Shown piece by piece: positions 1-64,000 of a stretch of DNA of 64,000 nucleotides. Within the stretch, counting starts at the first letter, position 1; each line of letters begins with the position of its first letter. The position numbers and the translations under genes were made by a program. The DNA comes from Kumtagia ephedrae (GTDB taxonomy: Bacteria > Pseudomonadota > Alphaproteobacteria > Rhizobiales > Rhizobiaceae): the NCBI RefSeq assembly GCF_003012745.1, contig NZ_PXYK01000027.1:1-64000 (forward strand). The letters are read 5' to 3'. The notes under the pieces were generated by a model. It did not search any database. It was not told the DNA's origin and worked only from the letters and a program-made list of their open reading frames with translations.

Positions 1-2
1 TC

Positions 3-410
3 GACCACCCAAGCTTCACCGAGCGGGCGCCGAAACTCGGCGGGCTGATCGAGTTCTACCGCTCGCCGGCGCGGCTGCAATGGTCGCCGACCGGCACCAA
101 CGTGCCGGACTATCCGAAGCTGGCGCAATTGTGGTGGCAGGCGATCGGCGACGCCTCGTCGGGGGCCAAGAGCGCGCAGGAGGCGATGGATTCGCTGTGC
201 GCCGAGCAGGAGAAGGTGCTCGGCCGCCTCGAGCGCGCCGGCGTGCTCGGCGACACCGGCCCCAAACTCGCCGACGAGCACGACCTCGCCTACTGGAACG
301 CCGAAGCCGTCAAGGCCGGCAACCTCGCACCCCAGCTCAAGATCGACAACGAGAAGGAAAAGCCCATCACCGTCAACTATGACGAACTGGTGAAGAGCTG
401 GTCGAAATAG
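3..410 (+). CDS. Extracellular solute-binding protein, C-terminal part (sugar/polyol ABC transporter)
   Basis: The window opens inside this gene; only the last 135 residues are present. They are rich in short amphipathic helices and end in a conserved-looking tail (YDELVKSWSK) that resembles the C-terminus of the large family-1 binding proteins for glycerol and related polyols. The role would be periplasmic capture of substrate for a sugar/polyol ABC importer; the permeases and ATPase are not in the window and should lie to the left or elsewhere. The same strand continues, after a 550-base gap, into the aldolase gene, so it probably belongs to the same catabolic locus. Family assignment is from the tail only, so the substrate is unknown. 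Confidence 0.7.
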   Translation, partial: DHPSFTERAPKLGGLIEFYRSPARLQWSPTGTNVPDYPKLAQLWWQAIGDASSGAKSAQEAMDSLCAEQEKVLGRLERAGVLGDTGPKLADEHDLAYWNAEAVKAGNLAPQLKIDNEKEKPITVNYDELVKSWSK

Positions 411-423
411 GCTGCTCCATGAG

Positions 424-447
424 TGGGGGCGGCTTCAGCCGCTCCCG
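424..447 (+). terminator. Weak terminator-like hairpin after the binding-protein gene
   Basis: A G-rich run, a GGC-TTCA-GCC type hairpin and a C-rich run form an imperfect stem 13 bases after the stop codon. No T-run follows, so this may only be a processing or 3'-protecting stem. Confidence 0.3.
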
Positions 448-487
448 CTCTGGACATCGTTCTGCTCCGCCGGGCGTGTCGCTGCCG

Positions 488-672
488 CCACGGCATGGAT
501 CCTATGGTCTCCGCGACGGACCTTCGGTCCTGCTCCGCCATAGGATGACGAAGGCAATGGGGTTCACAGCCAATCGCCAACGCTGGAGATTGGCGGAAAC
601 GCCCTTCACTTCATTATCCTGGGCGAAGCAGGACCGTAGGTCCGTCGCGGAGACCATAGGATCCATGCCGCG
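488..672. repeat. Long inverted repeat (46-bp arms) in the intergenic region
   Basis: The left arm, 494-539, and the right arm, 622-667, are reverse complements with only a few mismatches; weaker similarity extends about 10 bases beyond both arms. Each arm carries its own small palindrome (GGACCTTCGGTCC or GGACCGTAGGTCC). The spacer is about 80 bases and has no convincing ORF. The layout matches non-coding palindromic elements dispersed in Mesorhizobium genomes. No transposase is present, so it would be a non-autonomous or structural repeat. The transcript could fold into a long hairpin separating the binding-protein gene from the aldolase gene. Confidence 0.75.
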
Positions 673-723
673 CCGGTGACGAAACGCTCCAGCGGCTCAG
701 GATGCCGCCAGGTGGCAAGTATC

Positions 724-742
724 ATAAAATTATTTTCCAAAT
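724..742. promoter_or_regulatory. AT-rich motif, candidate RpiR operator 1
   Basis: ATAAAATTATTTTCCAAAT stands out in a very GC-rich background and recurs almost unchanged at 853-871, upstream of the aldolase gene. Related GAAA-N6-TTTC style sites lie in the RpiR/E1 intergenic region. Assignment to the RpiR regulator is an inference from position and repetition. Confidence 0.45.
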
Positions 743-852
743 GTGCGTGAGCGGGCGTGCTCCTGGCAATGTCCTATAGAAGGATAGAAGTGAGTCCGAC
801 ACATACCCCTTATCCAACTTTGCTTTCGCCGATCCTCCATCGTATCCAAGAC

Positions 853-871
853 AAGAAAATTATTTACAAAA
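853..871. promoter_or_regulatory. AT-rich motif, candidate RpiR operator 2
   Basis: AAGAAAATTATTTACAAAA, a near copy of the motif at 724-742, ends about 95 bases before the aldolase start. Two copies upstream of one transcription unit suggest cooperative binding of a regulator, most simply the locally encoded RpiR protein. Confidence 0.45.
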
Positions 872-964
872 CACACTCGTTTGTCTAGGAGAGGACCGGG
901 GCTGCAACGGCTTTCGCGCCGGAACCGCGGCGCAACGACAACCACCTGACCGGGGATGGACACC

Positions 965-1852
965 ATGGCACTCGTGACGATGGGGCCGCTGCTGAAGCGC
1001 GCGCAGGCGGCACGCTACGGCATCGCCGCCTTCAACATGATCGACTACAACAGCGCCCGTTCGATCGTCGAGGGCGCGGCCGCGCTCGATGCGCCGATCA
1101 TCGTCCAGGTCTCGGTCAAGACGATCAAGCACTGGGGCTACAAGGCGATCGCCGGCTGGGTGCGCATGCTGGCCGACGACGTCGACGTGCCGGTGGCGCT
1201 GCATCTCGACCATTGCAGCGACGCCGATGTCATCCGCCGCTGCATCGACGCCGGCTGGACCTCCGTCATGTTCGACGGCTCGGCGCTGCCGTTCGCCGAG
1301 AACCGGGCGCGCTCGCAGGAGATTTATCGCATGACCGAGGCGGCGGGCGTCGGGCTGGAGGCCGAGATCGGCGCCATCGGCGGCGTCGAGGACGACAAGT
1401 TCGTGGCCGAGGATGCGGCGATCCTCGCCGACTACGACGAATGCGTGGCGTTCGTGAAGGACATGCCGAACCTCGCGGTGTTCGCGCCGGCGATCGGCAC
1501 GGCGCACGGCTTCTACAAGGGCCAGCCGAAGATCGCCTACGACCTTCTGGCGCGGATAACCGCGGCGGTTCCCATCCCGATCGCGCTGCATGGCGGCACT
1601 GGCCTCAGCCAGGAGCAGTTCGACCGCTGCATCGCCAATGGCTGCGCCAAGGTCAACATCTCCACCATGCACAAGCATCGCTTCATCGAGGGCTTTGTCG
1701 GCGTGCGGACCGAGAAGCCGAAACTGGAGGAGCCGCTGCCCTTCATCGCCGGCCAGTACGAGGCGATGAAGAAGGACGTGCTCGACATGATCAGGGCCTT
1801 CGGCTCGGCCGGCAGGGCGGCACATGCGGCGGGCCTGGAGGCCCGGCCGTGA
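965..1852 (+). CDS. Class II fructose-bisphosphate/ketose-bisphosphate aldolase
   Basis: A zinc-dependent aldolase of about 295 residues, the usual length for the Fba/GatY/KbaY family. The N-terminus has the family opening (KRAQAARYGIAAFNMIDYN). The middle shows HLDHCSD, whose histidine is a zinc ligand with the catalytic Asp nearby, then FDGSALPFAEN and AEIGAIGG, and later LHGGTGLS with another zinc-ligand His and the phosphate-binding glycines. It would split or form a ketose (bis)phosphate, giving dihydroxyacetone phosphate and an aldehyde in the cytoplasm. The start ATG at 965 follows a purine-rich GGGG stretch; an in-frame ATG at 956 is possible. The stop overlaps the next gene by one base (TGATG), so the two are translationally coupled. 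The sugar substrate cannot be read from sequence. Confidence 0.88.
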   Translation: MALVTMGPLLKRAQAARYGIAAFNMIDYNSARSIVEGAAALDAPIIVQVSVKTIKHWGYKAIAGWVRMLADDVDVPVALHLDHCSDADVIRRCIDAGWTSVMFDGSALPFAENRARSQEIYRMTEAAGVGLEAEIGAIGGVEDDKFVAEDAAILADYDECVAFVKDMPNLAVFAPAIGTAHGFYKGQPKIAYDLLARITAAVPIPIALHGGTGLSQEQFDRCIANGCAKVNISTMHKHRFIEGFVGVRTEKPKLEEPLPFIAGQYEAMKKDVLDMIRAFGSAGRAAHAAGLEARP

Positions 1853-2565
1853 TGCAGGCGCTGATCTTCGACTGCGACGGCGTGCTCGTCGACACCGAAC
1901 GCGACGGCCATCGCATCGCCTTCAACCAGGCCTTCGCCGAGCTCGGCCTGGGTACCGAGTGGAGCGTCGCGCGCTATGGCGAGCTGCTGACGACGGCGGG
2001 CGGCAAGGAGCGCATGCGCCGTCATTTCGACGAGACGGGATGGCCGGCTGGACATCCGGACAGGGATGCGCTGATCGCGGCGATCCACCGGCTGAAGACC
2101 GACATCTTCATGCGCCTCATCCGCACCGGCGAACTGCCGCTCAGGCCGGGCATCCGGCGCATCGTCGACGAGGCGATTGCCGCCGGCATCACGCTGGCGG
2201 TCTGCTCGACCTCCAACGAGAAGGCCGTGCAGGCGGTGGTCGACGTCATGCTGGGGCCGGACCGGTCGGAGAGGATTGCCGTCTTTGCCGGCGACGCCGT
2301 CGCCGCCAAGAAACCTGCGCCCGACATCTACGATCTGGCGGCGACGACGCTCGGCCTGACGCCGTCGCGCTGCCTGGTGGTCGAGGACAGCAACAACGGC
2401 CTCAGCGCCGCCAAGGCGGCCGGCATGCGCTGCATCGTCACCGTGTCGTCCTATACGGGCGCGGAGGATTTTTCGCGCGCCGACCGGGTCGTGCCGGATC
2501 TCGACGCCGGCGGGATCGATATCGCCGTGTGCCGGGCGCTGGTCGAGGAACCGGCTGCCGCCTGA
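1852..2565 (+). CDS. HAD-superfamily phosphatase, CbbY/phosphoglycolate phosphatase type
   Basis: A 237-residue HAD hydrolase. Motif I is FDCDGVLVDTE at the N-terminus (nucleophile and acid/base aspartates), motif II is the CSTSNEKAV region, motif III is the lysine in AAKKPAPDIY, and motif IV is VVEDSNNGLSAAKAAGM. It has the C1 helical cap typical of the CbbY and beta-phosphoglucomutase group. It dephosphorylates or isomerises a small sugar phosphate. Coupling to the aldolase (one-base overlap) suggests that it removes phosphate from an aldolase substrate or product, or detoxifies a side product such as phosphoglycolate. The exact substrate is unknown. Confidence 0.85.
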   Translation: MQALIFDCDGVLVDTERDGHRIAFNQAFAELGLGTEWSVARYGELLTTAGGKERMRRHFDETGWPAGHPDRDALIAAIHRLKTDIFMRLIRTGELPLRPGIRRIVDEAIAAGITLAVCSTSNEKAVQAVVDVMLGPDRSERIAVFAGDAVAAKKPAPDIYDLAATTLGLTPSRCLVVEDSNNGLSAAKAAGMRCIVTVSSYTGAEDFSRADRVVPDLDAGGIDIAVCRALVEEPAAA

Positions 2566-2634
2566 GGTCGCTCGTCAGGGTGGCCGTCGGGCTTGTGCCC
2601 TTCGGGCTCAAGCGGCGATTGCAGATGCGGCGTT

Positions 2635-2791
2635 CCCCCTCTCCGTCTCGCCCTACGGGCTCGACACCTCTCCCCCACTTGCGTGGGGGCGAGGAACCCA
2701 GGCTGGAGGAGCGCCGCCTTCGCGGCAGCGGTTCCTCGCCCCACGAATGTGGGGAGAGGTGTCGAGGGCGAAGCCCGAGACGGAGAGGGGG
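2635..2791. repeat. Palindromic intergenic repeat (about 62-bp arms)
   Basis: The left arm, 2635-2698, and the right arm, 2730-2791, are nearly perfect reverse complements; the outer ends are the CCCCCTCTCCG / CGGAGAGGGGG pair. The left arm contains an internal hairpin (CCCCCACTTGCGTGGGGG). The spacer is about 30 bases. It lies between convergent genes, so its hairpin could also end transcription from both sides. A related half-element is found at 52608-52665. Confidence 0.75.
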
Positions 2792-2844
2792 AGCGCCATT
2801 GCCAAAATAGCCACGGCTCCGGACCCCGCGGCGCCGGCGCCGTC

Positions 2845-3756
2845 TCAGCCGGTCTTGCCGCCGCGCCGGCGATAGCGCCTTTCCAGGGCCGCGCCGGTGG
2901 TGCGCAGGCCTTGGGCGGTTCGTTCGCCCGTGCGGAACAGCGTCGCGACATAGAGCAGGTCGATCAGGAAGAGCTGGCTGAGACGGCCCTCCAGGAAGTC
3001 GCCGTGCAGCGGCACGAGCTGATGGCCGGCGCTCCAGGTGATCAGGGCGACCGTGCCGGCGCTGGCCACGTCCGAGGCGGCGTTGCTGGTGATGGCGATC
3101 GTCGTCGCGCCATTGTCGCGGGCCAGAACCAGCGCGTCGGCGACCGTCTCGGTGGTTCCGGTGTGCGAGACGCCGACCATCACGTCGCCCGCCTGCAGCG
3201 TCGCCGCGACGATCGTCTGCGTATAGCCGTCGCGATAGCTGGTCGCATCGAGGCCGGCCTTCATGAACAGATGCGCCGCCTCGTCGCAGATCGCGGCGGC
3301 GCCGCCGACGCCGACGAAGACGATCTTGCGCGCCTTCCGCAAGGCCTCGACCGCGAGCTCCAGCCGGTGCGCGTCGAGCATGCGCTGCGTGCCGTCGAGG
3401 CCGGCCATCAGCAGCGAGGCGAGCTTGCCGCTGGTGCTGACAAGCGAGTCGGTCTCGTCGATCTCCAGCGGCAGGTTGACGAAGGCGCTGCGGTTGCGCG
3501 TTCCCTCGGCCAGCGACAGCTTCATGTCGGGGTAGCCGCCATAGCCGAGCGCGCGGCTGACGCGGCTGATCGTCGCCTCGCTGACGCCGAGGGTACGGCC
3601 GAGCTCGGTGATCGAGCTGTCGAGGCGCTTGTCGGAATTGTTGCGCAGGAAGTCGGCGACGATGCGCTCGGACTTGCGCAGCGTGCCGTAACGCTCCTGG
3701 ATGCGCTCGAGGAGGTCGCTATGCCTGAGATCAGGGGTCGAGGGCGTGTCCGTCAT
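2845..3756 (-). CDS. RpiR/MurR-family transcriptional regulator with SIS domain
   Basis: A 303-residue repressor-type protein. Residues about 15-90 form the RpiR helix-turn-helix (LGVSEATISRVSRALGYGGYPD). Residues about 125-270 form a SIS sugar-phosphate-binding domain with GVGGAAAICDEAAHLFMKAG and VGVSHTGTTETV, whose serines and threonines bind phosphosugars. The family senses a sugar-phosphate intermediate of the pathway it controls. It is divergent from the E1-E2-E3 operon and convergent with the aldolase/HAD pair, and AT-rich candidate operators lie upstream of both. The C-terminal end is basic (RRYRRRGGKTG). Confidence 0.9.
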   Translation of the reverse strand: MTDTPSTPDLRHSDLLERIQERYGTLRKSERIVADFLRNNSDKRLDSSITELGRTLGVSEATISRVSRALGYGGYPDMKLSLAEGTRNRSAFVNLPLEIDETDSLVSTSGKLASLLMAGLDGTQRMLDAHRLELAVEALRKARKIVFVGVGGAAAICDEAAHLFMKAGLDATSYRDGYTQTIVAATLQAGDVMVGVSHTGTTETVADALVLARDNGATTIAITSNAASDVASAGTVALITWSAGHQLVPLHGDFLEGRLSQLFLIDLLYVATLFRTGERTAQGLRTTGAALERRYRRRGGKTG

Positions 3757-3825
3757 GCGCGCTTCGTCATGTCAGAGGGCGCCGCAAACGGCGGCATGGG
3801 CCGCTAACTATCATCTCTATCTGTA

Positions 3826-3840
3826 GAAGAAAAGTTTACC
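3826..3840. promoter_or_regulatory. Candidate RpiR operator 3
   Basis: GAAGAAAAGTTTACC lies 70 bases upstream of the RpiR start codon, where an autoregulatory site would be expected. It is the weakest match to the group. Confidence 0.35.
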
Positions 3841-3950
3841 CGCAATCGGTCGACGCGTCGGCGCCGGCGGCCAGCCGGGGGCGATGCGGCGCCGGCGGGA
3901 TGGCGTTGGCGTCCCCTTCGGGTGGATGCGACGAATGTGAGACGGTGTCT

Positions 3951-3965
3951 GAAAGAAATTTTCCG
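3951..3965. promoter_or_regulatory. Candidate RpiR operator 4
   Basis: GAAAGAAATTTTCCG is a near-palindrome close to the GGAA-N6-TTCC pattern reported for a rhizobial RpiR protein (IolR). It lies midway between the divergent genes. Confidence 0.4.
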
Positions 3966-4132
3966 AATTGTCCGCGCTCCAAGATGAGCGGTCCGGCGCC
4001 TTGCCCTTCGGATGCATGCTTCTCGGCGACGATTTTCCGATTTGAGGGGCCATAAAAAGTAACGTCTATAGTCTGTTAACGGGTTTCTTCTGGTGTGCCG
4101 GCAAGGTGGTCGGGGATATGGTCCGCAATCTT

Positions 4133-4148
4133 GAAGAAAATTTTCTCG
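4133..4148. promoter_or_regulatory. Candidate RpiR operator 5
   Basis: GAAGAAAATTTTCTCG is a palindrome-like site (GAAAATTTTC core) 70 bases before the E1 alpha start, a good place for repression of the dehydrogenase operon. Confidence 0.45.
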
Positions 4149-4217
4149 ACAAGGCGAGGGTGGAATGTTAGGCAGGTTTCCATCGGAAAATCATGGAAAT
4201 CCGGGGAGTGAGCATCC

Positions 4218-5204
4218 ATGTCAGCGCAGGCCAGCAAGGCGAACGCCCCTTCGCGGGCGCTTCTGGAAAAACTTTTCAGGACGGCCTACAAGATCCGCGT
4301 TTTCGAGACCGAGGGCATCAAGCTCTACCGCCAGGGCCTGATCCGTGGCTATTTCCACCCCTATCTCGGCCAGGAGGGCATCGCCACCGGCGTCTGCGCG
4401 GCGCTGAGCGAGGGTGACTTCATCGCCTCCACCCATCGCGGCCACGGCCACTGCATCGCCTGGGGCGCGGACGTCAACCGCATGGTGGCCGAGCTGCTGC
4501 AGAAGGAGAGCGGCTATTGCCGCGGCTATGGCGGGTCGATGCACATCGCCGACATCAGCGCCGGCAATCTCGGCGCCAACGGCATCGTCGGCGCCGGCAC
4601 GCCGCTCGGCGTCGGCGCCGCGCTCGCCGCGCAAATCAAGGGTTCCGATGCGGTGACCGTCACCTTCACCACCGACGGCGCCTCCAACAACGGCACCTTC
4701 CTGGAATCGCTGAACCTCGCCGCCATCTGGAACCTCGCCTTCGTGCTGGTCATCGAGAACAACCAGTACGCGGTGTCGACCCGCATCGAGGAATCGACCC
4801 GCGAGGTCGAGCTCTACAAGCGCGGCCTCAGCATCGGCGTCGAGAGCCACCAGGTGGACGGCAACGACCCGCTCGCCGTCTACAACCTGACGCAGCAGGC
4901 GGTGGAGAAGTGCCGCCGCGGCGAGGGGCCTATCCTGATCGAGGCCAAGACCTACCGCCACATGGGCCACCATGTGAACGACCCCGGCAAGTACATGCCG
5001 GCCGACCGGCTCGCCTATTACAAGGAGCGCGACCCCGTCGACCGCGCCCGCAACGCGCTGGTCGAGATGGCCGATGTCGACAAGGCGGAGATCGACGCGA
5101 TCGAGAGCGAGATCAGGCAGGAGTTCGAGGACGCCGTCGTGTTCTCGAAGGCGAGCCGCGAGATCTCGCTCGCCGAGTTCCGCGAATTCGTCGAAGCCTA
5201 CTGA
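4218..5204 (+). CDS. Thiamine-diphosphate dehydrogenase E1 component, alpha subunit (acetoin/2-oxo acid dehydrogenase type)
   Basis: A 328-residue E1 alpha subunit, normal length for AcoA/PdhA proteins. Seen features are the substrate/ThDP histidine motif STHRGHGHCIAWG (about 71-83), the active-site loop GYGGSMHIAD (103-112), and the ThDP/Mg motif TTDGASNNG ending in ENN (about 151-182), where the usual GDG reads TDG. With the beta subunit it would decarboxylate a 2-oxo acid or cleave an acyloin and pass the acyl group to the lipoyl arm of E2. The start is supported by GGGGAG about 10 bases upstream. Acetoin dehydrogenase is the closest complex type because of the E2 found downstream, but the neighbours (transaldolase, tetrulose-phosphate isomerases) suggest a sugar-derived ketol. 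The true substrate is unknown. Confidence 0.85.
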   Translation: MSAQASKANAPSRALLEKLFRTAYKIRVFETEGIKLYRQGLIRGYFHPYLGQEGIATGVCAALSEGDFIASTHRGHGHCIAWGADVNRMVAELLQKESGYCRGYGGSMHIADISAGNLGANGIVGAGTPLGVGAALAAQIKGSDAVTVTFTTDGASNNGTFLESLNLAAIWNLAFVLVIENNQYAVSTRIEESTREVELYKRGLSIGVESHQVDGNDPLAVYNLTQQAVEKCRRGEGPILIEAKTYRHMGHHVNDPGKYMPADRLAYYKERDPVDRARNALVEMADVDKAEIDAIESEIRQEFEDAVVFSKASREISLAEFREFVEAY

Positions 5205-5227
5205 GTTTCCGGGGAGAGAGAGCCATC

Positions 5228-6232
5228 ATGGCCAGAGAAATCATGTATCGCGATGCGCTGCGCGAGGCCATCGACGAGGAGATGGAGCGCGACGCCACGG
5301 TGTTCATCCTGGGCGAGGGCATCGCCGAGCGCGGCGGCTCCTACAAGGTCACCGAGGGCCTGCTGGCGAAATACGGGGCCAAGCGCGTGCGCGACACACC
5401 GATCGCCGAGGCCGGGATGATCGGCGTCGGCGTCGGCGCGGCGATCGCCGGCGCCCGCCCGATCGTCGAGATACTCTATATCGACTTCGCCATGCTCGGC
5501 ATGGACATGCTGGTCAACCAGGCGGCAAAATTCCGGCTGATGACCGGCGGCGACGGCCGCGTGCCCTTCGTCATGCGCACCCAGGGCGGCACCGGCGGCG
5601 GCGTCGCGGCGCAGCACTCGCAGAGCCTGGAGGCGCTGTTCTACCACATTCCGGGCCTGAAGGTGGTCATGCCGTCGACGCCGGCGGATGCCAAGGGCTT
5701 GCTGAAATACGCGCTCAGGCAGTCCGATCCGGTGATGTTCCTGGAGCACAAGCATCTCTACATGACCAAGGGCCTGGTGCCCGACGACGAGCACGTCGTC
5801 GAGTTCGGCAAGGCCGACATCAAGCGGCCGGGCAGCGACGTCACCCTGATCGCCTGGTCGAACATGGTGCCGCGCGCGCTCGAAGCCGCCGCCAAGCTGG
5901 CCGAGCAGGGCATCGAGGCGGAGGTGCTCGACCCGCGCACGCTGGTGCCGCTGGACAAGCAGGCGATCCTCGCCTCGGTTGCCAGGACCAACCGCGTGGT
6001 CATCGCGCAGGAGGCCGTGCGGCGCGGCGGCGTCGCCTCCGACATCGCCTCGATCATCCAGGAGGAGGCCTTCTTCGAACTCGACGCGCCGATCGAGATC
6101 GTCGCCGGGCTGAACATACCGATCCCGTTCAATCTGGAGCTCGAGAAGGCAAGCGTTCCGCAGGTCGACGACATCGTCGCCGCCGCCCGGCGGGCGCTGC
6201 ACGCCAAGCCGCTCGCGCTGGCCGCCGAGTGA
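5228..6232 (+). CDS. Thiamine-diphosphate dehydrogenase E1 component, beta subunit
   Basis: A 334-residue E1 beta subunit. It starts MAREIMYRDALREAIDEEM, contains the conserved ThDP-activating glutamate in the FILGEGIAERGG region, and then TPIAEAGMIGVGVGAAIAGARPIVE and MRTQGGTGGG. The C-terminal transketolase-like domain carries LDPRTLVPLD and QEAVRRGG. It forms the alpha2beta2 heterotetramer with the preceding gene, 23 bases away. The ATG at 5228 follows a good GGGGAGAGAG ribosome-binding site. Fourteen bases after its stop comes a transaldolase gene, an uncommon insertion between E1 and E2. Confidence 0.88.
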   Translation: MAREIMYRDALREAIDEEMERDATVFILGEGIAERGGSYKVTEGLLAKYGAKRVRDTPIAEAGMIGVGVGAAIAGARPIVEILYIDFAMLGMDMLVNQAAKFRLMTGGDGRVPFVMRTQGGTGGGVAAQHSQSLEALFYHIPGLKVVMPSTPADAKGLLKYALRQSDPVMFLEHKHLYMTKGLVPDDEHVVEFGKADIKRPGSDVTLIAWSNMVPRALEAAAKLAEQGIEAEVLDPRTLVPLDKQAILASVARTNRVVIAQEAVRRGGVASDIASIIQEEAFFELDAPIEIVAGLNIPIPFNLELEKASVPQVDDIVAAARRALHAKPLALAAE

Positions 6233-6246
6233 CGGGGGACACGACG

Positions 6247-7467
6247 ATGGCTCTTCATGTGCTGGAAAAGCTCGCCGCGACCAACCCCGACTGCGAGATC
6301 TGGTGGGATTCCTCGCCGCTGATCTATGCCGGCTGGAAGGCGGCCGTGCTGAAGGACGCGCCGGCGGCCAAGCGGGCGGAGTGGGAAGCGCAACTCGCCC
6401 GCCTGTTCGGCGCCGGCCACGCGGCCGAAACGGGCGAGATGGGGTTTCGCGGCGTCACCACCAACCCGCCGCTCTGCCTGCAGGCGATCCAGGCCGATCC
6501 CGCCTTCTGGGCCGACGAGATCCGCAGGCTCGCCGCGCAGAGCGAAGCCGGCGACGTCGAAGGCATCTACTGGGCGATCTATCTCGACGTGGTGCGCCGC
6601 GGCGCGGCGATGATCCGCAAGGTGTTCGACGTCTCCGGCGGAAAATACGGCTACGTCTCGGGCCAGGTCGATCCGCGCTTCGTCTCCGACGGGGCGCGCA
6701 TGCTGGAGCAGGGCCTTGAGCTTGCCGCGATCGCGCCCAACGTGATGGTGAAGATACCCGGCTCCAGGGAAGGCTACGAGGTCATCGAGGAACTGACGGC
6801 GCGCGGCATCCCGACCAACAACACGACCTCCTTCACCGTGCCGCAATATGTCGCCTGCATGGACGCAGTGTCGCGTGGGCTGGAGCGCGCCCGGGCGAAC
6901 GGCGTCGACCTGTCGCGGTGGCGCTCGGTCATCACCCACATGTCGGCCCGGCTCGGCAATGTCGGCGACCTCAAGGCGCAGGCCGAGGCGCGCGGCATCG
7001 CGCTGTCGCCCGAGGACATCATTCACGGCGAGCTGGCGGTGCTGAAGCGGGCCTACCGCTACGGCCGCGAGCGCAGCCATCCCAGCAAGATGCTGCAATG
7101 CTCGATGCGGGTCGCCGACAGCGGCCCCGGCGGCACGGCGTCGAGCTGGCACATCGCCAAGATCGCCGGCGGCGATTTCGTCTACACCTGCCCGCCCGGC
7201 TACATCGCCCAGCTCATGCAGGCCGAGGACCGCCTTCCTCCCTTCGATGCGGGCGCGATCGACGAGGACGCTCCAGCCGAAACCTTGGAGAAGCTGATGC
7301 GCATTCCGTATTTCCGCCAGGCCTATGAATTCGACGGCATGAAGCCGGAGGAGTTTTCGCGCTTCGGCGCCTTCGCCAGCACGGCGGCGGAGTTCGCGGC
7401 CGCCACCCGCAAGACGGTGGATTTCGTCGCCCAGTCGGTCGAAACCGCGCTGCGCCGCGTCGCCTGA
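6247..7467 (+). CDS. Transaldolase family protein
   Basis: A 406-residue class I aldolase-type barrel, longer than the usual 316-380-residue transaldolase. Landmarks are GVTTNPPL (70-77, the family's beta-strand signature), VMVKIPGS with the Schiff-base lysine near residue 169, and NNTTSFTVPQ (191-200, equivalent to the NLTLLFS...Q region). Known family members move a dihydroxyacetone unit between sugar phosphates (sedoheptulose 7-P/erythrose 4-P). Its placement between E1 beta and E2, with short spacing on both sides, ties it to the dehydrogenase complex; erythrose 4-phosphate made by the tetrulose isomerases downstream would be a natural co-substrate. That link is inferred. Confidence 0.85.
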   Translation: MALHVLEKLAATNPDCEIWWDSSPLIYAGWKAAVLKDAPAAKRAEWEAQLARLFGAGHAAETGEMGFRGVTTNPPLCLQAIQADPAFWADEIRRLAAQSEAGDVEGIYWAIYLDVVRRGAAMIRKVFDVSGGKYGYVSGQVDPRFVSDGARMLEQGLELAAIAPNVMVKIPGSREGYEVIEELTARGIPTNNTTSFTVPQYVACMDAVSRGLERARANGVDLSRWRSVITHMSARLGNVGDLKAQAEARGIALSPEDIIHGELAVLKRAYRYGRERSHPSKMLQCSMRVADSGPGGTASSWHIAKIAGGDFVYTCPPGYIAQLMQAEDRLPPFDAGAIDEDAPAETLEKLMRIPYFRQAYEFDGMKPEEFSRFGAFASTAAEFAAATRKTVDFVAQSVETALRRVA

Positions 7468-7480
7468 GGGAGGAACCGTC

Positions 7481-8806
7481 ATGGCACGTCCCATTCTGAT
7501 GCCGCAGGTCGGGCAGGATCTGACCGAAGGCAAGGTCACGGCGCTGAACGTCAAGGTCGGCGATACGGTAGGGAAAGGCGACATCGTCGCCGAGGTGGAG
7601 TCGGAGAAGGCGGTGTTCGAGGTGGAGGCCTTCGAGACCGGCACGGTGCTGGAGATCCGCTGCGCGGTCGGCGGGATGGCAACCGTGCTGGAACCGCTGA
7701 TCATGGTCGGCGAGGAGGGCGAGACCGTGCCGAGCGTGCCTGCCGCCGGCTTCTCCGGCGAGGACGCCCAGGCGATCGTCGGCAAGGCCGCGGAAAGCGT
7801 CGCCGTCCTGCCCGTCGAGGCCGGCCACCAGGCCGAGGCCTTGCTCAGGACCGGGACGGGCGGCTCCTCGCCGCTCGCCCGCCGCATCGCTGCCGCCGCC
7901 GGGCTCGATCTCGCGGCGATCCAGGGCAGCGGCCCGCGCGGCGCCGTCGTCAAGCGCGACGTCGAAGCCTATCAGCGCAGCGGCAAGGGCGGCCCGACCT
8001 CCGTGGTCGCCTTCAGCGGCGGACCGGCGCGCCCTGCTGCGGGCGGAACACTGCCGCTGCGCACGCTGCAGTCCGGTACCGGCGATCCCGTCGTCTTCAT
8101 CCACGGTTTTGGTGGCGAGCTGTCGGCCTGGCGGCCGCTGCTGGCGCATCTCGGCCTCGCCAATCCGGTGCTTGCCCTCGACCTGCCCGGGCACGGCTCC
8201 GCGGCCGGCGTGACGGCGAGCGATTTCGAGGCGCTGGTCGCCGCGGTCCATGGCGCCCTGGCCGCCGACAAGGTCGAGCGCCTGCACCTGGTCGGCCACT
8301 CGCTGGGTGCCGCGGTCGCCGCAAGCATCGCCGGCGGCGGCGACCTGGACGTGCGCTCGCTGTCGCTGCTTTCGCCGGCCGGGCTCGGCCCGAAGATCAA
8401 CGGCGACTATGTCGCGGGCTTCCTGTCGGCAAGCTCCGAGGCGGCGCTGAGGGTGTGGCTCGAGCTGCTGGTCCACGATCCGGCGACCCTTCCGGGGGTG
8501 CTGGTGCGGGCGACGCTTGCCGGTCGCGACGGCACGGCCATGGTCGACAACCAGGCGAGGCTGGCAAGCGGCGTCTTTGCCGGCAGCACGCAGCTGTTCT
8601 CGGTGCGCGACGCGCTGAAGCGCTTCGGCGGGCCGACCCGCGTCATCGTCGGCACGGAGGACCGGATCATTCCGGCGGCGCAGGCCGAAGGCTTGCCGGC
8701 GCATGTGGCGCTGCACCGGCTGCCGCAGGTCGGCCACCTGCCGCAACTCGAGGCCGCCGCGCTGGTCGGCCGCCTCGTCACCGAAACCGTCCGAAGCGCC
8801 GGCTGA
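7481..8806 (+). CDS. Dihydrolipoyl E2 component, acetoin-dehydrogenase type, with alpha/beta-hydrolase domain
   Basis: A 441-residue protein with three domains. An N-terminal lipoyl domain (1-80) has the lipoylation lysine in VESEKAVFEV (K43). A peripheral-subunit-binding domain follows at about 128-165 (SPLARRIAAAAGLDLAAI, GPRGAVVKRDV). A C-terminal alpha/beta-hydrolase occupies about 190-441, with HGFGG as oxyanion region and nucleophile elbow GHSLG (S274); a C-terminal His is seen in PQVGHLPQ. The usual E2 acyltransferase domain with HxxxDG is absent. This arrangement is known for AcoC of acetoin dehydrogenases. It would carry the acyl group from E1 and release it to CoA or, if the hydrolase acts as such, to water. 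Confidence 0.85.
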   Translation: MARPILMPQVGQDLTEGKVTALNVKVGDTVGKGDIVAEVESEKAVFEVEAFETGTVLEIRCAVGGMATVLEPLIMVGEEGETVPSVPAAGFSGEDAQAIVGKAAESVAVLPVEAGHQAEALLRTGTGGSSPLARRIAAAAGLDLAAIQGSGPRGAVVKRDVEAYQRSGKGGPTSVVAFSGGPARPAAGGTLPLRTLQSGTGDPVVFIHGFGGELSAWRPLLAHLGLANPVLALDLPGHGSAAGVTASDFEALVAAVHGALAADKVERLHLVGHSLGAAVAASIAGGGDLDVRSLSLLSPAGLGPKINGDYVAGFLSASSEAALRVWLELLVHDPATLPGVLVRATLAGRDGTAMVDNQARLASGVFAGSTQLFSVRDALKRFGGPTRVIVGTEDRIIPAAQAEGLPAHVALHRLPQVGHLPQLEAAALVGRLVTETVRSAG

Positions 8807-8917
8807 TCCGGCGCTTCTCCTCCCGGCCCTGCCGCGCGCCGTTCCGGCGCGTGGCGGCGGTCGGTTCCGGATCGCGGTCGTACCCGCCCCGGCTTCAGCG
8901 TCTGAAAGGAAGGCCCG

Positions 8918-10330
8918 ATGTCGGCCTATGACGTCATCATCGTCGGTGCCGGTCCCGGCGGCTATGTCGCCGCCATCCGGGCCGGCCAGCTCGGGCTGCG
9001 CACGGCGATCGTCGAGCGCAGCCATCTCGGCGGCGTCTGCCTGAACTGGGGCTGCATTCCGACCAAGTCGCTGCTGCATTCGGCCGAGCTGCTCGACGGC
9101 CTGCGCCGCGCCTCGACCTTCGGCATCGGCGTGGCCGAGCCTTCGGTCAGCTTGGCGAAGATGGTGGATCGCTCGCGCGCGGTGGCGGCCCAGCTCAATT
9201 CGGGCGTCCAGTTCCTGCTGCGCAAGAACAAGGTCGACACGATATGGGGCGAGGCCGAGATTTCGGAGCCAGGCCTGGTGCGCGTGCGACCCTCTATCGT
9301 CGATGCGCCGAAGGGCGCGCTGCCGCCCGGCGACTACCGCGCGGCGCATGTGATCGTCGCCACCGGCGCGCGCGAGCGCCGCCTGCCGGGCATCGAGCCC
9401 GGTGGCGAGCGCGTGTGGTCCTATCACCATGCCATGACCTTGGCAGTTGTCCCGGCCTCGCTCGTCATCGTCGGCGGCGGCGCCATCGGCGTCGAGTTCG
9501 CCAGCCTCTATGCCACGCTCGGCACGATGGTCACGCTGGTCGAGCGTATGCCCCGCCTGCTGCCGCAGGAGGACGCGGAGATCGCCGAGCTGATGGCGAA
9601 GGCGTTACGCAAGAAGGGCGTCGAGGTGATCTGCGGCGCCGGCGTCTCCAGCCTGATCCCGGCGGCGGACGGCGTCACTGCCGTGATCGCCGACGCGCAG
9701 GGCGAAACCCGCCGGGTCGCGGCGGAGCGGCTGCTGTCGGCCGCCGGCGTCGTCGCCAACATCGACGGCCTCGGGCTGGAGCGGCTTGGCGTCGACGTCA
9801 GAAACGGCGCGATCGCGGTCGACGGCGCCGGGCGCACCAACGTTCCCGGCCTCTACGCCATCGGCGATGTCGCCGGCGCGCCGATGCTCGCCCACAAGGC
9901 CGAGCACGAGGGCATACGCTGCGTCGAGGCGATCGCCGGACGGCCCACCCATGCGGCGGCGGGGCCGGTGCCGTCCTGCGTGTTCTCGCATCCGCAGGTG
10001 GCGTCGGTCGGGCTGACGGAAGAGGCGGCGGCGGCCGCCGGGCTCGCGGTCGATGTCGGGCGTTTCGGTTTCCGCGGCAACGGCAAGGCGGTGACGCTCG
10101 GCGAGACCGACGGGCTGGTGAAGGTGCTTTGCGAGCGCGGCAGCGGGCGCCTGGTCGGCGCCCACATTATCGGTCCGAGCGCCAGCGAACTCGTTCCGGT
10201 GTTCTCGCTGGCGCTGACGCTCGGCGCCACGCGCGACCAGGTGCTGGCGACGGTGTTCCCGCATCCGACCCTGTCGGAGGCGCTGCAGGAGGCCGTGCTG
10301 GCTTCCGACGGCCGCGCCATCCACGCCTAG
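8918..10330 (+). CDS. lpdA: Dihydrolipoyl dehydrogenase (E3)
   Basis: A 470-residue flavoprotein disulfide reductase. The FAD-binding motif GAGPGGYVAAIRAGQLG lies at the N-terminus. The redox disulfide is in GGVCLNWGCIPTK (C41 and C46). The NAD-binding GGGAIGVEFAS is near residue 187, the second FAD motif GLYAIGDVAGAPMLAHKAEHEG near 312, and the C-terminal active-site His-Glu pair in FPHPTLSEAL. It reoxidises the dihydrolipoyl arm of E2 with NAD+. It follows E2 by 111 bases, with AAAGGAAGG before the start. A dedicated E3 copy completes a self-sufficient complex in this locus. Confidence 0.92.
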   Translation: MSAYDVIIVGAGPGGYVAAIRAGQLGLRTAIVERSHLGGVCLNWGCIPTKSLLHSAELLDGLRRASTFGIGVAEPSVSLAKMVDRSRAVAAQLNSGVQFLLRKNKVDTIWGEAEISEPGLVRVRPSIVDAPKGALPPGDYRAAHVIVATGARERRLPGIEPGGERVWSYHHAMTLAVVPASLVIVGGGAIGVEFASLYATLGTMVTLVERMPRLLPQEDAEIAELMAKALRKKGVEVICGAGVSSLIPAADGVTAVIADAQGETRRVAAERLLSAAGVVANIDGLGLERLGVDVRNGAIAVDGAGRTNVPGLYAIGDVAGAPMLAHKAEHEGIRCVEAIAGRPTHAAAGPVPSCVFSHPQVASVGLTEEAAAAAGLAVDVGRFGFRGNGKAVTLGETDGLVKVLCERGSGRLVGAHIIGPSASELVPVFSLALTLGATRDQVLATVFPHPTLSEALQEAVLASDGRAIHA

Positions 10331-10528
10331 CGGGATGTTATCGAAATGAATCGGAATCCGGTTCCATCTATCTGTTTTTGCAGCATGATCCTTGTTCGAA
10401 ACGCCTTCGATTGCTCAGGCTCATGCCCTGATGCTGGATGAAATGTGGATGAAGCCGATCATCCGACTCCAATTCTTCGTCTTTTCCGCATAGTTCCGGA
10501 AAGACTTCGGGATCACGCATCAGAGGAC

Positions 10529-11242
10529 ATGGCCGCGATGGACATCGGGACGACAACGGGTGCCAGGGGAACGATCATCTTCGATCTCGACGGGACGCTG
10601 GTCGACAGCGTGCCGGACCTCGCCGGCGCGCTCGACAGCCTGATGGCGGAAAAGGGCCTCGAGGCGATCGGCATCCCGGCGGCACGCAAGCTGATCGGCC
10701 ATGGCATACCCAATCTGGTGCGCAGCGCGCTGACGCTGCGCGGTGTCGTCTGGCGGGACGAGCAGGGCGCCGCCGACGTGAAGCGTTTCACCGAGATCTA
10801 TGCGACGCGCCTGTCCCGCGAGACGCGTCCCTATCCGGACGTCGAACGCGTGCTCGCCATGCTTGCGGCGGAAGGCTGGCGGCTGGCGGTCTGCACCAAC
10901 AAGATGGAGCGCTTCGCCCGCGCCATCGTCGACGATCTCGGCCTCGGCCGCTATTTCGCCGTCGTCGCCGGACCGGACACTTTCGGCGTCGGCAAGCCGG
11001 ACCCGCGCCACCTCACCGAGACGGCACGCGCAACCGGCGGTGGCGCGCCGGTCGTCTTCGTCGGCGATTCCGAGGTGGACATCGCCACCGCCAAGGCGGC
11101 GGGCGTCCCGGTGATTGCGCTGAGCTACGGATACTCCAAGGTTCCGCTCACCAGCCTGGAGCCGGACGCGCTGATCGACGGTTTTGACGAGCTGCCGGCG
11201 GCGCTGGATGCAATCCTCGTCGCCTCCTGGAAGGCGGCGTGA
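10529..11242 (+). CDS. HAD-superfamily phosphatase, phosphoglycolate phosphatase-like
   Basis: A 237-residue HAD hydrolase with motif I FDLDGTLVDS, motif II around VCTNKMERFA, lysine motif GVGKPDPRHLTE and motif IV FVGDSEVDIATAKAAGV. This is the pattern of Gph-type phosphoglycolate phosphatases. The ATG at 10529 follows AGAGGAC; a second ATG nine bases on is also possible, while an upstream ATG at 10445 has no good ribosome-binding site. Two different HAD phosphatases in one locus point to dephosphorylation of two sugar or C2 phosphates, for instance phosphoglycolate formed as a side product. The 200 bases before it hold only low-complexity spacer resembling dispersed rhizobial sequences. Confidence 0.85.
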   Translation: MAAMDIGTTTGARGTIIFDLDGTLVDSVPDLAGALDSLMAEKGLEAIGIPAARKLIGHGIPNLVRSALTLRGVVWRDEQGAADVKRFTEIYATRLSRETRPYPDVERVLAMLAAEGWRLAVCTNKMERFARAIVDDLGLGRYFAVVAGPDTFGVGKPDPRHLTETARATGGGAPVVFVGDSEVDIATAKAAGVPVIALSYGYSKVPLTSLEPDALIDGFDELPAALDAILVASWKAA

Positions 11243-11312
11243 CGAAAGGGAACGATCGCGGACGCGCAAGCCCGCCGGGGCAGCGCGCGCCGCGCATCAG
11301 GAGAGGAAGACC

Positions 11313-12239
11313 ATGGCGCTGAGGCTGTCGCTGAATACCAATCCGCTGGTCAACCGGTTCGCCGATGTCGACGACCTCGTCGATACGCTGGCCGAGCGCA
11401 TCCGCATCGGCTACGTCCAGCTGACGCCGGAGTTCATCAACCCGTCCTGGCCGGCCTCGGTCATCACCAAGCGGCTGCGCCAGTTCCGCAAGGCGATCGA
11501 CCGGACCGGGATCAGGATCACCTCGGTGATGACCAGCACCTATGGCCGCCTGAACCATTTCGGCCATTCCGACGCTGACGTGCGCAAATATTATGTCGAG
11601 TGGTTCCGCACCCTGGCTGACATCGCCGGCGAACTGGGCGCCGACGGCATGGGCTCGCAATTCGCCGTGTTCACGCAGAAGGACTACGACGATCCGCGGC
11701 GCCGCGAGGCGCTGATCGAGACGGTGATCGACTGCTGGCGCGATGTCGCCGAGCAGGGCAGGGCGGCCGGCCTCTCCTATCTCTTCTGGGAGCCGATGTC
11801 GGTCGGCCGCGAGTTCGGCCACACCATCGCCGAGTGCCGCGCCTTCGACCGGCGGCTGGCGGCGGCCGGCCTCGCCATTCCCTTCCGCATGATCGTCGAC
11901 ATCGACCACGGCGACGTCACCTCGTCCAATCCGGACGATACCGATCCTTATGCCTGGGCCGCGGCTTTCCCGCGGGAGTCGCCCATCATCCATGTCAAGC
12001 AGTCGTCGATGAACAAGGGTGGCCACTGGCCCTTCACCGCCCAGCACAACAAGGACGGCCGCATCCAGCCGGAGAAGCTGATCCGGACGGTGAAGGAAGC
12101 CGGCGGCACCGACAACGAGATCTGCATGGAGCTCTCCTTCCGCGAGCGCGAGCCGACCGACAGCAACGTCGTCGAGATGATCCGTGAATCGGTCGCCTAT
12201 TGGGAGCCGCACATCGATACCGGCTTCAACGGCCGCTGA
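11313..12239 (+). CDS. eryC: EryC-like D-erythrulose 1-phosphate 3-epimerase (sugar phosphate isomerase/epimerase)
   Basis: A 308-residue TIM-barrel protein that I recognise as the EryC family of Brucella and rhizobia. The opening LSLNTNPLVNRFADVDDL, then YGRLNHFGHSD, FWEPMSVGREFG, VDIDHGDVTSSNPDD and the C-terminal ICMELSFREREP carry the conserved metal-ligand Glu/Asp/His residues. In Brucella erythritol catabolism EryC interconverts L- and D-erythrulose 1-phosphate. The next gene is the partner isomerase EryH, as in the erythritol locus, but no erythritol kinase or dehydrogenase (EryA/EryB) lies within the window. The same chemistry on another tetrulose or pentulose phosphate is possible. 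Confidence 0.8.
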   Translation: MALRLSLNTNPLVNRFADVDDLVDTLAERIRIGYVQLTPEFINPSWPASVITKRLRQFRKAIDRTGIRITSVMTSTYGRLNHFGHSDADVRKYYVEWFRTLADIAGELGADGMGSQFAVFTQKDYDDPRRREALIETVIDCWRDVAEQGRAAGLSYLFWEPMSVGREFGHTIAECRAFDRRLAAAGLAIPFRMIVDIDHGDVTSSNPDDTDPYAWAAAFPRESPIIHVKQSSMNKGGHWPFTAQHNKDGRIQPEKLIRTVKEAGGTDNEICMELSFREREPTDSNVVEMIRESVAYWEPHIDTGFNGR

Positions 12240-12313
12240 GCTATTTCGCGCCGGTCGAGGCCGGCAAGACGCAAAGACGACGCGGCGTGGCCGCGCAGGA
12301 GGGAAGAGCGGGC

Positions 12314-13078
12314 ATGACGAAGACGTTCTGGGTCGGCACGAGCTGGAAGATGAACAAGACGCTGGCCGAGGCGATGACCTTCGCCGAGCGGCTCGCCGCC
12401 GCCGATGACCGCCGGCACCCGCGCGTCCAGCGTTTCGTCATCCCGCCCTTCACGGCGGTCAGGCAGGTGAAGGAGCGGCTGTCGGCCACCAGCGTCAAGG
12501 TCGGCGCGCAGAACATGCACTGGGAGGACGGCGGCGCCTGGACGGGCGAGATTTCGCCGGTGATGCTGAAGGACTGCGGCCTCGACCTGGTGGAGATCGG
12601 GCACAGCGAGCGGCGCGAGTTCTTCAACGAGACCGACGAGGCGGTCGGGCGCAAGACGGCGGCCGCCGTCCGCCACGGCCTCGTCCCGCTCGTCTGCATC
12701 GGCGAGACGCTTGCCGAGCGCGAGGCGGGCCGCGCCGACGAGGTGCTGAAGCGGCAGGTGGAGGCGGCGCTGGCGCCGCTGGAAGGCGAGCAGAAGCAGG
12801 CTCCCGTCCTGCTCGCCTACGAACCCGTCTGGGCCATCGGCGTCAACGGCATCCCGGCGACCATGGACTACGCCAACGCACGCCACGAGAAGATCGCGGC
12901 GGTCGCCAGGGCCGCGCTCGGGGTCGCCGTGCCGATCCTCTACGGCGGCAGCGTCAACCCGGACAACTGCGCCGAGCTGATCGGCCAGCCGGCGATCGAC
13001 GGGCTGTTCATCGGCCGCAGCGCGTGGACCGCCGAGGGTTATCTGGACATTCTCGACCGGACGGCGCGGGCGATCTGA
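12314..13078 (+). CDS. eryH: EryH/LerI-like L-erythrulose 1-phosphate isomerase (triose-phosphate-isomerase family)
   Basis: A 254-residue triose-phosphate isomerase homologue. The catalytic lysine is in GTSWKMNKT, the catalytic histidine in EIGHSERREF, the catalytic glutamate in AYEPVWAIG and the phosphate loop in LYGGSVNPDNC. The opening FWVGTSWKMNKTLAEA is characteristic of the secondary TpiA copies (EryH/TpiB) of erythritol loci rather than of housekeeping TpiA. EryH/LerI converts L-erythrulose 1-phosphate to D-erythrulose 4-phosphate. The start ATG at 12314 has AGGAGGGAAGAG upstream. The third isomerase of the pathway (an RpiB-type EryI) is not in the window. Confidence 0.8.
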   Translation: MTKTFWVGTSWKMNKTLAEAMTFAERLAAADDRRHPRVQRFVIPPFTAVRQVKERLSATSVKVGAQNMHWEDGGAWTGEISPVMLKDCGLDLVEIGHSERREFFNETDEAVGRKTAAAVRHGLVPLVCIGETLAEREAGRADEVLKRQVEAALAPLEGEQKQAPVLLAYEPVWAIGVNGIPATMDYANARHEKIAAVARAALGVAVPILYGGSVNPDNCAELIGQPAIDGLFIGRSAWTAEGYLDILDRTARAI

Positions 13079-13156
13079 GCCGCATCGTAGGATCACAGCG
13101 CGCCGGACCCGCCGGACGCAGCAAGATCGGACTGCCGATGTTGTAGCGCCGATTAC

Positions 13157-13175
13157 GCGAGGCCGGAGACCTCGC
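13157..13175. terminator. Hairpin between convergent eryH and GntR genes
   Basis: A GCGAGG/CCTCGC stem with a 7-base loop lies between the two converging stop codons. It has no T-run, so the call is weak. Confidence 0.3.
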
Positions 13176-13186
13176 CGTGATCCAGC

Positions 13187-13879
13187 CTACTCGGCCGCCT
13201 CGCGGACCGGGATCAGGCGGCGTTCCACCTGCTGGAGATGCAGCCGCATGGCCGCCGCGGCGCCGGCGAGGTCGCGCTCGGCGATTGCGTCGACGATCTT
13301 CTCATGATCGGCGAAGCTGTGATGGTCGGCCGGAGGACGCGCGCCGTCCGCCCGCAGGCGGCCCCAGACCACGGTGCGGCGCACGGCGTTGAGCACGTCG
13401 AACAGGCCGAGCAGCACCGTGTTGCCGCTCGCCTGGGCGATCTGGCGGTGCAGCAGGTTGTCGATGTTCTCGTATTGCCGCCACGTCGCGGCCTCGCGCG
13501 TCTGGGCGAGCGACTGGCGCATCGCCGCGATGTCATCCAGCGTGGCGTGCAGGGCCGCCTCGCGCGCGATCTCGGATTCGACGATCAGCCGCGCCCGCAT
13601 CACGTCCCTCGGATTGGTGCGCTGGGCGATGTCGGAGATGCCGATCGTCTCCTCGACCGGGCCGCTGCCGACGAAGGTGCCCTTGCCGACATGGCGCCAG
13701 ATGCGGCCGTCCTTCTCCAGCACCGCAAGCGCCTTGCGCAGGTCGCCGCGCGACACGCCCAGCGTCTCGCACAGTTCGCGCTCCGGCGGCAGCCGCGTCT
13801 CGCCGGCGGGCTCCATCTGCGCGAGATAGGCCTGCAGCTGCACCAGGGCAGCGTGGCCGCCGTTTCCAATCGTCTCCAT
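13187..13879 (-). CDS. FadR-subfamily GntR transcriptional regulator
   Basis: A winged helix-turn-helix (TRLPPERELCETLGVSRGDLR, about residues 27-48) is followed by an FCD all-helical effector domain with the metal-binding Asp/His pattern (ARLIVESEIAREAALHA, DNLLHRQIAQASGN, DHHSFADHEKIVDAI). I place the start at the ATG at 13879 (METIGNGGHAALVQL), giving 230 residues. An in-frame ATG 60 bases further out would put the palindromic ATTGGT-TTG-ACCAAT site inside the coding region. It is divergent from a NitT/TauT-type transporter operon whose promoter carries the same TTGGT/ACCAA motif, so it probably represses that operon and itself. Effectors of FCD proteins are usually carboxylic acids. Confidence 0.88.
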   Translation of the reverse strand: METIGNGGHAALVQLQAYLAQMEPAGETRLPPERELCETLGVSRGDLRKALAVLEKDGRIWRHVGKGTFVGSGPVEETIGISDIAQRTNPRDVMRARLIVESEIAREAALHATLDDIAAMRQSLAQTREAATWRQYENIDNLLHRQIAQASGNTVLLGLFDVLNAVRRTVVWGRLRADGARPPADHHSFADHEKIVDAIAERDLAGAAAAMRLHLQQVERRLIPVREAAE

Positions 13880-13892
13880 TGGTTTGACCAAT
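13878..13892. promoter_or_regulatory. Candidate GntR operator at the regulator start
   Basis: ATTGGTTTGACCAAT is a perfect palindrome with a 3-base centre, matching the TTGGT-N-ACCAA style of FadR-type operators. It overlaps the proposed start codon of the GntR gene, so it could block that gene's expression. Confidence 0.5.
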
Positions 13893-14036
13893 CCCGATGA
13901 TCTCGTCGCGGTGTTAGATCGAATGGCAGATTCCGTCAATGTTCCAAGCGCCTGGCCTCTCCATGGTGAGCCCTTCCCGCTTTCGTGACAAGCATCTCTT
14001 GACCAATCCGCGCTTGGTGTTTAACCATTAGAAAAA

Positions 14037-14053
14037 TTGGTTACAAAAACCAA
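14037..14053. promoter_or_regulatory. Candidate GntR operator before the transporter operon
   Basis: TTGGTTACAAAAACCAA is an inverted repeat with TTGGTT and AACCAA-like arms, 14 bases before the binding-protein ATG. A further half-site, TTGACCAA, lies at about 14000. Together with 13878-13892 these suggest one regulator for both divergent units. Confidence 0.45.
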
Positions 14054-14067
14054 CGGGAGGAACAGCC

Positions 14068-15063
14068 GTGACCAGCCTTTGCAGACGTGTCCTGTTAGCG
14101 GGTGCCTTCGCCCTGGGGCTCGCCGGCGCCATGCCGGTGGGAGCCGCCAGCGCCGGCGACATGCGCATCGCCTTTGGCGACCTGCCCGGCATCGAATCGA
14201 TCCAGACGCTTGCCGCCATCGAGCGCGCCAGGGAGCGCGGGGTGAACGTCGAGCTGATCATCCTCAACGACGAGGATCTGGCCGCCCAGGCGATCGTCTC
14301 GGGCCAGGCCGATGTTGGCATCGGCGCGCCCTACACGCTCATCCAGAAGGCCGGCGTGCCGATCCGCCTGTTCGCGCAGATATCGACGCTGCGCTTCTTT
14401 CCCGTCGTCAACGGCGAGCACTACAAGGAGTGGAAGGATCTCGACGGGCAGGAGGTCGCCGTCCAGGCCCGCGGCTCCGGCACCGAGGCGGTCATGCTGC
14501 TGATGGCCAAGAACCACGGCATCACGCTCGGCAAGGTCAGCTACGTGCCGGGCTCGGAAGTGCGCCGCAACGCGCTCATCCAGGGCACGATCAAGGCCTC
14601 GATCGTCGACGCGGCCAACCGGCGCGCGCTCGAAGCCGAGGCGCCGGGCCGCTTCATCGTGCTGCCGGTCGACGACCTGAAGGCGACCGACGAGGGCCTG
14701 TTCGCCACGGCCGACTACCTGAAGAACAACGCGGCCGACATCGACATCCTGGTCGAGGAGCTGATGAAGACGGCGCGCGAGATCGCCGCGAACCCGGCCG
14801 TCGCCGTCGAGTTTCGCAACAAGTACAAGCTGCTGCCGGACCTGGGGGCGGAGGCCGACACCGAGATCTCCGAATATTACAAGGAGAGCGCCGACGCCGG
14901 CAGCCTGGTGCTGAACGGCGGCGGCGCCGAGGCGGCCAAGGACGATTTCGCCTTCTTCAGCCTGTCCGGGCAGATCGATGGCGATCCGGCGACCCTCAAG
15001 GTCGAGGAGTTCTGGGACGTGGCGGCGATCGATCGCGCCGCCGGCAAGCTCGGCGCGAAGTAG
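14068..15063 (+). CDS. NitT/TauT-type ABC transporter substrate-binding protein
   Basis: A 331-residue periplasmic protein with an N-terminal signal peptide (about residues 1-29, hydrophobic LLAGAFALGLAGAM, cleavage after ASA). The mature part has the NMT1/SsuA-like pattern: AIVSGQADVGIGAPYTLIQKAG near residue 75 and the later KVSYVPGSE and AADYLKNN segments. It delivers a small organic substrate to the permeases encoded downstream. It is the first gene of a GntR-controlled five-gene unit that ends with an FAH-family hydrolase, which suggests an organic acid or aromatic-derived substrate rather than taurine or nitrate. Confidence 0.88.
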   Translation: MTSLCRRVLLAGAFALGLAGAMPVGAASAGDMRIAFGDLPGIESIQTLAAIERARERGVNVELIILNDEDLAAQAIVSGQADVGIGAPYTLIQKAGVPIRLFAQISTLRFFPVVNGEHYKEWKDLDGQEVAVQARGSGTEAVMLLMAKNHGITLGKVSYVPGSEVRRNALIQGTIKASIVDAANRRALEAEAPGRFIVLPVDDLKATDEGLFATADYLKNNAADIDILVEELMKTAREIAANPAVAVEFRNKYKLLPDLGAEADTEISEYYKESADAGSLVLNGGGAEAAKDDFAFFSLSGQIDGDPATLKVEEFWDVAAIDRAAGKLGAK

Positions 15064-15071
15064 GCGCTGGG

Positions 15072-15902
15072 ATGGCGATCGGCATCAGGACAGGGGAGGA
15101 GGGGTCGGCCGGCCTCGCCTCCGCTCCGGCCCGCAGCGAGGCCGGAGGGTGGCGGGACCGGCCGATACTCCTCAGGATCATCTCGATCGTGCTGTTCGCG
15201 ATGGTCTGGGAAATCGCCGGCCGGATACCGGTGAGCTTTGCGTTTCCGACCTTCCTCGACACGCTTGCCGCCTTCTTCGGCCTGATCGCCGACGGCAGCC
15301 TGCCGATGGCCTATCTATCGACGCTGCAGCCGCTGCTGCTCGGGGTGGTGCTGTCGGCCTTCCTCGGCGTCGGCCTCGGCACGATCTGCGGGCTGTGGCG
15401 CCCCGGCGAGTGGCTTGTGATCCCGATCTTCATCGTGCTGCAGGCGGCGCCGGTCGCGGCGTTCATCCCGATGGTCACCTTCGTCTACGGCATCGGCATG
15501 ACGGCAAAGACGCTCGCGGTGATGATCCTCGCCTTGCCGGTGATCGTGCTCAACACCTACAAGGCGGTGCGCAACGTCAACGAATCCCTGCTGGTGATGT
15601 GCCGCTCGTTCCTTGGCACGCGATGGCAGGTGGTCGAAAAGATCATCCTGCCGGACGCCAGCCCGGTCATCTTCGCCGGACTGCGCCTCGGCGTGGCGGC
15701 GGGTTTCGTCGGCGTCGTGCTGGCGGAACTGCTGATCACGCCGACGGGCATAGGCGACCTCATCACCTTCCACCGCTCGCGCGCCGACTATGCCGAGATG
15801 TACGCAACCATCGCCTCGATCATCGCGCTCTCGACCCTGACGCTCGTCGCGCTGCAGTGGGTCGAGGTGCGTGTCTTCAGGCCGGAAAAGAGAGGAGCCT
15901 GA
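15072..15902 (+). CDS. ABC transporter permease, NitT/TauT type (1)
   Basis: A 276-residue inner-membrane protein with about six hydrophobic segments. The coupling-helix (EAA) loop is seen in NVNESLLVMCRSFLGTRWQVVEKIILPDASPVIFAG as the conserved Gly/Leu/Pro pattern. The first 30 residues are polar and cytoplasmic. It starts nine bases after the binding-protein stop and ends one base before the ATPase start. It would pair with the second permease (16714-17469) as a heterodimer, since both are of the same family. Confidence 0.88.
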   Translation: MAIGIRTGEEGSAGLASAPARSEAGGWRDRPILLRIISIVLFAMVWEIAGRIPVSFAFPTFLDTLAAFFGLIADGSLPMAYLSTLQPLLLGVVLSAFLGVGLGTICGLWRPGEWLVIPIFIVLQAAPVAAFIPMVTFVYGIGMTAKTLAVMILALPVIVLNTYKAVRNVNESLLVMCRSFLGTRWQVVEKIILPDASPVIFAGLRLGVAAGFVGVVLAELLITPTGIGDLITFHRSRADYAEMYATIASIIALSTLTLVALQWVEVRVFRPEKRGA

Positions 15903-15903
15903 G

Positions 15904-16707
15904 ATGCGCACGGCCGTCTTGCGAAAGGAACCGTCGACGATACCCGCAGCAGTCGACACGATCGTGGGGGTGCGGGGCATCTCGAAAAATTACGGAAACG
16001 TCGAGGCGCTGCGCGGCATCGACCTCGACTTTCCCAGGGGCAAGCTGACCAGCCTGCTCGGCCCGAGCGGCTGCGGGAAGACGACGCTGCTGAAAATCAT
16101 CGCCGGCCTGATAGAGGCCGACGCCGGCACGGTCACGATCGACGGCAAGGTGGTCAGGGCGCCCGGCCCGGAACGCGCCTTCGTGTTCCAGGATTTCGCG
16201 CTGATGCCGTGGGCGACGGCGCTGCGCAACGTCGCCTTCGGCCTCGAACTGCGCGGCAGGGCCAGGACGGAGCGCGAGGAGATCGCCCGCCACTATCTGT
16301 CGGAGGTCGGGCTCGCCGGCTTCGAGGACAAGTATCCGCACGAGCTGTCGGGCGGCATGCGCCAGCGCGTCGGCCTGGCGCGCGCGCTGTCGGTCGATGC
16401 CGACGTGCTTTTGCTCGACGAGCCGTTCTCGGCGGTGGACGAGCAGAACCGGCGAAAGTTCCAGGAGGACCTGATCCGGCTGCGCGCCACCCAGAACAAG
16501 ACCTTCATCTTCGTGACGCATTCGATCGAGGAGGCGGTCTACATCTCCGACCGCATCGTGCTCTTGTCGCCGCGTCCCGGCCGGGTCTCGCAGATCATCG
16601 AGCCGGACATCGACCGCTCCGGCGATCCCGAGCGCATCCACCGCGACAAGCACTACCTCGATACGGTCGACGAGATATGGCAGGGATTGCGGCAATATGT
16701 GGAGTGA
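15904..16707 (+). CDS. ABC transporter ATP-binding protein, NitT/TauT type
   Basis: A 267-residue ATPase with Walker [11 protein letters not shown]-loop FVFQDFALMPW, signature LSGGMRQRVGLARAL, Walker B LLLDEPFSAVD and the H-loop FVTHSIEEAVYI. The FALMPW sequence after the Q-loop is typical of nitrate/sulfonate/taurine-type importers. It powers the two permeases on either side. The ATG at 15904 lies two bases after the permease stop. Confidence 0.92.
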   Translation: MRTAVLRKEPSTIPAAVDTIVGVRGISKNYGNVEALRGIDLDFPRGKLTSLLGPSGCGKTTLLKIIAGLIEADAGTVTIDGKVVRAPGPERAFVFQDFALMPWATALRNVAFGLELRGRARTEREEIARHYLSEVGLAGFEDKYPHELSGGMRQRVGLARALSVDADVLLLDEPFSAVDEQNRRKFQEDLIRLRATQNKTFIFVTHSIEEAVYISDRIVLLSPRPGRVSQIIEPDIDRSGDPERIHRDKHYLDTVDEIWQGLRQYVE

Positions 16708-16713
16708 CCGGCC

Positions 16714-17469
16714 ATGACGCTGTTCGGCTACCGCGTGCCGATGATGGCCTCGCTGCTGGTCTGGTGCCTGGCATGGGAGATCGTCGGCCGGCTCGACCTG
16801 GTGTTCCTGCTGCCGCCCTTCAGCGACGTGCTTCGGGCCGTCGTCGGTCTCGTGCAGACGCCGTCCTGGCAGGGTGCGACGCTGACGACGCTGCGTGCCT
16901 TCGTCACCGGCATGACGCTGGCGATCGTGATCGGCGTGCCGCTCGGGGTGTTGATGGGCCGCGTCCGGGTGGCCGACGACCTGCTCGGCATGTGGGTCAA
17001 CATCTTCTCCAGCGCGCCGCTGTCGGCGCTGGTGCCGGTGCTGATGATCCTGTTCGGCTTCGGCGAGCGGACCATCGTGGCGGCGGTGTTCCTGTTCGCG
17101 ATCTGGATCATCGTGCTCGATACCCGCGCCGGCGTCCGCCACATCTCGCCGTCGCTGATCGAGATGGCGCGCTCCTACGGCGCGACGCGGCGCGCGCTCT
17201 ACGCCAAGATCATCCTGTGGGCGGCGCTGCCGGAAATCCTCGCCGGCATCCGGCTCGGCCTCATCCGCGGCGTCAAGGGCGTCGTGATCGGCCAGCTGCT
17301 CGTCTCCATCATCGGCTACGGGGCGCTGTTCGAGACGTTCTCGCGCAACTTCCGCATGGCCGAGTTCTGGGCCCTCACCATCATCCTCTTCGCCTTCGCC
17401 CTGCTGATCGCCGAACTGATCGAGAGGGCCGAAGCCAAGGTCGAATATTACGCAGGAGCTAGACAGTGA
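16714..17469 (+). CDS. ABC transporter permease, NitT/TauT type (2)
   Basis: A 251-residue membrane protein with about six hydrophobic helices and the BPD_transp_1 coupling region (SLIEMARSYGATRRALYAK). It lacks a long polar N-terminus, unlike the first permease. The stop overlaps the GTG start of the FAH gene by four bases (GTGA), so transporter and enzyme are translated together. Confidence 0.88.
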   Translation: MTLFGYRVPMMASLLVWCLAWEIVGRLDLVFLLPPFSDVLRAVVGLVQTPSWQGATLTTLRAFVTGMTLAIVIGVPLGVLMGRVRVADDLLGMWVNIFSSAPLSALVPVLMILFGFGERTIVAAVFLFAIWIIVLDTRAGVRHISPSLIEMARSYGATRRALYAKIILWAALPEILAGIRLGLIRGVKGVVIGQLLVSIIGYGALFETFSRNFRMAEFWALTIILFAFALLIAELIERAEAKVEYYAGARQ

Positions 17470-18170
17470 CCGTTCATACCAAGGCCGCGACCTACGTCAT
17501 CGAGCCGCCCGTCATCCCGACGATACCGGTGGCCAACTCCGACGACCTGTTCCCGGTGCGCAGGGTCTATTGCGTCGGCCGCAACTATGCCGCGCATGCC
17601 GTCGAGATGGGGCACGACCCCGACAAGGAGCCGCCGTTCTTCTTCCAGAAGAATCCCGACAATCTGAATATAAGCGGGGAGTTCCCCTATCCGCCCGCCT
17701 CGAACGACGTCCACTACGAGATCGAGATGGTGGTGGCGCTGAAGGGCGGCGGCAGGGACATCCCGCTCGACAGGGCGCTGGACTGCGTGTTCGGCTACGG
17801 CGTCGGCCTCGACATGACGCGGCGCGACCTGCAAGGCAAGGCCAAGGACATGGGCCGGCCCTGGGAGGTCGGCAAGGCCTTCGAGGCGTCGGCGCCCTGC
17901 TCTGCGCTTGTTCCGGCCAGCGCAATCGGCAATCCGTCCAGCGGCGCCATCTGGCTCGACGTCAACGGCGAGCGCCGGCAGACCGGCGACCTCAACCAGA
18001 TGATCTGGAAGGTGCCGGAGATGATCAGCTACCTCTCCGGCCTGTTCACTCTGAAGCCCGGCGACGTCATCCTGTCGGGGACGCCGGCCGGCGTCGGCGC
18101 CGTCAAGCGCGGCGACGTGCTCAAGGGCCATGTCGACGGCATCGGCGACCTCGAGGTGCGGGTGGTGTGA
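17466..18170 (+). CDS. Fumarylacetoacetate hydrolase (FAH) family protein
   Basis: A 234-residue C-terminal-FAH-domain enzyme, the size of fumarylpyruvate hydrolases and acylpyruvases. VYCVGRNYAAHAVEMG and FFFQKNPDNLN open the domain; the metal ligands are the glutamates in HYEIEMVVA and the aspartate in GVGLDMTRRDLQ; LSGTPAGVGAV closes the active site. Family members cleave C-C bonds in 2,4-dioxo acids, the last steps of aromatic or heteroaromatic degradation. The start is GTG, overlapping the permease stop. The enzyme probably acts on the compound, or a breakdown product of it, imported by the preceding transporter. Confidence 0.85.
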   Translation: MTVHTKAATYVIEPPVIPTIPVANSDDLFPVRRVYCVGRNYAAHAVEMGHDPDKEPPFFFQKNPDNLNISGEFPYPPASNDVHYEIEMVVALKGGGRDIPLDRALDCVFGYGVGLDMTRRDLQGKAKDMGRPWEVGKAFEASAPCSALVPASAIGNPSSGAIWLDVNGERRQTGDLNQMIWKVPEMISYLSGLFTLKPGDVILSGTPAGVGAVKRGDVLKGHVDGIGDLEVRVV

Positions 18171-18201
18171 GGCGAGCGGTCTTGCCGTAGCGCTGATGAT
18201 C

Positions 18202-18224
18202 GCCGGCGCGGCCGCCGCGCCGGC
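18202..18224. terminator. Strong GC hairpin between convergent FAH and LysR genes
   Basis: GCCGGCGCG and CGCGCCGGC form a perfect 9-bp stem with a 5-base loop, placed between two converging stop codons. There is no T-run, but the position suits a bidirectional transcription stop. Confidence 0.45.
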
Positions 18225-18227
18225 AGC

Positions 18228-19202
18228 CTATCGAACTCGGCGGTCGGCCGGGTTTTGGGCTCCTCCGCCCAGTCCTTCGAGGAGGGTGACCAGCCACGCC
18301 ATGCCGGCGTCGCGCATCGCCGGCTGCGGCGCCACGATCGTCAGGGCGAACTTGCCGAGCGGCAGGGGAGGCTCGATGCCGATCACGCCGAAGCGGCTCG
18401 CATGCAGCTCGACGAAGCGTCGCGGCAACGCTGAGATCAGATCGCTGTCGGCAAGCACCGCGAGCGCGAACATGAAATTCGGAACCGTCAGCGCAACTCG
18501 CCGCGAAAGCCCTTGCCCGGCAAGGACATTGTCGACGAAGCCGTGGGAGTCTCCGGTTTGCGACACTACCAGGTGCCGCAGCCGGCAGTAGTTCGACACG
18601 CTGGGGGCGGCCGCGAACGGGTGGCCGGCGCGCGCGGCGACGATGAAATCCTCCTGGTAGAGAAGGCTCCGCCAGAACCGGACGGGAGGATCGTCATAGG
18701 GCAGGACGGCGACATCCATCATGCGCGCTTCCAGCTCGGCAAGGGCATCCTGCCAGGCGACTGCGGGGGAGGTTTCCCCCTGACGGGGCAGCAACTGGCG
18801 GATGCCGATGGCTATGCCGGGTGCCGCATGCGCCAGCTTTTCGAGCAAGGGCGGCAGGAACACGGCGGACACGCCGTCCGGAGCTCCGATGGTGAAGCGC
18901 CGCGTCGATGTCGCCGGATCGAACGGCCGGGCGGTGGCGACGACACCCCGGACGCGGGACAGGATATCGGCGATCGGCTGATCGAGTTCTTCCGCGCGCT
19001 GCGTCGGAACGACGCCCCTGGGCGTCTTCAGAAACAGCGGGTCTCCCAGCAGCGAGCGCAAGCGGCCGAGGCCATGGCTCACCGCCGACGGCGAGAGGTT
19101 GAGGCGCTGCGCCGCCCGCCCGACATGGCGCTCCTCGAACACGGCTTCGAACAGAACCAGCAGGTTGAGGTCGATTCGCGACAGATCGATTTCATGCAGC
19201 AT
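18228..19202 (-). CDS. LysR-family transcriptional regulator (1)
   Basis: A 324-residue LysR protein. The N-terminal helix-turn-helix reads FEERHVGRAAQRLNLSPSAV, preceded by IDLNLLVLFEAV; the effector-binding domain (about 95-310) has the FTIGAPDGVSAVFLPPLL beginning of the NodD-like group. It faces away from the SnoaL-like gene and ends against the FAH gene. Divergent orientation suggests control of the SnoaL-like gene, whose start is 91 bases away. The effector is unknown. Confidence 0.88.
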   Translation of the reverse strand: MLHEIDLSRIDLNLLVLFEAVFEERHVGRAAQRLNLSPSAVSHGLGRLRSLLGDPLFLKTPRGVVPTQRAEELDQPIADILSRVRGVVATARPFDPATSTRRFTIGAPDGVSAVFLPPLLEKLAHAAPGIAIGIRQLLPRQGETSPAVAWQDALAELEARMMDVAVLPYDDPPVRFWRSLLYQEDFIVAARAGHPFAAAPSVSNYCRLRHLVVSQTGDSHGFVDNVLAGQGLSRRVALTVPNFMFALAVLADSDLISALPRRFVELHASRFGVIGIEPPLPLGKFALTIVAPQPAMRDAGMAWLVTLLEGLGGGAQNPADRRVR

Positions 19203-19293
19203 ATTGCTGAAATCATATCATTGGATTCATGAGAGCGGAAGTGAGAAGACAGGCCATGCCCGGCACCGGCCGGCACATGACCCAACGGAGCGA

Positions 19294-19866
19294 ATGGATA
19301 TCCCGATGCTCATGTTCAGGCGCATCAGCAACCCGAAGCGACGCGCGGCGAAAAAAATCTCGCGGCGCATGGCCATGACCCTCGCCCTTGCCGCTCCGCT
19401 GTCCGCCCGCGCCGCGCAGGCGTCGCCGGATGCGGACGATGTGCTTGCCGACGTCATCCGCCGCACCGAACAGCAGGCGGCGGCTTTCATGGCCGGCGAC
19501 ATGACAAGATGGGCGGCGCTCATCCGGCTGTCGGACGATTTCACCCTGATGCAGCCGTTCGGTGGTCCGGCCAGCCACGGTTTCGACGGCAGCCCGCGGC
19601 ATTTGGCCGAACTTGCCGCCTACTTCCGCAATGGCGACGGAACGCTCGAGGTCAGCCAGTCCCATGTGACCCGGGACATGATCGTCCTGGTGATGGTCGA
19701 ACGCCAGCATGGGGAGGTCGGTGGCCTTCCGGACCAGGAATGGTCGCTGCGGGTTACCCAGGTCTACCGGCGGCAGGAGGCGGAATGGCTCCTGGTGCAT
19801 CGCCATGCGGACCCGCTGGTGCGCAAGATCGGCCTTGAGCGGGCCGCCGCACTGGCGCGCGGCTGA
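19294..19866 (+). CDS. SnoaL/NTF2-like protein, probably exported
   Basis: A 190-residue protein. Basic N-terminal residues are followed by a hydrophobic run MAMTLALAAPLSARAAQA that looks like a signal peptide. Residues about 50-175 match the cone-shaped SnoaL/DUF4440 fold by pattern: QQAAAFMAGDMTRWAALI, DDFTLMQPFGG, then beta-strand-like stretches ending RVTQVYRRQEAEWLLVHRHAD. Such proteins are often small enzymes or ligand-binding proteins of unknown role. The ATG at 19294 is chosen after CGGAG; ATGs at 19306 and 19312 are alternatives. It is divergent from a LysR gene that may control it. Confidence 0.7.
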   Translation: MDIPMLMFRRISNPKRRAAKKISRRMAMTLALAAPLSARAAQASPDADDVLADVIRRTEQQAAAFMAGDMTRWAALIRLSDDFTLMQPFGGPASHGFDGSPRHLAELAAYFRNGDGTLEVSQSHVTRDMIVLVMVERQHGEVGGLPDQEWSLRVTQVYRRQEAEWLLVHRHADPLVRKIGLERAAALARG

Positions 19867-19918
19867 ACGGCAAAGTTCGACACGCGGCGGGCTAAGCGCC
19901 GCCGGAGGCAGGATCATG

Positions 19919-20800
19919 TCAACGCGACGATATCAGCAGTTCGGCCCGCTCGGCCGCGAAATTGATGAAGGTCCGTACCCGTGCCGGCACGAAGCGCTGG
20001 CGCGGATAGACGAAATACAGCGATCTCGGCGGGGTCGAGTATTCCGGGAGGACGCGCACCAGCGCCTGCTGGCCGCGCCAGGCTTTTTCCATCGGCGCCG
20101 GCAGGTAGCCGATGCCGAGATCGAGGTCGATGAAGCTGCGGCTCACATAGAAGTCGTTGGAGGTGATCGGCGCGTCGAGCGTTACGTCGACGATCTCGCC
20201 GCGATACAGCATTTTCCCGTCGCGGCTGAAGCCGACGATCTGATGATCGGCCAGATCTTCGAGCGTTTGCGGCGTGCCGTGGCGGTCGAGATAGGCCTGG
20301 CTGGCGTAGTAGCCGCCGTACCCGTCCATGATTTTCCGCACGATAAGGCTCGAATCCTTCAGCGGGCCGACACGGATGGCGAGGTCGATGCCTTCGGCGA
20401 CCAGGTCGGCGATCCGGTCCATCACCAGCACCTCGACCTTCACGGCCGGGAATTTCTGCCGGTAGGCCATGATCAGCTCGGGCAGCAGGCTGCGGCCGAA
20501 CACCGTGGGGCCGGTTATCCGCAGCGTGCCCGTCGGTTCGTCGTTGTCGGAGGCGAGTTCCGCCTCGGCGGTCTCGATCTCCTGCAGCGCGGCGCGGCAG
20601 CGGTCGAGATAAAGCTCTCCGGCCGACGTCGCCCGCAACTGCCGCGTCGTCCGATGGATGAGCGTCGTGCCGAGGCGCTTTTCGAGCGCCGCGACCTTGG
20701 CGCTGACGGTCGTCGTGGGCATGCCGAGCAGACGGGCCGCGGCGGCGAAGCTGCCAGCCTCCAGGACGCGGACGAAGACAGTGATCTCATCGATACGCAT
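19919..20800 (-). CDS. LysR-family transcriptional regulator (2)
   Basis: A 293-residue LysR regulator of the CrgA-like group: MRIDEITVFVRVLEAGSFAAAARLLGMPTTTVSAKVAALEKRLGTTLIHRTTR is the helix-turn-helix pattern by its key residues, followed by RITGPTVFGRSLLPEL and the effector domain. The reading frame is open 43 codons further upstream, but the start at 20800 fits the family and leaves a CTGCATTATGCAG palindrome just upstream, a likely autoregulatory site. The target genes are not evident; the nearest divergent gene is a small membrane protein. Confidence 0.87.
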   Translation of the reverse strand: MRIDEITVFVRVLEAGSFAAAARLLGMPTTTVSAKVAALEKRLGTTLIHRTTRQLRATSAGELYLDRCRAALQEIETAEAELASDNDEPTGTLRITGPTVFGRSLLPELIMAYRQKFPAVKVEVLVMDRIADLVAEGIDLAIRVGPLKDSSLIVRKIMDGYGGYYASQAYLDRHGTPQTLEDLADHQIVGFSRDGKMLYRGEIVDVTLDAPITSNDFYVSRSFIDLDLGIGYLPAPMEKAWRGQQALVRVLPEYSTPPRSLYFVYPRQRFVPARVRTFINFAAERAELLISSR

Positions 20801-20803
20801 ATC

Positions 20804-20816
20804 CTGCATTATGCAG
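20804..20816. promoter_or_regulatory. Candidate LysR autoregulatory palindrome
   Basis: CTGCATTATGCAG is a perfect palindrome around one central base, 4 bases upstream of the proposed LysR ATG. It contains a TGCA-N3-TGCA-like core of the type LysR proteins bind. Confidence 0.4.
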
Positions 20817-20931
20817 AATATTGCACGGTGAATCCAGTCTATGCCGACTAATGCAAAAGGCAGATATGAAGTAGAAGCTTCGGTCTGAAGAGAAACAACT
20901 TCGGGTGTCTTGAACCTCCTTGGGGTCATGG

Positions 20932-20943
20932 TGACCCGGGTCA
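20932..20943. other. Perfect 12-bp palindrome of unknown role
   Basis: TGACCCGGGTCA sits alone in the gap between the LysR gene and the small membrane protein gene. The rest of this 370-base gap (20801-21168) shows no gene that I can support. Confidence 0.3.
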
Positions 20944-21168
20944 GACTACAGAGAAGATAGCAGGCGCAGTTCTTGAAATCATAGATCAGTCGAGCGCGCC
21001 TGCGGTGCCCTCCAAACCATCGTCACGCTGACAGGCCTGCACCATCCGCGCAGGGCTGTGCCGGAGGTTTGCCTGGGACCAGGTGTCTTGGCCAGGGCAG
21101 CGGCCAGGCGACGAAGGCGGGCAAAGCCGCCGCCGCGGCGTCGTGGCCTCAATCGTGGGGAGAATCGC

Positions 21169-21423
21169 ATGGACTTCTGGACGGAAGCTATCGGCTTTCT
21201 GGGCAGCGGCTTCGCCGTGCTCACCTACTGGATGCGGGACATGCTGCCGCTGCGGATCGCAGCGGTGCTGAGCTGCCTGTTCTTCATCGCCTATGCGGTG
21301 GCGATCGGCAGCCTGCCGCTGCTGACGATGGAAATCGTGCTGTTGCCGATCAACGCCTACCGGCTGCTCGAACTGCGCCGCGGCAGGCAGCCGGATCCGG
21401 CCAAAGTGCAGGTGAGTAACTGA
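21169..21423 (+). CDS. Small inner-membrane protein
   Basis: An 84-residue protein with three hydrophobic segments (AIGFLGSGFAVLTYWM, IAAVLSCLFFIAYAVAI, LLTMEIVLLPINAYRLLEL) and a short charged tail. The pattern resembles small YgjV-like or uncharacterised inner-membrane proteins. The start ATG follows GGGGAGA. The stop is followed immediately by the GNAT gene (ATG one base after the TGA), so they form a small operon. I do not recognise a function. Confidence 0.6.
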   Translation: MDFWTEAIGFLGSGFAVLTYWMRDMLPLRIAAVLSCLFFIAYAVAIGSLPLLTMEIVLLPINAYRLLELRRGRQPDPAKVQVSN

Positions 21424-21424
21424 C

Positions 21425-21958
21425 ATGCTGGAAAGACCCAACCCGATCATCCGGCGCGCCGCCAGGGACGAGATCGCCGAGATCGCCGATCTCGTCGCGG
21501 CGGCCATCGAGACGTTCCGCGGCATCGTCCGCGACAAGGTGCTCGACCTCTACATCCAACACTCCCGCGATGCCGTTGCCCGCTGGAACCACGACGTCCT
21601 GGTCGTCGAGGCGGAAGGCCGCCTGGCCGGCACTGTCACCTATGTCGATCGAACGCATGAAGCCGGATACGGCCTGCCGGCGGACTGGTCGACATTCCGC
21701 ACGCTCGCCGTTCATCCATCGGCACGCGGCAGGGGGCTGGGCGCCGCCCTGGTTCAGCATTGCATCGAAACGGCTCGCCGCGACGGGGCGTCGGTGCTGG
21801 GCATCCATGCCGGCGCCTTCATGGCGATCGCGCGCGGCATGTACAAGCGCGCCGGCTTCGTGCGCTGCCCCGAATACGATCTGTTTGCCTCCGGCGTCTT
21901 CGACTTCGACCCGTCCGAGGGCGATGTCCTGGTCGCGGCCTATCGGCTGGACCTTTGA
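21425..21958 (+). CDS. GNAT-family N-acetyltransferase
   Basis: A 177-residue GNAT enzyme. It begins RPNPIIRRAARDEIAEIADL; the acetyl-CoA binding segment is LAVHPSARGRGLGAALVQHCIETAR (Q/RxxGxG/A pattern) and GMYKRAGFVRCPEYD closes the fold. It acetylates an amine of an unknown small molecule or protein. It is coupled to the preceding small membrane protein and followed 29 bases later by another membrane protein. Confidence 0.85.
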   Translation: MLERPNPIIRRAARDEIAEIADLVAAAIETFRGIVRDKVLDLYIQHSRDAVARWNHDVLVVEAEGRLAGTVTYVDRTHEAGYGLPADWSTFRTLAVHPSARGRGLGAALVQHCIETARRDGASVLGIHAGAFMAIARGMYKRAGFVRCPEYDLFASGVFDFDPSEGDVLVAAYRLDL

Positions 21959-21987
21959 CCCGCGCGGCGCATCCAAGGAACACGATC

Positions 21988-22434
21988 ATGCCAGAGACGC
22001 ACCTCTATCTGTTGCTGTGGGCCGCGCTGTCCTTCTGGGTGCTCGGGCAGATCTGGCTGGTGCAGATCGTCATCTATCCGCTGTTCGCCAAGGTCGGCGA
22101 GCGCGACTATGTCGGTTACCACGGGTTCTATTCGCGGCGCATTCCGCTGCCGGTGATCCTGCCGGGTTTCGCCAGTTTCCTGCTGCCGATCGCGCTCGCC
22201 TTCTGCGGCCCGGCCGTGCCGCCGTGGATGACCATCGTCAACATAGCGGCGGGAGTCGTCGGCCTCCTGGTGACCGTCGGTTTGGAAATCCCACGGCACG
22301 GAAAGCTGGAGAGGTTGGGCAAGAACGAACCCCTTATCGCTGAGCTCATCCGCTACAACTGGCCACGCACGGCCTCGATCACCGTCCAGGCGATCGTCAC
22401 GATGTTCATGCTGGCGCACGTGCTCGGAGGCTGA
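21988..22434 (+). CDS. Four-helix membrane protein, DUF1772-like
   Basis: A 148-residue protein with four hydrophobic segments: LYLLLWAALSFWVLGQIWLV, LPVILPGFASFLLPIALAF, WMTIVNIAAGVVGLLVTVGL and a C-terminal TASITVQAIVTMFMLAHVL. The conserved polar stretches IPRHGKLERLG and YNWPRTA between helices 3 and 4 resemble DUF1772/anthrone-oxygenase-like membrane proteins. Function is unknown. It ends the small operon begun at 21169. Confidence 0.6.
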   Translation: MPETHLYLLLWAALSFWVLGQIWLVQIVIYPLFAKVGERDYVGYHGFYSRRIPLPVILPGFASFLLPIALAFCGPAVPPWMTIVNIAAGVVGLLVTVGLEIPRHGKLERLGKNEPLIAELIRYNWPRTASITVQAIVTMFMLAHVLGG

Positions 22435-22569
22435 TCGAAGCGCTCCACCATAACAACAAGGCAAAGGCGCCGCGGTTTCAGCCGCCAGGATCACGACCGA
22501 CGGTCGATGCATCCGGCTGCTTGCCGCAAACGACCTGACGCCACTCACCATCCAGCTGGAATTTCGCGC

Positions 22570-22590
22570 CGCCGGCCATATCGGCCGGCG
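22570..22590. other. Hairpin in the leader of the RTX gene
   Basis: CGCCGGCC and GGCCGGCG form a perfect 8-bp stem with a 5-base loop 71 bases before the RTX start. With no T-run it may be a leader structure rather than a terminator for the upstream gene. Confidence 0.3.
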
Positions 22591-22661
22591 AACCCTGCCG
22601 CTCGCCGGCAGCAAACCTGGCCGCTCCTGCGGCGAAGCAAAATTTTGGAAGGAAGACGACA

Positions 22662-25600
22662 ATGGCTGAAATTATCGGCAACGACGAGGACAATTTCCTG
22701 AAGGCGACCGAGTTCAACTCCGACGACGTCATTCGCGGCCTCGGCGGCAACGACGTACTCGACGGGGATTTCGGCAATGATGTCCTGGATGGCGGCTCGG
22801 GCGTCGACACCGCCTTCTTCGACGCATTGGGTTTCGGCTGGACGATCAATCTGCAAACCGGACTTGCCGTCGTCAACGGCGGAACACAGGGCCGCGCCGA
22901 ACTGATCAGCATCGAGAACGTCACCGGATCCACCCTCCGCGACGCCATCCTGGGCAATGCCGGAGCCAACGTGCTCGACGGCCGCGATGGCGACGACACG
23001 ATGAGCGGCGCCGGCGGCGACGACCTGCTGATCGGCGGCCTCGGCAACGACACGCTCGACGGCAATGAGGGCAACGATACGTTCGTCGGCGGTTCCGGCG
23101 GCGATGTCATGACCGGCGGCGACGGCATCGACACGGCCGACTATTCGGACAGCAACCAGGGCGTCACAGTCAACCTGACCGACGGGTTCGGCTTTCTCGG
23201 TGATGCCGGTGGCGACAGGCTGTTCGGCATCGAGAACCTGCTCGGCTCGACCCATGGAGACCAGCTCCTCGGCAATGGAGCGGCCAATTTCCTGGCGGGC
23301 GGCGCAGGCGTCGACAAGATCGAGGGTGGCGCAGGCAACGACAAGATCGAGGGTGGCGCCGATGCCGACCTGCTGGACGGCGGCGCCGGCATCGACCAGC
23401 TCCGCTATGCCGGTTCGTCCGCCGGCGTGTTCGTCAGCCTCGCGGGCAACGTCGCCTTGTTCGGTGATGCGGCGGGCGACACGATCATCAGGTTCGAGGA
23501 CCTCGTCGGCTCGAATTTCGACGATGTGCTCGAGGGCAGCAACGATCGCAACTTCCTCGGCGGGCTGAACGGCGCCGACCAGTTGCTCGGCCAGGGCGGC
23601 GACGACACGCTGTTCGGCGACGCCGGCAATGACGGGCTGGACGGCGGCGAAGGCAGCGACGTTCTCGTCGGCGGTGCCGGCGCGGATGTGCTGATAGGCG
23701 GCGCCGGCGTCGACGCCGCGTCCTATGCCAACGCCGGCAGCGCCGTCACGGTTTCCCTTGCCGCGAACTCGGGCACGGGCAGCGATGCGGCCGGAGACAC
23801 GTTCTCCGGCATCGAAAACCTGATCGGATCGCGCTTCGGCGACACGCTGGATGGCGACAATGGGGGCAACGTGCTCTTCGGCCTCGATGGCGGCGACACG
23901 TTGCGCGGGCTGGACGGCGCCGACTCGCTGGACGGCGGCCTCGGCGGCGACAAGCTGTTCGGCGGAGCCGGCAACGATCTGCTCAATGGCGGCGCCGGCG
24001 CGGACCAGTTGGTCGGCGGCACCGGCATCGACCGGGCGAACTATGTCGCCTCGGGCGCCGGCGTGCAGGTTTTCCTCGACGGCGGACTGGGCTTCCAGGG
24101 CGACGCGCAGGGCGACACGTTTAGCGGTATCGAGGAAGTCGTCGGCTCGAACTTCGCCGACCTCCTGGTCGGCGACGCCGCCAACAACTTTTTCGGCGGC
24201 CTCGCCGGCGACGACTTCCTGTCCGGCAATGCCGGCGATGACACGATGTTCGGCGACGCCGGCAGTGACCAGTTGTTCGGCGGCGACGGCAGGGATTTCC
24301 TGGTCGGCGGGGCCGGGGCGGATACGCTCGATGGCGGCGCCGGCGTCGACCGTGTCTCCTACCACACCTCCGGCGCCGGCGTTCTGGTCGTTCTCGGCTC
24401 GAAGCTCGGCTTCGACGGCGATGCGCAGGGCGACACGCTGGAAGGCATCGAGGAGGTCGTCGGTTCGAATTTCAACGACACGCTCGCCGGCGACAACGCC
24501 AACAATTTCCTCGGCGGCCTCAACGGCGCCGATGTCCTGTCGGGCGAAGGCGGTGACGACGAGTTGTTCGGCGATGGCGGCGCCGACGCACTCGACGGCG
24601 GCGCCGGCAGCGACATCCTTGTCGGCGGCGCCGGCGGTGACAAGATCAACGGCGGCGCGGGCATCGACACGGCGAGCTATGCCAATGCCGCCTCGGCCAT
24701 CATCGTGAACATCTCCGACGACGATACTTTCGTCGTGTCGGGCGATGCGGCTGGCGACGAACTCATAAGCATCGAAAACCTGACTGGTTCCCGCTTCGAC
24801 GACGGGTTGGTCGGCAGCAACGGTGCGAACAAGCTGTCGGGAGGGGACGGAAACGACTTGCTGGAAGGACGCGGCGGCGACGATCTGCTCGACGGCGGCG
24901 CCGGCGCGGACGGCCTGACCGGCGGCCTGGGCAACGATCTCTATATTGTGGACTTCAGGGAAGACAACATCATCGAGCGCGCCGGGGAAGGGACGGCCGA
25001 CCGGGTGGCGGCCGCGGTGGACTTCGCCCTTCAGTCCACCGACGATATCGAAATCCTGACGACGACCAACACCACGAGCACGGCTGCCATCGACCTCACC
25101 GGCAATGAACTGCGGCAGAAGATCACCGGCAACGCCGGCGCCAACGTCCTGCATGACGGCGGCAGCGGCAAGGCCGACGTGATGACGGGCCTCGGCGGCA
25201 ACGACAGCTACCGGGTATTCAATTCCGGCGACGCCATCGTCGAGAAGGCCGGCCAGGGGAGCGGCGACAAGGTGATCGCCGCCGTCGACTACAAGCTCGG
25301 CGCCGCCGTCCAGGTCGAGATCATGCAGACCAACGGCTCGGCCGGAACGGCGGCGATCGACCTGACCGGCAACGAGTTCGGCCAGCAGATCATCGGCAAT
25401 GCCGGCGCCAACCGGCTGGAGGGCAAGGGCGGCAACGACACGTTGAGCGGCGGCAGCGGCGCCGACACGTTCGTGTTCGCTTCGAAGCTCGGGGCGGGAA
25501 ATGTCGACAGGATCGTCGACTTCAGCGTGCCGGCCGATCGCATGCTCCTGTCGGACGCGATCTTCACGGCGCTCGACACCGGCACGCTGTCGGCGGCGGC

Positions 25601-25775
25601 CTTCCGCGCCAACACGACTGGGCTGGCGCAGGATGCTTCCGACCGCATCATCTATGAGCGCGATACCGGAAAGCTGTTCTACGACGCCGACGGCGCCGGC
25701 GGTTCCGCCGGCGTCCACTTCGCCACGCTCACCGTCGGCCTGGCGCTGACCAACGCCGACTTCTCGGTCGCCTAG
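22662..25775 (+). CDS. RTX calcium-binding repeat protein (type I secreted)
   Basis: A 1037-residue acidic, Gly/Asp-rich protein without a signal peptide. It is built of hemolysin-type calcium-binding nonapeptides (GGxGxDxLx), for example GGDDTLFGD and GGAGADVLIGG. Seven larger modules start at about residues 48, 156, 244, 350, 456, 562 and 668, each G(I/V)D...Y...V.V.L...GDA.GD...IE...GS.F.D.L.G; the last five are exactly 106 residues apart. Two copies of another unit (YIVDFREDNIIERAGEG and YRVFNSGDAIVEKAGQG) follow. The last about 100 residues (DRIIYERDTGKLFYDADG) are the usual RTX C-terminal secretion region. Export would need a type I system, not seen nearby. The function may be adhesive, matrix or surface-layer. 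Confidence 0.9.
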   Translation: MAEIIGNDEDNFLKATEFNSDDVIRGLGGNDVLDGDFGNDVLDGGSGVDTAFFDALGFGWTINLQTGLAVVNGGTQGRAELISIENVTGSTLRDAILGNAGANVLDGRDGDDTMSGAGGDDLLIGGLGNDTLDGNEGNDTFVGGSGGDVMTGGDGIDTADYSDSNQGVTVNLTDGFGFLGDAGGDRLFGIENLLGSTHGDQLLGNGAANFLAGGAGVDKIEGGAGNDKIEGGADADLLDGGAGIDQLRYAGSSAGVFVSLAGNVALFGDAAGDTIIRFEDLVGSNFDDVLEGSNDRNFLGGLNGADQLLGQGGDDTLFGDAGNDGLDGGEGSDVLVGGAGADVLIGGAGVDAASYANAGSAVTVSLAANSGTGSDAAGDTFSGIENLIGSRFGDTLDGDNGGNVLFGLDGGDTLRGLDGADSLDGGLGGDKLFGGAGNDLLNGGAGADQLVGGTGIDRANYVASGAGVQVFLDGGLGFQGDAQGDTFSGIEEVVGSNFADLLVGDAANNFFGGLAGDDFLSGNAGDDTMFGDAGSDQLFGGDGRDFLVGGAGADTLDGGAGVDRVSYHTSGAGVLVVLGSKLGFDGDAQGDTLEGIEEVVGSNFNDTLAGDNANNFLGGLNGADVLSGEGGDDELFGDGGADALDGGAGSDILVGGAGGDKINGGAGIDTASYANAASAIIVNISDDDTFVVSGDAAGDELISIENLTGSRFDDGLVGSNGANKLSGGDGNDLLEGRGGDDLLDGGAGADGLTGGLGNDLYIVDFREDNIIERAGEGTADRVAAAVDFALQSTDDIEILTTTNTTSTAAIDLTGNELRQKITGNAGANVLHDGGSGKADVMTGLGGNDSYRVFNSGDAIVEKAGQGSGDKVIAAVDYKLGAAVQVEIMQTNGSAGTAAIDLTGNEFGQQIIGNAGANRLEGKGGNDTLSGGSGADTFVFASKLGAGNVDRIVDFSVPADRMLLSDAIFTALDTGTLSAAAFRANTTGLAQDASDRIIYERDTGKLFYDADGAGGSAGVHFATLTVGLALTNADFSVA

Positions 25776-25830
25776 ACCGCCCGGGACAGCCGCGTTCCGC
25801 CGCCGGCAGGGCGGGACGCGGAGGGCAGGG

Positions 25831-25867
25831 GCCGGGCAGATCGCCGGAAGCCGGCGGACTGCCCGGC
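25831..25867. terminator. Strong two-part hairpin after the RTX gene
   Basis: An outer 8-bp stem (GCCGGGCA/TGCCCGGC) encloses an inner CGCCGG-AAG-CCGGCG stem, between the converging RTX and GntR stop codons. No clear T-run follows. Confidence 0.5.
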
Positions 25868-25910
25868 TATCCGCACGACCGGCGACCCGGCCGAGCGCCG
25901 CCGGCTTCCA

Positions 25911-26579
25911 TCACCGCGACCGCAGCAGGTTCTGCGCGATATGCCAGGCCTGCTCGACGTGCCGCCGGGCGGCTGCTTCCGCCCGCTCGGGATCGCGCGA
26001 CCTGATCGCATCCATGATGGCCGTCATCTCCGCGATCGCCGGGCTGCGGCGGTCCGTCGAGGCGATGGTCATGGACCGCAACTGGTTGATGCGCACGTTC
26101 AGTCCCTGCACGATCTCCCAGGCGATGTGCTTGCCGGCGGCCCCGAAAAGCTCCTCGTAGAATTTCGTCGTCGCGCGCATCACCTTGACCGGATCGCTCG
26201 ACGCCCATGCTTCGAGCAATCCGTCGAAGGCGGCATCGAGGCCGGCGATCTGCCGATCCGTCGCCGATTGGGCGCAGGCGCGCGCCGCGATCCCCTCCAG
26301 CAGCGCCCGCAATTCATAGATCTCGTCGGTGCGGTTCAGGTCCGGCTTGGCGACCGCGGGGCCGTGCCCGGGGATCATCTCGACGAGTCCCTCGGTCTCC
26401 AGCTGCCGCAGAACCTCGCGGACCACCGACCGGCTCACCCCGAGCTGGTCGCATAGCGGCCGCTCGACCAGCCGTTCTCCGGGCTGGAAGCGGAAATCCA
26501 TGATGGCCTCGCGCATCCGCTCGAGCGCCAGCGTCCGCAAGGTCTTGGTCGAGCGTTCGATCCGGAGCGTTTCGTCCAT
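25911..26579 (-). CDS. GntR-family (FCD) transcriptional regulator
   Basis: A 222-residue regulator. The winged HTH is ERPLCDQLGVSRSVVREVLR (about 41-60), followed by the wing VEMIPGHGPAVAKPD and an all-helical FCD domain (ELRALLEGIAARACAQSA). It is divergent from the DUF1185/flavin-reductase operon, and a perfect palindrome, TATGGTATACCATA, lies between them 78 bases from this start. It probably represses the operon until an imported substrate or intermediate binds the FCD domain. Confidence 0.9.
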   Translation of the reverse strand: MDETLRIERSTKTLRTLALERMREAIMDFRFQPGERLVERPLCDQLGVSRSVVREVLRQLETEGLVEMIPGHGPAVAKPDLNRTDEIYELRALLEGIAARACAQSATDRQIAGLDAAFDGLLEAWASSDPVKVMRATTKFYEELFGAAGKHIAWEIVQGLNVRINQLRSMTIASTDRRSPAIAEMTAIMDAIRSRDPERAEAAARRHVEQAWHIAQNLLRSR

Positions 26580-26656
26580 CGGGCGGGAAGCCTTTTCTGC
26601 GAAGCCCAAGAAAACAGATTCGGCGATCCATTGACAGGGTATGTGGTCGACAGTAA

Positions 26657-26670
26657 TATGGTATACCATA
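26657..26670. promoter_or_regulatory. GntR operator palindrome
   Basis: TATGGTATACCATA is a perfect 14-base palindrome of the TGGTATACCA type bound by FCD-type GntR proteins. It lies about 20-50 bases upstream of the DUF1185 start, over the likely promoter. Confidence 0.65.
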
Positions 26671-26717
26671 AGACAATGCAAGGCTGAGCCATGCCCGGCC
26701 TGTCGAGGTACCCTCTC

Positions 26718-27305
26718 ATGACGCCTGCCATCCGAAAGACCGTCACCTATGTCGAGAACACGCTGGTCGAGGGTGGCAAGGCAGCGCCCCGGCCGCTGCG
26801 GCTGATCGGCGTCGCCGCGGTGCTGGCTAATCCGTGGGCGGGGCGTGGCTTCACCGAGGATCTGTCGCCGGAAATCCGCGCCTGCGCGCCGGTGCTCGGC
26901 GAGATGCTGACGCGCGAGATTCTCGCCGTCGCCGGTTCGGGCGACGCGATCGAAGGCTATGGCAAGGCGGCCATCTGCGGCACGGCGGGCGAGATCGAGC
27001 ATGCGTCGGCGCTGATCCACACGCTGCATTTCGGCAATCATTATCGCCGCGCGGTCGGCGCCAAGACCTATCTCGCCTTCACCAACCTGCGCGGCGGGCC
27101 GAACACCCCGATCATGATCCCGCTGATGGACAAGAACGACGAGGGCCGCCGCTCGCATTATCTGACCGTGCATTTCCAGATTGGCGATGCGCCGGCACCC
27201 GACGAGCTCGTCGTGGCGCTGGGCGCGTCGATCGGCGGCCGTCCGCACCACCGCATCGGCGACCGCTACCAGGATCTCAAGGAGGTCGGCGACCTTCATG
27301 GCTGA
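26718..27305 (+). CDS. DUF1185 'amino acid synthesis' family protein
   Basis: A 195-residue protein. The sequence VTYVENTLVEGG, GVAAVLANPWAGRGF, LTREILAVAGSGDAIEGYGKAAICG, GGPNTPIMIPLMDKNDEGRRSHYL and LGASIGGRPHHRIGDRYQD marks the DUF1185 family, whose biochemical role is undefined. An ATG at 26691 gives nine more residues; 26718 fits the conserved start better. It opens an operon with flavin-dependent oxygenase genes and is followed, with 8 bases of overlap, by the hydrolase-flavin reductase fusion. Its place suggests a hydrolase- or isomerase-like step on the same substrate, but that is inference. Confidence 0.75.
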   Translation: MTPAIRKTVTYVENTLVEGGKAAPRPLRLIGVAAVLANPWAGRGFTEDLSPEIRACAPVLGEMLTREILAVAGSGDAIEGYGKAAICGTAGEIEHASALIHTLHFGNHYRRAVGAKTYLAFTNLRGGPNTPIMIPLMDKNDEGRRSHYLTVHFQIGDAPAPDELVVALGASIGGRPHHRIGDRYQDLKEVGDLHG

Positions 27306-29100
27306 GCGGCTCGCCATGCCCGCCCGCCTGCGCGGCGGCGCCTCCGCCGGGACCGGCTATATCCGCGCCGGCGCGGGCGAGCCGCTGCTGCTGATCCACG
27401 GCGTCGGCATGAATGCGGCGATCTGGCAGCCGCAGATCGAGCTGCTGAAAGGCCGCTACGACGTCGTCGCCATCGACATGCTCGGCCATGGCGAATCCCG
27501 GTTGCCGCCGGAAAATCCGGTTCTCGCCGACTACGCCGGCCAGGTGATCGAGCTGCTCGATCATCTCGGCCTGGACAGGGTGTCGATCGTCGGCCATTCG
27601 ATGGGCGCGCTGGTCGCCCAGGAAGTGGCACTGCGCGCACCGCAACGCGTCAGGCGCATCGTGTCGCTCAACGCCGTGTTCCGGCGCCCGCCGTCGCTCG
27701 CCCGGGCGGTGCGCGAGCGTGCCGCCGGCCTGAACGGTCACCATCACGGCTCCGGCGTCGATGCCACCATCGCGCGCTGGTTCGGCGATCCCGTGCCTGC
27801 CGGGCTGGCCGATGCCGCGGCGAAAGCCCGCGACGCGCTGGCGCGCGTCGATCCCGAGGGCTACACGCGTACCTATCGGCTTTTCGCCCATGCCGACGCG
27901 GATCATGTCGAGCGCCTGCCGGACCTGGCGATGCCCGCCCTGTTCATGACGGGATCGGACGACGCGAACTCGTCGCCGGCGATGTCGGCGGCGATGGCGC
28001 GGCTGGCACCGCTTGGCCGCTGTGTCGTGCTGGACGGCGAAAGGCACATGATGGCCCTCGCTTCGCCCGAGAAGGTGACGCGGCATATCGCCGATTTTCT
28101 CCAAGCCGATGCGGGATGGTCGAACGGGTCGCAAGCCGACGCGGGCGTCGATGCCATGGAATTCAGGCGGGCGCTCGGCTCGTTCCTGACCGGCGTCACC
28201 ATCGTGACGACGGTCGGCGCCGACGGCGAACCCCGGGGGTTCACCGCCAACTCGTTCACCTCGGTGTCGCTCGATCCGCCGCTCGTCCTGGTCTGCATCG
28301 CCAAGAAGGCGCACGGCCATCCGGTGTTCGCCGCCTCGCGGAGCTTTGCCGTCAACGTGCTCGGCGAGAGCCAGAAGGCCGCGTCCGGCGTCTTTGCGTC
28401 GAAGGCGGCGGACAAGTTCGCGGCGGTCTCATGGCGTCCGGGCTCGACAGGTTCTCCGATGATCGGCGGCTCCGTCGCCGCCTTCGATTGCGACATGGAG
28501 CAATTGGTGGACGCCGGCGATCATTCGATCCTCATCGGCCGGGTCCGCGATTTTTCCCACAATGCATCGCAGCCGCTCGGCTATTGCCGCGGCGCCTACG
28601 TCAATTTCGGTCTCAGCCAGGAAGCGCTGGCGACCGCGCCGCCGAACATGGAGGTCGGCGCCATCCTCGAACATGAAGGCCGCGTGCTGTTCTTCGAGGC
28701 GGCAGACGGCGCCTGCGAGCTGCCTGCCGGCATCGGCCTGGGCGCGCCGGGCGATGCCGCAAGCCTCAAGGGACGCCTGGCAGCCAGGGCCGTCGACGCT
28801 CAACTCGGCTTTCTCTTCGCGGTCTGGGACGACACCGCGAGGCCGTCGCGCACCCACGTCTACTACCGTGGTACGTTTGATGCGCCCTTGCCCGGCGACC
28901 GTCAGGCCCGTCTCGTGGACATAGAGCGCATCGCCGACCTGAAGATAGCCGACCCGGCGGTGCGCATCATGCTCGCCCGCTATGTCCGGGAGCGCACCGA
29001 GGACGCATTCGGCGTCTATGTCGGCAGCGAGATCGAAGGCGAGGTGCAGCCGCTGGCCAGGCGGAGGCCCGCCGCCGTCCCTTCCCCCGGTGTCAGGTAG
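27298..29100 (+). CDS. Fusion: alpha/beta hydrolase - flavin reductase - C-terminal Nudix-like region
   Basis: A continuous 600-residue frame. Residues 1-270 are an alpha/beta hydrolase: LLLIHGVGMNAAIWQ, nucleophile elbow GHSMG (S101), acid region TGSDDAN (about 219-224) and catalytic His in GERHMM (H250). Residues 287-440 are an FMN-binding flavin reductase of the HpaC/DIM6 type (RRALGSFLTGVTIVTT, GFTANSFTSVSLDPPLVLVC, SFAVNVL). Residues 450-600 resemble a Nudix-like tail (VGAILEHEGRVLFFEA). Elsewhere these parts occur as separate genes. The linker holds a short duplication (QADAG twice), and an internal ATG at 28156 marks where a separate reductase would begin. It would feed reduced flavin to the next gene's monooxygenase, with the hydrolase acting on the oxidised product. 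Confidence 0.85.
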   Translation: MAERLAMPARLRGGASAGTGYIRAGAGEPLLLIHGVGMNAAIWQPQIELLKGRYDVVAIDMLGHGESRLPPENPVLADYAGQVIELLDHLGLDRVSIVGHSMGALVAQEVALRAPQRVRRIVSLNAVFRRPPSLARAVRERAAGLNGHHHGSGVDATIARWFGDPVPAGLADAAAKARDALARVDPEGYTRTYRLFAHADADHVERLPDLAMPALFMTGSDDANSSPAMSAAMARLAPLGRCVVLDGERHMMALASPEKVTRHIADFLQADAGWSNGSQADAGVDAMEFRRALGSFLTGVTIVTTVGADGEPRGFTANSFTSVSLDPPLVLVCIAKKAHGHPVFAASRSFAVNVLGESQKAASGVFASKAADKFAAVSWRPGSTGSPMIGGSVAAFDCDMEQLVDAGDHSILIGRVRDFSHNASQPLGYCRGAYVNFGLSQEALATAPPNMEVGAILEHEGRVLFFEAADGACELPAGIGLGAPGDAASLKGRLAARAVDAQLGFLFAVWDDTARPSRTHVYYRGTFDAPLPGDRQARLVDIERIADLKIADPAVRIMLARYVRERTEDAFGVYVGSEIEGEVQPLARRRPAAVPSPGVR

Positions 29101-29104
29101 AAGA

Positions 29105-30142
29105 ATGAAGTTCTCGCTTTTCGTGCACATGGAACGTTCCGATCCGGCGAAGCCGCATGCCGAGCTGCTGGCGGAGCTGGAGGAGCTCGTGCTGATGGCG
29201 GAGGAAGCGGGCTTCGAGGCGGCCTGGATCGGCGAGCATCACGGAATGGAGTTCACCATCTCGCCCAACCCGTTCATCAACATCGCCTATCTCGGCGCGA
29301 AGACCAGGCGGATACGCCTGGGGACCGGCACCATCGTCGCCCCCTTCTGGCATCCCATCAAGCTTGCCGGCGAGGCGGCGATGGCCGACGTCGCCACCGG
29401 CGGCCGGCTCGACATCGGCATCGCGCGCGGCGCCTACAGCTACGAATATCAGCGGCTTTCGCCGGGTCTCGACGCGTGGGGTGCCGGCCAGCGCATGCGC
29501 GAGATCATCCCGGCGATCCGGGGCCTGTGGGACGGCGATTTCGAGATGTCCGGGGAGTTCTGGTCGTTCCCCGCCACGACGTCGTCGCCCAAGCCGGTGC
29601 AGACTCCGTATCCGCCGATCTGGGTGGCCGCCCGCGATCCCAATTCGCACGATTTCGCCGTGGCCGGCGGGTGCAACGTGCAGGTGACGCCGCTCGCGTC
29701 GGGCGACGCGGAGGTGGCCAGCCTGATGGAGCGCTTCAACGACGCCTGCGCCGCGCACCCCGAGGTGGAGCGGCCGCAGATCATGCTGTTGATGCATACC
29801 TTCGTCGCGGAGGATGCCGCCGAGACCGAACGGCTGACCGGCGACCTGTCGAATTTCTACTGCCAGTTCGGGGCGTGGTTCCAGAACAAGAAGCCGGTGC
29901 GCCAGGGTTTCCTCGAAGCGCTGACCGAAGACGAGATCGCGGCCATGCCGCAATATGCGCCGGAGACGATTAGGCGGAACCTGGTGATCGGCGAGGCCGA
30001 CGCGGTGATCGCCCGCCTGAAGGCGTATGAGGCGCTCGGCTACCACCAGTATTCCATCTGGATCGACAGCGGCCTCTCGCACGAGCGCAAGAAGAAGTCG
30101 CTTCAGCTCTTCGTCGACAGGGTGATGCCGGCTTTCCAGTAA
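29105..30142 (+). CDS. LLM-class (luciferase-like) flavin-dependent monooxygenase
   Basis: A 345-residue bacterial-luciferase-fold protein: FSLFVHMERSD, AWIGEHHGMEFT (the conserved E-H-H), RLGTGTIVAPFWHPIKLAGEAAMAD, GRLDIGIARGAY and PPIWVAARDPNS. Such enzymes use FMNH2 from a reductase partner, here encoded by the fused gene four bases upstream, to oxygenate an organic substrate (Baeyer-Villiger, ring-opening or N/C hydroxylation). With an aldehyde dehydrogenase and transporter downstream, it is likely the key oxygenase of an uptake-and-degradation operon. The substrate is unknown; an N-containing heterocycle or amine fits the polyamine-type transporter. Confidence 0.88.
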   Translation: MKFSLFVHMERSDPAKPHAELLAELEELVLMAEEAGFEAAWIGEHHGMEFTISPNPFINIAYLGAKTRRIRLGTGTIVAPFWHPIKLAGEAAMADVATGGRLDIGIARGAYSYEYQRLSPGLDAWGAGQRMREIIPAIRGLWDGDFEMSGEFWSFPATTSSPKPVQTPYPPIWVAARDPNSHDFAVAGGCNVQVTPLASGDAEVASLMERFNDACAAHPEVERPQIMLLMHTFVAEDAAETERLTGDLSNFYCQFGAWFQNKKPVRQGFLEALTEDEIAAMPQYAPETIRRNLVIGEADAVIARLKAYEALGYHQYSIWIDSGLSHERKKKSLQLFVDRVMPAFQ

Positions 30143-30147
30143 GCGAG

Positions 30148-31629
30148 ATGATGATGACCGCAGCCGTATTCCGCAACTACATAGACGGCCGGTTCGCCGA
30201 GGCCGCGGCGACCTTCGACAGCGTCGATCCGTCGACGGGTGCGGCCTGGGCGACGATGCCGGCGGCAACGGCGGCCGACGTCGACCGCGCCGTCGAAGCC
30301 GCGCACCGGGCGCTGCGCACCGGGCCGTGGGCGTCGATGACGGCGACGGCCCGCGGCAAGCTCCTGGTGCGCCTGGGCGATCTGGTCGTCGCCAATGCCG
30401 ATCGCCTGGCCGAACTCGAGACCCGCGACACCGGCAAGATCATCCGCGAGACCCGGGCGCAGATCGCCTATGTCGGCGACTACTACCGCTATTACGGCGG
30501 GCTGGCCGACAAGCACGAGGGCGCCTACGTTCCCATCGACAAGGCGGACATGGAGGTGACGGTACGGCCGGAGCCGATCGGCGTCGTCGCCGCGGTGGTG
30601 CCGTGGAACTCGCAGCTCTTCCTGTCCGCCGTCAAGCTCGGCCCGGCGCTCGCTGCCGGCTGCACCGTCGTGCTCAAGGCCTCGGAGGACGGGCCGGCGC
30701 CGTTGCTGGCGTTCGCCGAGCTGGTCCACGACGCGGGCTTTCCGGCGGGAAGCGTGAACATCCTGACGGGTTTCGGCCAGGATTGCGGTCGGCGGCTCAC
30801 CGGCCATCCGCTGGTCGCGCGCGTCGCCTTCACCGGCGGCCCGTCGACGGCGCGCGAGATCGTTCGCAACACTGCCGAAAACCTCGCCTACACGACGCTC
30901 GAACTCGGTGGGAAGAGCCCGGTCGTCGTGTTCGCCGACGCTGACCTGGACAGCGCCGCCAACGCCGTCGTTGCCGGCATATTCGCCGCGAGCGGCCAGA
31001 GCTGCGTCGCCGGCTCGCGGCTGCTGGTCGAGCGCTCCGTTAAGGAGGCGTTTCTGGATAGCCTGAAGCGGAAGGCGGAAACCATCACCATCGGCGACCC
31101 GCAGGATCCGGCCACCGAAATGGGGCCGCTGGCTACGGTACGCCAGCGCGAAAGGATCGAGGCGATCGTGGCCGAAAGCCTGGCGAAAGGCGGCAAGCTC
31201 GTCACCGGCGGAAAAAGGCCCGACGGCGGCGCGAGCGGCTTCTACTACGCCCCGACGATCATCGACGCCGGCAGCCCCGACCTGCCTTGCGTGCGCGAGG
31301 AGCTGTTCGGCCCGGTGCTGAGCGTGCTGCCGTTCGATACCGAGGCCGAGGCGCTGACGCTCGCCAACGACACGCCGTTCGGCCTCGCGTCGGGCGTATT
31401 CACCACCAATCTCGGCAAGGCGCACCGGATGGCGCGCGGCATTCACGCCGGCGTCGTCTGGATCAACACCTACAGGGCCGTCTCGCCGCTGGTGCCCTTC
31501 GGCGGCTACGGCCTGTCCGGCCTCGGCCGGGAAGGTGGCCTGGACGCCATCCGCGACTACACGCGCTCGAAATCCGTCTGGATCCGGACCTCGGACGAGC
31601 CGATCCCCGACCCGTTCGTGATGCGGTGA
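30148..31629 (+). CDS. Aldehyde dehydrogenase (NAD(P)+-dependent)
   Basis: A 493-residue ALDH. The cofactor and active-site landmarks are VVPWNSQLFLSAVKLGPALAAG, FTGGPSTAREI, the catalytic Glu in LELGGKSPVVVF, and the catalytic Cys in GQSCVAGSRLLVE. The ALDH C-terminal FGGYGLSGLGREGG is intact. It would oxidise the aldehyde made by the upstream monooxygenase and hydrolase. It starts five bases after the LLM stop. Confidence 0.9.
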   Translation: MMMTAAVFRNYIDGRFAEAAATFDSVDPSTGAAWATMPAATAADVDRAVEAAHRALRTGPWASMTATARGKLLVRLGDLVVANADRLAELETRDTGKIIRETRAQIAYVGDYYRYYGGLADKHEGAYVPIDKADMEVTVRPEPIGVVAAVVPWNSQLFLSAVKLGPALAAGCTVVLKASEDGPAPLLAFAELVHDAGFPAGSVNILTGFGQDCGRRLTGHPLVARVAFTGGPSTAREIVRNTAENLAYTTLELGGKSPVVVFADADLDSAANAVVAGIFAASGQSCVAGSRLLVERSVKEAFLDSLKRKAETITIGDPQDPATEMGPLATVRQRERIEAIVAESLAKGGKLVTGGKRPDGGASGFYYAPTIIDAGSPDLPCVREELFGPVLSVLPFDTEAEALTLANDTPFGLASGVFTTNLGKAHRMARGIHAGVVWINTYRAVSPLVPFGGYGLSGLGREGGLDAIRDYTRSKSVWIRTSDEPIPDPFVMR

Positions 31630-31702
31630 AGGCAGGCGCTCGGATGGGGAGCGCCAACAGTGAAGCAAGAGCAAATCAGAACAAACCACAGAGGAGAATG
31701 AC

Positions 31703-32707
31703 ATGAAACTTGTACTGGCCGGCATCATGGCCGGGCTTCTGGCCGCCACCGCCGCACAGGCCGAGGAAATGGTGTTCACGAGCTGGGGCGGCACCACCCA
31801 GGAAGCGCAGGCCAAATCATGGGCGGAGCCGTTCACTGCCGAAACCGGGATCAAGGTCTTGCAGGACGGCCCGACCGACTACGGCAAGCTGAAGGCCATG
31901 GTCGACAGCGGCAGCGTGAGCTGGGACGTGATCGACGTCGAGATGGATTTCGCCATCAAGGCGGCGAAGGACGGCCTGCTCGAGCCGATCGATTTCAACG
32001 TGGTGCCCAAGGCCGATCTCGATCCGCGCTTCACCACCGATCATGCAGTCGGCAGCTTCTACTATTCGTTCGTGCTCGCTTGGAACAAGGGCGCCGTGTC
32101 CGGCGAGCCGGTCGGATGGGCCGACATGTTCGACCTGACGAAATACCCGGGCAAGCGGACCTTCTACAAATGGTCGGCCCCAGGCGTCATCGAGATCGCG
32201 CTGCTGGCCGACGGCGTGCCGGCCGACAAGCTCTATCCGCTCGACCTCGACCGCGCCTTCAAGAAGCTGGACACCATCAAGCCGGAGATCGTCTGGTGGA
32301 GCGGCGGGGCGCAGTCGCAGCAGCTCATCGCCTCGGGCGAGGCGACGTTCGGGCAGCTCTGGAACGGCCGCGTGTTCGCGCTGCAGGAAGAGGGCGCCGA
32401 TGTCGGCGTGTCGTGGAACCAGAACATGACGGCGGCCGACGTGCTGGTCGTCCCCAAGGGCGCCAAGAACAAGGATCTGGCGATGAAGTTCCTCGCCGCC
32501 GCCACCAGCCCCTCGGCGCAGGCGAGCTTCGCCGAGGCGAGCGGCTACGCGCCGATCAACACCGCGGCCAAGGCCGAGATGCCGGAAGAGGTGGTCAAGT
32601 CGCTGCCGGACGCCTTTGTCGACGGGCAGATCAATCTCGACATGAACTACTGGGCCGAGAACCGCGATGCGATCGCGACGCGCTGGTACGCCTGGCAGGC
32701 GCAATAG
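31703..32707 (+). CDS. ABC transporter substrate-binding protein, spermidine/putrescine type
   Basis: A 334-residue periplasmic protein with a signal peptide (MKLVLAGIMAGLLAATAAQA, cleaved before EEMVF). The mature sequence has FTSWGGTTQEAQAKSW, the PotD/PotF-like opening, and KVLQDGPTDYGKLKAMVDSG. It binds a positively charged or amine-type organic molecule for import. An AGAGGAG ribosome-binding site precedes the start. Its permeases and ATPase follow directly. Confidence 0.9.
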   Translation: MKLVLAGIMAGLLAATAAQAEEMVFTSWGGTTQEAQAKSWAEPFTAETGIKVLQDGPTDYGKLKAMVDSGSVSWDVIDVEMDFAIKAAKDGLLEPIDFNVVPKADLDPRFTTDHAVGSFYYSFVLAWNKGAVSGEPVGWADMFDLTKYPGKRTFYKWSAPGVIEIALLADGVPADKLYPLDLDRAFKKLDTIKPEIVWWSGGAQSQQLIASGEATFGQLWNGRVFALQEEGADVGVSWNQNMTAADVLVVPKGAKNKDLAMKFLAAATSPSAQASFAEASGYAPINTAAKAEMPEEVVKSLPDAFVDGQINLDMNYWAENRDAIATRWYAWQAQ

Positions 32708-32708
32708 C

Positions 32709-33620
32709 GTGGCGGATGTCAACCTGACCCTGCGGGAGTCGAAGGCTCCCGCGGGGCAAGCCGGGACCGCGGCCATGCCGGGCAAAGCGCCTTTTCGTTT
32801 TCCCGCCGGACTGGGCGGCGCGCTCCCCGCCCTGGTCCTGGTCACCCTGTTTTTCGTTGTGCCCGTCGTGGCGCTGCTGCTGCGCAGCGTCACCGAGCCG
32901 GAGCCAGGCTTGCAGAACTACGCGACCCTGTTCGGCGACGGCACCTATGCCCGGATATTCCTCAACACCTTCCTGGTCGCGTCGGTGGTCACTGCCGTCA
33001 CAATCGTCGTGGCGTTTCCCGTCGCCTGGATGCTGGCGATCATGCCGCCCGCTCTCGGCTCGATCGTCTTCGGCGTCATCATCCTGTCGATGTGGACCAA
33101 CCTGCTCACGCGCACCTATGCCTGGATGGTCCTGTTGCAGCGCACCGGCGTCATCAATCGGACGCTGATCAGCCTCGGCATCATCGACGAGCCGCTGCCG
33201 CTCATCAACAACCTGACCGGCGTCACCATCGGCATGGTCTACATCATGCTGCCGTTCATGATCCTGCCGCTTGTCGGCACCTTGCGAGCCATCGACCCGA
33301 TGACGTTGCGCGCCGCGGCGCTGTGCGGCGCGAGCCCCTTCGCCGCCTTCCGCCGCATCCTGCTGCCGCTGTCGCTTCCCGGTGTCGCCGCCGGCGGCCT
33401 CATGGTCTTCGTCATGTCGCTCGGCTATTTCGTCACGCCGGCGCTGCTCGGCGGCACGTCGAACATGATGCTGGCCGAGATGATCGCCCAGATGATCCAG
33501 TCGCTGCTCAACTGGGGCCTCGGCAGCGCCGCCGCCTTCGTCCTGCTTGCCGTGACCATGGCGCTCTACGCGCTGCAGCTGCGGCTCGTCGGCGCCAGGC
33601 GTGTGGGGGGAGGGGCCTGA
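32709..33620 (+). CDS. ABC transporter permease, PotB type
   Basis: A 303-residue membrane protein. The GTG start one base after the binding-protein stop is preferred, as the binding-protein gene occupies the upstream sequence. After a polar 35-residue leader come six hydrophobic segments (LVLVTLFFVVPVVALLL, VASVVTAVTIVVAFPVAWML and so on) and the coupling loop RAAALCGASPFAAFRRI. It pairs with the PotC-type permease that follows. Confidence 0.87.
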   Translation: MADVNLTLRESKAPAGQAGTAAMPGKAPFRFPAGLGGALPALVLVTLFFVVPVVALLLRSVTEPEPGLQNYATLFGDGTYARIFLNTFLVASVVTAVTIVVAFPVAWMLAIMPPALGSIVFGVIILSMWTNLLTRTYAWMVLLQRTGVINRTLISLGIIDEPLPLINNLTGVTIGMVYIMLPFMILPLVGTLRAIDPMTLRAAALCGASPFAAFRRILLPLSLPGVAAGGLMVFVMSLGYFVTPALLGGTSNMMLAEMIAQMIQSLLNWGLGSAAAFVLLAVTMALYALQLRLVGARRVGGGA

Positions 33621-33621
33621 G

Positions 33622-34422
33622 GTGCTGCTCGACTACGACCGCATGGGCTGGCTGCGCGTGATGCTTCTCGGCATCACCGGGCTGGTCACCGCCTTCCTGC
33701 TGCTGCCGGTAGTGTTCATCGTGCTCCTGTCCTTCGGGTCGTCGCGCTGGCTCGCCTTCCCGCCACCAGGCTGGACGCTGAAATGGTACGGCGAGTTGCT
33801 GGCAGATCCGGCCTGGCTCGGCGCGGCGCTGACCAGCATGCGCATCGCGGCGATTGCCGCCGCGCTGGCGGTCGTCATCGGGCTGTTCGCCTCCTTCGCG
33901 CTGGTGCGCGGCGAGTTTCGCGGGCGCAACGTGCTGCGCGGGCTGCTGCTGACGCCGATGGTGCTGCCGGTCGTCGTCTTCGCGGTCGCCATCTATGCCT
34001 TCTTCCTGCGGCTCGGACTGGGCGGCACGACGGTCGGCTTCGTCATCGCCCACACGGTGCTGGCGCTGCCCTTCGCCATCATCCCGATCGCCACGGCGCT
34101 GGAAGGTTTCGACAAGACCATCGAGGACGCCGCGATCGTCTGCGGCGCCAGCCCGCTCGAGGCGAAGCTGCGGATCACCCTGCCGTCGATCAGGATCGGC
34201 ATCTTCTCGGCGGCGATCTTCGCCTTTCTCGCCTCCTGGGACGAGGTGGTGGTCGCCATCTTCATGGCCAGCCCGACGCTGCAGACCCTGCCGGTCAAGA
34301 TCTGGGGCAGCCTGCGCCAGGATCTCAGCCCGGTGATCGCCGCCGCGTCCAGCCTGCTCGTCCTGCTGACCCTGTTGCTCATGATCGCAGCGGCGCTGAT
34401 CCGCCGGAGGTTCTCGAAATGA
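33622..34422 (+). CDS. ABC transporter permease, PotC type
   Basis: A 266-residue membrane protein with six hydrophobic helices and the coupling loop EDAAIVCGASPLEAKLRITLP by its key Gly-Ala-Ser residues. I place the start at the GTG at 33622, one base after the preceding TGA and preceded by GGGGGGAGGGG; a GTG at 33601 is possible. The 3' end overlaps the ATPase start by four bases (ATGA). Confidence 0.87.
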   Translation: MLLDYDRMGWLRVMLLGITGLVTAFLLLPVVFIVLLSFGSSRWLAFPPPGWTLKWYGELLADPAWLGAALTSMRIAAIAAALAVVIGLFASFALVRGEFRGRNVLRGLLLTPMVLPVVVFAVAIYAFFLRLGLGGTTVGFVIAHTVLALPFAIIPIATALEGFDKTIEDAAIVCGASPLEAKLRITLPSIRIGIFSAAIFAFLASWDEVVVAIFMASPTLQTLPVKIWGSLRQDLSPVIAAASSLLVLLTLLLMIAAALIRRRFSK

Positions 34423-35498
34423 CCCAGCCGTTCCTCGCCATACGCGCCATCCGCAAGACGTTCGGCAGCGTCGTGGCGGTGCACGACGTCACCGTCGATA
34501 TCCCGAAAGGCGAGTTCCTCACCTTCCTCGGCCCGTCGGGCTCCGGCAAGTCGACCACGCTCTACGCCATCGCCGGCTTCCAGGACCCGACCTCGGGCGA
34601 CGTCCTGCTGGAGGGCGCCTCGCTCCTGTCGGTACCGCCGCACAAGCGCAACATCGGCATGGTGTTCCAGCGCTACACGCTGTTTCCGCATCTAACCGTC
34701 GCCGAGAACGTCGCGTTCCCGCTGCGTGTCCGCCGCCGGCCGGACGCCGAGGTGAAGCGGAAGGTCGGCGACATGCTGGCGCTGGTGCGGCTCGAAGGGT
34801 TCGCCGACCGGCGCCCGGGCGCGCTGTCGGGCGGCCAGCAGCAGCGGGTGGCGCTGGCGCGGGCGCTCGCCTACGACCCACCGATTCTTTTGATGGACGA
34901 GCCGCTTTCCGCCCTGGACAAGAAGCTTCGCGAGGAAATCCAGGCGGAAATCCGCCGGATCCATCGCGAAACCGGCGTGACCATCCTCTATGTCACGCAC
35001 GACCAGGAAGAGGCCCTGCACCTTTCCGACCGCATCGCCCTGTTCAGGGATGGGCGCATCGAGCAGATCGGCAGCGGCGAGGATCTCTACCTGCGCCCGG
35101 CAACCGATTTCGTCGCGGGCTTCATCGGCAACTCGAATTTCCTGCCGGCGGAATGCCTCGAGACGGCCGATGGCGCGGCGACGATCCGGCTCGCCGACGG
35201 TTCGGTCGTGTCCGGCGTGAGAGCCAATCACGATTTCGGCCGGGGCCAGAAGGCGAGGCTGATGGTGCGGCCGGAGGCCTTCCGCCTCACGCCGGACCAT
35301 GCCTGCGCCGGGCTGGCGGTGGAGTTCGTCGACACCGCCTTCTTCGGCGAGCGGCGCCGGGTGGTGGCGCGCACCGCCTCCGGGCAGGAGATCGACATCA
35401 GGCCGACGTCGGACATGGCGGACGCGCATCGGGGCGGCGCCTCGGGCGGCCGCCGGGTGTTCTTCGATCCCGCCGCCGCATTCCTGTTCCCGGCCTGA
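34419..35498 (+). CDS. ABC transporter ATP-binding protein, PotA type
   Basis: A 359-residue ATPase with Walker A GPSGSGKSTT, Q-loop MVFQRYTLFPH, signature LSGGQQQRVALARAL, Walker B ILLMDEPLSALD and H-loop YVTHDQEEAL. A C-terminal TOBE-like regulatory region (about 280-359) is typical of PotA and related MalK-type ATPases. It completes the importer and ends the eight-gene operon. Confidence 0.92.
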   Translation: MTQPFLAIRAIRKTFGSVVAVHDVTVDIPKGEFLTFLGPSGSGKSTTLYAIAGFQDPTSGDVLLEGASLLSVPPHKRNIGMVFQRYTLFPHLTVAENVAFPLRVRRRPDAEVKRKVGDMLALVRLEGFADRRPGALSGGQQQRVALARALAYDPPILLMDEPLSALDKKLREEIQAEIRRIHRETGVTILYVTHDQEEALHLSDRIALFRDGRIEQIGSGEDLYLRPATDFVAGFIGNSNFLPAECLETADGAATIRLADGSVVSGVRANHDFGRGQKARLMVRPEAFRLTPDHACAGLAVEFVDTAFFGERRRVVARTASGQEIDIRPTSDMADAHRGGASGGRRVFFDPAAAFLFPA

Positions 35499-35510
35499 TA
35501 CGGCAGCCAG

Positions 35511-35539
35511 CGCGCCGCAGGGTGATTCTGTGGCGCGCG
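35511..35539. terminator. Hairpin between convergent PotA-type and ABC exporter genes
   Basis: GCGCGCCGCA and TGTGGCGCGC form a 10-bp stem with one G-T pair and a 9-base loop, between two converging stop codons. No T-run. Confidence 0.45.
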
Positions 35540-35558
35540 GACGCCGTGCGCGCGAAAA

Positions 35559-37295
35559 TCAGTCCCCGCCCGTCCTCATGAAGGCGCCCTGCTGGGCCGC
35601 GTCCAGCCGGCTGTACAGTCCGCCGCGGCCGACGAGTTCGGCGTGGGAGCCGGTTTCGACGATCCCGGTTTCCGCCACCACGACGATGCGGTCGGCATGG
35701 CGGATCGTCGCCAGGCGATGCGCGATGACGAGCGTCGTGCGGCCCTGCGAAAGCTCCGTCAGCGATGCCTGGATCTCGCGCTCCGTCTGTATGTCGAGCG
35801 CCGAGGTGGCCTCGTCGAGGATCAGGATCGGTGGGTTCTTCAAAAACATACGGGCGATCGCCAGCCGCTGCTTCTGCCCGCCGGACAGCTTTACGCCGCG
35901 CTCGCCGATGATGGTGTCGAGGCCGTCCGGCAGGGAGGTGATGAGACCGTCGAGGCGGGCGCGGCGGGCGGCTTCGACGATGTCGCTCTCATGGGCATCC
36001 AGCCGGCCATAGGCGATGTTCTCGCGGATGCTGCCGCCGAACAGGAAGACATCCTGCTGGACGATGCCGATATTGGCCCGCAGCGATGCCAGCGTCATGT
36101 CGCGGATGTCGATGCCGTCGACGCGGATGGCACCCGCCTGGCATTCGTAGAAGCGCGGCAGCAGCGAGCAGATGGTGGTCTTGCCCGCGCCCGACGGCCC
36201 GACGAAGGCGACGGTCTCGCCGGCGTTGATCGTCAGGTCGATGTCCTTGAGGACGGGGCGGCCGTCGTCATAGCCGAAGGAGACACCCTCGTAGCTTATG
36301 TCGCCGGCCAGCGTGCCGACGGCTTTGGCGCCCGGCCGGTCGGCGATGTCGGGCTCGGTGTCGAGCAGGTCGAGGTAGCGCTGGAAGCCGGCGATGCCCT
36401 TCGGATAGGTCTCGATCACCGAATTGATCTTCTCGATCGGGCGGAAGAACACGTTCACCAGCAGCAGGAAGCTGACGAAGCCGCCATTGGTGAGCTCGCC
36501 GGTCAGCACGAAATAGCTGCCGGCGATCATCACGATCAGCTGGATCAGCCGCATGCTCAGGTAGCTCAGCGAGGTGCTGGCGGCCATGATGCGATAGGCG
36601 GCGAGCTTGGTCTGCCGGTAGTTGGCGTTGTCCCTGGCGAACAGGCCGCGCTCGTGCTCCTCGTTGCCGAAGGCCTGGACGACGCGCATGCCGCCGATAT
36701 TCTCCTCGAGTCGCACGTTGAAGTCGCCGACGCGCCGGTAGATGGCCTGCCAGTTGCGGGTCATGCGGGCGCCGTAGCGGCTGGTGACCCAGGCGACCAG
36801 CGGGATGACGGCGGCGGTGATCAGGGCGAGCTCGGCGTCGATCCAGAACATCAGCGCCAGCGCGCCGAGGAAGGTCATCACGGCGATGAACAGATCCTCC
36901 GGGCCGTGATGGGCGACCTCGCCGATCTCCTCGAGATCCTTGGTGACGCGGGCGACCAGGTGGCCGGTCTTGTGGTCGTCGTAGAAGCGGAAGGACAGCT
37001 TCTGCAGATGGTCGAAGCTGCGCCGCCGCATCTCGGTCTCGATGTTGATGCCGAGCATGTGGCCCCAGTAGACGACCACCGCCATCAGGCCGGTATTGAC
37101 GATGTAGATGAACAGCAGCCCGATGGCGGCCAGCACGATCATCATCCACTGCTGCGTCGGCAGCAGTTCGTCGACGAACAGCTTCACGGCGATCGGAAAG
37201 CCCAGCTCCAGCAGGCCGGACAGCACGGCGCAGCAGAAATCGAGAAGGAACAGTCCCTTCCACGGGCGGTAATATTCGAAGAAGCGGCGGATCAT
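35559..37295 (-). CDS. ABC transporter, fused permease and ATPase (exporter type)
   Basis: A 578-residue half-transporter. Residues 1-310 hold six transmembrane segments of the ABC type 1 exporter fold; residues 335-575 hold the ATPase with Walker A GPSGAGKTT, signature LSGGQKQRL, Walker B ILILDEATSALD and H-loop IAHRLATIRHAD. It would work as a homodimer exporting lipid, peptide, drug or siderophore. It is next to, and on the same strand as, the siderophore uptake genes, with 34 bases to the reductase gene, so a role in iron or siderophore export/import is plausible but not shown. Confidence 0.9.
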   Translation of the reverse strand: MIRRFFEYYRPWKGLFLLDFCCAVLSGLLELGFPIAVKLFVDELLPTQQWMMIVLAAIGLLFIYIVNTGLMAVVVYWGHMLGINIETEMRRRSFDHLQKLSFRFYDDHKTGHLVARVTKDLEEIGEVAHHGPEDLFIAVMTFLGALALMFWIDAELALITAAVIPLVAWVTSRYGARMTRNWQAIYRRVGDFNVRLEENIGGMRVVQAFGNEEHERGLFARDNANYRQTKLAAYRIMAASTSLSYLSMRLIQLIVMIAGSYFVLTGELTNGGFVSFLLLVNVFFRPIEKINSVIETYPKGIAGFQRYLDLLDTEPDIADRPGAKAVGTLAGDISYEGVSFGYDDGRPVLKDIDLTINAGETVAFVGPSGAGKTTICSLLPRFYECQAGAIRVDGIDIRDMTLASLRANIGIVQQDVFLFGGSIRENIAYGRLDAHESDIVEAARRARLDGLITSLPDGLDTIIGERGVKLSGGQKQRLAIARMFLKNPPILILDEATSALDIQTEREIQASLTELSQGRTTLVIAHRLATIRHADRIVVVAETGIVETGSHAELVGRGGLYSRLDAAQQGAFMRTGGD

Positions 37296-37329
37296 AGCGG
37301 CGGCTCTGTCGGATATGCGGCGTCCGCCG

Positions 37330-38424
37330 TCAATCCTCTTTGCGGGCTTCGTCGCCGCTGGCGCCGCGGCGCCAGTAGGCGACGACAAGATGTCGGTCGC
37401 GGGGAAGGTTTCGCTCGCGCCTGAGATGGCTGCGTATGGCGCGGAAACTCTTGTGCTCGCAACCCGCCCAGGCGAAGGCGGAAACGGTTTCGTCCGGCCA
37501 GGCGGTGTCGCGCACGCCGTCTGCCAGCAGGCCCGTCGTCCCCGGTTGCGACCCGCCGCGGTGCAGCCACTGGACGTCGAGGGTCGCGGCGGAACGCAAC
37601 GGCAGCTCGTCGCTCGCGTCGCCGACCTCGATGCGCACGACCGCATGCTTGCCGGCCGGCATCTCTTCGAGGATGCGGGCGATGGCCGGCAGCGCCGTCT
37701 CGTCGCCGGCCAGCAGATACCAGTCGGCCTTGCCGATCGAGCCGCCGCCCGGGCCGGTCATGCCGACGCGGTCGCCTGCCTGCGCAGTGGCGGCGAAGCG
37801 GGCTCCGGGCATGTCGACGCCGTCATGCAGGACGAAGTCGATGTCGATCTCGCCGCTGTCCACGTCGATGCGGCGGATCGTGTAGATGCGCACGTCCGGC
37901 CGCGCTTCGCTCGGCCATGAGGGGCGGCCATCCTCGCCCGTCACCGGCCAGGCCGGCGCGGCGTCGCGGTCGCGCGGGATGAGCAGGCGCACATGCAGGC
38001 CGCCCGCGGCGAAGCGGCCGAGATCGCGTCCCAACAGGGTGAGCCGGCGCATGTGCGGGCCGATGTCGACGGCGCGTGCCACCCGCATTTCGCGGAAATA
38101 GGGCAGGGGGCTGCCGGCGGCGCCGTCGCCCTGCCAGGCGATGCGCGGCCTGTCCGCGGCGGCGAGGTGGAGCAGGTTCTCGGCCACCGCCAGCTTGACA
38201 TAGGCGAGCGCGGTGTCGTCCCGGCCTTCGGCAAAAATTTTCAGGCAGCGTTCGCAGGCTTCGAGTTCCGCCACGCCGAAGCCGGTGTCGATGCGCGCGC
38301 ACCGGCCTTGGACTTCAGCGCGGCCGTACTCGGCGAAATGCGCGCACAGGCGCTTCATGACCTCCTCGGGCGCGGCCAGCGCGATCTCCGCCGACGCCTT
38401 CAGGAAGCGGGGCATGTCAGCCAT
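37330..38424 (-). CDS. Siderophore-interacting protein (SIP-type flavin ferric reductase) with DUF2218 N-terminus
   Basis: A 364-residue protein. Residues about 1-95 resemble DUF2218 (LAAPEEVMKRLCAHFAEYGRAEV). Residues about 110-250 form the FAD-binding SIP domain (RRLTLLGRDLGRFA, VRIYTIRRIDVDSGEIDIDFVLH with an RxYT motif for flavin and GGSIGKADWYLLAGDETALPAI). The C-terminal NAD(P)H-binding domain ends FAWAGCEHKSFRAIRSHLR. It reduces Fe(III)-siderophore in the cytoplasm to release Fe(II). Its start overlaps the FhuB stop by eight bases, so it is part of the uptake operon. Confidence 0.9.
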   Translation of the reverse strand: MADMPRFLKASAEIALAAPEEVMKRLCAHFAEYGRAEVQGRCARIDTGFGVAELEACERCLKIFAEGRDDTALAYVKLAVAENLLHLAAADRPRIAWQGDGAAGSPLPYFREMRVARAVDIGPHMRRLTLLGRDLGRFAAGGLHVRLLIPRDRDAAPAWPVTGEDGRPSWPSEARPDVRIYTIRRIDVDSGEIDIDFVLHDGVDMPGARFAATAQAGDRVGMTGPGGGSIGKADWYLLAGDETALPAIARILEEMPAGKHAVVRIEVGDASDELPLRSAATLDVQWLHRGGSQPGTTGLLADGVRDTAWPDETVSAFAWAGCEHKSFRAIRSHLRRERNLPRDRHLVVAYWRRGASGDEARKED

Positions 38425-40396
38425 GACGCGAGACTCCTTTGCCGAGCAGGTAGACCAGGTAGGGTCCGCTGATGAGCGATGCGAACAGGCCGACGGGCAT
38501 CTGATAGGGGAAGGCCACCATGCGCGCCAGCCAGTCCGACACCATCATCACCGCCGCACCGAACAGGATCGAGCCGACGAGATGATGACGCGCGCCGGCA
38601 AGGCCGCACAGCCGCGCCAGATGCGGCGCGATCAGGCCGATGAAGCTCAGCGGGCCGACGAACATCGACGCGCCTGCGGTGATAAGGGCGGTCAGCGAGA
38701 CGAGGACGAGCCGGGCGCAGCGCAAGGGCAGGCCGAGGCTCCGCGCCGTGCCGGTGCCGAGCGGCAGGATGTCGAGCCAGCGCGACACGGCGAGCAGCGG
38801 CAGGCAGGTCGCGGCGAGCAGGACGACCGCCATCCACACCTGCGGCATGGTCGCGCCGCTGGTCGAGCCGCTCAGCCAGCGCAGCAGGATGTAGGACTGG
38901 GCGTTGCCGAGCGAGATCACCGCCGTGAAGACGGCGCTGAACAGGGCGCTCATGGCGACGCCCGCCAAAAGCAGCCGTTCCGGGCCGAAATGGCTGCGAG
39001 CCGCCGTCGCCAGTATGGCGAGCAGCGCCAGGAACGCTCCGGCGACCGAGCCGGCGAGCTGCCAGCCCAGCCCCGCCGTGAAGTCCAGCAGGATCACGGC
39101 GGTGAGGCCGGCGCCGGCGCCGCTGCCGACGCCCAAGACCTCCGGGCTCGCCAGCGGATTGCCGGTCATGCGCTGGATGACCACGCCGGCCGCGCCGAGC
39201 ATGCCGCCCGCCGCCGCTGCAAGCGCGAGCCTGGGCACGCGCCATTCCCAGAGTTCGGAGAGCAGCGGGCCGGTCGCGACGAACCAGCCCTCCGGCCTCT
39301 GGCCGACGAGCAGCGCCACGGCCGCTGCCGTCAGCGTGCCGATGGCGACGGGCAGCAGCACACGGCCGGGCGTGTCGCTGCGGCGGGCCGTGGCGGCCGC
39401 ACGGCTGAGCGACGGCCACTCGAACATTTTCAGCCGGGGCAGCAGCCACAGGAGCAGCGGCCCACCGAGCAGTGCGGTCGCCGCGCCCGTCGGCACCCGT
39501 TCGCCGCCCTGGCCGGCGGCGAGCTGCACCAGCCCGTCGGTCAGCCACAGCAGGATGGCGCCGATGAGCGGCGCCGCGACGAGCCGCTGGCGCAGGCTGC
39601 GCGCGCCCGACAGCATGGCCAGCGCCGGCGCCGCCAGGCCGACGAAGCCGATGACGCCGACCTCCGCCGCGACGGTGGTCGCGATCCACACGGCAAGCGC
39701 GACGACCAGCAGGCGCGTGGCATTCAGCGCCAGTCCGAGATTCTTCGCCGAGGCGTCGTCGAGGCCGAGGATCGACAGCGGCCGCAGCATGAGCAGCGCC
39801 GCCACCACGCCGAAGCAGAGCGGCGGGGCGATCGCCACGGCCGGGCTCCAGCTCTGCTGCACCAGCGAGCCGCCGCCCCAGATGAACAGCGAGAACAGGT
39901 AGTCGCCATTGGCGAGGATCAGGGCGGCGCTGCCGGCGTTGCAGGTCAGCGCCACCATCATGCCGGCAAGCACCACCGACACCGGCTCGAGGCCGCGTCG
40001 CCAGGTGAGCGCCATGACGATCGCCACCGCGAGCACGCCGCCGGCGAAGGCGACCGCGCCCTGCGACCAGGCCATCGCGGCGGGCGCGTAGAGGGTGGCC
40101 ACCGCCATGGCGAGCTGGGCGCCGGCGGAGATGCCGAGCGTGGAGGGTTCTGCCAGCGGGTTGCGCAGCACGCGCTGCAGCAGCAGGCCGGCGAGGCCGA
40201 GCGCGGCGCCCGCCAGGATCGCCACCGCGGCGCGCGGCAGCACCGTGTACCAGAGGATAACCCGCTGCAGGTCGCCATCCATGCCGGCGACTGCCGGATC
40301 TGGCCACGCGGCCGCGACCTGCCGGGCAAACAGCGCCAGCGCCGCGGCGGCCAGCAGGCCCCAAAGCATCGTCAGGACGGTGCGGCGCTCAGCCAT
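38417..40396 (-). CDS. fhuB: Fe(III)-siderophore ABC transporter permease, two fused FecCD domains (FhuB)
   Basis: A 659-residue protein with two consecutive FecCD permease halves (about 15-325 and 350-655), each with about ten hydrophobic segments and a copy of the SGAQLAMA/GSGAGAG type loop and the GxxSFIGL/VGFVGLAAP motif. The tandem fusion is characteristic of FhuB of ferric hydroxamate importers. The ATG at 40396 overlaps the binding-protein stop by eight bases; an upstream ATG at 40438 lies inside that gene and is less likely. It passes the siderophore across the inner membrane with FhuC and FhuD. Confidence 0.9.
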   Translation of the reverse strand: MAERRTVLTMLWGLLAAAALALFARQVAAAWPDPAVAGMDGDLQRVILWYTVLPRAAVAILAGAALGLAGLLLQRVLRNPLAEPSTLGISAGAQLAMAVATLYAPAAMAWSQGAVAFAGGVLAVAIVMALTWRRGLEPVSVVLAGMMVALTCNAGSAALILANGDYLFSLFIWGGGSLVQQSWSPAVAIAPPLCFGVVAALLMLRPLSILGLDDASAKNLGLALNATRLLVVALAVWIATTVAAEVGVIGFVGLAAPALAMLSGARSLRQRLVAAPLIGAILLWLTDGLVQLAAGQGGERVPTGAATALLGGPLLLWLLPRLKMFEWPSLSRAAATARRSDTPGRVLLPVAIGTLTAAAVALLVGQRPEGWFVATGPLLSELWEWRVPRLALAAAAGGMLGAAGVVIQRMTGNPLASPEVLGVGSGAGAGLTAVILLDFTAGLGWQLAGSVAGAFLALLAILATAARSHFGPERLLLAGVAMSALFSAVFTAVISLGNAQSYILLRWLSGSTSGATMPQVWMAVVLLAATCLPLLAVSRWLDILPLGTGTARSLGLPLRCARLVLVSLTALITAGASMFVGPLSFIGLIAPHLARLCGLAGARHHLVGSILFGAAVMMVSDWLARMVAFPYQMPVGLFASLISGPYLVYLLGKGVSRHG

Positions 40397-41270
40397 CGCG
40401 GCCCCATTGCGACGCGGCATCGGTGAGCAGGCGCGCAAGACGCCGGGCGGACGGCAGGCCGCCGAAATGGTTGACCGGGTCGATGACGGCGACGCGGCCC
40501 TGCCGCACGGCCGGCAGCGCGTTCCACAGTGCGTTGTCGACGAGCGTGCGCGCCACCTCCGGCGGCAGCGGCGCCATCACGACGATCGCCGCGTCGGGTT
40601 GGCGCGCCAGCGCTTCGATGCCCACCGGCGCGGCGGCGCTGTAGCTGGTCGGATCGGTCCAGGCATTGGCGAGGCCGAGGCGGGCGAGCATGTCGCCGGC
40701 CATAGAATCGGCACCGAAGGCGCGAAAATGCCGGGAATCGCCGAGATTGACGACGAAGACCGGCCGCGCGGCGAGCGGGCGCAGAATCTCCCGGCACTGC
40801 GCCACGAAGTTGGCAGTGTCGTCGACGAGTGCGGCCGCTTGCTGAACCCTTCCGAGCGCATCGCCGAGCGCGACCGCCGCCTGCTCGGCAAGCGGATAGG
40901 GCGGCTTTCCGGCTTCGTAGACCGGCAGGGACAGGACCGGCGCGACGCGCTCCAGCGCGGCGCGCTGGTATTCGTAAAAATTCGAGATGACGATTAGGTC
41001 CGGCGCGACGAGGCCCAGCAGCTCGTAATTGGGCGTGCCGCGCAGGCCGAGGTCGGCGATCGTTTCGGGCAGCTCCGGCTCGACCACGAGCTGCCGGAAC
41101 TGGACGAGTTCGGTCCCGGCCGCCGGCTGAACGCCGAGGGCGAGCGTCGTCTCCAGCATGCCCCAGTCGATCACAGCCACGCTCTGGGGCGCCGCGCGCA
41201 GCCGGCCGGGCAATGCCGCGGACAGAAGCGCGGAAGCCAGCAGGCAACGTCTGGTGATGGGTGTGGTCAT
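40389..41270 (-). CDS. fhuD: Fe(III)-siderophore periplasmic binding protein (FhuD-like)
   Basis: A 293-residue type III binding protein with an N-terminal export signal starting TPITRRCLLASALLSAALPG (a twin Arg followed by a hydrophobic run). The mature part has VAVIDWGMLETTLALGV, DLGLRGTPNYELLGLVAPDLIVIS and FVVNLGDSRHFRAFG, the PF01497 pattern. It carries the ferri-siderophore to the FhuB permease. Confidence 0.85.
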   Translation of the reverse strand: MTTPITRRCLLASALLSAALPGRLRAAPQSVAVIDWGMLETTLALGVQPAAGTELVQFRQLVVEPELPETIADLGLRGTPNYELLGLVAPDLIVISNFYEYQRAALERVAPVLSLPVYEAGKPPYPLAEQAAVALGDALGRVQQAAALVDDTANFVAQCREILRPLAARPVFVVNLGDSRHFRAFGADSMAGDMLARLGLANAWTDPTSYSAAAPVGIEALARQPDAAIVVMAPLPPEVARTLVDNALWNALPAVRQGRVAVIDPVNHFGGLPSARRLARLLTDAASQWGRDG

Positions 41271-41275
41271 GCGGC

Positions 41276-42070
41276 TCAGATCAGATAGGCCAGCGGCTCG
41301 CCGGTCCGCGGATGCGGGCTGGTGCCCATGGCGACACCGTAGACCGCGGCCAGCACGTCGGGCCGGACGATCTCCGCCGGCGCGCCCCTGGCAAAGACCC
41401 GGCCGCCGGTCAGTGCGATGATCTCGTCGCAGTAGCGCGCGGCCATGTTGACGTCGTGCAGCACGACCATGACGGTGATGCCGCGCTTGCCGGCCAGCTC
41501 GCGGACCAGCGCAAGGATTTCCGCCTGATGCGCGATGTCGAGCGCCGACGTCGGCTCATCCAGCAGCAGGCAGCGCGTGTCCTGCGCCAGCATCATGGCG
41601 AGCCAGGCGCGCTGGCGCTCGCCGCCGGACAGGCTGTCGACCAGCCGTTCGGCGAAGTTTTGCAGGTCGGTCTGGCGCAGCGCTTCTTCGACCTTTGCAT
41701 GATCCTCATCGCCGAACCGCCCGAGCGTGCCGTGCCAGGGGAAACGCCCGAGCGCCACCAGCTCGCGCACCGTCATCGCCTCGGCCGGCGGCGTGAACTG
41801 CGGCATGTAGGCGACGGTGCGGGCGAACTCGCGCTCGCCGAAGCCGGCGATGTCCCTGCCGAGCAGGCGGATGACGCCGCCGCTCCGCGCCTGCTGGCGC
41901 GCAAGCAGCTTGATCAGCGAGCTCTTGCCCGAGCCGTTCGGCCCGACCAGGGCATAGATGCGGGAGCGCTCCAGCGTCAGGTCGAGCGGCTGCAGGATGG
42001 CGCGACCGCCCACGGCGAAGCTGACGCCATCGATCCGGTAGAGGGGCTCGTTCGAACTGGCCGGGATCAT
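41276..42070 (-). CDS. fhuC: Fe(III)-siderophore ABC transporter ATP-binding protein (FhuC)
   Basis: A 264-residue ATPase with Walker A GPNGSGKSSL, Q-loop YMPQFTPPAEAM, signature LSGGERQRAWLAMML, Walker B CLLLDEPTSALD and H-loop VLHDVNMAARYCD, all typical of FecE/FhuC proteins. The start at 42070 is preferred; the frame extends upstream into the terminator hairpin. It lies five bases before the binding-protein gene. Confidence 0.9.
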   Translation of the reverse strand: MIPASSNEPLYRIDGVSFAVGGRAILQPLDLTLERSRIYALVGPNGSGKSSLIKLLARQQARSGGVIRLLGRDIAGFGEREFARTVAYMPQFTPPAEAMTVRELVALGRFPWHGTLGRFGDEDHAKVEEALRQTDLQNFAERLVDSLSGGERQRAWLAMMLAQDTRCLLLDEPTSALDIAHQAEILALVRELAGKRGITVMVVLHDVNMAARYCDEIIALTGGRVFARGAPAEIVRPDVLAAVYGVAMGTSPHPRTGEPLAYLI

Positions 42071-42082
42071 CCTGTTCCTGTC

Positions 42083-42117
42083 AAAAAGCGGCGGGAACGG
42101 CTCGCGCCGTTCCCGCC
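42083..42117 (-). terminator. Rho-independent terminator/attenuator after the receptor gene
   Basis: On the minus strand a perfect 10-bp stem (GCGGGAACGG/CCGTTCCCGC, loop of six) is followed by GCTTTTT. It lies between the receptor stop (42144) and the FhuC start (42070), so the abundant receptor mRNA may end here, with read-through giving less transporter mRNA. Confidence 0.75.
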
Positions 42118-42143
42118 AACCATGCATTCGGCGGTGCCGCCGC

Positions 42144-44324
42144 CTACCAGCTGGCGTGTGCCTTCAACTTCACCGACCGCCCTTCGCCATAGCTGCAGAC
42201 GTTGACGCCCTGGCAGCCCGAAACATACTCCTTGTCGAAGACGTTGCTGACGTTCAGGTCGACGCCCCAATTGTCTCGGCTATAGCCGACCTTCAGGTCG
42301 AGCAGCGTCACGTCCGGAACTTTCAGCGTGTTCTCCCTGTCGGCATAGGACGAGCCGACATACCGCACGCCGCCGCCGATGCTGACGCCGTCATACCAGG
42401 CGTCGCCCCGGAAGGTGTAGTCGGTCCAGATGGACGCCATCACCTCCGGCACGAGGAAGGGCTGCTTGCCGACCAAAGCCGGGTTGGCGTCCTTGGTTAC
42501 CTTGAGCTCGTAGGCGGTGACCGCGGCCGTGAGCCTCCAGTCCTCGGTGATGTTGACCTTGCTCTCGAATTCGAAGCCGCGCGAGCGCACCTCGCCCGTC
42601 TGGACGCTGCTCGGGAACGGATTTTCGGCCGACGGCGCCTCGGCCGTCAGCACGTTCTGGCGGGTCAGGTCGAACACCGACAGGGTGAACAAGCCGTCGA
42701 TGAAGGTGGGCGTGTACTTGATGCCCGCCTCGTACTGGACGCCCTCCTCGGGATCGAACGGACGGCCGGTGAGCACGTCGGTCTCGAAGATCGGATTGAA
42801 GAAGGTCGCGACGCTGACATAGGGCGTCAGCCCGTTGTCGAACTCATAGGCGAGGCCGGCGCGCCCCGACGCCGCGCCGTCGTCCTTGGAGAAATCCGCC
42901 GGCGTGCCATAGGCGTTGGGACGATTGTCCGCGTCGGTGGCCACCCAGTCATAGCGGCCGTTGAGCGTCACCAGCCAGCCGTCGGCGAAGCGCAGCTGGT
43001 CCTGGACGTAGACGCCGACCTGCTTCTGCGTCATCTCCTGGTTGAGGTACACCGCGCGGTCCCCGCGCGTGCCCGTCACTTCCCCGGTGAAGGGATCGAT
43101 CGCGGTGAGGCCGAAGGTCGACGCCTGCACATGGTCGAGATTGTAATATTTGTAGTCGACGCCGGCGAGCAGCGTGTGCTCGACCGGCCCGGTTTCGAAC
43201 CTGCCCTCGATCTGGTTGTCGGCGAGGAATGTCCGCACCTGGGAGTCGTGGCCGAAGTCGATGAGCGTCAGGTTCGGCGTCCCGGCAACCCAGCCGAACG
43301 GATAGACGCTGACCTCGTTGATGTCGGCCGCGCCGAAGCGGGCGTTCGAACGGACCGTCCAGCCATTGTCGAAAGCGTGCTCGAACTCGTAGCCGATCCC
43401 GCCCTGGTCGCGCTTGTATTCGTCGATGTCCGTGTCAGTCGGATTGAAGTCGGGGCGGATGCGGCCGTAGTTCACGCCTCCGGCGACGTAGTCCCGAACG
43501 GTTCCGTCGTAGGGCAGGAAGCTGCCGCCGCCGTGGTTCTCGTCGATATGGGTGTAGTTGGCGAGGATGGTAAGCCTCGTGCCCTCGTCGGGCTGCCAGG
43601 TGATGCTCGGCGAGATGAAGCCGCGCCAGCCGTCCTGGTCGTCGCTGTAGGTATCGCCGCCAGCGACGCGGCCGTTGACGCGCCAGCTGACGACCTCGTC
43701 GCTCGTCACGTCGCCGACGTCGAAGCCCATGTAGACGTTGCCGGCGTCGTTGACGCCCGTCTCGACGTAGCGCTTGCGCTCGAAGGTCGGGCGCTTGCTG
43801 ACATAGTTGACGAGGCCGCCGGGATTGGAGCCGCCGTAAAGCACCGATGCCGGGCCCTTCAGGACCTCGATCCGCTCCAGCCCGAACGTATCGACGTAGA
43901 AGCCGCCGAAGCCGTAGCTGAAGAGCTGCAGCCCGTCCATGTAGGTTCCGGTCGCGGTGGCGTCGAAGCCGCGGATGTAGATCCAGTTGGTGTCGCTGTC
44001 GGCGCCGAAGGGCTGCGCGAACACGCCGGCCGTGTAGCGCAATGCCTCGTCGGCCTTCTGCGCGCCCTGCTCGTCGATCTCCTCGCGGCCGATGACCGAA
44101 ACCGACTGCGGGATCTCCTTGATGTCGGTCGCGACCTTCGAGCCTGTCAGCGTCTTTTTGGCGACGACGCCGTTCACCGGGCCGACGCCGGCTTCCTGAC
44201 CGGTCCCTTCGCCCTGCACGGTGATCTCCTGCAGCACGGTCGCCCCGTTGTCTTGCGCCATGGCCGGCGAAAGCCAAGCGACGGCGGACACGCCGCATGC
44301 CAGGAAACTACGAAATCTACGCAT
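42144..44324 (-). CDS. TonB-dependent siderophore receptor (ferrichrome/hydroxamate type)
   Basis: A 726-residue outer-membrane receptor. A signal peptide (MRRFRSFLACGVSAVAWLSPAMA) precedes an N-terminal TonB-box-like region (VLQEITVQGE), the plug domain (about 60-165: IKEIPQSVSVIGREEI, LKGPASVLYGGSNPGGLVNYVSKRP by its conserved GP..LYG..NPGG core) and a 22-strand barrel ending in an aromatic residue pattern (KLKAHASW). The start at 44324 gives a proper signal peptide; the frame opens 21 codons earlier. It imports a ferri-siderophore across the outer membrane and is the first gene of the uptake cluster. Confidence 0.92.
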   Translation of the reverse strand: MRRFRSFLACGVSAVAWLSPAMAQDNGATVLQEITVQGEGTGQEAGVGPVNGVVAKKTLTGSKVATDIKEIPQSVSVIGREEIDEQGAQKADEALRYTAGVFAQPFGADSDTNWIYIRGFDATATGTYMDGLQLFSYGFGGFYVDTFGLERIEVLKGPASVLYGGSNPGGLVNYVSKRPTFERKRYVETGVNDAGNVYMGFDVGDVTSDEVVSWRVNGRVAGGDTYSDDQDGWRGFISPSITWQPDEGTRLTILANYTHIDENHGGGSFLPYDGTVRDYVAGGVNYGRIRPDFNPTDTDIDEYKRDQGGIGYEFEHAFDNGWTVRSNARFGAADINEVSVYPFGWVAGTPNLTLIDFGHDSQVRTFLADNQIEGRFETGPVEHTLLAGVDYKYYNLDHVQASTFGLTAIDPFTGEVTGTRGDRAVYLNQEMTQKQVGVYVQDQLRFADGWLVTLNGRYDWVATDADNRPNAYGTPADFSKDDGAASGRAGLAYEFDNGLTPYVSVATFFNPIFETDVLTGRPFDPEEGVQYEAGIKYTPTFIDGLFTLSVFDLTRQNVLTAEAPSAENPFPSSVQTGEVRSRGFEFESKVNITEDWRLTAAVTAYELKVTKDANPALVGKQPFLVPEVMASIWTDYTFRGDAWYDGVSIGGGVRYVGSSYADRENTLKVPDVTLLDLKVGYSRDNWGVDLNVSNVFDKEYVSGCQGVNVCSYGEGRSVKLKAHASW

Positions 44325-44372
44325 CAATTGCCCCTTGCAAGCCCCAAACCCCGTCGCGGGCACCGCGCCGGA

Positions 44373-44399
44373 ATAAGTGGACTCCATAACTCTACTTAT
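44373..44399. promoter_or_regulatory. Dyad operator upstream of the receptor gene
   Basis: ATAAGTGGA and TCTACTTAT form a 9-base inverted repeat with one mismatch and a 9-base spacer, about 50 bases before the receptor start and 80 bases after the AraC stop. It could bind the AraC regulator or a global iron regulator (RirA/Irr/Fur). It is one of few AT-rich spots here. Confidence 0.45.
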
Positions 44400-44481
44400 A
44401 TCGTGGGGCTTGGACGTTCCTGTCCTTCTTGCTCGTTTTTGGCGTTTTCGACGTTCTCGTCGCGTCGATGATGCAGAAATG

Positions 44482-45375
44482 TCACTGCTTTCGCGCGAAA
44501 GTCGCCTTCATCCAGGTGGACGGCGCCACGCCGACCACCGCCTTGAAGACGCGGGTCAGATGCGCCTGGTCGGCAAATCCCGCCATCGCCGCGACCTCTG
44601 TCAGGACCGAGCCAGGCGAAAGGAGATCCTGGACGCGCCTTATGCGCGTCTGCATGTGCCAGCGGTGCGGCGGCACGCCCGTCGCGGCCTTGAAGGCGTG
44701 GCTGAAGTAACTCTCGGAAACGCCGGCAAGTGCTGCAAGATCCGACAGCCGGATGGGCTCGAAGCAATGCTCCTCGATGAATTCGGTGACGCAGCGCAAC
44801 TGCTGCCGCGAAAGCGCGGCCCTGGGCCGTCCCGCCTCGCGCTCGACCTTGAAAAGCAGCGCCAGCAGCGCGTTGACCAGCCCCTCTCCGTAGAGATCGT
44901 GGAAGGGATCGGCGTTGTCGCATTCGGCGGCGATGGCGGCCGCGAGGTTTGCCATGCGCGGGTCCTGAAAGCTCAGCCGGGGCTCGCGCAGCCGGTCGCG
45001 GTCCAGCGCGCGTCCGAAGCGCTGCAGAAGCGATGTCTCCGAGAAGTGCAGGTCGAGGTGCTTCATGCGCTTCAGCCCCTCGGCCCTGCCGAGGATTGGC
45101 GTTCCGGCCGGCACGAAGCTCATCGACAGCGGCGCGTCGTGCCGGTCGACCCTGCGCATCTCCGGCTGGTCGAGGACGAAGGAGCCGCCGGCGCCGAGCT
45201 CAAGCGCCACGAACAGGCGAGGGTCCGGAGAGACATAGTCGCCGCGCGCATCGACGGCGCAATCCACTTCCCAGACGTCGGCGACGACGCCTTTCCACAT
45301 GCGCCATTTCAATGCGCCGACCACGGAGAACCCGTGTGTCGAGCTGTGCATCCTCGGACTGAAGGTCGCTTCCAT
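44482..45375 (-). CDS. AraC-family transcriptional regulator
   Basis: A 297-residue regulator with an N-terminal cupin-like/effector region and two C-terminal HTH motifs (IRLSDLAALAGVSESYFSHAFKAATG and SVLTEVAAMAGFADQAHLTRVFK by pattern, within residues about 195-290). It is just upstream of and on the same strand as the TonB receptor gene, the usual place for AraC activators that sense the ferri-siderophore in the cytoplasm and switch on its own uptake. Confidence 0.9.
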   Translation of the reverse strand: MEATFSPRMHSSTHGFSVVGALKWRMWKGVVADVWEVDCAVDARGDYVSPDPRLFVALELGAGGSFVLDQPEMRRVDRHDAPLSMSFVPAGTPILGRAEGLKRMKHLDLHFSETSLLQRFGRALDRDRLREPRLSFQDPRMANLAAAIAAECDNADPFHDLYGEGLVNALLALLFKVEREAGRPRAALSRQQLRCVTEFIEEHCFEPIRLSDLAALAGVSESYFSHAFKAATGVPPHRWHMQTRIRRVQDLLSPGSVLTEVAAMAGFADQAHLTRVFKAVVGVAPSTWMKATFARKQ

Positions 45376-45594
45376 GCTGGGATGATCCCGGTGTCGCCCG
45401 AGGGATCCCGTGCGAAAGCCGCGCGCTAAAATATGATTATAGCATTCAAGTTATATCCGCAACAAGGCGGATCGATTTGGGGATGATGCGTGAGAACCAA
45501 AGCGTGCCGTGCGAATTCGATTCGATGCGACGCGCTTTGGACTGACAGACCGCGGGCCGGACCTTGGCGGTCCGACTGCCACTCGGAGGGACCG

Positions 45595-46749
45595 CTAGCT
45601 TGCCGGGGCTGCTTCGCCGGGGACCGCGCTATAGCGCGGATGCTGCTTCAGCACGGCCAGCTGGGCCGCGTTGAACGCCGCCGAGGGCTGCTGGAGCGAG
45701 ACCAGGCCGAGATAGGGGTCCACGACCCCGGTGCTCACGCCGGCAAGCTCTTCCAGGACAGCCACGCCGCAGAAGGGCACGGCGGTCTCCGCATAGCCGC
45801 CTTCCTGGACGATGACCAGCCGGCCGCCGCACAGCTCCGTGGCGGCCTGCCTGACCAGCCGCGTCATCGTGCGGAAGGTCTCGCTGGTCGCCAGCATGCG
45901 GGCCAGCGGGTCGACGCCGTTGGCATCGAAGCCGCTCACCACGACGATCAGGTCGGGACGGAATTCGCGGATCGCCGGCAAGGCTATGCCTTCCATCGCG
46001 GCGAGGTACATGTCGTGCCCGCTGCCGGGCCAAAGCGGGATGTTGATGTTGGCGCCCGCGCCGTCCCCCGCTCCGGCGTCGGAAGCGCCGCCGGACGCAC
46101 CGGGCGGAAAACAATGTTCCTGGTGGATGGAAATGGTCAGCACGTCGCCGCGCCCGTAGAAGCAGGCCTCCGTGCCGTTGCCGTGATGCACGTCCCAGTC
46201 GAGCACCGCGATCCTCTTCAAGCCGTGCCTTGCCCTGGCCGCTTCGACCGCCAGCGCGACATTGGCGAACATGCAGAAGCCCATGGACGTGTCCGGCGAG
46301 CAGTGGTGGCCGGACGGCCGGGTCACGGCATAGGCGGTGCGGCAGCTTCCATCAGCCACGTCGACGACGGCCTGGATGGCGAGGCCGGCCGACTGCTGCG
46401 CGATCTCAAAGGCGCCGCCCGAAAACGGCGCGGTGGGATGAAGCGCCCCGCCGCCGGCGTCGCTCATCGCCTTGAAGGCGTCGATGTAGGATGCCGGATG
46501 GATGCGCAGCAGGTCCTCGCGCGTGGCGGCGGGCGCCTTGCGCCAGTCGAGCCGATCGGTCAGGCCGGACACGTCCATCAGCGATTTGAGGCGCCGCTTC
46601 GGCTCGGGCGAATCCGCGTGGCCGCCGCTCGCCATAGGCTGCACCCAGCCGCCGACCGGCAGCACCAGCGCCGCCGGTCCGGCGCTGAACCACAGGCATT
46701 TTTCGTCGAAATAGAAAGCTGTCCGCTCGCTCGGCGCGCTGGTGCTCAT
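45595..46749 (-). CDS. HDAC-family (acetylpolyamine amidohydrolase-like) deacetylase
   Basis: A 384-residue zinc amidohydrolase of the arginase/HDAC fold. Catalytic landmarks are RPSGHHCSPDTSMGFC (two active-site His), VLDWDVHHGNGTEACF (zinc ligands Asp and His), SIHQEHCFPPG and VVSGFDANGVDPLARM (third zinc ligand Asp). Bacterial members deacetylate acetylpolyamines or cleave other amides. It is the last gene of a long minus-strand operon containing an amino-acid permease and a glutamine-synthetase-like ligase, a context for amine or polyamine metabolism. The start at 46749 is chosen over the ATG 12 codons upstream because it gives the conserved MSTSAPSERTAFYFDEK opening. Confidence 0.88.
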   Translation of the reverse strand: MSTSAPSERTAFYFDEKCLWFSAGPAALVLPVGGWVQPMASGGHADSPEPKRRLKSLMDVSGLTDRLDWRKAPAATREDLLRIHPASYIDAFKAMSDAGGGALHPTAPFSGGAFEIAQQSAGLAIQAVVDVADGSCRTAYAVTRPSGHHCSPDTSMGFCMFANVALAVEAARARHGLKRIAVLDWDVHHGNGTEACFYGRGDVLTISIHQEHCFPPGASGGASDAGAGDGAGANINIPLWPGSGHDMYLAAMEGIALPAIREFRPDLIVVVSGFDANGVDPLARMLATSETFRTMTRLVRQAATELCGGRLVIVQEGGYAETAVPFCGVAVLEELAGVSTGVVDPYLGLVSLQQPSAAFNAAQLAVLKQHPRYSAVPGEAAPAS

Positions 46750-46795
46750 GATGGTCCTCCGTCCCGTTGAAGGTGAAATCGGCAATGCAGGGCCG

Positions 46796-48232
46796 TCACC
46801 GGTTCTGGCCCATCCGGGCGAAGCGGGCCGGATCGGCCTTCTCCAGCCGGACCGCCAGCAGATAGCCCACGACCGCGGCTAGGGGGATCAGCGACGGCAG
46901 GACGATGCCGAGGGCACCGCCCGTCGTGCCGGTCAGGTCGCCGAAATGCAGGAAGATGTAGACGAACAGCGCCGCCATGATCAGGCCCGAGACCGCCGGC
47001 AGGATGAGGGTCGCCAGGGCCGAAGCATCCGTCGCCTTGCCGCGGAAGAAGACGATCACCGCGAGCGAGGTCACTGTCATCATGCCGAGGACGCCGAGCG
47101 TTCCCACCTGGCTGATCCAGGTGAACATGTTGAGCATCGGATCGAGCCCGAGGCCCGCGAAGACCGCCAGCACGAGCAGCGCGCCGATCGTCTGGACGAC
47201 CGAGCCGATGTGAGGGCTCTGATGGTCGTCATGGGTGCGCCCGAACGCGGCCGGCAGCAGTCCCTCGCGTCCCGCCACGTAGCTGTAGCGGGCGATGTAG
47301 TTGTGGAAGGCCGAAAGCGCGGCGAACAGGCTGGACACCAGCAGGACGCCGGCGATCGCGGGCACAGGACCGCCGACATAGCGGCCCGCCAGATCGAAGA
47401 ACAGCGCCGAGGGGTCGCCGTAGCCCTGGATGGTCGGCACGAGCTGGTCGGCGCCGATGCCGACGATCATCAGCCATGTGGTGAAGACGAAAAAGATGCC
47501 GATCATCAGCACGGACAGATAGGTTGCGCGCGGGATGGTCTTTTCCGGCTCGCGCGCCTCCTCGGCGTAGATCGTGGTCGCCTCGAAGCCGATGAACGAG
47601 CCGAGGCAGAACAGCACGGCGGCGGTCAGCGAGCCCGAGAAGATCGCATTGGCGTCGAAGAGGTTCAGCGACAGTCCGGCGGCCCCGCCGGCGCCGATGA
47701 TGGCGAAATCGACGATCAGCACGACGAGGTATTCGAGCGCGACGATGACCACCAGCACCTTGGCCGACAGGTCCACCTGCCGATAGCCGAGGAAGCCGAC
47801 GAGAAGGATTGCGACGAGGCTCCATCCCCACCAGGGAAGAACCAGGCCGAATTCGCCGAAGACGCCGGCCGCGATGCCGCCCAAAAGGCCGATCAGCCCG
47901 AACTGCATGGCGTTGTAGGCGACCAGCGCCACGATCGCCACTGCACCCGCGGTGCGGCCGCCGAGGCCGCGCGCGGCATAGGCGTAGAAGGCACCGGCAT
48001 TGGTGACGTGCCGCGACATGGCCACGTAGCCGGCCGCGAAGGCGAGCATGACCAGCGTCACGAAGATGAAGGTCGCCGGAATGCCGGTGCCGTTGCCCAG
48101 CATGAACGCCAGCGGCATCGCGCCGGCGACGCCGGTCAGCGGCGCCGCCGCCGAGATCACCATGAAGGTGACGGCGATCAGTCCGAGCGAATTCCTGCGA
48201 AGTTGATTGGTCCCCACGCTACTCATGTCCAT
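46796..48232 (-). CDS. APC-family amino acid/amine permease
   Basis: A 478-residue inner-membrane permease with about twelve hydrophobic segments. The conserved opening is LGLIAVTFMVISAAAPLTGVAGAMPLA; FLGSFIGFEATTIYAEEAREPEKTIPRAT is recognisable by the G(S/A)F.GFE.....EE...P..TIPRA pattern of APC transporters. The ATG at 48232 follows GAGGGGAC; a second ATG follows at 48226. It imports an amino acid or amine, presumably the substrate of the operon's enzymes. Confidence 0.9.
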   Translation of the reverse strand: MDMSSVGTNQLRRNSLGLIAVTFMVISAAAPLTGVAGAMPLAFMLGNGTGIPATFIFVTLVMLAFAAGYVAMSRHVTNAGAFYAYAARGLGGRTAGAVAIVALVAYNAMQFGLIGLLGGIAAGVFGEFGLVLPWWGWSLVAILLVGFLGYRQVDLSAKVLVVIVALEYLVVLIVDFAIIGAGGAAGLSLNLFDANAIFSGSLTAAVLFCLGSFIGFEATTIYAEEAREPEKTIPRATYLSVLMIGIFFVFTTWLMIVGIGADQLVPTIQGYGDPSALFFDLAGRYVGGPVPAIAGVLLVSSLFAALSAFHNYIARYSYVAGREGLLPAAFGRTHDDHQSPHIGSVVQTIGALLVLAVFAGLGLDPMLNMFTWISQVGTLGVLGMMTVTSLAVIVFFRGKATDASALATLILPAVSGLIMAALFVYIFLHFGDLTGTTGGALGIVLPSLIPLAAVVGYLLAVRLEKADPARFARMGQNR

Positions 48233-48308
48233 AGTCCCCTCTGAGCTGTATTCCCCGTTGTCGATCCATCCGGCCGCGCGGTTGGTTCCTGCGCCGGCTG
48301 TTGCCCGT

Positions 48309-49502
48309 TCAGCCGGCTGGCCCCGGTCGAACCGGGATTTTCTTGTCTTGGCGGACATGCCCGAAGGCCGCCCTGCACTTTGCGAGAAAGTCGCCGGCCA
48401 GCTGGCTGCGGCGATCCGCCGGCTGGGCGATCGCCACCACCGCGCCCTCCGGAAAATCCTCCTCCAGCGGTATGGCCAGAATTTCCTTGCCGTCGGGCCC
48501 GGTTCTCGATTGCGGCGGCTGCGGGACGATCGAATATCCCAGGTCTTGCGCGACCAGTCCCCGCACCATGGCGAAGGACGGCGACTGCAGGCGGACGAGC
48601 GGCTGGAGCCGGTTGCGCTTGAACAAGGCGGCGGTTGCCGTCCGGACCGAAGGATAGTCCAGCATGATCATCGGCAGCTCGGCGAGATCGGCCAGCCTGA
48701 GGCTCGACCGCGCGGCCAGCGGATGCATCGTGCCCACCAGCACATGAGGGGCGGGCGGGCTTATGAGTTCCACGTCGAGGTCGGCCTCTTCCACCGGACC
48801 GAAGGTGATCGCGGCCTCGATCCGGCCGGCGCGCATCTGCTCGACCAGATCGTCGTGATCCGCTTCCAGCAGGCGGATGTCGACGTCGGGCCTTTCCCTG
48901 GTGAAATCGGCGACCAGGGTCGGCACGAGCTGGGGGCCGAGGGTGATGAAGAAGCCGATATGCAGCTGGTTTTCCGGCCGTTGCGGCTGATGGTCATCGG
49001 GCGCGATCGGGATGGCGCGCCGGTAGCCCCGGTTGGCGTAGACGAGCGGCGAGCGTTGCGCGGAAAGGTCGATCTGCTCGACCTCGCCGATGAAGATGAA
49101 ATGCGTGCCCCAGAGCAGGGCGGTCTTCAGCTCGCAATCGAGCGAGACGACCGCATTGTCGATGATCGGCGCACCGGTCGCGCCGCCGTGCCAGGCGATC
49201 GCGCCGAAGCGGTCCTCGTTGAGGTGCTTGAGCCGGCCGGAGAACAGGTCGGAGACGAAACTCTGGTTGCCGGAGAGCACGTTGGCGCAGAACCGCCGGT
49301 TCTGCCGGATCGCCTCGCAGGCCGGGCTCAGATGGTGGACGCTGATCAGCAGCGAGGGCTTGCTCGTATCGGCCGAGACCGACGTCATCGATGAGACCGT
49401 GACCCCGTATCGGCCGGCGTCGCCGTCGGTCGTGACCACCGTGACGGCGGCGGCCACACGGCTCATGCCTTCGACGAAGCGGGTGCGCAGGTCGGCATCC
49501 AT
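48309..49502 (-). CDS. Fusion: flavin reductase - LysR-type effector-binding domain
   Basis: A continuous 397-residue frame. Residues 1-165 are an FMN-binding flavin reductase (FVEGMSRVAAAVTVVTTDGD, GVTVSSMTSVSADTSKPSLLISV, FCANVLSGNQ and the GEVEQIDLS strand). Residues about 178-388 are a LysR substrate-binding domain (NQLHIGFFITLGPQLVPTLV, RPDVDIRLLEADHDDLVEQM, RAGRIEAAITFGPVEE, DLGYSIVPQP). No helix-turn-helix is present, so it is not a transcription factor. By analogy with the p-hydroxyphenylacetate hydroxylase reductase C1, whose extra domain senses substrate and releases inhibition, this would be a ligand-gated reductase. The likely oxygenase partner is the ACAD-fold enzyme of this operon. 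The start is 5 bases after the glutamine-synthetase-like stop. Confidence 0.88.
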   Translation of the reverse strand: MDADLRTRFVEGMSRVAAAVTVVTTDGDAGRYGVTVSSMTSVSADTSKPSLLISVHHLSPACEAIRQNRRFCANVLSGNQSFVSDLFSGRLKHLNEDRFGAIAWHGGATGAPIIDNAVVSLDCELKTALLWGTHFIFIGEVEQIDLSAQRSPLVYANRGYRRAIPIAPDDHQPQRPENQLHIGFFITLGPQLVPTLVADFTRERPDVDIRLLEADHDDLVEQMRAGRIEAAITFGPVEEADLDVELISPPAPHVLVGTMHPLAARSSLRLADLAELPMIMLDYPSVRTATAALFKRNRLQPLVRLQSPSFAMVRGLVAQDLGYSIVPQPPQSRTGPDGKEILAIPLEEDFPEGAVVAIAQPADRRSQLAGDFLAKCRAAFGHVRQDKKIPVRPGPAG

Positions 49503-49507
49503 GGCGT

Positions 49508-50848
49508 TCACCCGAGATCGAAGAACCGCTCCAGCTCCACGTCGGGAACTTTGCGGCGGAACTCGTCGTGCTGGCACTGGCGGGTGGAGGTGAAGGCCTC
49601 GACGAAGCACTCGCCCAGCCAGTCCCTGGCGAAGGCGGAGCCGCGCAGTCGCTCGATCGCTTCCGGCATGGAGCGGGCGAAGTCGCGGCCCGGCTCCTGC
49701 GCATAGCCCGAGCCGATGGTCTCCGGATCGGGCTCGATCTCGCCGATGACGCCGGCGACGCCCGCCGCGATGGTGGCGGCGGCGGAGAGATACGGGTTGC
49801 AATCGGCGCCGGGCAGGCGGTTCTCGACACGCAGCGACCCCGCGTCGTGGCCGACCAGGCGGAAGCAGGTGGTGCGGTTCTCGAAGCCCCAGGTCAGGCC
49901 GGGCGGCGCGAAGGTGCCGGGCGCGAAGCGGCGAAAACTGTTCACCGTCGGCTGAAACACCAGCGTCAGGTCGCCGACATAGGCCTGCAGGCCGCCGAGG
50001 AAGTGGCGGAACGTCCGGCTGACCCCGTTCTTCTCCTTCTCGTCCCAGAACAGCGGCTTGCCGGCCTTGTCCTTCAGGCTGACGTGAAGATGGATCGACT
50101 GGCTGTCGGCCTTCTCGCTCCAGCGCGGCATGAAGGTGACGGACCGGCCCTGCCGCAGCGCCAGCGCGCGGATGAAGTTCTTCAGCAGGACGAGCTGGTC
50201 GGCAGGCTCGGTGCCTTCGCCGGCGCCGATGCAGGCCTCCATGAAGCCGGCGCCGATCTCCTCGTGCATCTTGGCGAGGTCGATCCTCAGCGGCTCGCAC
50301 ATCGCGGCCACCGCCTCGTACCATTCGGTCTGGACGACCTGGTAGAGGATGAGGTCGTGGCTGGCATGCGCCGTCGCGGTCCTGAGGTTGCGGTAGCCTT
50401 TCGCCCTGGCGCTCTCCGGCGTCTCGTCGAACAGGGTGTATTCCAGCTCCATCCCGTATTTGGGCACCAGCCCCGCCTCGGCGGCACGGGCGAGAACGGC
50501 TTTCAGGATGGCGCGGGGGCAGATTTTCGCCGACGCGCCGGTGTAGTTCGACAGCACCAGCAGGTCGTGCCCCGGCTTCGACCACGGCAGGCGGCGCGCC
50601 GAGGCGGGATCGACCTGCAGCGGATCGTCGTGGAAATCGCCCCTGTCGTCGTTGACGCCGGGGATCGTCAGCATCGCGTCGGTCGGGTCCAGCGCCAGTT
50701 GCGCCGGGGACATGCCCATGCCGTTCTTCATGATGCCCCTGAGGCTGCCGGCCGAGACCATCTGCCCGCGCAGGAGGCCATTGGTGTCGGTCATCGCCAC
50801 GGTGGCGAAGCGGCTGGCCGGGTCGGCCAGGTAGTCCTCAACTGTCAT
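49508..50848 (-). CDS. Glutamine-synthetase-family ligase (gamma-glutamylamide synthetase type)
   Basis: A 446-residue GS-fold enzyme. Metal and substrate sites are KYGMELEYTLFDE (ExE), GAGFMEACIGAGE, SQSIHLHVSL (the usual GSGxHxHxSL), GFENRTTCFRLV (NR..xxR) and VENRLPGADCNPYLSAAA (ExRxxxxxxNPY). It is not the housekeeping GlnA; homologues such as PuuA or GlnT join glutamate to an amine. The stop of the TetR gene overlaps its start by 11 bases, so they are co-translated. In this operon it may tag an imported amine with gamma-glutamyl, or capture ammonia released by ring cleavage. Confidence 0.88.
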   Translation of the reverse strand: MTVEDYLADPASRFATVAMTDTNGLLRGQMVSAGSLRGIMKNGMGMSPAQLALDPTDAMLTIPGVNDDRGDFHDDPLQVDPASARRLPWSKPGHDLLVLSNYTGASAKICPRAILKAVLARAAEAGLVPKYGMELEYTLFDETPESARAKGYRNLRTATAHASHDLILYQVVQTEWYEAVAAMCEPLRIDLAKMHEEIGAGFMEACIGAGEGTEPADQLVLLKNFIRALALRQGRSVTFMPRWSEKADSQSIHLHVSLKDKAGKPLFWDEKEKNGVSRTFRHFLGGLQAYVGDLTLVFQPTVNSFRRFAPGTFAPPGLTWGFENRTTCFRLVGHDAGSLRVENRLPGADCNPYLSAAATIAAGVAGVIGEIEPDPETIGSGYAQEPGRDFARSMPEAIERLRGSAFARDWLGECFVEAFTSTRQCQHDEFRRKVPDVELERFFDLG

Positions 50849-51527
50849 GGTCCACCTGCTTGACGGAATGGGCGCGGATGAGCGGCTCGAGCTCGGCGAG
50901 GTCGCCCTCGGGATCGGTCGAATAGGCCTTCAGGAAGACCCGCAGGCCGTTGTTGACGTAGCGGGCGATCTCGGCCCGCGAGGGCTGGCGGTCGGGCATG
51001 TAGAGCGCCTGCGTGCGCGGCGCCGAGAGGATGAGGCCCCACAGGTCCTGGGCGGCAAGCTCGGCATCCTCGAAGGCCAGCCGCCCGGCGCGCCGCTGGC
51101 CGTCCAGATAATCCATGATGCCGCGCAGCAGGCGGTCGGGGCCGACCTCCTGGTAGGCGCGGCCGATCTCGGGAAAGCGCTGCACCTCGCCGACGATGAG
51201 CCGGGCGAGCGACAGCATGTCCGGCCGCATCACCGTGTCGGCGTAGTCCCAGGCGAAGCCCAGGAGATCCTCGACCATGCCGCCGGGCGAAGGATGCTCG
51301 AACACGTCCAGCATGCGGTCGCGCTCGCCCAGCATCATGGCCGAGAACAGCGCTTCCTTGGACTGGAAGTACTGGTAGAGCGTGGGCTTGGAGAGCCCCG
51401 CCTCGACGGCGACCGCGTCCATGGTCGCGCCGGAATAGCCGGTTTCGGAAAAGACCTTGAGCGCAGCCCGGAGAATGCGCCGCTCGCGCTCGATCCTGTT
51501 CTGCTGGCGTTTCGGCAGCGCGGTCAT
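50838..51527 (-). CDS. TetR-family transcriptional regulator
   Basis: A 229-residue repressor. The HTH is MDAVAVEAGLSKPTLYQYFQSKEALF (TetR pattern, within residues about 36-61), followed by an AefR-like C-terminal effector domain. It lies inside the operon, overlapping the genes on both sides by four and eleven bases, so it is autoregulated through the operon promoter. A TTTACTCGTGAGTTAA palindrome 40 bases upstream of the first gene is its likely operator. Confidence 0.9.
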   Translation of the reverse strand: MTALPKRQQNRIERERRILRAALKVFSETGYSGATMDAVAVEAGLSKPTLYQYFQSKEALFSAMMLGERDRMLDVFEHPSPGGMVEDLLGFAWDYADTVMRPDMLSLARLIVGEVQRFPEIGRAYQEVGPDRLLRGIMDYLDGQRRAGRLAFEDAELAAQDLWGLILSAPRTQALYMPDRQPSRAEIARYVNNGLRVFLKAYSTDPEGDLAELEPLIRAHSVKQVDHDS

Positions 51528-53158
51528 CGCGGCAGCCTCCCGAGGAAATCGAGCAGGATACGGCTGTAGACTTCCGGCTGCTCGACGTTGCAGACATGCC
51601 CGGCATCGGCGATCGTCTCGTAGCGCACGTCCGGCCGTCGCGCCTCGGCCAGGATGCGCTCGGCGACGCCGCGGATCTCGGCCGGCGGGGCCAGCCGGTC
51701 GTGCTCGCCGGTCATCATCAGCACCGGCATGGTCAGGCGCGAGAAATCGAATCTTTCGCGCGGATCGGTGAAGCAGGCCAGCGCATCGCGATAGGTCGCC
51801 GAAGGGATCGCCGCCATCGATTCGAAAAGCTTCGCCCTGACGTCGTCCGAAGCGTTCGGGCCGGCAAGCACGCTCACTACCGCCGGCGCGAAGTCGGCCG
51901 GCGTCCGGCCCTGGTCGAGCGGCACCTGCCGGCTGACGCGGAACGCCTCGCGCTCCTCCGGCCCGGCCTCCGACATGCCGGTGCAGCCGCCGGACAGAAC
52001 CAGCCCGGCCAGCAGTTCCGGGTGACGCATGGCGAACGACGTCGCGATCCACGATCCATAGGACAGGCCGACCAGCACCAGCCGATCCGCGCCGAGTTCT
52101 TCCCGTACGCGAAGGATGTCGGCGCAGTAATCGTCGACCGTCGATTGATGCCGGCCGAGCCCGCTGCCGCCATAACCGCGCAGGTCGAGAGAGGCGGCGC
52201 GCATGAGGCTGCCGGCGGCCTGCAACTGCGGCAGCCAGTTGTGGCGCGATCCGCCTATGCCGTGCAGGAACAGGCAGAGCGGCCCATGGTCGGGACCCGG
52301 AGCTACACTCAGTGCGAGGTCCGGGTCGCCAGCAAGGACGATGTCCTCCACGCCGCGGGCAGGGCAATCGCATAAGGCAAACGGCGATGAATTTCGCTGC
52401 TTCGTACCCCCACCCCTGACCCCTCCCCACAAGGGGGAGGGGGACTTTGCGGCCGCTATGCCATGCGAAACCGTCGACGATTGGCATCTGGCAGAGAGGC
52501 CAGCCGGTGCCCCTCCCCCTTGTGGGGAGGGGTTAGGGGTGGGGGTAGACTCATATGAGCCTGCCCCCGCGCCGCGTGGGACAGCAGCGCCGGCCGCAGG
52601 CCTGGCACCACCCCTCGCCCCCACGACGTGGGGGAGAGGTGACCCGGAGGGCTGGTGAGGGGGCGTGCCGTGCCTTGTGCGAGTTTCCGGCATGGCGACC
52701 GGGGCGGGCAGGGGCCTTGCCGGCTCGGCGCCGGCCTTTCCGGCTGCCTCGGCGAGCGCCTGAAGCCCCGCCTCGAAGATCGCTTTAGTGCCGGCACAGA
52801 TCTCCGCCAGCCGCGGCTCGGCCGCCTCAACCGCCGCGCTCCACCGCACGACGCTGCCGCCGCGCTCGCCGGCGCTGACGGCGATGCGGCCGTCATAGGC
52901 CTCGGCGCCGGCGATTCCCTCGACATGGGTGTAGGCGAGCGTGCGGTCGCTGTCGCTGAACCAGGTCAGCCGCTCGCGGTAGAGCGTGTCCTCGCCATGG
53001 ACGGTGAAGGCGCGGACAAGCGCGCCGCCGCCATCGCGCTCGGCGCGGATGGTGGCGATCGCCGGGTGCCAGCTGCCGCAGAAGTCGGAGACGACGGCCC
53101 ACACCGCCTCCGGCGAGGCGGCAGAGACACCGACGACCTCGACCGTCTCGCGCGCCAT
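51524..53158 (-). CDS. Fusion: SRPBCC domain - repeat-derived linker - alpha/beta hydrolase
   Basis: An uninterrupted 544-residue frame. Residues 1-140 are an SRPBCC/polyketide-cyclase-like ligand-binding domain (VVGVSAASPEAVWAVVSDFCGSWHPAI). Residues about 150-265 are translated palindromic repeat DNA, low-complexity Pro/Gly-rich sequence such as TPTPNPSPQGGG and SPSPLWGGVRGGG. Residues about 270-544 are an alpha/beta hydrolase (CLFLHGIGGSRHNW, nucleophile elbow GLSYGS, DRLAPP acid region, DAGHVCN histidine). An in-frame GTG at 52351 could start the hydrolase separately as a 275-residue protein. In NicX-type pathways an alpha/beta hydrolase (NicD) deformylates the ring-opened product; this gene could have that role. 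The stop overlaps the TetR start by four bases. Confidence 0.75.
   Translation of the reverse strand: MARETVEVVGVSAASPEAVWAVVSDFCGSWHPAIATIRAERDGGGALVRAFTVHGEDTLYRERLTWFSDSDRTLAYTHVEGIAGAEAYDGRIAVSAGERGGSVVRWSAAVEAAEPRLAEICAGTKAIFEAGLQALAEAAGKAGAEPARPLPAPVAMPETRTRHGTPPHQPSGSPLPHVVGARGGARPAAGAAVPRGAGAGSYESTPTPNPSPQGGGAPAGLSARCQSSTVSHGIAAAKSPSPLWGGVRGGGTKQRNSSPFALCDCPARGVEDIVLAGDPDLALSVAPGPDHGPLCLFLHGIGGSRHNWLPQLQAAGSLMRAASLDLRGYGGSGLGRHQSTVDDYCADILRVREELGADRLVLVGLSYGSWIATSFAMRHPELLAGLVLSGGCTGMSEAGPEEREAFRVSRQVPLDQGRTPADFAPAVVSVLAGPNASDDVRAKLFESMAAIPSATYRDALACFTDPRERFDFSRLTMPVLMMTGEHDRLAPPAEIRGVAERILAEARRPDVRYETIADAGHVCNVEQPEVYSRILLDFLGRLPR
52405..52547. repeat. Palindromic repeat element inside a coding frame
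   Basis: The left arm, 52405-52443, and right arm, 52510-52547, are near-perfect reverse complements with CCCCTCCCC-type ends. The spacer is 66 bases. It has the look of the dispersed rhizobial intergenic repeats but lies inside the SRPBCC/hydrolase frame, which stays open through it. Confidence 0.75.
52608..52665. repeat. Half of a second palindromic repeat in the same frame
   Basis: CCCCCAC-GAC-GTGGGGG forms a 7-bp hairpin flanked by CACCCCTCGC and GAGAGGTGAC, the same family as one arm of the element at 2635-2791, with about the same internal hairpin. Only one arm is present. Confidence 0.6.
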
Positions 53159-53163
53159 GGGCG

Positions 53164-54474
53164 TTACCGGGCCGACCGCGCGGCGCCGTGCTCGCCGCGC
53201 CACAGCGACATGCGGGCGCCGCCTTCATCGCCCGGAGCAGAGTCGATCTCGTCCATGTCGTAGAGCGCCAGCACCGAGAGGTAGTCTTCCATGATCTCTG
53301 AGGTGAAGGGCAGCATCAGCGCGCCGCAGCGGCTGTCGCGATACATGCGCTCCAGCGGCAGCGACTTCAGCATCGACTGCCCGCCGCAGGTGCGGATCGC
53401 CATCGACGTCATCTCGGCCGCGCCCTCCATGACGTTGTACTGCGCCGCATACATGCGCAGCACCTCGCCCTTGCTCGGGAACCCCTTCGCCTCGCCGAAG
53501 GCCTGCCACCACAGCGCGCGCATGTTGGCGAGGCGCGCATACATCTTGCCGACGGCGACACGCTTGGTGGCGTACATGCGCCGGTCGATCGGCGGCTGGC
53601 CGGGGATTTTTCCCTTGAGATAGTCCACCATGAAGTCGAAGGCGCCCTGCGCCACGCCTATATAGGTCGGCGACAGCGTGATCATCATGTGCGGCCAGTT
53701 CGGCAGCGTCTTGTTGAAGATGCCGCGCGGCATCAAGAGGTCACGCTCGGTGACGAAGACGTCCTTGAGAATCAGGTCGCGGCTGTTGGTGCCGCGCATG
53801 CCGAGCGGGTCCCACTCGCCCCTGACGCTCAAGCCCGGCGCATCCTTGTGGACGACGAACAGCATCGTGTCCTCGTGGCGGGGCTCCTGCCCCTCGAAGA
53901 CCTCGGTGCAGACGATGGTGTAGTAGTCGCAATAGCCGGCCAGCGACGCGAACTTCTTGAAGCCGTTGATCCGCCAGCCGCCGTCGACCTTGCGGCACTG
54001 CGTCTGGTTCGGCTTCGAGGTCCAGTTCTGGCCGCCTTCCGAAATCGGCTGCGAATAGATGGCCTTCTCCGCGATGGCGCGGCGGAACTGGCGCTCGCGC
54101 AGCGGCGCGAAAGCCGCCTTCTCCTGCGGCGTCAGGTTGGGCATGTCGAACATGAAGCGCGACCACGCCATCGACGAGTTGTGCATGTTGAAGGTGAGCG
54201 CGGTGGCGCCGCAATATTTGCCGATCTCGGCGCCGACCATGGCGTATTCGAACATCGAAAAGCCCCAGCCGCCGAACTCTTCCGGAATGCACAGGCCGAG
54301 GAAGCCTTCCGCCGCCAGATCCCGGTAGTTCTCGACCGGGAAGGAGGCGTCGTCATCGATCCCCTTGGCCCGGCCCGCGAATTTCTCCCGGCCCAGCTCG
54401 TTGACCAGCCGCAGCTTGGCCTGCACCTCGGGTCGGATGCGGGAGAGATCGTAATAGTCGGCAATATCGCTCAT
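53164..54474 (-). CDS. Acyl-CoA dehydrogenase-fold flavoprotein, possibly a monooxygenase
   Basis: A 436-residue protein of the ACAD superfamily: helical N-domain (about 1-135), beta-domain with AIYSQPISEGGQNWTSKPN and FKKFASLAGYCDYYTIVCTE, and a helical C-domain with YRDSRCGALMLPFTSEIMEDYL. In MCAD-type enzymes the catalytic Glu lies in a YEGTSEI sequence; here the corresponding segment reads LPFTSEI, so that Glu is absent (some ACADs carry it elsewhere). With a flavin reductase in the operon, a group D flavin monooxygenase or N-hydroxylase is a credible alternative to dehydrogenation. It starts 18 bases after the NicX-like stop. Confidence 0.82.
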   Translation of the reverse strand: MSDIADYYDLSRIRPEVQAKLRLVNELGREKFAGRAKGIDDDASFPVENYRDLAAEGFLGLCIPEEFGGWGFSMFEYAMVGAEIGKYCGATALTFNMHNSSMAWSRFMFDMPNLTPQEKAAFAPLRERQFRRAIAEKAIYSQPISEGGQNWTSKPNQTQCRKVDGGWRINGFKKFASLAGYCDYYTIVCTEVFEGQEPRHEDTMLFVVHKDAPGLSVRGEWDPLGMRGTNSRDLILKDVFVTERDLLMPRGIFNKTLPNWPHMMITLSPTYIGVAQGAFDFMVDYLKGKIPGQPPIDRRMYATKRVAVGKMYARLANMRALWWQAFGEAKGFPSKGEVLRMYAAQYNVMEGAAEMTSMAIRTCGGQSMLKSLPLERMYRDSRCGALMLPFTSEIMEDYLSVLALYDMDEIDSAPGDEGGARMSLWRGEHGAARSAR

Positions 54475-54491
54475 GCTTTTCTCCGCAGGCG

Positions 54492-55544
54492 TCAGAGCGC
54501 CAGTTCGCCTTGCAGGACGCCGTCCCTGACGACGACGGTCCCGTCCAGGGTGATGGTGCAGTTGCGCATCGGCAGGTCGAAATGGCCGAGCGTGTAGCGG
54601 CCGGCATACTGGTTGGCGCCGGTCGACCACAGGAAGGAGCCGGCGAGCGCCCGGAACTCCACCGCCTGCATGTCGCGCTTGTCGTACATCGCCGCCGACA
54701 CCCAGCGGGCGCGCGGATGCATGCCCCAGCCGACATGGCTCATGCCGTAGGCGTTGCGGTCGTCCCAGGCTTCCATGTATTCGCGGAAATGGATGGCATC
54801 GACGCCGTCGCCCTTGATCGCGGTGACGAAATCGTCCTCGATCGTGAAGTCGATGCGGCTGGTCAGCGTCGTCTTGAACGTCAGGTTCATGTCGCCGATA
54901 TCCATGACGATCCGGCCGTTGACGCAGTTCTTCCCCGGAAAGGCGAGGCACAGGCCGCCCGGCCAGTGCGCGACAGCGCCCGGTGTCGTGCCGAAGCCCG
55001 GCGTGCCGCCGCAGGGAGCGTCGGTGAGGTCGATGACGAGGTCCGTTCCGGCCGGCGAGGTGACGCGCATCTCGCTGGCGTCGCGCAGCATGCGGACGCC
55101 GAGCGCCACCTTAGGGCCGAGCTCCGCCGTCGGCTCGGTGCGTTCCAGGATCTCCGGGTGCTCGTTGGTGACGACCAGCAGGCGGGTGCGGCCCGCCGCC
55201 TCGATCTCCGGCCATTCGGGGGCATGGATCAGCCCCTCGACCGTGCAGTCGACGATCACCTCGCAGAGCTTCAGCGCCTCGATGACGGCGCGGTTGCCCT
55301 GGATCGCCCAGGACGTGCCGGTCGACTTCACCGGCACCGGCGCGGTCTGGCGTGGCGTCGGCATCTGGATCATGCAGAATTCGGCGCCGAGATCGTGCAG
55401 GGCGAGTTCTGACAGATGGACCAGCACCGGACGCGACTGCGTCTCCGACAGGATCGCGACCCGCGTCCCCCTGCCGATCGCGTTCAGCGCGAACACGCGC
55501 CGGAAGCAGTCGAGCCACCGCCCTTCGATGCGCTCTTGCAGCAT
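54492..55544 (-). CDS. NicX-like 2,5-dihydroxypyridine 5,6-dioxygenase family protein
   Basis: A 350-residue protein that I recognise as the NicX family (an M29-peptidase-related fold using iron for extradiol-like ring cleavage). The iron ligands reported for NicX, two His and one Asp, correspond to H270 in YGMSHVGWG and H321/D323 in LGHFDLPMRNC; all are present. WPGGLCLAF, RIVMDIGDMNL, FREYMEAWDDRNAYG and LAGSFLWSTGANQ match further. NicX opens 2,5-dihydroxypyridine to N-formylmaleamate. This is the first gene of an eight-gene operon with hydrolase, flavin oxidase and reductase genes, so ring opening of an N-heterocycle is likely. The actual ring is unproven; an aminopeptidase-like annotation would be the alternative. 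Confidence 0.8.
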   Translation of the reverse strand: MLQERIEGRWLDCFRRVFALNAIGRGTRVAILSETQSRPVLVHLSELALHDLGAEFCMIQMPTPRQTAPVPVKSTGTSWAIQGNRAVIEALKLCEVIVDCTVEGLIHAPEWPEIEAAGRTRLLVVTNEHPEILERTEPTAELGPKVALGVRMLRDASEMRVTSPAGTDLVIDLTDAPCGGTPGFGTTPGAVAHWPGGLCLAFPGKNCVNGRIVMDIGDMNLTFKTTLTSRIDFTIEDDFVTAIKGDGVDAIHFREYMEAWDDRNAYGMSHVGWGMHPRARWVSAAMYDKRDMQAVEFRALAGSFLWSTGANQYAGRYTLGHFDLPMRNCTITLDGTVVVRDGVLQGELAL

Positions 55545-55583
55545 CGCAAATCTCCCATTGACGATCCAACGTTTTCGGATTTC

Positions 55584-55599
55584 TTTACTCGTGAGTTAA
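55584..55599. promoter_or_regulatory. TetR-type operator
   Basis: TTTACTCGTGAGTTAA is a 16-base palindrome with one mismatched pair, the classic TTnACTnnnnAGTnAA form of TetR-family sites. It ends 40 bases upstream of the first gene of the operon that includes a TetR gene. Confidence 0.6.
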
Positions 55600-55629
55600 G
55601 TTTCACGATTTCGGTAAGGCTGCCAATCG

Positions 55630-55645
55630 CGATTTTCGAAAATCG
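55630..55645. promoter_or_regulatory. Second palindromic site upstream of the NicX-like operon
   Basis: CGATTTTCGAAAATCG is a perfect 16-base palindrome, about 86 bases upstream of the NicX-like start. It could bind a second regulator or be part of the TetR control region; the TTTCGAAA core also recalls DeoR sites. Confidence 0.45.
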
Positions 55646-55948
55646 ATGATTATTCGACGATCGTCGGACAGGCCGGCTCAGGCGCGGCTGTCGTTGTCGG
55701 CATCGGTCAGGGTTATCTTCCTGAAAGTTATCCCTCTCCTGCGGCCAGCCGGACGCTATCGGTCCTCGCCGCGATGGACCGGCGCGCGGTTGAGAATGAG
55801 GGGATCGGTGCCCGTCGACATCCCAAACGAAGCGCTGGCGGCCACTGCCGCGCCTACGGCGAGATTGTCGCCGCGCCGCATCCAGCGATGCGCCCTGGCG
55901 GCTGCGGTGTAGGAGTGGACCGAGCTAACGCGGCCTAGCCAAGAGAGG

Positions 55949-56767
55949 CTATTCCTCCTGGGCCGGGACCGGAACAACGGTCAGGTTCGGCCCAAAACTG
56001 GCGATGCTTGCCGCGACGGCCGGGTCGATGCCTTCGTCGCTGATGACCTCCGCGATCTGCGATAGATCTCCAAACGTGGCAAAGGCGGGCGCCTGGAACT
56101 TCGAGCTGTCGGCAAGCAGGATCGTGCGCCGCGCCGAGCGGATCATCACCCGCTTGATCGCCGCCACTTCCATCGTCGCGTCGGTGAGCCGGGAGCCGGT
56201 GACGGCATAGGTGCCGATGAAGCAGACATCGGCATGAATGTTCTCGAAGAAGGATTCGCCCGGCTCGCCGACCAGCAGGTGCGACGCGGGGCGCACCGTG
56301 CCGCCCGCGACGATAACCCGCCATTGCGGAACATTGGCGCCGATCCGCGCGATCTCGATGCTGTTCGTCACCACCGTCAGGTTGATCTGGCGCAACGCGG
56401 CGGCCTTGACCGCTTCCACCACGGTGGAGCTGGAATCGAAGATCACGCTCTCGCCGCCCCGCAGCCTCTGCGCGGCAAGGTCGCCGATGGCGCTTTTCTG
56501 GCGATGCTGGAAATGCGCGTTGAGCGAGGTTTCACGCTCGAATGTGGCGCGCAGGGGAGGAACGAGAAGCGCGCCGCCATGCGTACGCTCCAGATATCCG
56601 CCCTCGGTGAGTTGTTCGAGGTCGCGACGGATCGTCGACGGCGACCCGCCTATGTTTTCGGTGAGTTCCTGAATGGAAGCAGTCCCGTTGCGCCGAACAT
56701 ATTCGAGAATCATGGCCCGGCGTTTTGCGGGAATGATTTCGACGCGTTTCGTCGCCTGAGTATCCAT
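55949..56767 (-). CDS. DeoR/GlpR-family transcriptional regulator
   Basis: A 272-residue regulator. The DeoR HTH is RRAMILEYVRRNGTASIQEL followed by STIRRDLEQL; the sugar-phosphate-sensing domain (about 90-255) has VIFDSSSTVVEAV, VVTNSIEIA, VAGGTVRP and FIGTYAVTG. It is the last gene of the sugar/polyol operon (ABC transporter, SDR, kinase) and should repress it until a phosphorylated sugar made by the kinase binds. Confidence 0.92.
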   Translation of the reverse strand: MDTQATKRVEIIPAKRRAMILEYVRRNGTASIQELTENIGGSPSTIRRDLEQLTEGGYLERTHGGALLVPPLRATFERETSLNAHFQHRQKSAIGDLAAQRLRGGESVIFDSSSTVVEAVKAAALRQINLTVVTNSIEIARIGANVPQWRVIVAGGTVRPASHLLVGEPGESFFENIHADVCFIGTYAVTGSRLTDATMEVAAIKRVMIRSARRTILLADSSKFQAPAFATFGDLSQIAEVISDEGIDPAVAASIASFGPNLTVVPVPAQEE

Positions 56768-56857
56768 GTGGCCGGATCGTCCTTTCCGTCAGCACCCCGG
56801 ACATGTACCGCCGAATGTAGGCAGGGCGTCCGGCCCCGGCGTGACGCGCTCCCGTAA

Positions 56858-57628
56858 TTACCAGATGGTATATCCGCAATCTACGACCACGATCGAACCG
56901 GTCATTGCGCTGGAGGCGTCGGTCGACAGGAACAGGATGGTGGAGGCAATCTCCTCGGCGGTGGCGACGCGCCTCATCGGCGTGCCTTCCATCCAGTGCG
57001 GCATCAGCGTGTCGTCGGTAAAGCCGCCGCGCGACATGGCGGTGTCGACATAGGTCGGCGCGACCGAGTTCACGCGCACGCCGCGCTCGGCCCATTCGCC
57101 GGCCAGCGACCTGGTCATGTGGTGCACGCCTGCCTTGGCGGCATTGTAGTGAACCTGCCGCTGCGGCTTGTTGGAGATCAGGCCGGACATCGAGCCGACC
57201 GTGACGATCGAGCCGCGCCCGCGCTCCAGCATGGCGCGCCCGAACTCGCGGCAGGACCAGTAGCAGCCGTTGAGGTCGACATCGACCACCTTGTGCCAGA
57301 CCTCGTCCGACATCGATTCTCCGGGCGTGTCGGGCCATGCGATCCCGGCATTGGCGACAAGGATGTCGATGCCATGCCTGGCGTTGGCTTCGGCCGCCGC
57401 GCGGCCGACGGCGGCGGAATCGGTAACGTCGAGCAAGACCGTCTCGACGTCGAAGCCTTTTGCGGCCAGCGCGGCGCGCCCGGATTCAAGCACCGCCGGG
57501 TCACGGTCGGAAATGACGACGCCGGCACCATGCTCGAGCAGGGCTTCCGCCGTGCAGAGCCCGATGCCCCTGCCGCCTCCGGTGATGAAGGCCCAACGGC
57601 CCGACAGATCGAACTTTTGCTTATACAT
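56858..57628 (-). CDS. Short-chain dehydrogenase/reductase (polyol/sugar dehydrogenase candidate)
   Basis: A 256-residue classical SDR: TGGGRGIG cofactor loop (16-23), an Asp after beta-2 (VVISDRD) favouring NAD+, VANAGIA (91-97), and the catalytic Ser-Tyr-Lys in GSMSGLIS and YNAAK (Y161, K165). It would oxidise a polyol or sugar alcohol imported by the adjacent ABC transporter. It follows the ATPase gene by nine bases. Confidence 0.88.
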   Translation of the reverse strand: MYKQKFDLSGRWAFITGGGRGIGLCTAEALLEHGAGVVISDRDPAVLESGRAALAAKGFDVETVLLDVTDSAAVGRAAAEANARHGIDILVANAGIAWPDTPGESMSDEVWHKVVDVDLNGCYWSCREFGRAMLERGRGSIVTVGSMSGLISNKPQRQVHYNAAKAGVHHMTRSLAGEWAERGVRVNSVAPTYVDTAMSRGGFTDDTLMPHWMEGTPMRRVATAEEIASTILFLSTDASSAMTGSIVVVDCGYTIW

Positions 57629-57637
57629 GATGCTTGC

Positions 57638-58735
<1,098 letters not shown>

Positions 58736-58743
58736 CGATATCC

Positions 58744-59565
58744 CTACTTGACTGCGCCGAAGGTAAGGCCTCGTACCAGCTGCCGCTGCGTGATCCAGCC
58801 GAAGACGAGGATCGGGCCGATCGCAAGCAGCGACGCGGCCGACAGCTTGGCCCAGAACAAGCCCTGCGGGCTCGAGAACGAAGCGATGAATGCAGTGAGC
58901 GGCGTGGCGTTCGATACGGTCAGGTTGATGCTCCAGAACGCCTCGTTCCAGGCCAGAATGATGGACAGCAGCGCTGTCGAGGCGATGCCCGGCGCGGTCA
59001 GCGGAATGAGCAGGTGGATGAACTGCCGCAACGGACGAGCCCCGTCGAGGCGCGCCGCTTCGAGGATCTCGCGCGGCACTTCGCGGAAGAAGGTGAACAG
59101 CATCCAGATGATGATCGGCAGGTTGACCAGCATGTAGAGCACGACAAGGCCGATGCGGCTGTCGAGCAGCCCCGCAGACTTGAACATCAGGTAGATCGGC
59201 ACGAGCACGCCGACCGCCGGCATCATCTTGGTCGACAGCATCCAGACGAGCAGATCCTTGGCGCGCTTGCCGGGGTGGAATGCGAGCGCGTAGGCGGCCG
59301 GGAGGCCGACCGCCAGCCCAAGCAGCGTCGACCCGACCGAGACGATGACGCTGTTGAAGAAGAAGTGAAGATAGTCGGCGCGGTCCAGAACCTGCTCGAA
59401 GTTGCGCAGCGTCGGCTCGAAAAAGATCAGCGGCGGACTGGCGATCGCTTCGGGCTCCCGCTTGAAGGCCGTCATCGCCATCCACAGGATGGGAAAGAAC
59501 ATTATGATCGCCAGACCCCATCCGGCGACGGCGGCGAAGATGCGCTGGGTCAGAGGCCGCTCCAT
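58744..59565 (-). CDS. Sugar/polyol ABC transporter permease, MalG type
   Basis: A 273-residue membrane protein with six hydrophobic segments, the periplasmic loop common to MalG-type permeases and the coupling motif [21 protein letters not shown] (EAA-x3-G pattern). Its start is two bases before the stop of the MalF-type permease. It forms the inner-membrane channel with that protein. Confidence 0.9.
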
Positions 59566-59567
59566 CG

Positions 59568-60458
59568 TCAGCGATCCAGATTGTGGGAGATCGTGCGCAC
59601 AAGGAAATACGCGACGATGTTGGCGAGGATGATGGCGATCACGCCGCCAGCGGAGGCCCAGCCGACATTGTAGTCGAGCAGCGCCACCTTGTAGATCAGG
59701 AAGGGCAGCGTCGTGGAGGCGTTCCCGGGTCCGCCCGCAGTCGTCACGAATATCTCGGCGAAGACCGACAGCAGGAAGATCGTCTCGATCATCACGACGA
59801 TGGTGATCGAGCGGGCGAGGTGAGGCAGGGTGATGAAGCGGAAGAGCCGGAGGCCCTTGGCCCCGTCCATGCGCGCGGCTTCCACCTGGTCCCGGTCGAG
59901 GGATTGCAGCGAGGTGAGCAGGATCAGCGTCGCGAACGGGATCCATTGCCAGGCGACGATGACGCCGACCGAAAACAGCGGCCATTGCGCGAACCAGTCG
60001 ACGACGGGCAGGCCCAGCGTGCGCGAAATATAGGCGAACAGCCCGTTCACGGGGTGCATCAGCAGGTTCTTCCAGATCAGCGCGCTGACCGTCGGCATGA
60101 CGAAGAACGGTGCGATGCAGAGGAGCCGCGCGATGCCGCGCCCGGGGAACTGCTGGTCGAGCGCCACCGCGCAGGCAAGGCCGATGACGACCGACGCGAC
60201 GAGGACGCCGGCGACCAGGAAGATCGTGTTGGCCAGCGCGTTGAAGAGGTTCGGATCGGTGAACAGGAAGACGTAGTTGCGGAAACCGACGAAGCCGCCC
60301 GCCGAGGCGTCGAGCAGGCTGTAGCGCTGCATCGAGAACCACAGGGTGAGCGCCAGCGGCACGATCATCCAGATCAGCAGCAGGATCACCGAAGGCGCCA
60401 GCAGCGGGCGCGTCGAGATCATCGGGCCGATACTGTCAGTGGAAGCGTTGCGTTGCAT
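59568..60458 (-). CDS. Sugar/polyol ABC transporter permease, MalF type
   Basis: A 296-residue membrane protein with six hydrophobic segments and the coupling loop [19 protein letters not shown]. It lies after the binding-protein gene, with a GC hairpin in the 98-base gap that would favour higher binding-protein expression. Confidence 0.9.
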
Positions 60459-60514
60459 GTCGTCGGTTAAGCACCTGCGAGGGCACGGCCGTCAGGCCGG
60501 GGAACGATGGAGAA

Positions 60515-60540
60515 CCGGGCCGCCATGACTGGCGGCCCGG
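60515..60540 (-). terminator. Intercistronic hairpin after the binding-protein gene
   Basis: CCGGGCCGCC and GGCGGCCCGG form a perfect 10-bp stem with a 6-base loop, 16 bases after the binding-protein stop. There is no T-run on the minus strand, so it more likely protects the 3' end of the binding-protein mRNA than ends transcription fully. Confidence 0.5.
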
Positions 60541-60556
60541 CGCGGGCTTGGGAGGA

Positions 60557-61870
60557 TTACTTCTTGGGATAGCCCGCTTCGTCCACGGCGCGCTGCGCGA
60601 TGGCCTGCGAAGCCTTGAGCGCATCGTCGACCGACTTCTGCCCGGCGATGACGGCGCCGAATTCCTGGCCGACGGCGGTGCCGATCGACTGGAACTCGGG
60701 AATGCCGACGAAGCCGATGCCGCGATACGGCACGGGCTCCTGCGTCGGGCCGTTCACGTCGGCCGACTGGATCGTATCCATCGTGATCTTCGCGAAGGGC
60801 GCCGCCTCGATGTACTCGGCGTTGGCATAGGTCGACCGGCGCGTGCCCGGGGGCACCGTCGCCCAGCCGGTCTCCTCGGCGACCAGGTCGATATAGTCCT
60901 TCGAGGTCGCCCAGTAGATGAACTTGTTGGCCGCCTCGGGCGACTTCGACGAGACCGGCACCGCCAGCGACCAGGCCCACAGATAGTGGTTGCCCTTGTC
61001 GAACTTGCCGTACGGCGGATAGGCGTAGCCGACCTTGTCGATCACCGTGCTCTGGTCGGGATCGGCGAGGAAGCCGGCCGACACCGTCGCGTCGACCCAG
61101 ATGCCGCACTTGCCGCTGGCGAACAGGGCGAGATTCTCGTTGTAGCCGTTGGAAGATGCACCCGGAGGGCCGTACTTGTTGAGAAGGTCGACATACATCG
61201 CCAGCGCCTCTTTCCACTGCGGCGTGTCGAGCTGTGCCTTCCACTGTTCGTCGAACCAGCGGGCGCCGTAGCTGTTGGCGGCCGGCGTGATCTGGCCGAC
61301 GTTCTCGCCCCAGCCGGGCTTGCCGCGCAGGCAGACGCCGTAAACGCCGTTGGACGGATCGTGAATCTTCGCGCCGACATCGCCGATGTCCTTCCAGGTC
61401 GGCCGCTCGGGCATGGTGACGCCCTTCGCCTCAAGCAGATCCTTGCGATAGAAGGTCATCTGGCTCTCGGCGTAGAACGGCAGCGCGAAGAGCTTGCCAT
61501 CGAAGGACAGGCCGTCACGCACCGACTGGAGAACGTCGTCCAACTCGTATTCGGCCGGCACGTTCTCGAACGGCACCAGCCAGCCGCGCTCACCCCACAT
61601 CGGCGCCTCGAACATGCCGATGGTCATGATGTCGTATTGGCCGCCATTGGTCGAAATGTCCGTCGTCAGACGCTGGCGCAGCGTGTTTTCCTCGAGCACC
61701 ACCCAGTTCAGCTTGATGTCCGGGTTCTGCTCTTCGAACTGCTTCGACAGGCGCTGCATGACGACCATGTCGTTGTTGTTGACGGTGGCGACCGTCAGCG
61801 TCGTGGTCTGCGCCAGCGCGCTGCCGCATAGCAGCATGGCGGCGAGCCCTCCCAGTACGACTGATTTCAT
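60557..61870 (-). CDS. Sugar/polyol ABC transporter substrate-binding protein (sorbitol/mannitol type)
   Basis: A 437-residue family-1 binding protein with a signal peptide (MKSVVLGGLAAMLLCGSALA). The mature part starts QTTTLTVATVNNNDMVVMQR and carries NWVVLEENTLRQRLTTD, the opening typical of SmoE/MtlE polyol-binding proteins, and the C-terminal EAGYPKK. It captures a hexitol or similar polyol in the periplasm. Confidence 0.9.
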   Translation of the reverse strand: MKSVVLGGLAAMLLCGSALAQTTTLTVATVNNNDMVVMQRLSKQFEEQNPDIKLNWVVLEENTLRQRLTTDISTNGGQYDIMTIGMFEAPMWGERGWLVPFENVPAEYELDDVLQSVRDGLSFDGKLFALPFYAESQMTFYRKDLLEAKGVTMPERPTWKDIGDVGAKIHDPSNGVYGVCLRGKPGWGENVGQITPAANSYGARWFDEQWKAQLDTPQWKEALAMYVDLLNKYGPPGASSNGYNENLALFASGKCGIWVDATVSAGFLADPDQSTVIDKVGYAYPPYGKFDKGNHYLWAWSLAVPVSSKSPEAANKFIYWATSKDYIDLVAEETGWATVPPGTRRSTYANAEYIEAAPFAKITMDTIQSADVNGPTQEPVPYRGIGFVGIPEFQSIGTAVGQEFGAVIAGQKSVDDALKASQAIAQRAVDEAGYPKK

Positions 61871-61945
61871 TTCCTTCCTCCTCTCAAGTGCCGGTGCGCC
61901 GGCGTTCCGCAGTGAACTTTCGGCCGGACCGCGACGCCGGCCGCC

Positions 61946-63208
61946 TCAAGCCTCCTTCCGTTCGCGTCCGGCTGCCGTGGTGGCTCCCAGCACCAGCAGG
62001 CACCCGGCCGTGAACGTGTCTCCAAGTCCGAGCGTCGTGACGGGTCGCGCCAGATAGGGGCTCGGCACGGCGACCACGCGCCATTTGCCGACCCGCGCAT
62101 CGGCTGCGAAAGGCGGCGTGCCGAATTCGGCCTTCGCCGGCGGTCCGCTCGGCACGACGGGACGACCTTCCGACGCCCGGCAACTCGACAACAGGCAGCC
62201 GGCCATCAGCGCGTCGCGCTCGATTTCGGGGTCGTCCAGCGTGACACTCGCCGCCCAATGGTCGGCGTGGACGCAGATGCGGCGCAGATGCAGGCGGTCG
62301 CCGAGCTCGGCCATCTTGCGAGGCAACAACGCCGTATCCGCGCTCTCCGGATAGATGTCGACGAGTTCCGACTGGCTCATCCCGATCGAGCTGAGGCGCC
62401 CCTCCGCGGCTGCTTCCAGCATCAGGTCGCGCTGTCGCGGCGTGTCGATGCCGCTCATCTCGAGGTGGATATGGGGCATGCCGGCCGCATGCCATCTGCG
62501 CGTCAGCCCGAAGACGCGGTCGAGCTCGCCGGGAAGTTCGGCGAGGGAGATGGCGCCGAACCCCGCGACCAGCCCGGAACCCGCGTCAGCGCCCGCACGC
62601 ACGGACGCGGCCTCGAAGTCGTCGTCGTGCTCAAGGCCGGGATCGTCGAAGCGCACGATGATCCGTGTCGAGCGGGTGGGCATCACGTCGCCCACGGGCA
62701 CGCCAGCCGTGTATTCGAAGATAAAGATGTTCGGGCGCCGAACGCCGCGCCGTTTCACCTGCGCCGCGGGCAGAAGCGCATCGCCTTGCGCGAGCAGCAC
62801 ACGTTCCGGCAAGTGCGACAGCATGTGCTCGCTGCGATCGCCAAGATTGAGCACCGCAGGCGCCCGCAGCGTGGAAAGCACCCAGCTTGCATGCGGGCCG
62901 GTGCCGCCGAGCGAATAGCGGGGCCTGAGCCGCTCGGCCAGCCATGCCGGGCCCTCCGGCCACTCGACACGCACCTCGCCGCCGATGCCGCGGGCAGCCC
63001 TGCCTTTCAGCATGTTCGCGAAGGCGACTGCGCCGGGCGGCTCGGTCGCCTCGATAAGAGCCGTCATCTCGCCCATGTTGATGGTCGCGTCGACGCAGGC
63101 GCTCATGCCGCAGAACGTCAGCGGCGCACCCGCAGCAATGGCCGGCAGTCGTCCGGCCAGGTCACGATAGGCAACAGCAATCGGCGATCGATCCGAAATG
63201 GTCGACAC
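61946..63208 (-). CDS. ADP-dependent sugar kinase (ADP-glucokinase/phosphofructokinase) family protein
   Basis: A 420-residue protein of the ribokinase fold. Diagnostic segments are YSLGGTGPHASWVL (N-terminal sugar site), SSIGMSQSELVDIY (the SIGMNExEL motif of the ADP-dependent group) and TTLGLGDTFTAGC, with the catalytic Asp near residue 397. The family, best known from archaea, uses ADP as phosphoryl donor. In rhizobia its substrate is not established. It is the first gene of the transporter operon, so it probably phosphorylates the imported sugar or the ketose made by the SDR, and the product may be the DeoR effector. Cofactor use (ADP or ATP) cannot be told from this reading. Confidence 0.75.
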   Translation of the reverse strand: MSTISDRSPIAVAYRDLAGRLPAIAAGAPLTFCGMSACVDATINMGEMTALIEATEPPGAVAFANMLKGRAARGIGGEVRVEWPEGPAWLAERLRPRYSLGGTGPHASWVLSTLRAPAVLNLGDRSEHMLSHLPERVLLAQGDALLPAAQVKRRGVRRPNIFIFEYTAGVPVGDVMPTRSTRIIVRFDDPGLEHDDDFEAASVRAGADAGSGLVAGFGAISLAELPGELDRVFGLTRRWHAAGMPHIHLEMSGIDTPRQRDLMLEAAAEGRLSSIGMSQSELVDIYPESADTALLPRKMAELGDRLHLRRICVHADHWAASVTLDDPEIERDALMAGCLLSSCRASEGRPVVPSGPPAKAEFGTPPFAADARVGKWRVVAVPSPYLARPVTTLGLGDTFTAGCLLVLGATTAAGRERKEA

Positions 63209-63565
63209 GCGCTCCTCCCACGCGGGTTCGCAGTTTTCCTCATTCTTCGCTCTCTCGGCACGTTGTCAACCAAAAAACGTCAAAGGTGTGCAAATTGCTC
63301 AATACTGACATTTGGTTTGCATATCGTGACGCGCCATCCGCGAAATTGCGAGCTTGGGCCCTGTACCCGGTAGTGGATATGGGATTAATGGCTCCTTGCG
63401 CAGCCGGGATATTGCATCCGTCTAAGGCTACGCGCGCGCTGCCTCTTCGTCGGCACGCAAACTTTGCTCTGGATTTTGGAGTTTTTTGATTATATGTGGC
63501 GGATTGAGAGGGCGGGCCGATGGATACGGCAATACGCTTGGCGCGATCACGCAAGAGGAGGCTTC
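63209..63565. other. Divergent promoter region between the kinase operon and the last gene
   Basis: About 350 gene-free bases, locally AT-rich around 63270-63330. It should carry promoters for both directions and the DeoR binding sites. I see one inverted repeat (63289-63321) and no clear coding sequence. Confidence 0.5.
63289..63321. promoter_or_regulatory. Candidate operator in the divergent promoter
   Basis: TGCAAA and TTTGCA arms flank a 21-base AT-rich spacer, roughly 80 bases upstream of the kinase start. Position suggests control by the DeoR protein; the arm length is short. Confidence 0.3.
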
Positions 63566-64000
63566 ATGCTGCGGCTGGATCAGAAACTCGAGAACATCCG
63601 GAGCGGCCGCTACAAGCCGTCCGATTTCATCATCGCCGACGCCAAGGACAGCGACATGGGTTCGGGCGTGACGGGAACCGGATTCTTGCGAAACGCGGAC
63701 GGCACCCAGGGCCGGCAGCGTACCCGCGCAGAGTTCCTGGATGCGATCGAGGAAGTCGTACGCCAGGACATCGTCGACATCATGCTGGTGTCGGTCGCCA
63801 ATCTCGACGTTCTGCATGAGCGCGGCGCTTTCGCCAAAAGCGCCGTTAAGCCTGCGATACGCGCCAACGAGGCCACCGACTGCTGGGGCTCTGTCCGCCA
63901 CGGCCGCTACGCGCATCACGCTTCAAGGCCATTCCGGACCGCCCATTTGCCGCAAGTGATGTGGGGTACCGAGAAGCCTCAGCCGGGACAACCGGTGACG
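63566..64000 (+). CDS. Unrecognised conserved-looking protein, 5' part only (possibly aldolase-like)
   Basis: The frame is open from the ATG at 63566 to the end of the window, giving 145 residues without a stop. It starts MLRLDQKLENIRSGRYKPSD and continues FIIADAKDSDMGSG, RTRAEFLDAIEEVVRQDIVD, IMLVSVANLDVLHERGAF, SAVKPAIRANEATDCWG and VRHGRYAHHASRPFRTA. The hydrophobic strand followed by helix pattern (DIVDIMLVS) would suit a TIM barrel such as a class I aldolase, but I do not recognise the family with certainty. AAGAGGAGG lies just before the start. It is divergent from the sugar kinase operon and may share its regulation. Confidence 0.75.
   Translation, partial: MLRLDQKLENIRSGRYKPSDFIIADAKDSDMGSGVTGTGFLRNADGTQGRQRTRAEFLDAIEEVVRQDIVDIMLVSVANLDVLHERGAFAKSAVKPAIRANEATDCWGSVRHGRYAHHASRPFRTAHLPQVMWGTEKPQPGQPVT

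Follow-up and report, generated by a model that had tools for sequence, protein, structure and literature searches.

Gene content and layout of the locus

In the window, the whole 64,000-nucleotide stretch of DNA that we analysed, eight open reading frames (ORFs) lie on the minus strand within positions 45595-55544, with a NicX-like protein encoded at their head (Table 1). The original prediction had described them as separated by overlaps or very short gaps, and the spacings taken from the ORF coordinates bear this out: the NicX-like and ACAD genes are 17 bp apart, ACAD and SRPBCC-hydrolase 5 bp, and GS-like ligase and flavin reductase 5 bp, while SRPBCC-hydrolase overlaps TetR by 4 bp and TetR overlaps the GS-like ligase by 11 bp. 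The flavin reductase/permease gap amounts to 76 bp with the permease ATG that matches the length in relatives, and the permease/HDAC-like gap to 46 bp. An alternative permease ATG at 48358 would overlap the flavin reductase gene. The domain names proposed earlier also stand, since Pfam concurs for seven of the eight proteins, the NicX-like protein being the exception. Further upstream, an SDR gene at 56858-57628 is part of a separate block.

Table 1. Genes and sequence elements of the operon and its immediate surroundings (counts out of 70 refer to relatives, among the best 80 of 349, with at least 9 kb of downstream sequence)
Feature	Position	Strand	Remarks
NicX-like Fe(II) dioxygenase (predicted)	54492..55544	-	350 aa; phmmer, residue alignment, Foldseek
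ACAD-fold (acyl-CoA-dehydrogenase-fold) protein, probably flavin-dependent oxygenase	53164..54474	-	436 aa
SRPBCC domain and alpha/beta hydrolase, one fused ORF	51524..53158	-	544 aa
GC-rich inverted repeat	52405..52547		in-frame insertion in the linker of the SRPBCC-hydrolase fusion gene
TetR/AefR-type repressor	50838..51527	-	229 aa; Pfam; 67/70 relatives
Glutamine-synthetase-like (gamma-glutamyl) ligase	49508..50848	-	446 aa; 65/70 relatives
Flavin reductase fused to C-terminal LysR substrate-binding domain	48309..49502	-	397 aa
APC-family permease	46796..48232	-	478 aa; Pfam; 48/70 relatives
HDAC-like amidohydrolase	45595..46749	-	adjoins the operon, outside the conserved unit
Palindromic operator CTTTACTCGTGAGTTAAG	55583..55600		probable site of the operon's own TetR; binding predicted

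The TetR operator that had been postulated upstream of the operon is present as a palindrome, CTTWACT-N4-AGTWAAG. It is the sole site with at most two mismatches within the 64 kb, and only 2 of 100 shuffled sequences contained one. At the same tolerance it occurs in 68 of 81 upstream regions (the window and the best 80 of 349 relatives), 49 times exactly, against 12 of 2000 random 220-bp segments from the same loci. These frequencies and the uniqueness within 64 kb rule out a chance occurrence, and the palindrome is probably bound by the TetR that the operon encodes.

Conservation across relatives

Is this arrangement a property of the window or of a wider group of bacteria? We kept the best 80 of 349 relatives, to which all locus counts out of 80 refer; counts of gene order are out of the 70 among them with at least 9 kb of downstream sequence. 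The ORFs of relatives came from a simple caller, which overextended some starts, and many neighbour names were assigned by eye. The ACAD, SRPBCC and hydrolase genes lie downstream of NicX in all 70 relatives. This supports the predicted coherent catabolic operon with a NicX homologue at its head, and the possibility that the neighbours are not conserved together, raised earlier as a refutation, is answered by their fixed order. The conserved unit comprises seven genes, namely those for the NicX-like protein, ACAD, SRPBCC-hydrolase, TetR, GS-like ligase, flavin reductase and permease. The GS-like ligase is a usual, not a universal member (65 of 70), and the reductase is found in 60 of 70 relatives, its LysR half in 15. 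A reductase that itself carries the LysR ligand-binding domain would be a case of substrate-gated flavin supply. The SRPBCC-hydrolase fusions called in relatives mostly measure 415-466 aa, as compared with 544 aa in the window. The HDAC-like gene, which had been counted as the eighth member of the operon, lies downstream on the same strand in 0 of 80 relatives and is excluded from the unit despite its adjacency in the window.

The core order is maintained in Rhizobiales, Rhodobacterales and a few other lineages, with the marine Phaeobacter, Sulfitobacter and SAR116 among the loci. In a more distant branch, where 20 of 25 loci were taken with wide flanks, NicX, ACAD and hydrolase again recur together. 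As the order is kept across several lineages, the substrate is probably widespread in soils and waters. In an order-level sample of 150 genomes the close branch occurred once, in the window genome. Our literature search, with many subscription papers outside its reach, recognised no paper as describing the gene set; a 2026 paper on homarine may already describe the operon.

The NicX-like protein and its altered pocket

Neither Pfam nor NCBIfam gave a match for the NicX-like protein. With phmmer it aligned to NicX of Pseudomonas putida (7cn3) over residues 12-342 (E 5e-56), the only match at E 0.001. A Foldseek search with a predicted structure of intermediate confidence (pLDDT 67.8) likewise placed 7cn3 far ahead (E 2.6e-29, 28% identity) of PepS, AmpT and AmpS (E 1.6e-12, for PepS, to 4e-11; 11-14% identity). 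Records naming peptidase M29 would imply a metal aminopeptidase among unrelated neighbours, and indeed four of six plasmid records with a close relative carry this annotation (the other two are unannotated there) and the fold is common to M29 peptidases. This alternative, which had been set as a possible refutation, is extremely improbable: phmmer finds only NicX, the gene order is fixed, and the iron ligands of NicX are kept. The phmmer and Foldseek results and the kept ligands rule out an aminopeptidase as the best reading of the protein.

Our residue alignment held 83 close rows, 45 distant rows (25 proteins, 20 of them entered twice) and two nicotinate-type rows (one protein entered twice); residue roles were taken from PMC7910607. 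The window protein and all 45 distant rows have the four iron ligands, H265, S302, H318 and D320; of the 83 close rows, all have the first three and 82 have D320. The substrate-contact residues H105 and H189 are retained in every close row and in 45 and 40 of the 45 distant rows, respectively, and R293 is retained in the window protein. At the position of Glu177, however, all 83 close rows carry Thr, and all 45 distant rows (25 of 25 proteins) carry Gly or Val. In NicX this residue holds dihydroxypyridine by N1-H and the 2-oxygen, and E177A keeps 2.7% activity (PMC7910607). The change to Thr thus supports a ring other than 2,5-dihydroxypyridine, in line with the different ring originally predicted, and 2,5-dihydroxypyridine is probably not the ring opened.

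Genes for a Mo hydroxylase, an FAD monooxygenase and a maleate isomerase, looked for beside NicX, are absent from 45595-55544, as had been noted for the known nicotinate partners, and a nicotinate-type cluster sits elsewhere in the same genome (G000:C5), its NicX being 33-34% identical to the window protein. The operon therefore belongs to another pathway, and the separate cluster together with the loss of Glu177 rules out nicotinate degradation as its function. A point on the other side is that, to our knowledge, no activity other than that on 2,5-dihydroxypyridine has been characterised for this branch of the fold.

The ACAD-fold protein aligns a Pro at the usual catalytic Glu (EGTSEI motif) of acyl-CoA dehydrogenases, and 78 of 78 relatives show the motif YRDSRCGALMLP[YF] at this position. 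Judged by that Glu it is no true acyl-CoA dehydrogenase, a base elsewhere in the protein being possible; it is probably a flavin-dependent oxygenase. Its nearest PDB entries are 5gj7/5z8t.

Gentisate module and association with anthranilate genes

Genes for a gentisate dioxygenase, FAH and a flavin reductase are neighbours of the operon in 31, 30 and 33 of the best 80 of 349 relatives, respectively. The module is mostly directly upstream, and in about 30 of the 80 we count it as part of the unit. In the window genome it lies 12.5 kb upstream of the operon, beyond the window. In a sample of 30 genomes (the window genome and 29 of 37 close-branch genomes) the gentisate dioxygenase scored below the NCBIfam cut-off throughout, and 19 of the 30 had any match.

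The family NF006101 (salicylyl-CoA 5-hydroxylase) also comprises, we assume, 2-aminobenzoyl-CoA monooxygenase. Read with p-values that are all inflated by shared ancestry and generalist metabolism, it exceeded its cut-off in 19 of 26 NicX-branch genomes (25 distant-branch, 1 close-branch) versus 46 of 359 others (p 5e-11), a class-wide test carried almost entirely by the distant branch, with PaaA as control in 7 of 26 versus 40 of 359 (p 0.03); in the Rhodobacteraceae-type family the counts were 6 of 7 versus 34 of 108 (p 0.007), and within the window's own family the enrichment was not significant (7 of 9 versus 58 of 112, p 0.12). NF006101 was also found in 36 of 37 close-branch genomes, drawn from the best 80 of 349 and mostly named isolates. 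Physical linkage of its gene was seen in 3 of 20 distant-branch regions. Among the 80 close loci, 9 carry a benzoate-CoA-ligase-type gene, 8 of them downstream on the operon strand; in Shinella (L066) this gene is followed by one for a tryptophan dioxygenase, with a kynureninase on the same contig. A hydrolase at 17773-18663 of L066 exceeds the cut-off of an HSL-family model, and we therefore dropped it as a kynurenine formamidase. In 4 of the 80 relatives the operon has meta-cleavage genes of another aromatic route close by, so the linkage described above could reflect the usual grouping of catabolic genes.

Proposed pathway and alternatives

From the gene content and order, their conservation, the operator, the kept catalytic residues, the changed pocket and the association with anthranilate genes, all of which we observed, we infer the substrate and every reaction of the following scheme. 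Tentatively, and at somewhat less than even chances, we propose that the genes form a catabolic operon under TetR control whose enzymes open an aromatic ring containing nitrogen, with an indole-type substrate ending in anthranilate as a first guess. The permease would import the substrate, whose ring would be hydroxylated by the ACAD-fold oxygenase with reduced flavin from the flavin reductase. Cleavage of the C-C bond beside the ring nitrogen could then fall to the NicX-like Fe(II) enzyme and would leave a carboxylate or ketone together with an N-formyl group, which the SRPBCC-hydrolase would take off. With an indole-type (tryptophan-derived) substrate, C2-C3 cleavage and deformylation would yield anthranilate. 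From there the path may lead into the 2-aminobenzoyl-CoA route or, by way of 5-hydroxylation, into the gentisate-dioxygenase module. The GS-like enzyme may glutamylate an amine; a gamma-glutamylated intermediate had been put forward in the original prediction. The indole scheme leaves the GS-like ligase, the SRPBCC domain, the second flavin reductase and the varied transporters unexplained.

A more specific version is doubtful: a NicX-superfamily Fe(II) dioxygenase would open an indole-type ring at C2-C3, yielding N-formylanthranilate or 2-formamidobenzoylacetate, and the unit would also supply a dedicated deformylase and a lower branch of the 5-hydroxyanthranilate or gentisate type. If true, it would provide genes for indole and indoleacetate routes so far described by metabolites. 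An indole-gentisate route (1983) and a 2-formamidobenzoylacetate route (1961) are cited in the accessible parts of PMC6221969 and PMC11630574.

Our second-ranked guess is a methylated pyridine such as homarine (N-methylpicolinate), the operon then perhaps being that of the 2026 paper; we hold this, too, to be rather improbable. Here, NicX-type C5-C6 cleavage and deformylation by the hydrolase would release methylamine or a methylamino acid to the GS-like ligase and methylglutamate enzymes. An N-methylated ring fits the loss of the Glu that binds the ring N-H, the marine relatives above agree with such a substrate, the GS-like ligase gains a role, and genes resembling, by eye, methylglutamate synthase subunits lie near one Sulfitobacter locus (L074). 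The 2026 operon is reportedly named homABCDER, with five genes and a regulator, and this number equals the core enzymes plus TetR here. However, the neighbour families that reach 5 or more of the best 80 of 349 loci include no methylglutamate genes, the pyridinium ring is chemically harder for flavin hydroxylation, and the gentisate-dioxygenase module and the NF006101 association are left unexplained. In its accessible part, PMC13390433 has methylglutamate dehydrogenase taking part in homarine catabolism and also cites the 2026 title; those of PMC12817926 and PMC9038784 mention homarine without genes.

Another pyridine route, in which the NicX-like enzyme would open a substituted dihydroxypyridine to a maleamate, with hydrolysis then giving maleate and isomerisation fumarate, is unlikely. 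It would agree with NicX as the closest characterised relative, with maleate-isomerase-like (Amdase-family) and nitrilase-like genes directly upstream of nicX in two loci (L003, L005) and with another nitrilase-family gene in 17 of the 80 loci, but Glu177 is lost in every relative seen, the genome has its nicotinate-type set at another site, and the upstream gentisate dioxygenase/FAH and the NF006101 association stay unexplained. Quite unlikely, we think, is an aromatic amine lacking a ring nitrogen, which would be glutamylated by the GS-like enzyme and hydroxylated, its dihydroxybenzene opened by the NicX-like enzyme and split by the hydrolase, as in HsaABCD. The frequent GS-like ligase, amine-type transporters, the four loci with meta-cleavage genes and a tyramine-oxidase gene beside the operon in Aminobacter speak for it; against it, NicX is reported unable to open phenols, hydroquinones and catechols (PMC7910607), from which a changed pocket could differ.

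Once the substrate is named, the NicX fold would gain a further ring in its chemistry and a link to anthranilate or methylated-pyridine turnover. Naming it would also correct the plasmid records in which the head gene is named a peptidase.

Comparison with known systems

With the nic pathway of P. putida, the operon shares a NicX (2,5-dihydroxypyridine 5,6-dioxygenase) homologue of near-full length with the four iron ligands, H105, H189 and R293, and differs by Thr for Glu177 and Tyr at the Glu308 position. NicA/B/C are not beside the window NicX, the partner genes are others, and the genome holds its nicotinate-type cluster separately. NicD is the deformylase of the nicotinate pathway, and the hydrolase of the operon could take its role. 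HsaABCD, which acts in steroid ring cleavage, is a flavin reductase, an ACAD-fold oxygenase, an Fe(II) ring-cleavage dioxygenase and an alpha/beta hydrolase in series; the operon repeats this series, but its dioxygenase is of the NicX branch and the scores for HsaA, HsaB and HsaD are far below cut-off. The homarine pathway (Ferrer-Gonzalez et al. 2026) would be alike in a possible methylated pyridine substrate and in environmental bacteria as hosts. Compared by gene content only, the iif/ind indole clusters differ from the operon, which has a NicX-like enzyme, a GS-like ligase and an SRPBCC-hydrolase and, among its genes, no SDR gene of the IifB type. According to the accessible part of PMC6221969, iif/ind encode a two-component indole oxygenase, IifC/IifD, with anthranilate as product; the likeness would lie in an oxygenase with a flavin reductase, in the suggested anthranilate end point and in the 2-aminobenzoyl-CoA route downstream, which the same source reports for Cupriavidus.

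Results

The eight minus-strand genes predicted to form the operon were confirmed as open reading frames separated by short gaps or overlapping, and we judge this observation sound. In this 6.1 Mb genome, Pfam domains identify an acyl-CoA-dehydrogenase-fold (ACAD) protein, an SRPBCC and alpha/beta-hydrolase fusion, a TetR/AefR regulator, a glutamine-synthetase catalytic domain (GS-like ligase), a flavin reductase with a fused LysR substrate-binding domain, an amino-acid permease and a histone-deacetylase-like (HDAC-like) domain. The head protein matched no family in Pfam or NCBIfam; its residues 12-342 can be aligned with NicX of P. putida.

Coordinates of the operon and associated features
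Feature	Position	Remark
Operon	45595-55544	minus strand, eight genes
HDAC-like amidohydrolase	45595-46749	nearest structures include propanil hydrolase and dimethoate hydrolase
Flavin reductase fused to LysR substrate-binding domain	48309-49502	LysR part without HTH
GC-rich inverted repeat	52405-52547	in frame, in the stretch linking the SRPBCC and hydrolase domains
Palindromic operator	55583-55600
ABC-transporter, DeoR, SDR, kinase-like block	55949-63208	separates the module below from the NicX operon
GntR, dioxygenase, FAH, second flavin reductase	C27 (window contig): 68010-71593	outside window; 80-91% identical to copies in relative locus L008
Nicotinate-type cluster of the same genome	G000:C5, L083 8404-17699	NicX homologue and partner genes

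Is the operon conserved as a unit? Scanning the species genome collection with the NicX-like protein gave 349 relatives, the best 80 of which (78-96% identity) were kept; copies from Mesorhizobium amorphae and Mesorhizobium sp. are 95-96% identical. Among the 70 of these 80 with at least 9 kb downstream, the neighbours are indeed conserved together: ACAD, SRPBCC and hydrolase follow NicX in all 70; TetR is found in 67 of them, a GS-like gene in 65, a flavin reductase in 60, an APC permease in 48 and the LysR half in 15. The HDAC-like gene, originally counted as an operon member, follows in none; its likeness to propanil hydrolase (457 bits) and dimethoate hydrolase (443 bits) may hint that its substrate is an arylamide. 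Median gaps are -1 bp for NicX-ACAD (n = 74), 2 bp for ACAD-fusion (n = 72), -1 bp for fusion-TetR (n = 51), -8 bp for TetR-GS (n = 48) and -1 bp for GS-reductase (n = 46). The reductase-LysR fusion occurs in 16/80 relatives, and an Aminobacter plasmid record annotates a LysR substrate-binding domain at this position. The inverted repeat consists of two 23-nt copies of CCCCTCCCC...GGGGAGGGG, despite which the SRPBCC-hydrolase frame is uninterrupted (544 aa vs 415-466 aa in most relatives).

The transporter at the operon end varies by genus between APC permease, Pot-type ABC, oligopeptide-type ABC and tripartite tricarboxylate binding protein (loci L041, L048, L049, L051, L062, L073 and L077; ABC and tricarboxylate names assigned by eye). 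Four loci (L004, L033, L036, L080) carry a homoprotocatechuate meta-cleavage-like set, named by eye, close to the operon.

An Ensifer adhaerens plasmid bears the seven-gene core alone, flanked on both sides by transposase genes, with other catabolic genes absent. Because NicX relatives on plasmids are either 80-90% identical (6 records) or below 60% (201 records, 38.9% being the best among those listed), the close branch is distinct and strongly constrained. Among 385 genomes sampled from the class, 25 besides the window genome carry a distant branch (46-59% identity); in the 20 of these 25 loci fetched with wide flanks, NicX, hydrolase and ACAD are again together, often with an AMP-forming CoA ligase. 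Since one genome (G672) carries both branches, they probably have different jobs. The unit is real, widespread and partly misannotated.

Residue roles were taken from passages of the NicX structure paper (PMC7910607), which give H265, S302, H318 and D320 as iron ligands, R293 as supporting and Glu177 as touching the substrate N1-H and 2-oxygen. The NicX-like protein retains all four ligands, R293, H105 and H189; across 83 close rows (80 loci and 3 plasmids), D320 is replaced once, by Val. The Glu177 position is Thr in 83/83 close rows and Gly or Val in 45/45 distant rows, and the Glu308 position is Tyr in 83/83 close rows. A predicted model of the window protein (pLDDT 67.8) ranks NicX first and M29 peptidases far lower, favouring a NicX homologue over an aminopeptidase. 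In the ACAD protein, Pro aligns at the usual catalytic Glu position, within a stretch reading YRDSRCGALMLP[YF] in 78/78; this loss would be consistent with an oxygenase, though it is no proof. The hydrolase part is PcaD-like and aryl-esterase-like by sequence and also in a confident predicted model (pLDDT 89.5) built from the Mesorhizobium relative in L003 rather than the window protein.

The expected TetR operator was recovered as the palindrome CTTWACT-N4-AGTWAAG, 38 bp 5' of the nicX-like start codon and the sole such site in the window at up to 2 mismatches. At that threshold it occurs in 68/81 upstream regions (49 exact) vs 12/2000 random 220-bp segments from the same loci, which possibly include real sites. 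The operon's own TetR presumably binds it. A second, ATTTTCGAAAAT-like palindrome lies upstream of nicX-like genes in 29/81 regions vs 18/3000 random segments.

The conserved unit extends beyond the window. Near the nicX-like gene, and mostly directly upstream, lie genes for a gentisate-dioxygenase-like protein (31/80 relatives), an FAH-family hydrolase (30/80) and a second flavin reductase (33/80); GntR-type (24/80) and nitrilase-family (17/80) genes also occur nearby. The dioxygenase-like protein scores 562 bits against gentisate 1,2-dioxygenase (PDB 3bu7) and 299 bits against NCBIfam, under the 442-bit cut-off; 19 of 30 profile-searched close-branch genomes have a match, none of the 30 over that cut-off. 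In the window genome four of these genes (GntR, dioxygenase, FAH and second flavin reductase) lie on the same contig, ~12.5 kb upstream of nicX; the ABC-transporter, DeoR, SDR and kinase-like block and a methyltransferase-like ORF come in between (names of these intervening genes by eye, DeoR excepted). Insertion of the intervening block into an ancestral operon would be the simplest reading of this arrangement.

We also found an association with NF006101, described as bifunctional salicylyl-CoA 5-hydroxylase/oxidoreductase, a family that we take to include 2-aminobenzoyl-CoA monooxygenase/reductase. It is over cut-off in 19/26 NicX-branch genomes (25 distant-branch plus the window genome) vs 46/359 others (Fisher p 5e-11, ancestry uncorrected), compared with 7/26 vs 40/359 for the control PaaA (p 0.03, ancestry uncorrected), and in 36/37 close-branch genomes sampled from the 80. 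Backgrounds are 43/150 in the order, 65/121 in the window's family and 40/115 in the family to which the Rhodobacter-type genome G552 belongs. The association is not significant within the window's family (7/9 vs 58/112, p 0.12) and holds within that of G552 (6/7 vs 34/108, p 0.007), ancestry uncorrected in both. An NF006101 gene lies within ~8 kb of the nicX-like gene in 3/20 distant-branch regions. A benzoate-CoA-ligase-type gene near the permease in 9/80 close loci (8 downstream on the operon's strand) is of a type that adjoins NF006101 genes in L164, L165 and L166 (54-82% identity). In two Shinella loci (L066, L068) this ligase precedes a tryptophan-2,3-dioxygenase-like gene running off the locus end (in L066, 256.7 bits over 163/264 positions; cut-off 390.7); within ~25 kb of nicX the L066 contig also has an NF006101 gene and a gene that scores over the kynureninase cut-off. 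Genes resembling parts of that cluster, mostly named by eye, are adjacent in L063 and L081.

Discussion

Which substrate does the operon serve? Nicotinate is unlikely, in keeping with the original prediction, as contig 5 of the same genome carries a separate nicotinate-type cluster. Its NicX homologue shares 33-34% identity with the window protein. Alongside it are an Amdase-family gene, presumably a maleate isomerase, an FAD monooxygenase, a molybdenum hydroxylase bearing cytochrome c domains and a gene that by eye resembles a MarR-type regulator. In this NicX homologue Glu177 is retained, but H105, a residue essential in P. putida NicX according to the passages cited (PMC7910607), is replaced by Phe. 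The main rival, a methylated pyridine such as homarine, agrees with the loss of Glu177 and with the presence of marine relatives, and it may also suit the GS-like ligase. If the genes of the 2026 homarine paper, as cited in a passage of PMC13390433, are those of the operon, it has already been described.

Homology supports the reaction type, and we consider it likely that an N-heteroaromatic other than 2,5-dihydroxypyridine is hydroxylated, opened by NicX-type cleavage and hydrolysed. Our best full explanation, an indole-type substrate, is tentative. The ring would be hydroxylated and cleaved between C2 and C3 to N-formylanthranilate or a 2-formamidobenzoyl compound, from which the hydrolase would free the amine. 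If 5-hydroxylation of anthranilate follows, cleavage of the gentisate type would yield an amide, and FAH could split this into maleamate and pyruvate. Maleamate could in turn be hydrolysed by the nitrilase-family enzyme (another type in L003 and L005), and fumarate would be reached through the maleate-isomerase-like gene that L003 and L005 carry. This is a proposed scheme and no result; among the enzymes of the larger unit it would leave just the GS-like ligase, the SRPBCC domain and the second flavin reductase without a role.

Among known systems, PMC11630574 cites, in a passage, a 1961 report of indoleacetate conversion to 2-formamidobenzoylacetate as not well classified. For indole, passages of PMC6221969 state the gene of the gentisate branch as unknown and report indoxyl, N-formylanthranilate, anthranilate and gentisate as metabolites.
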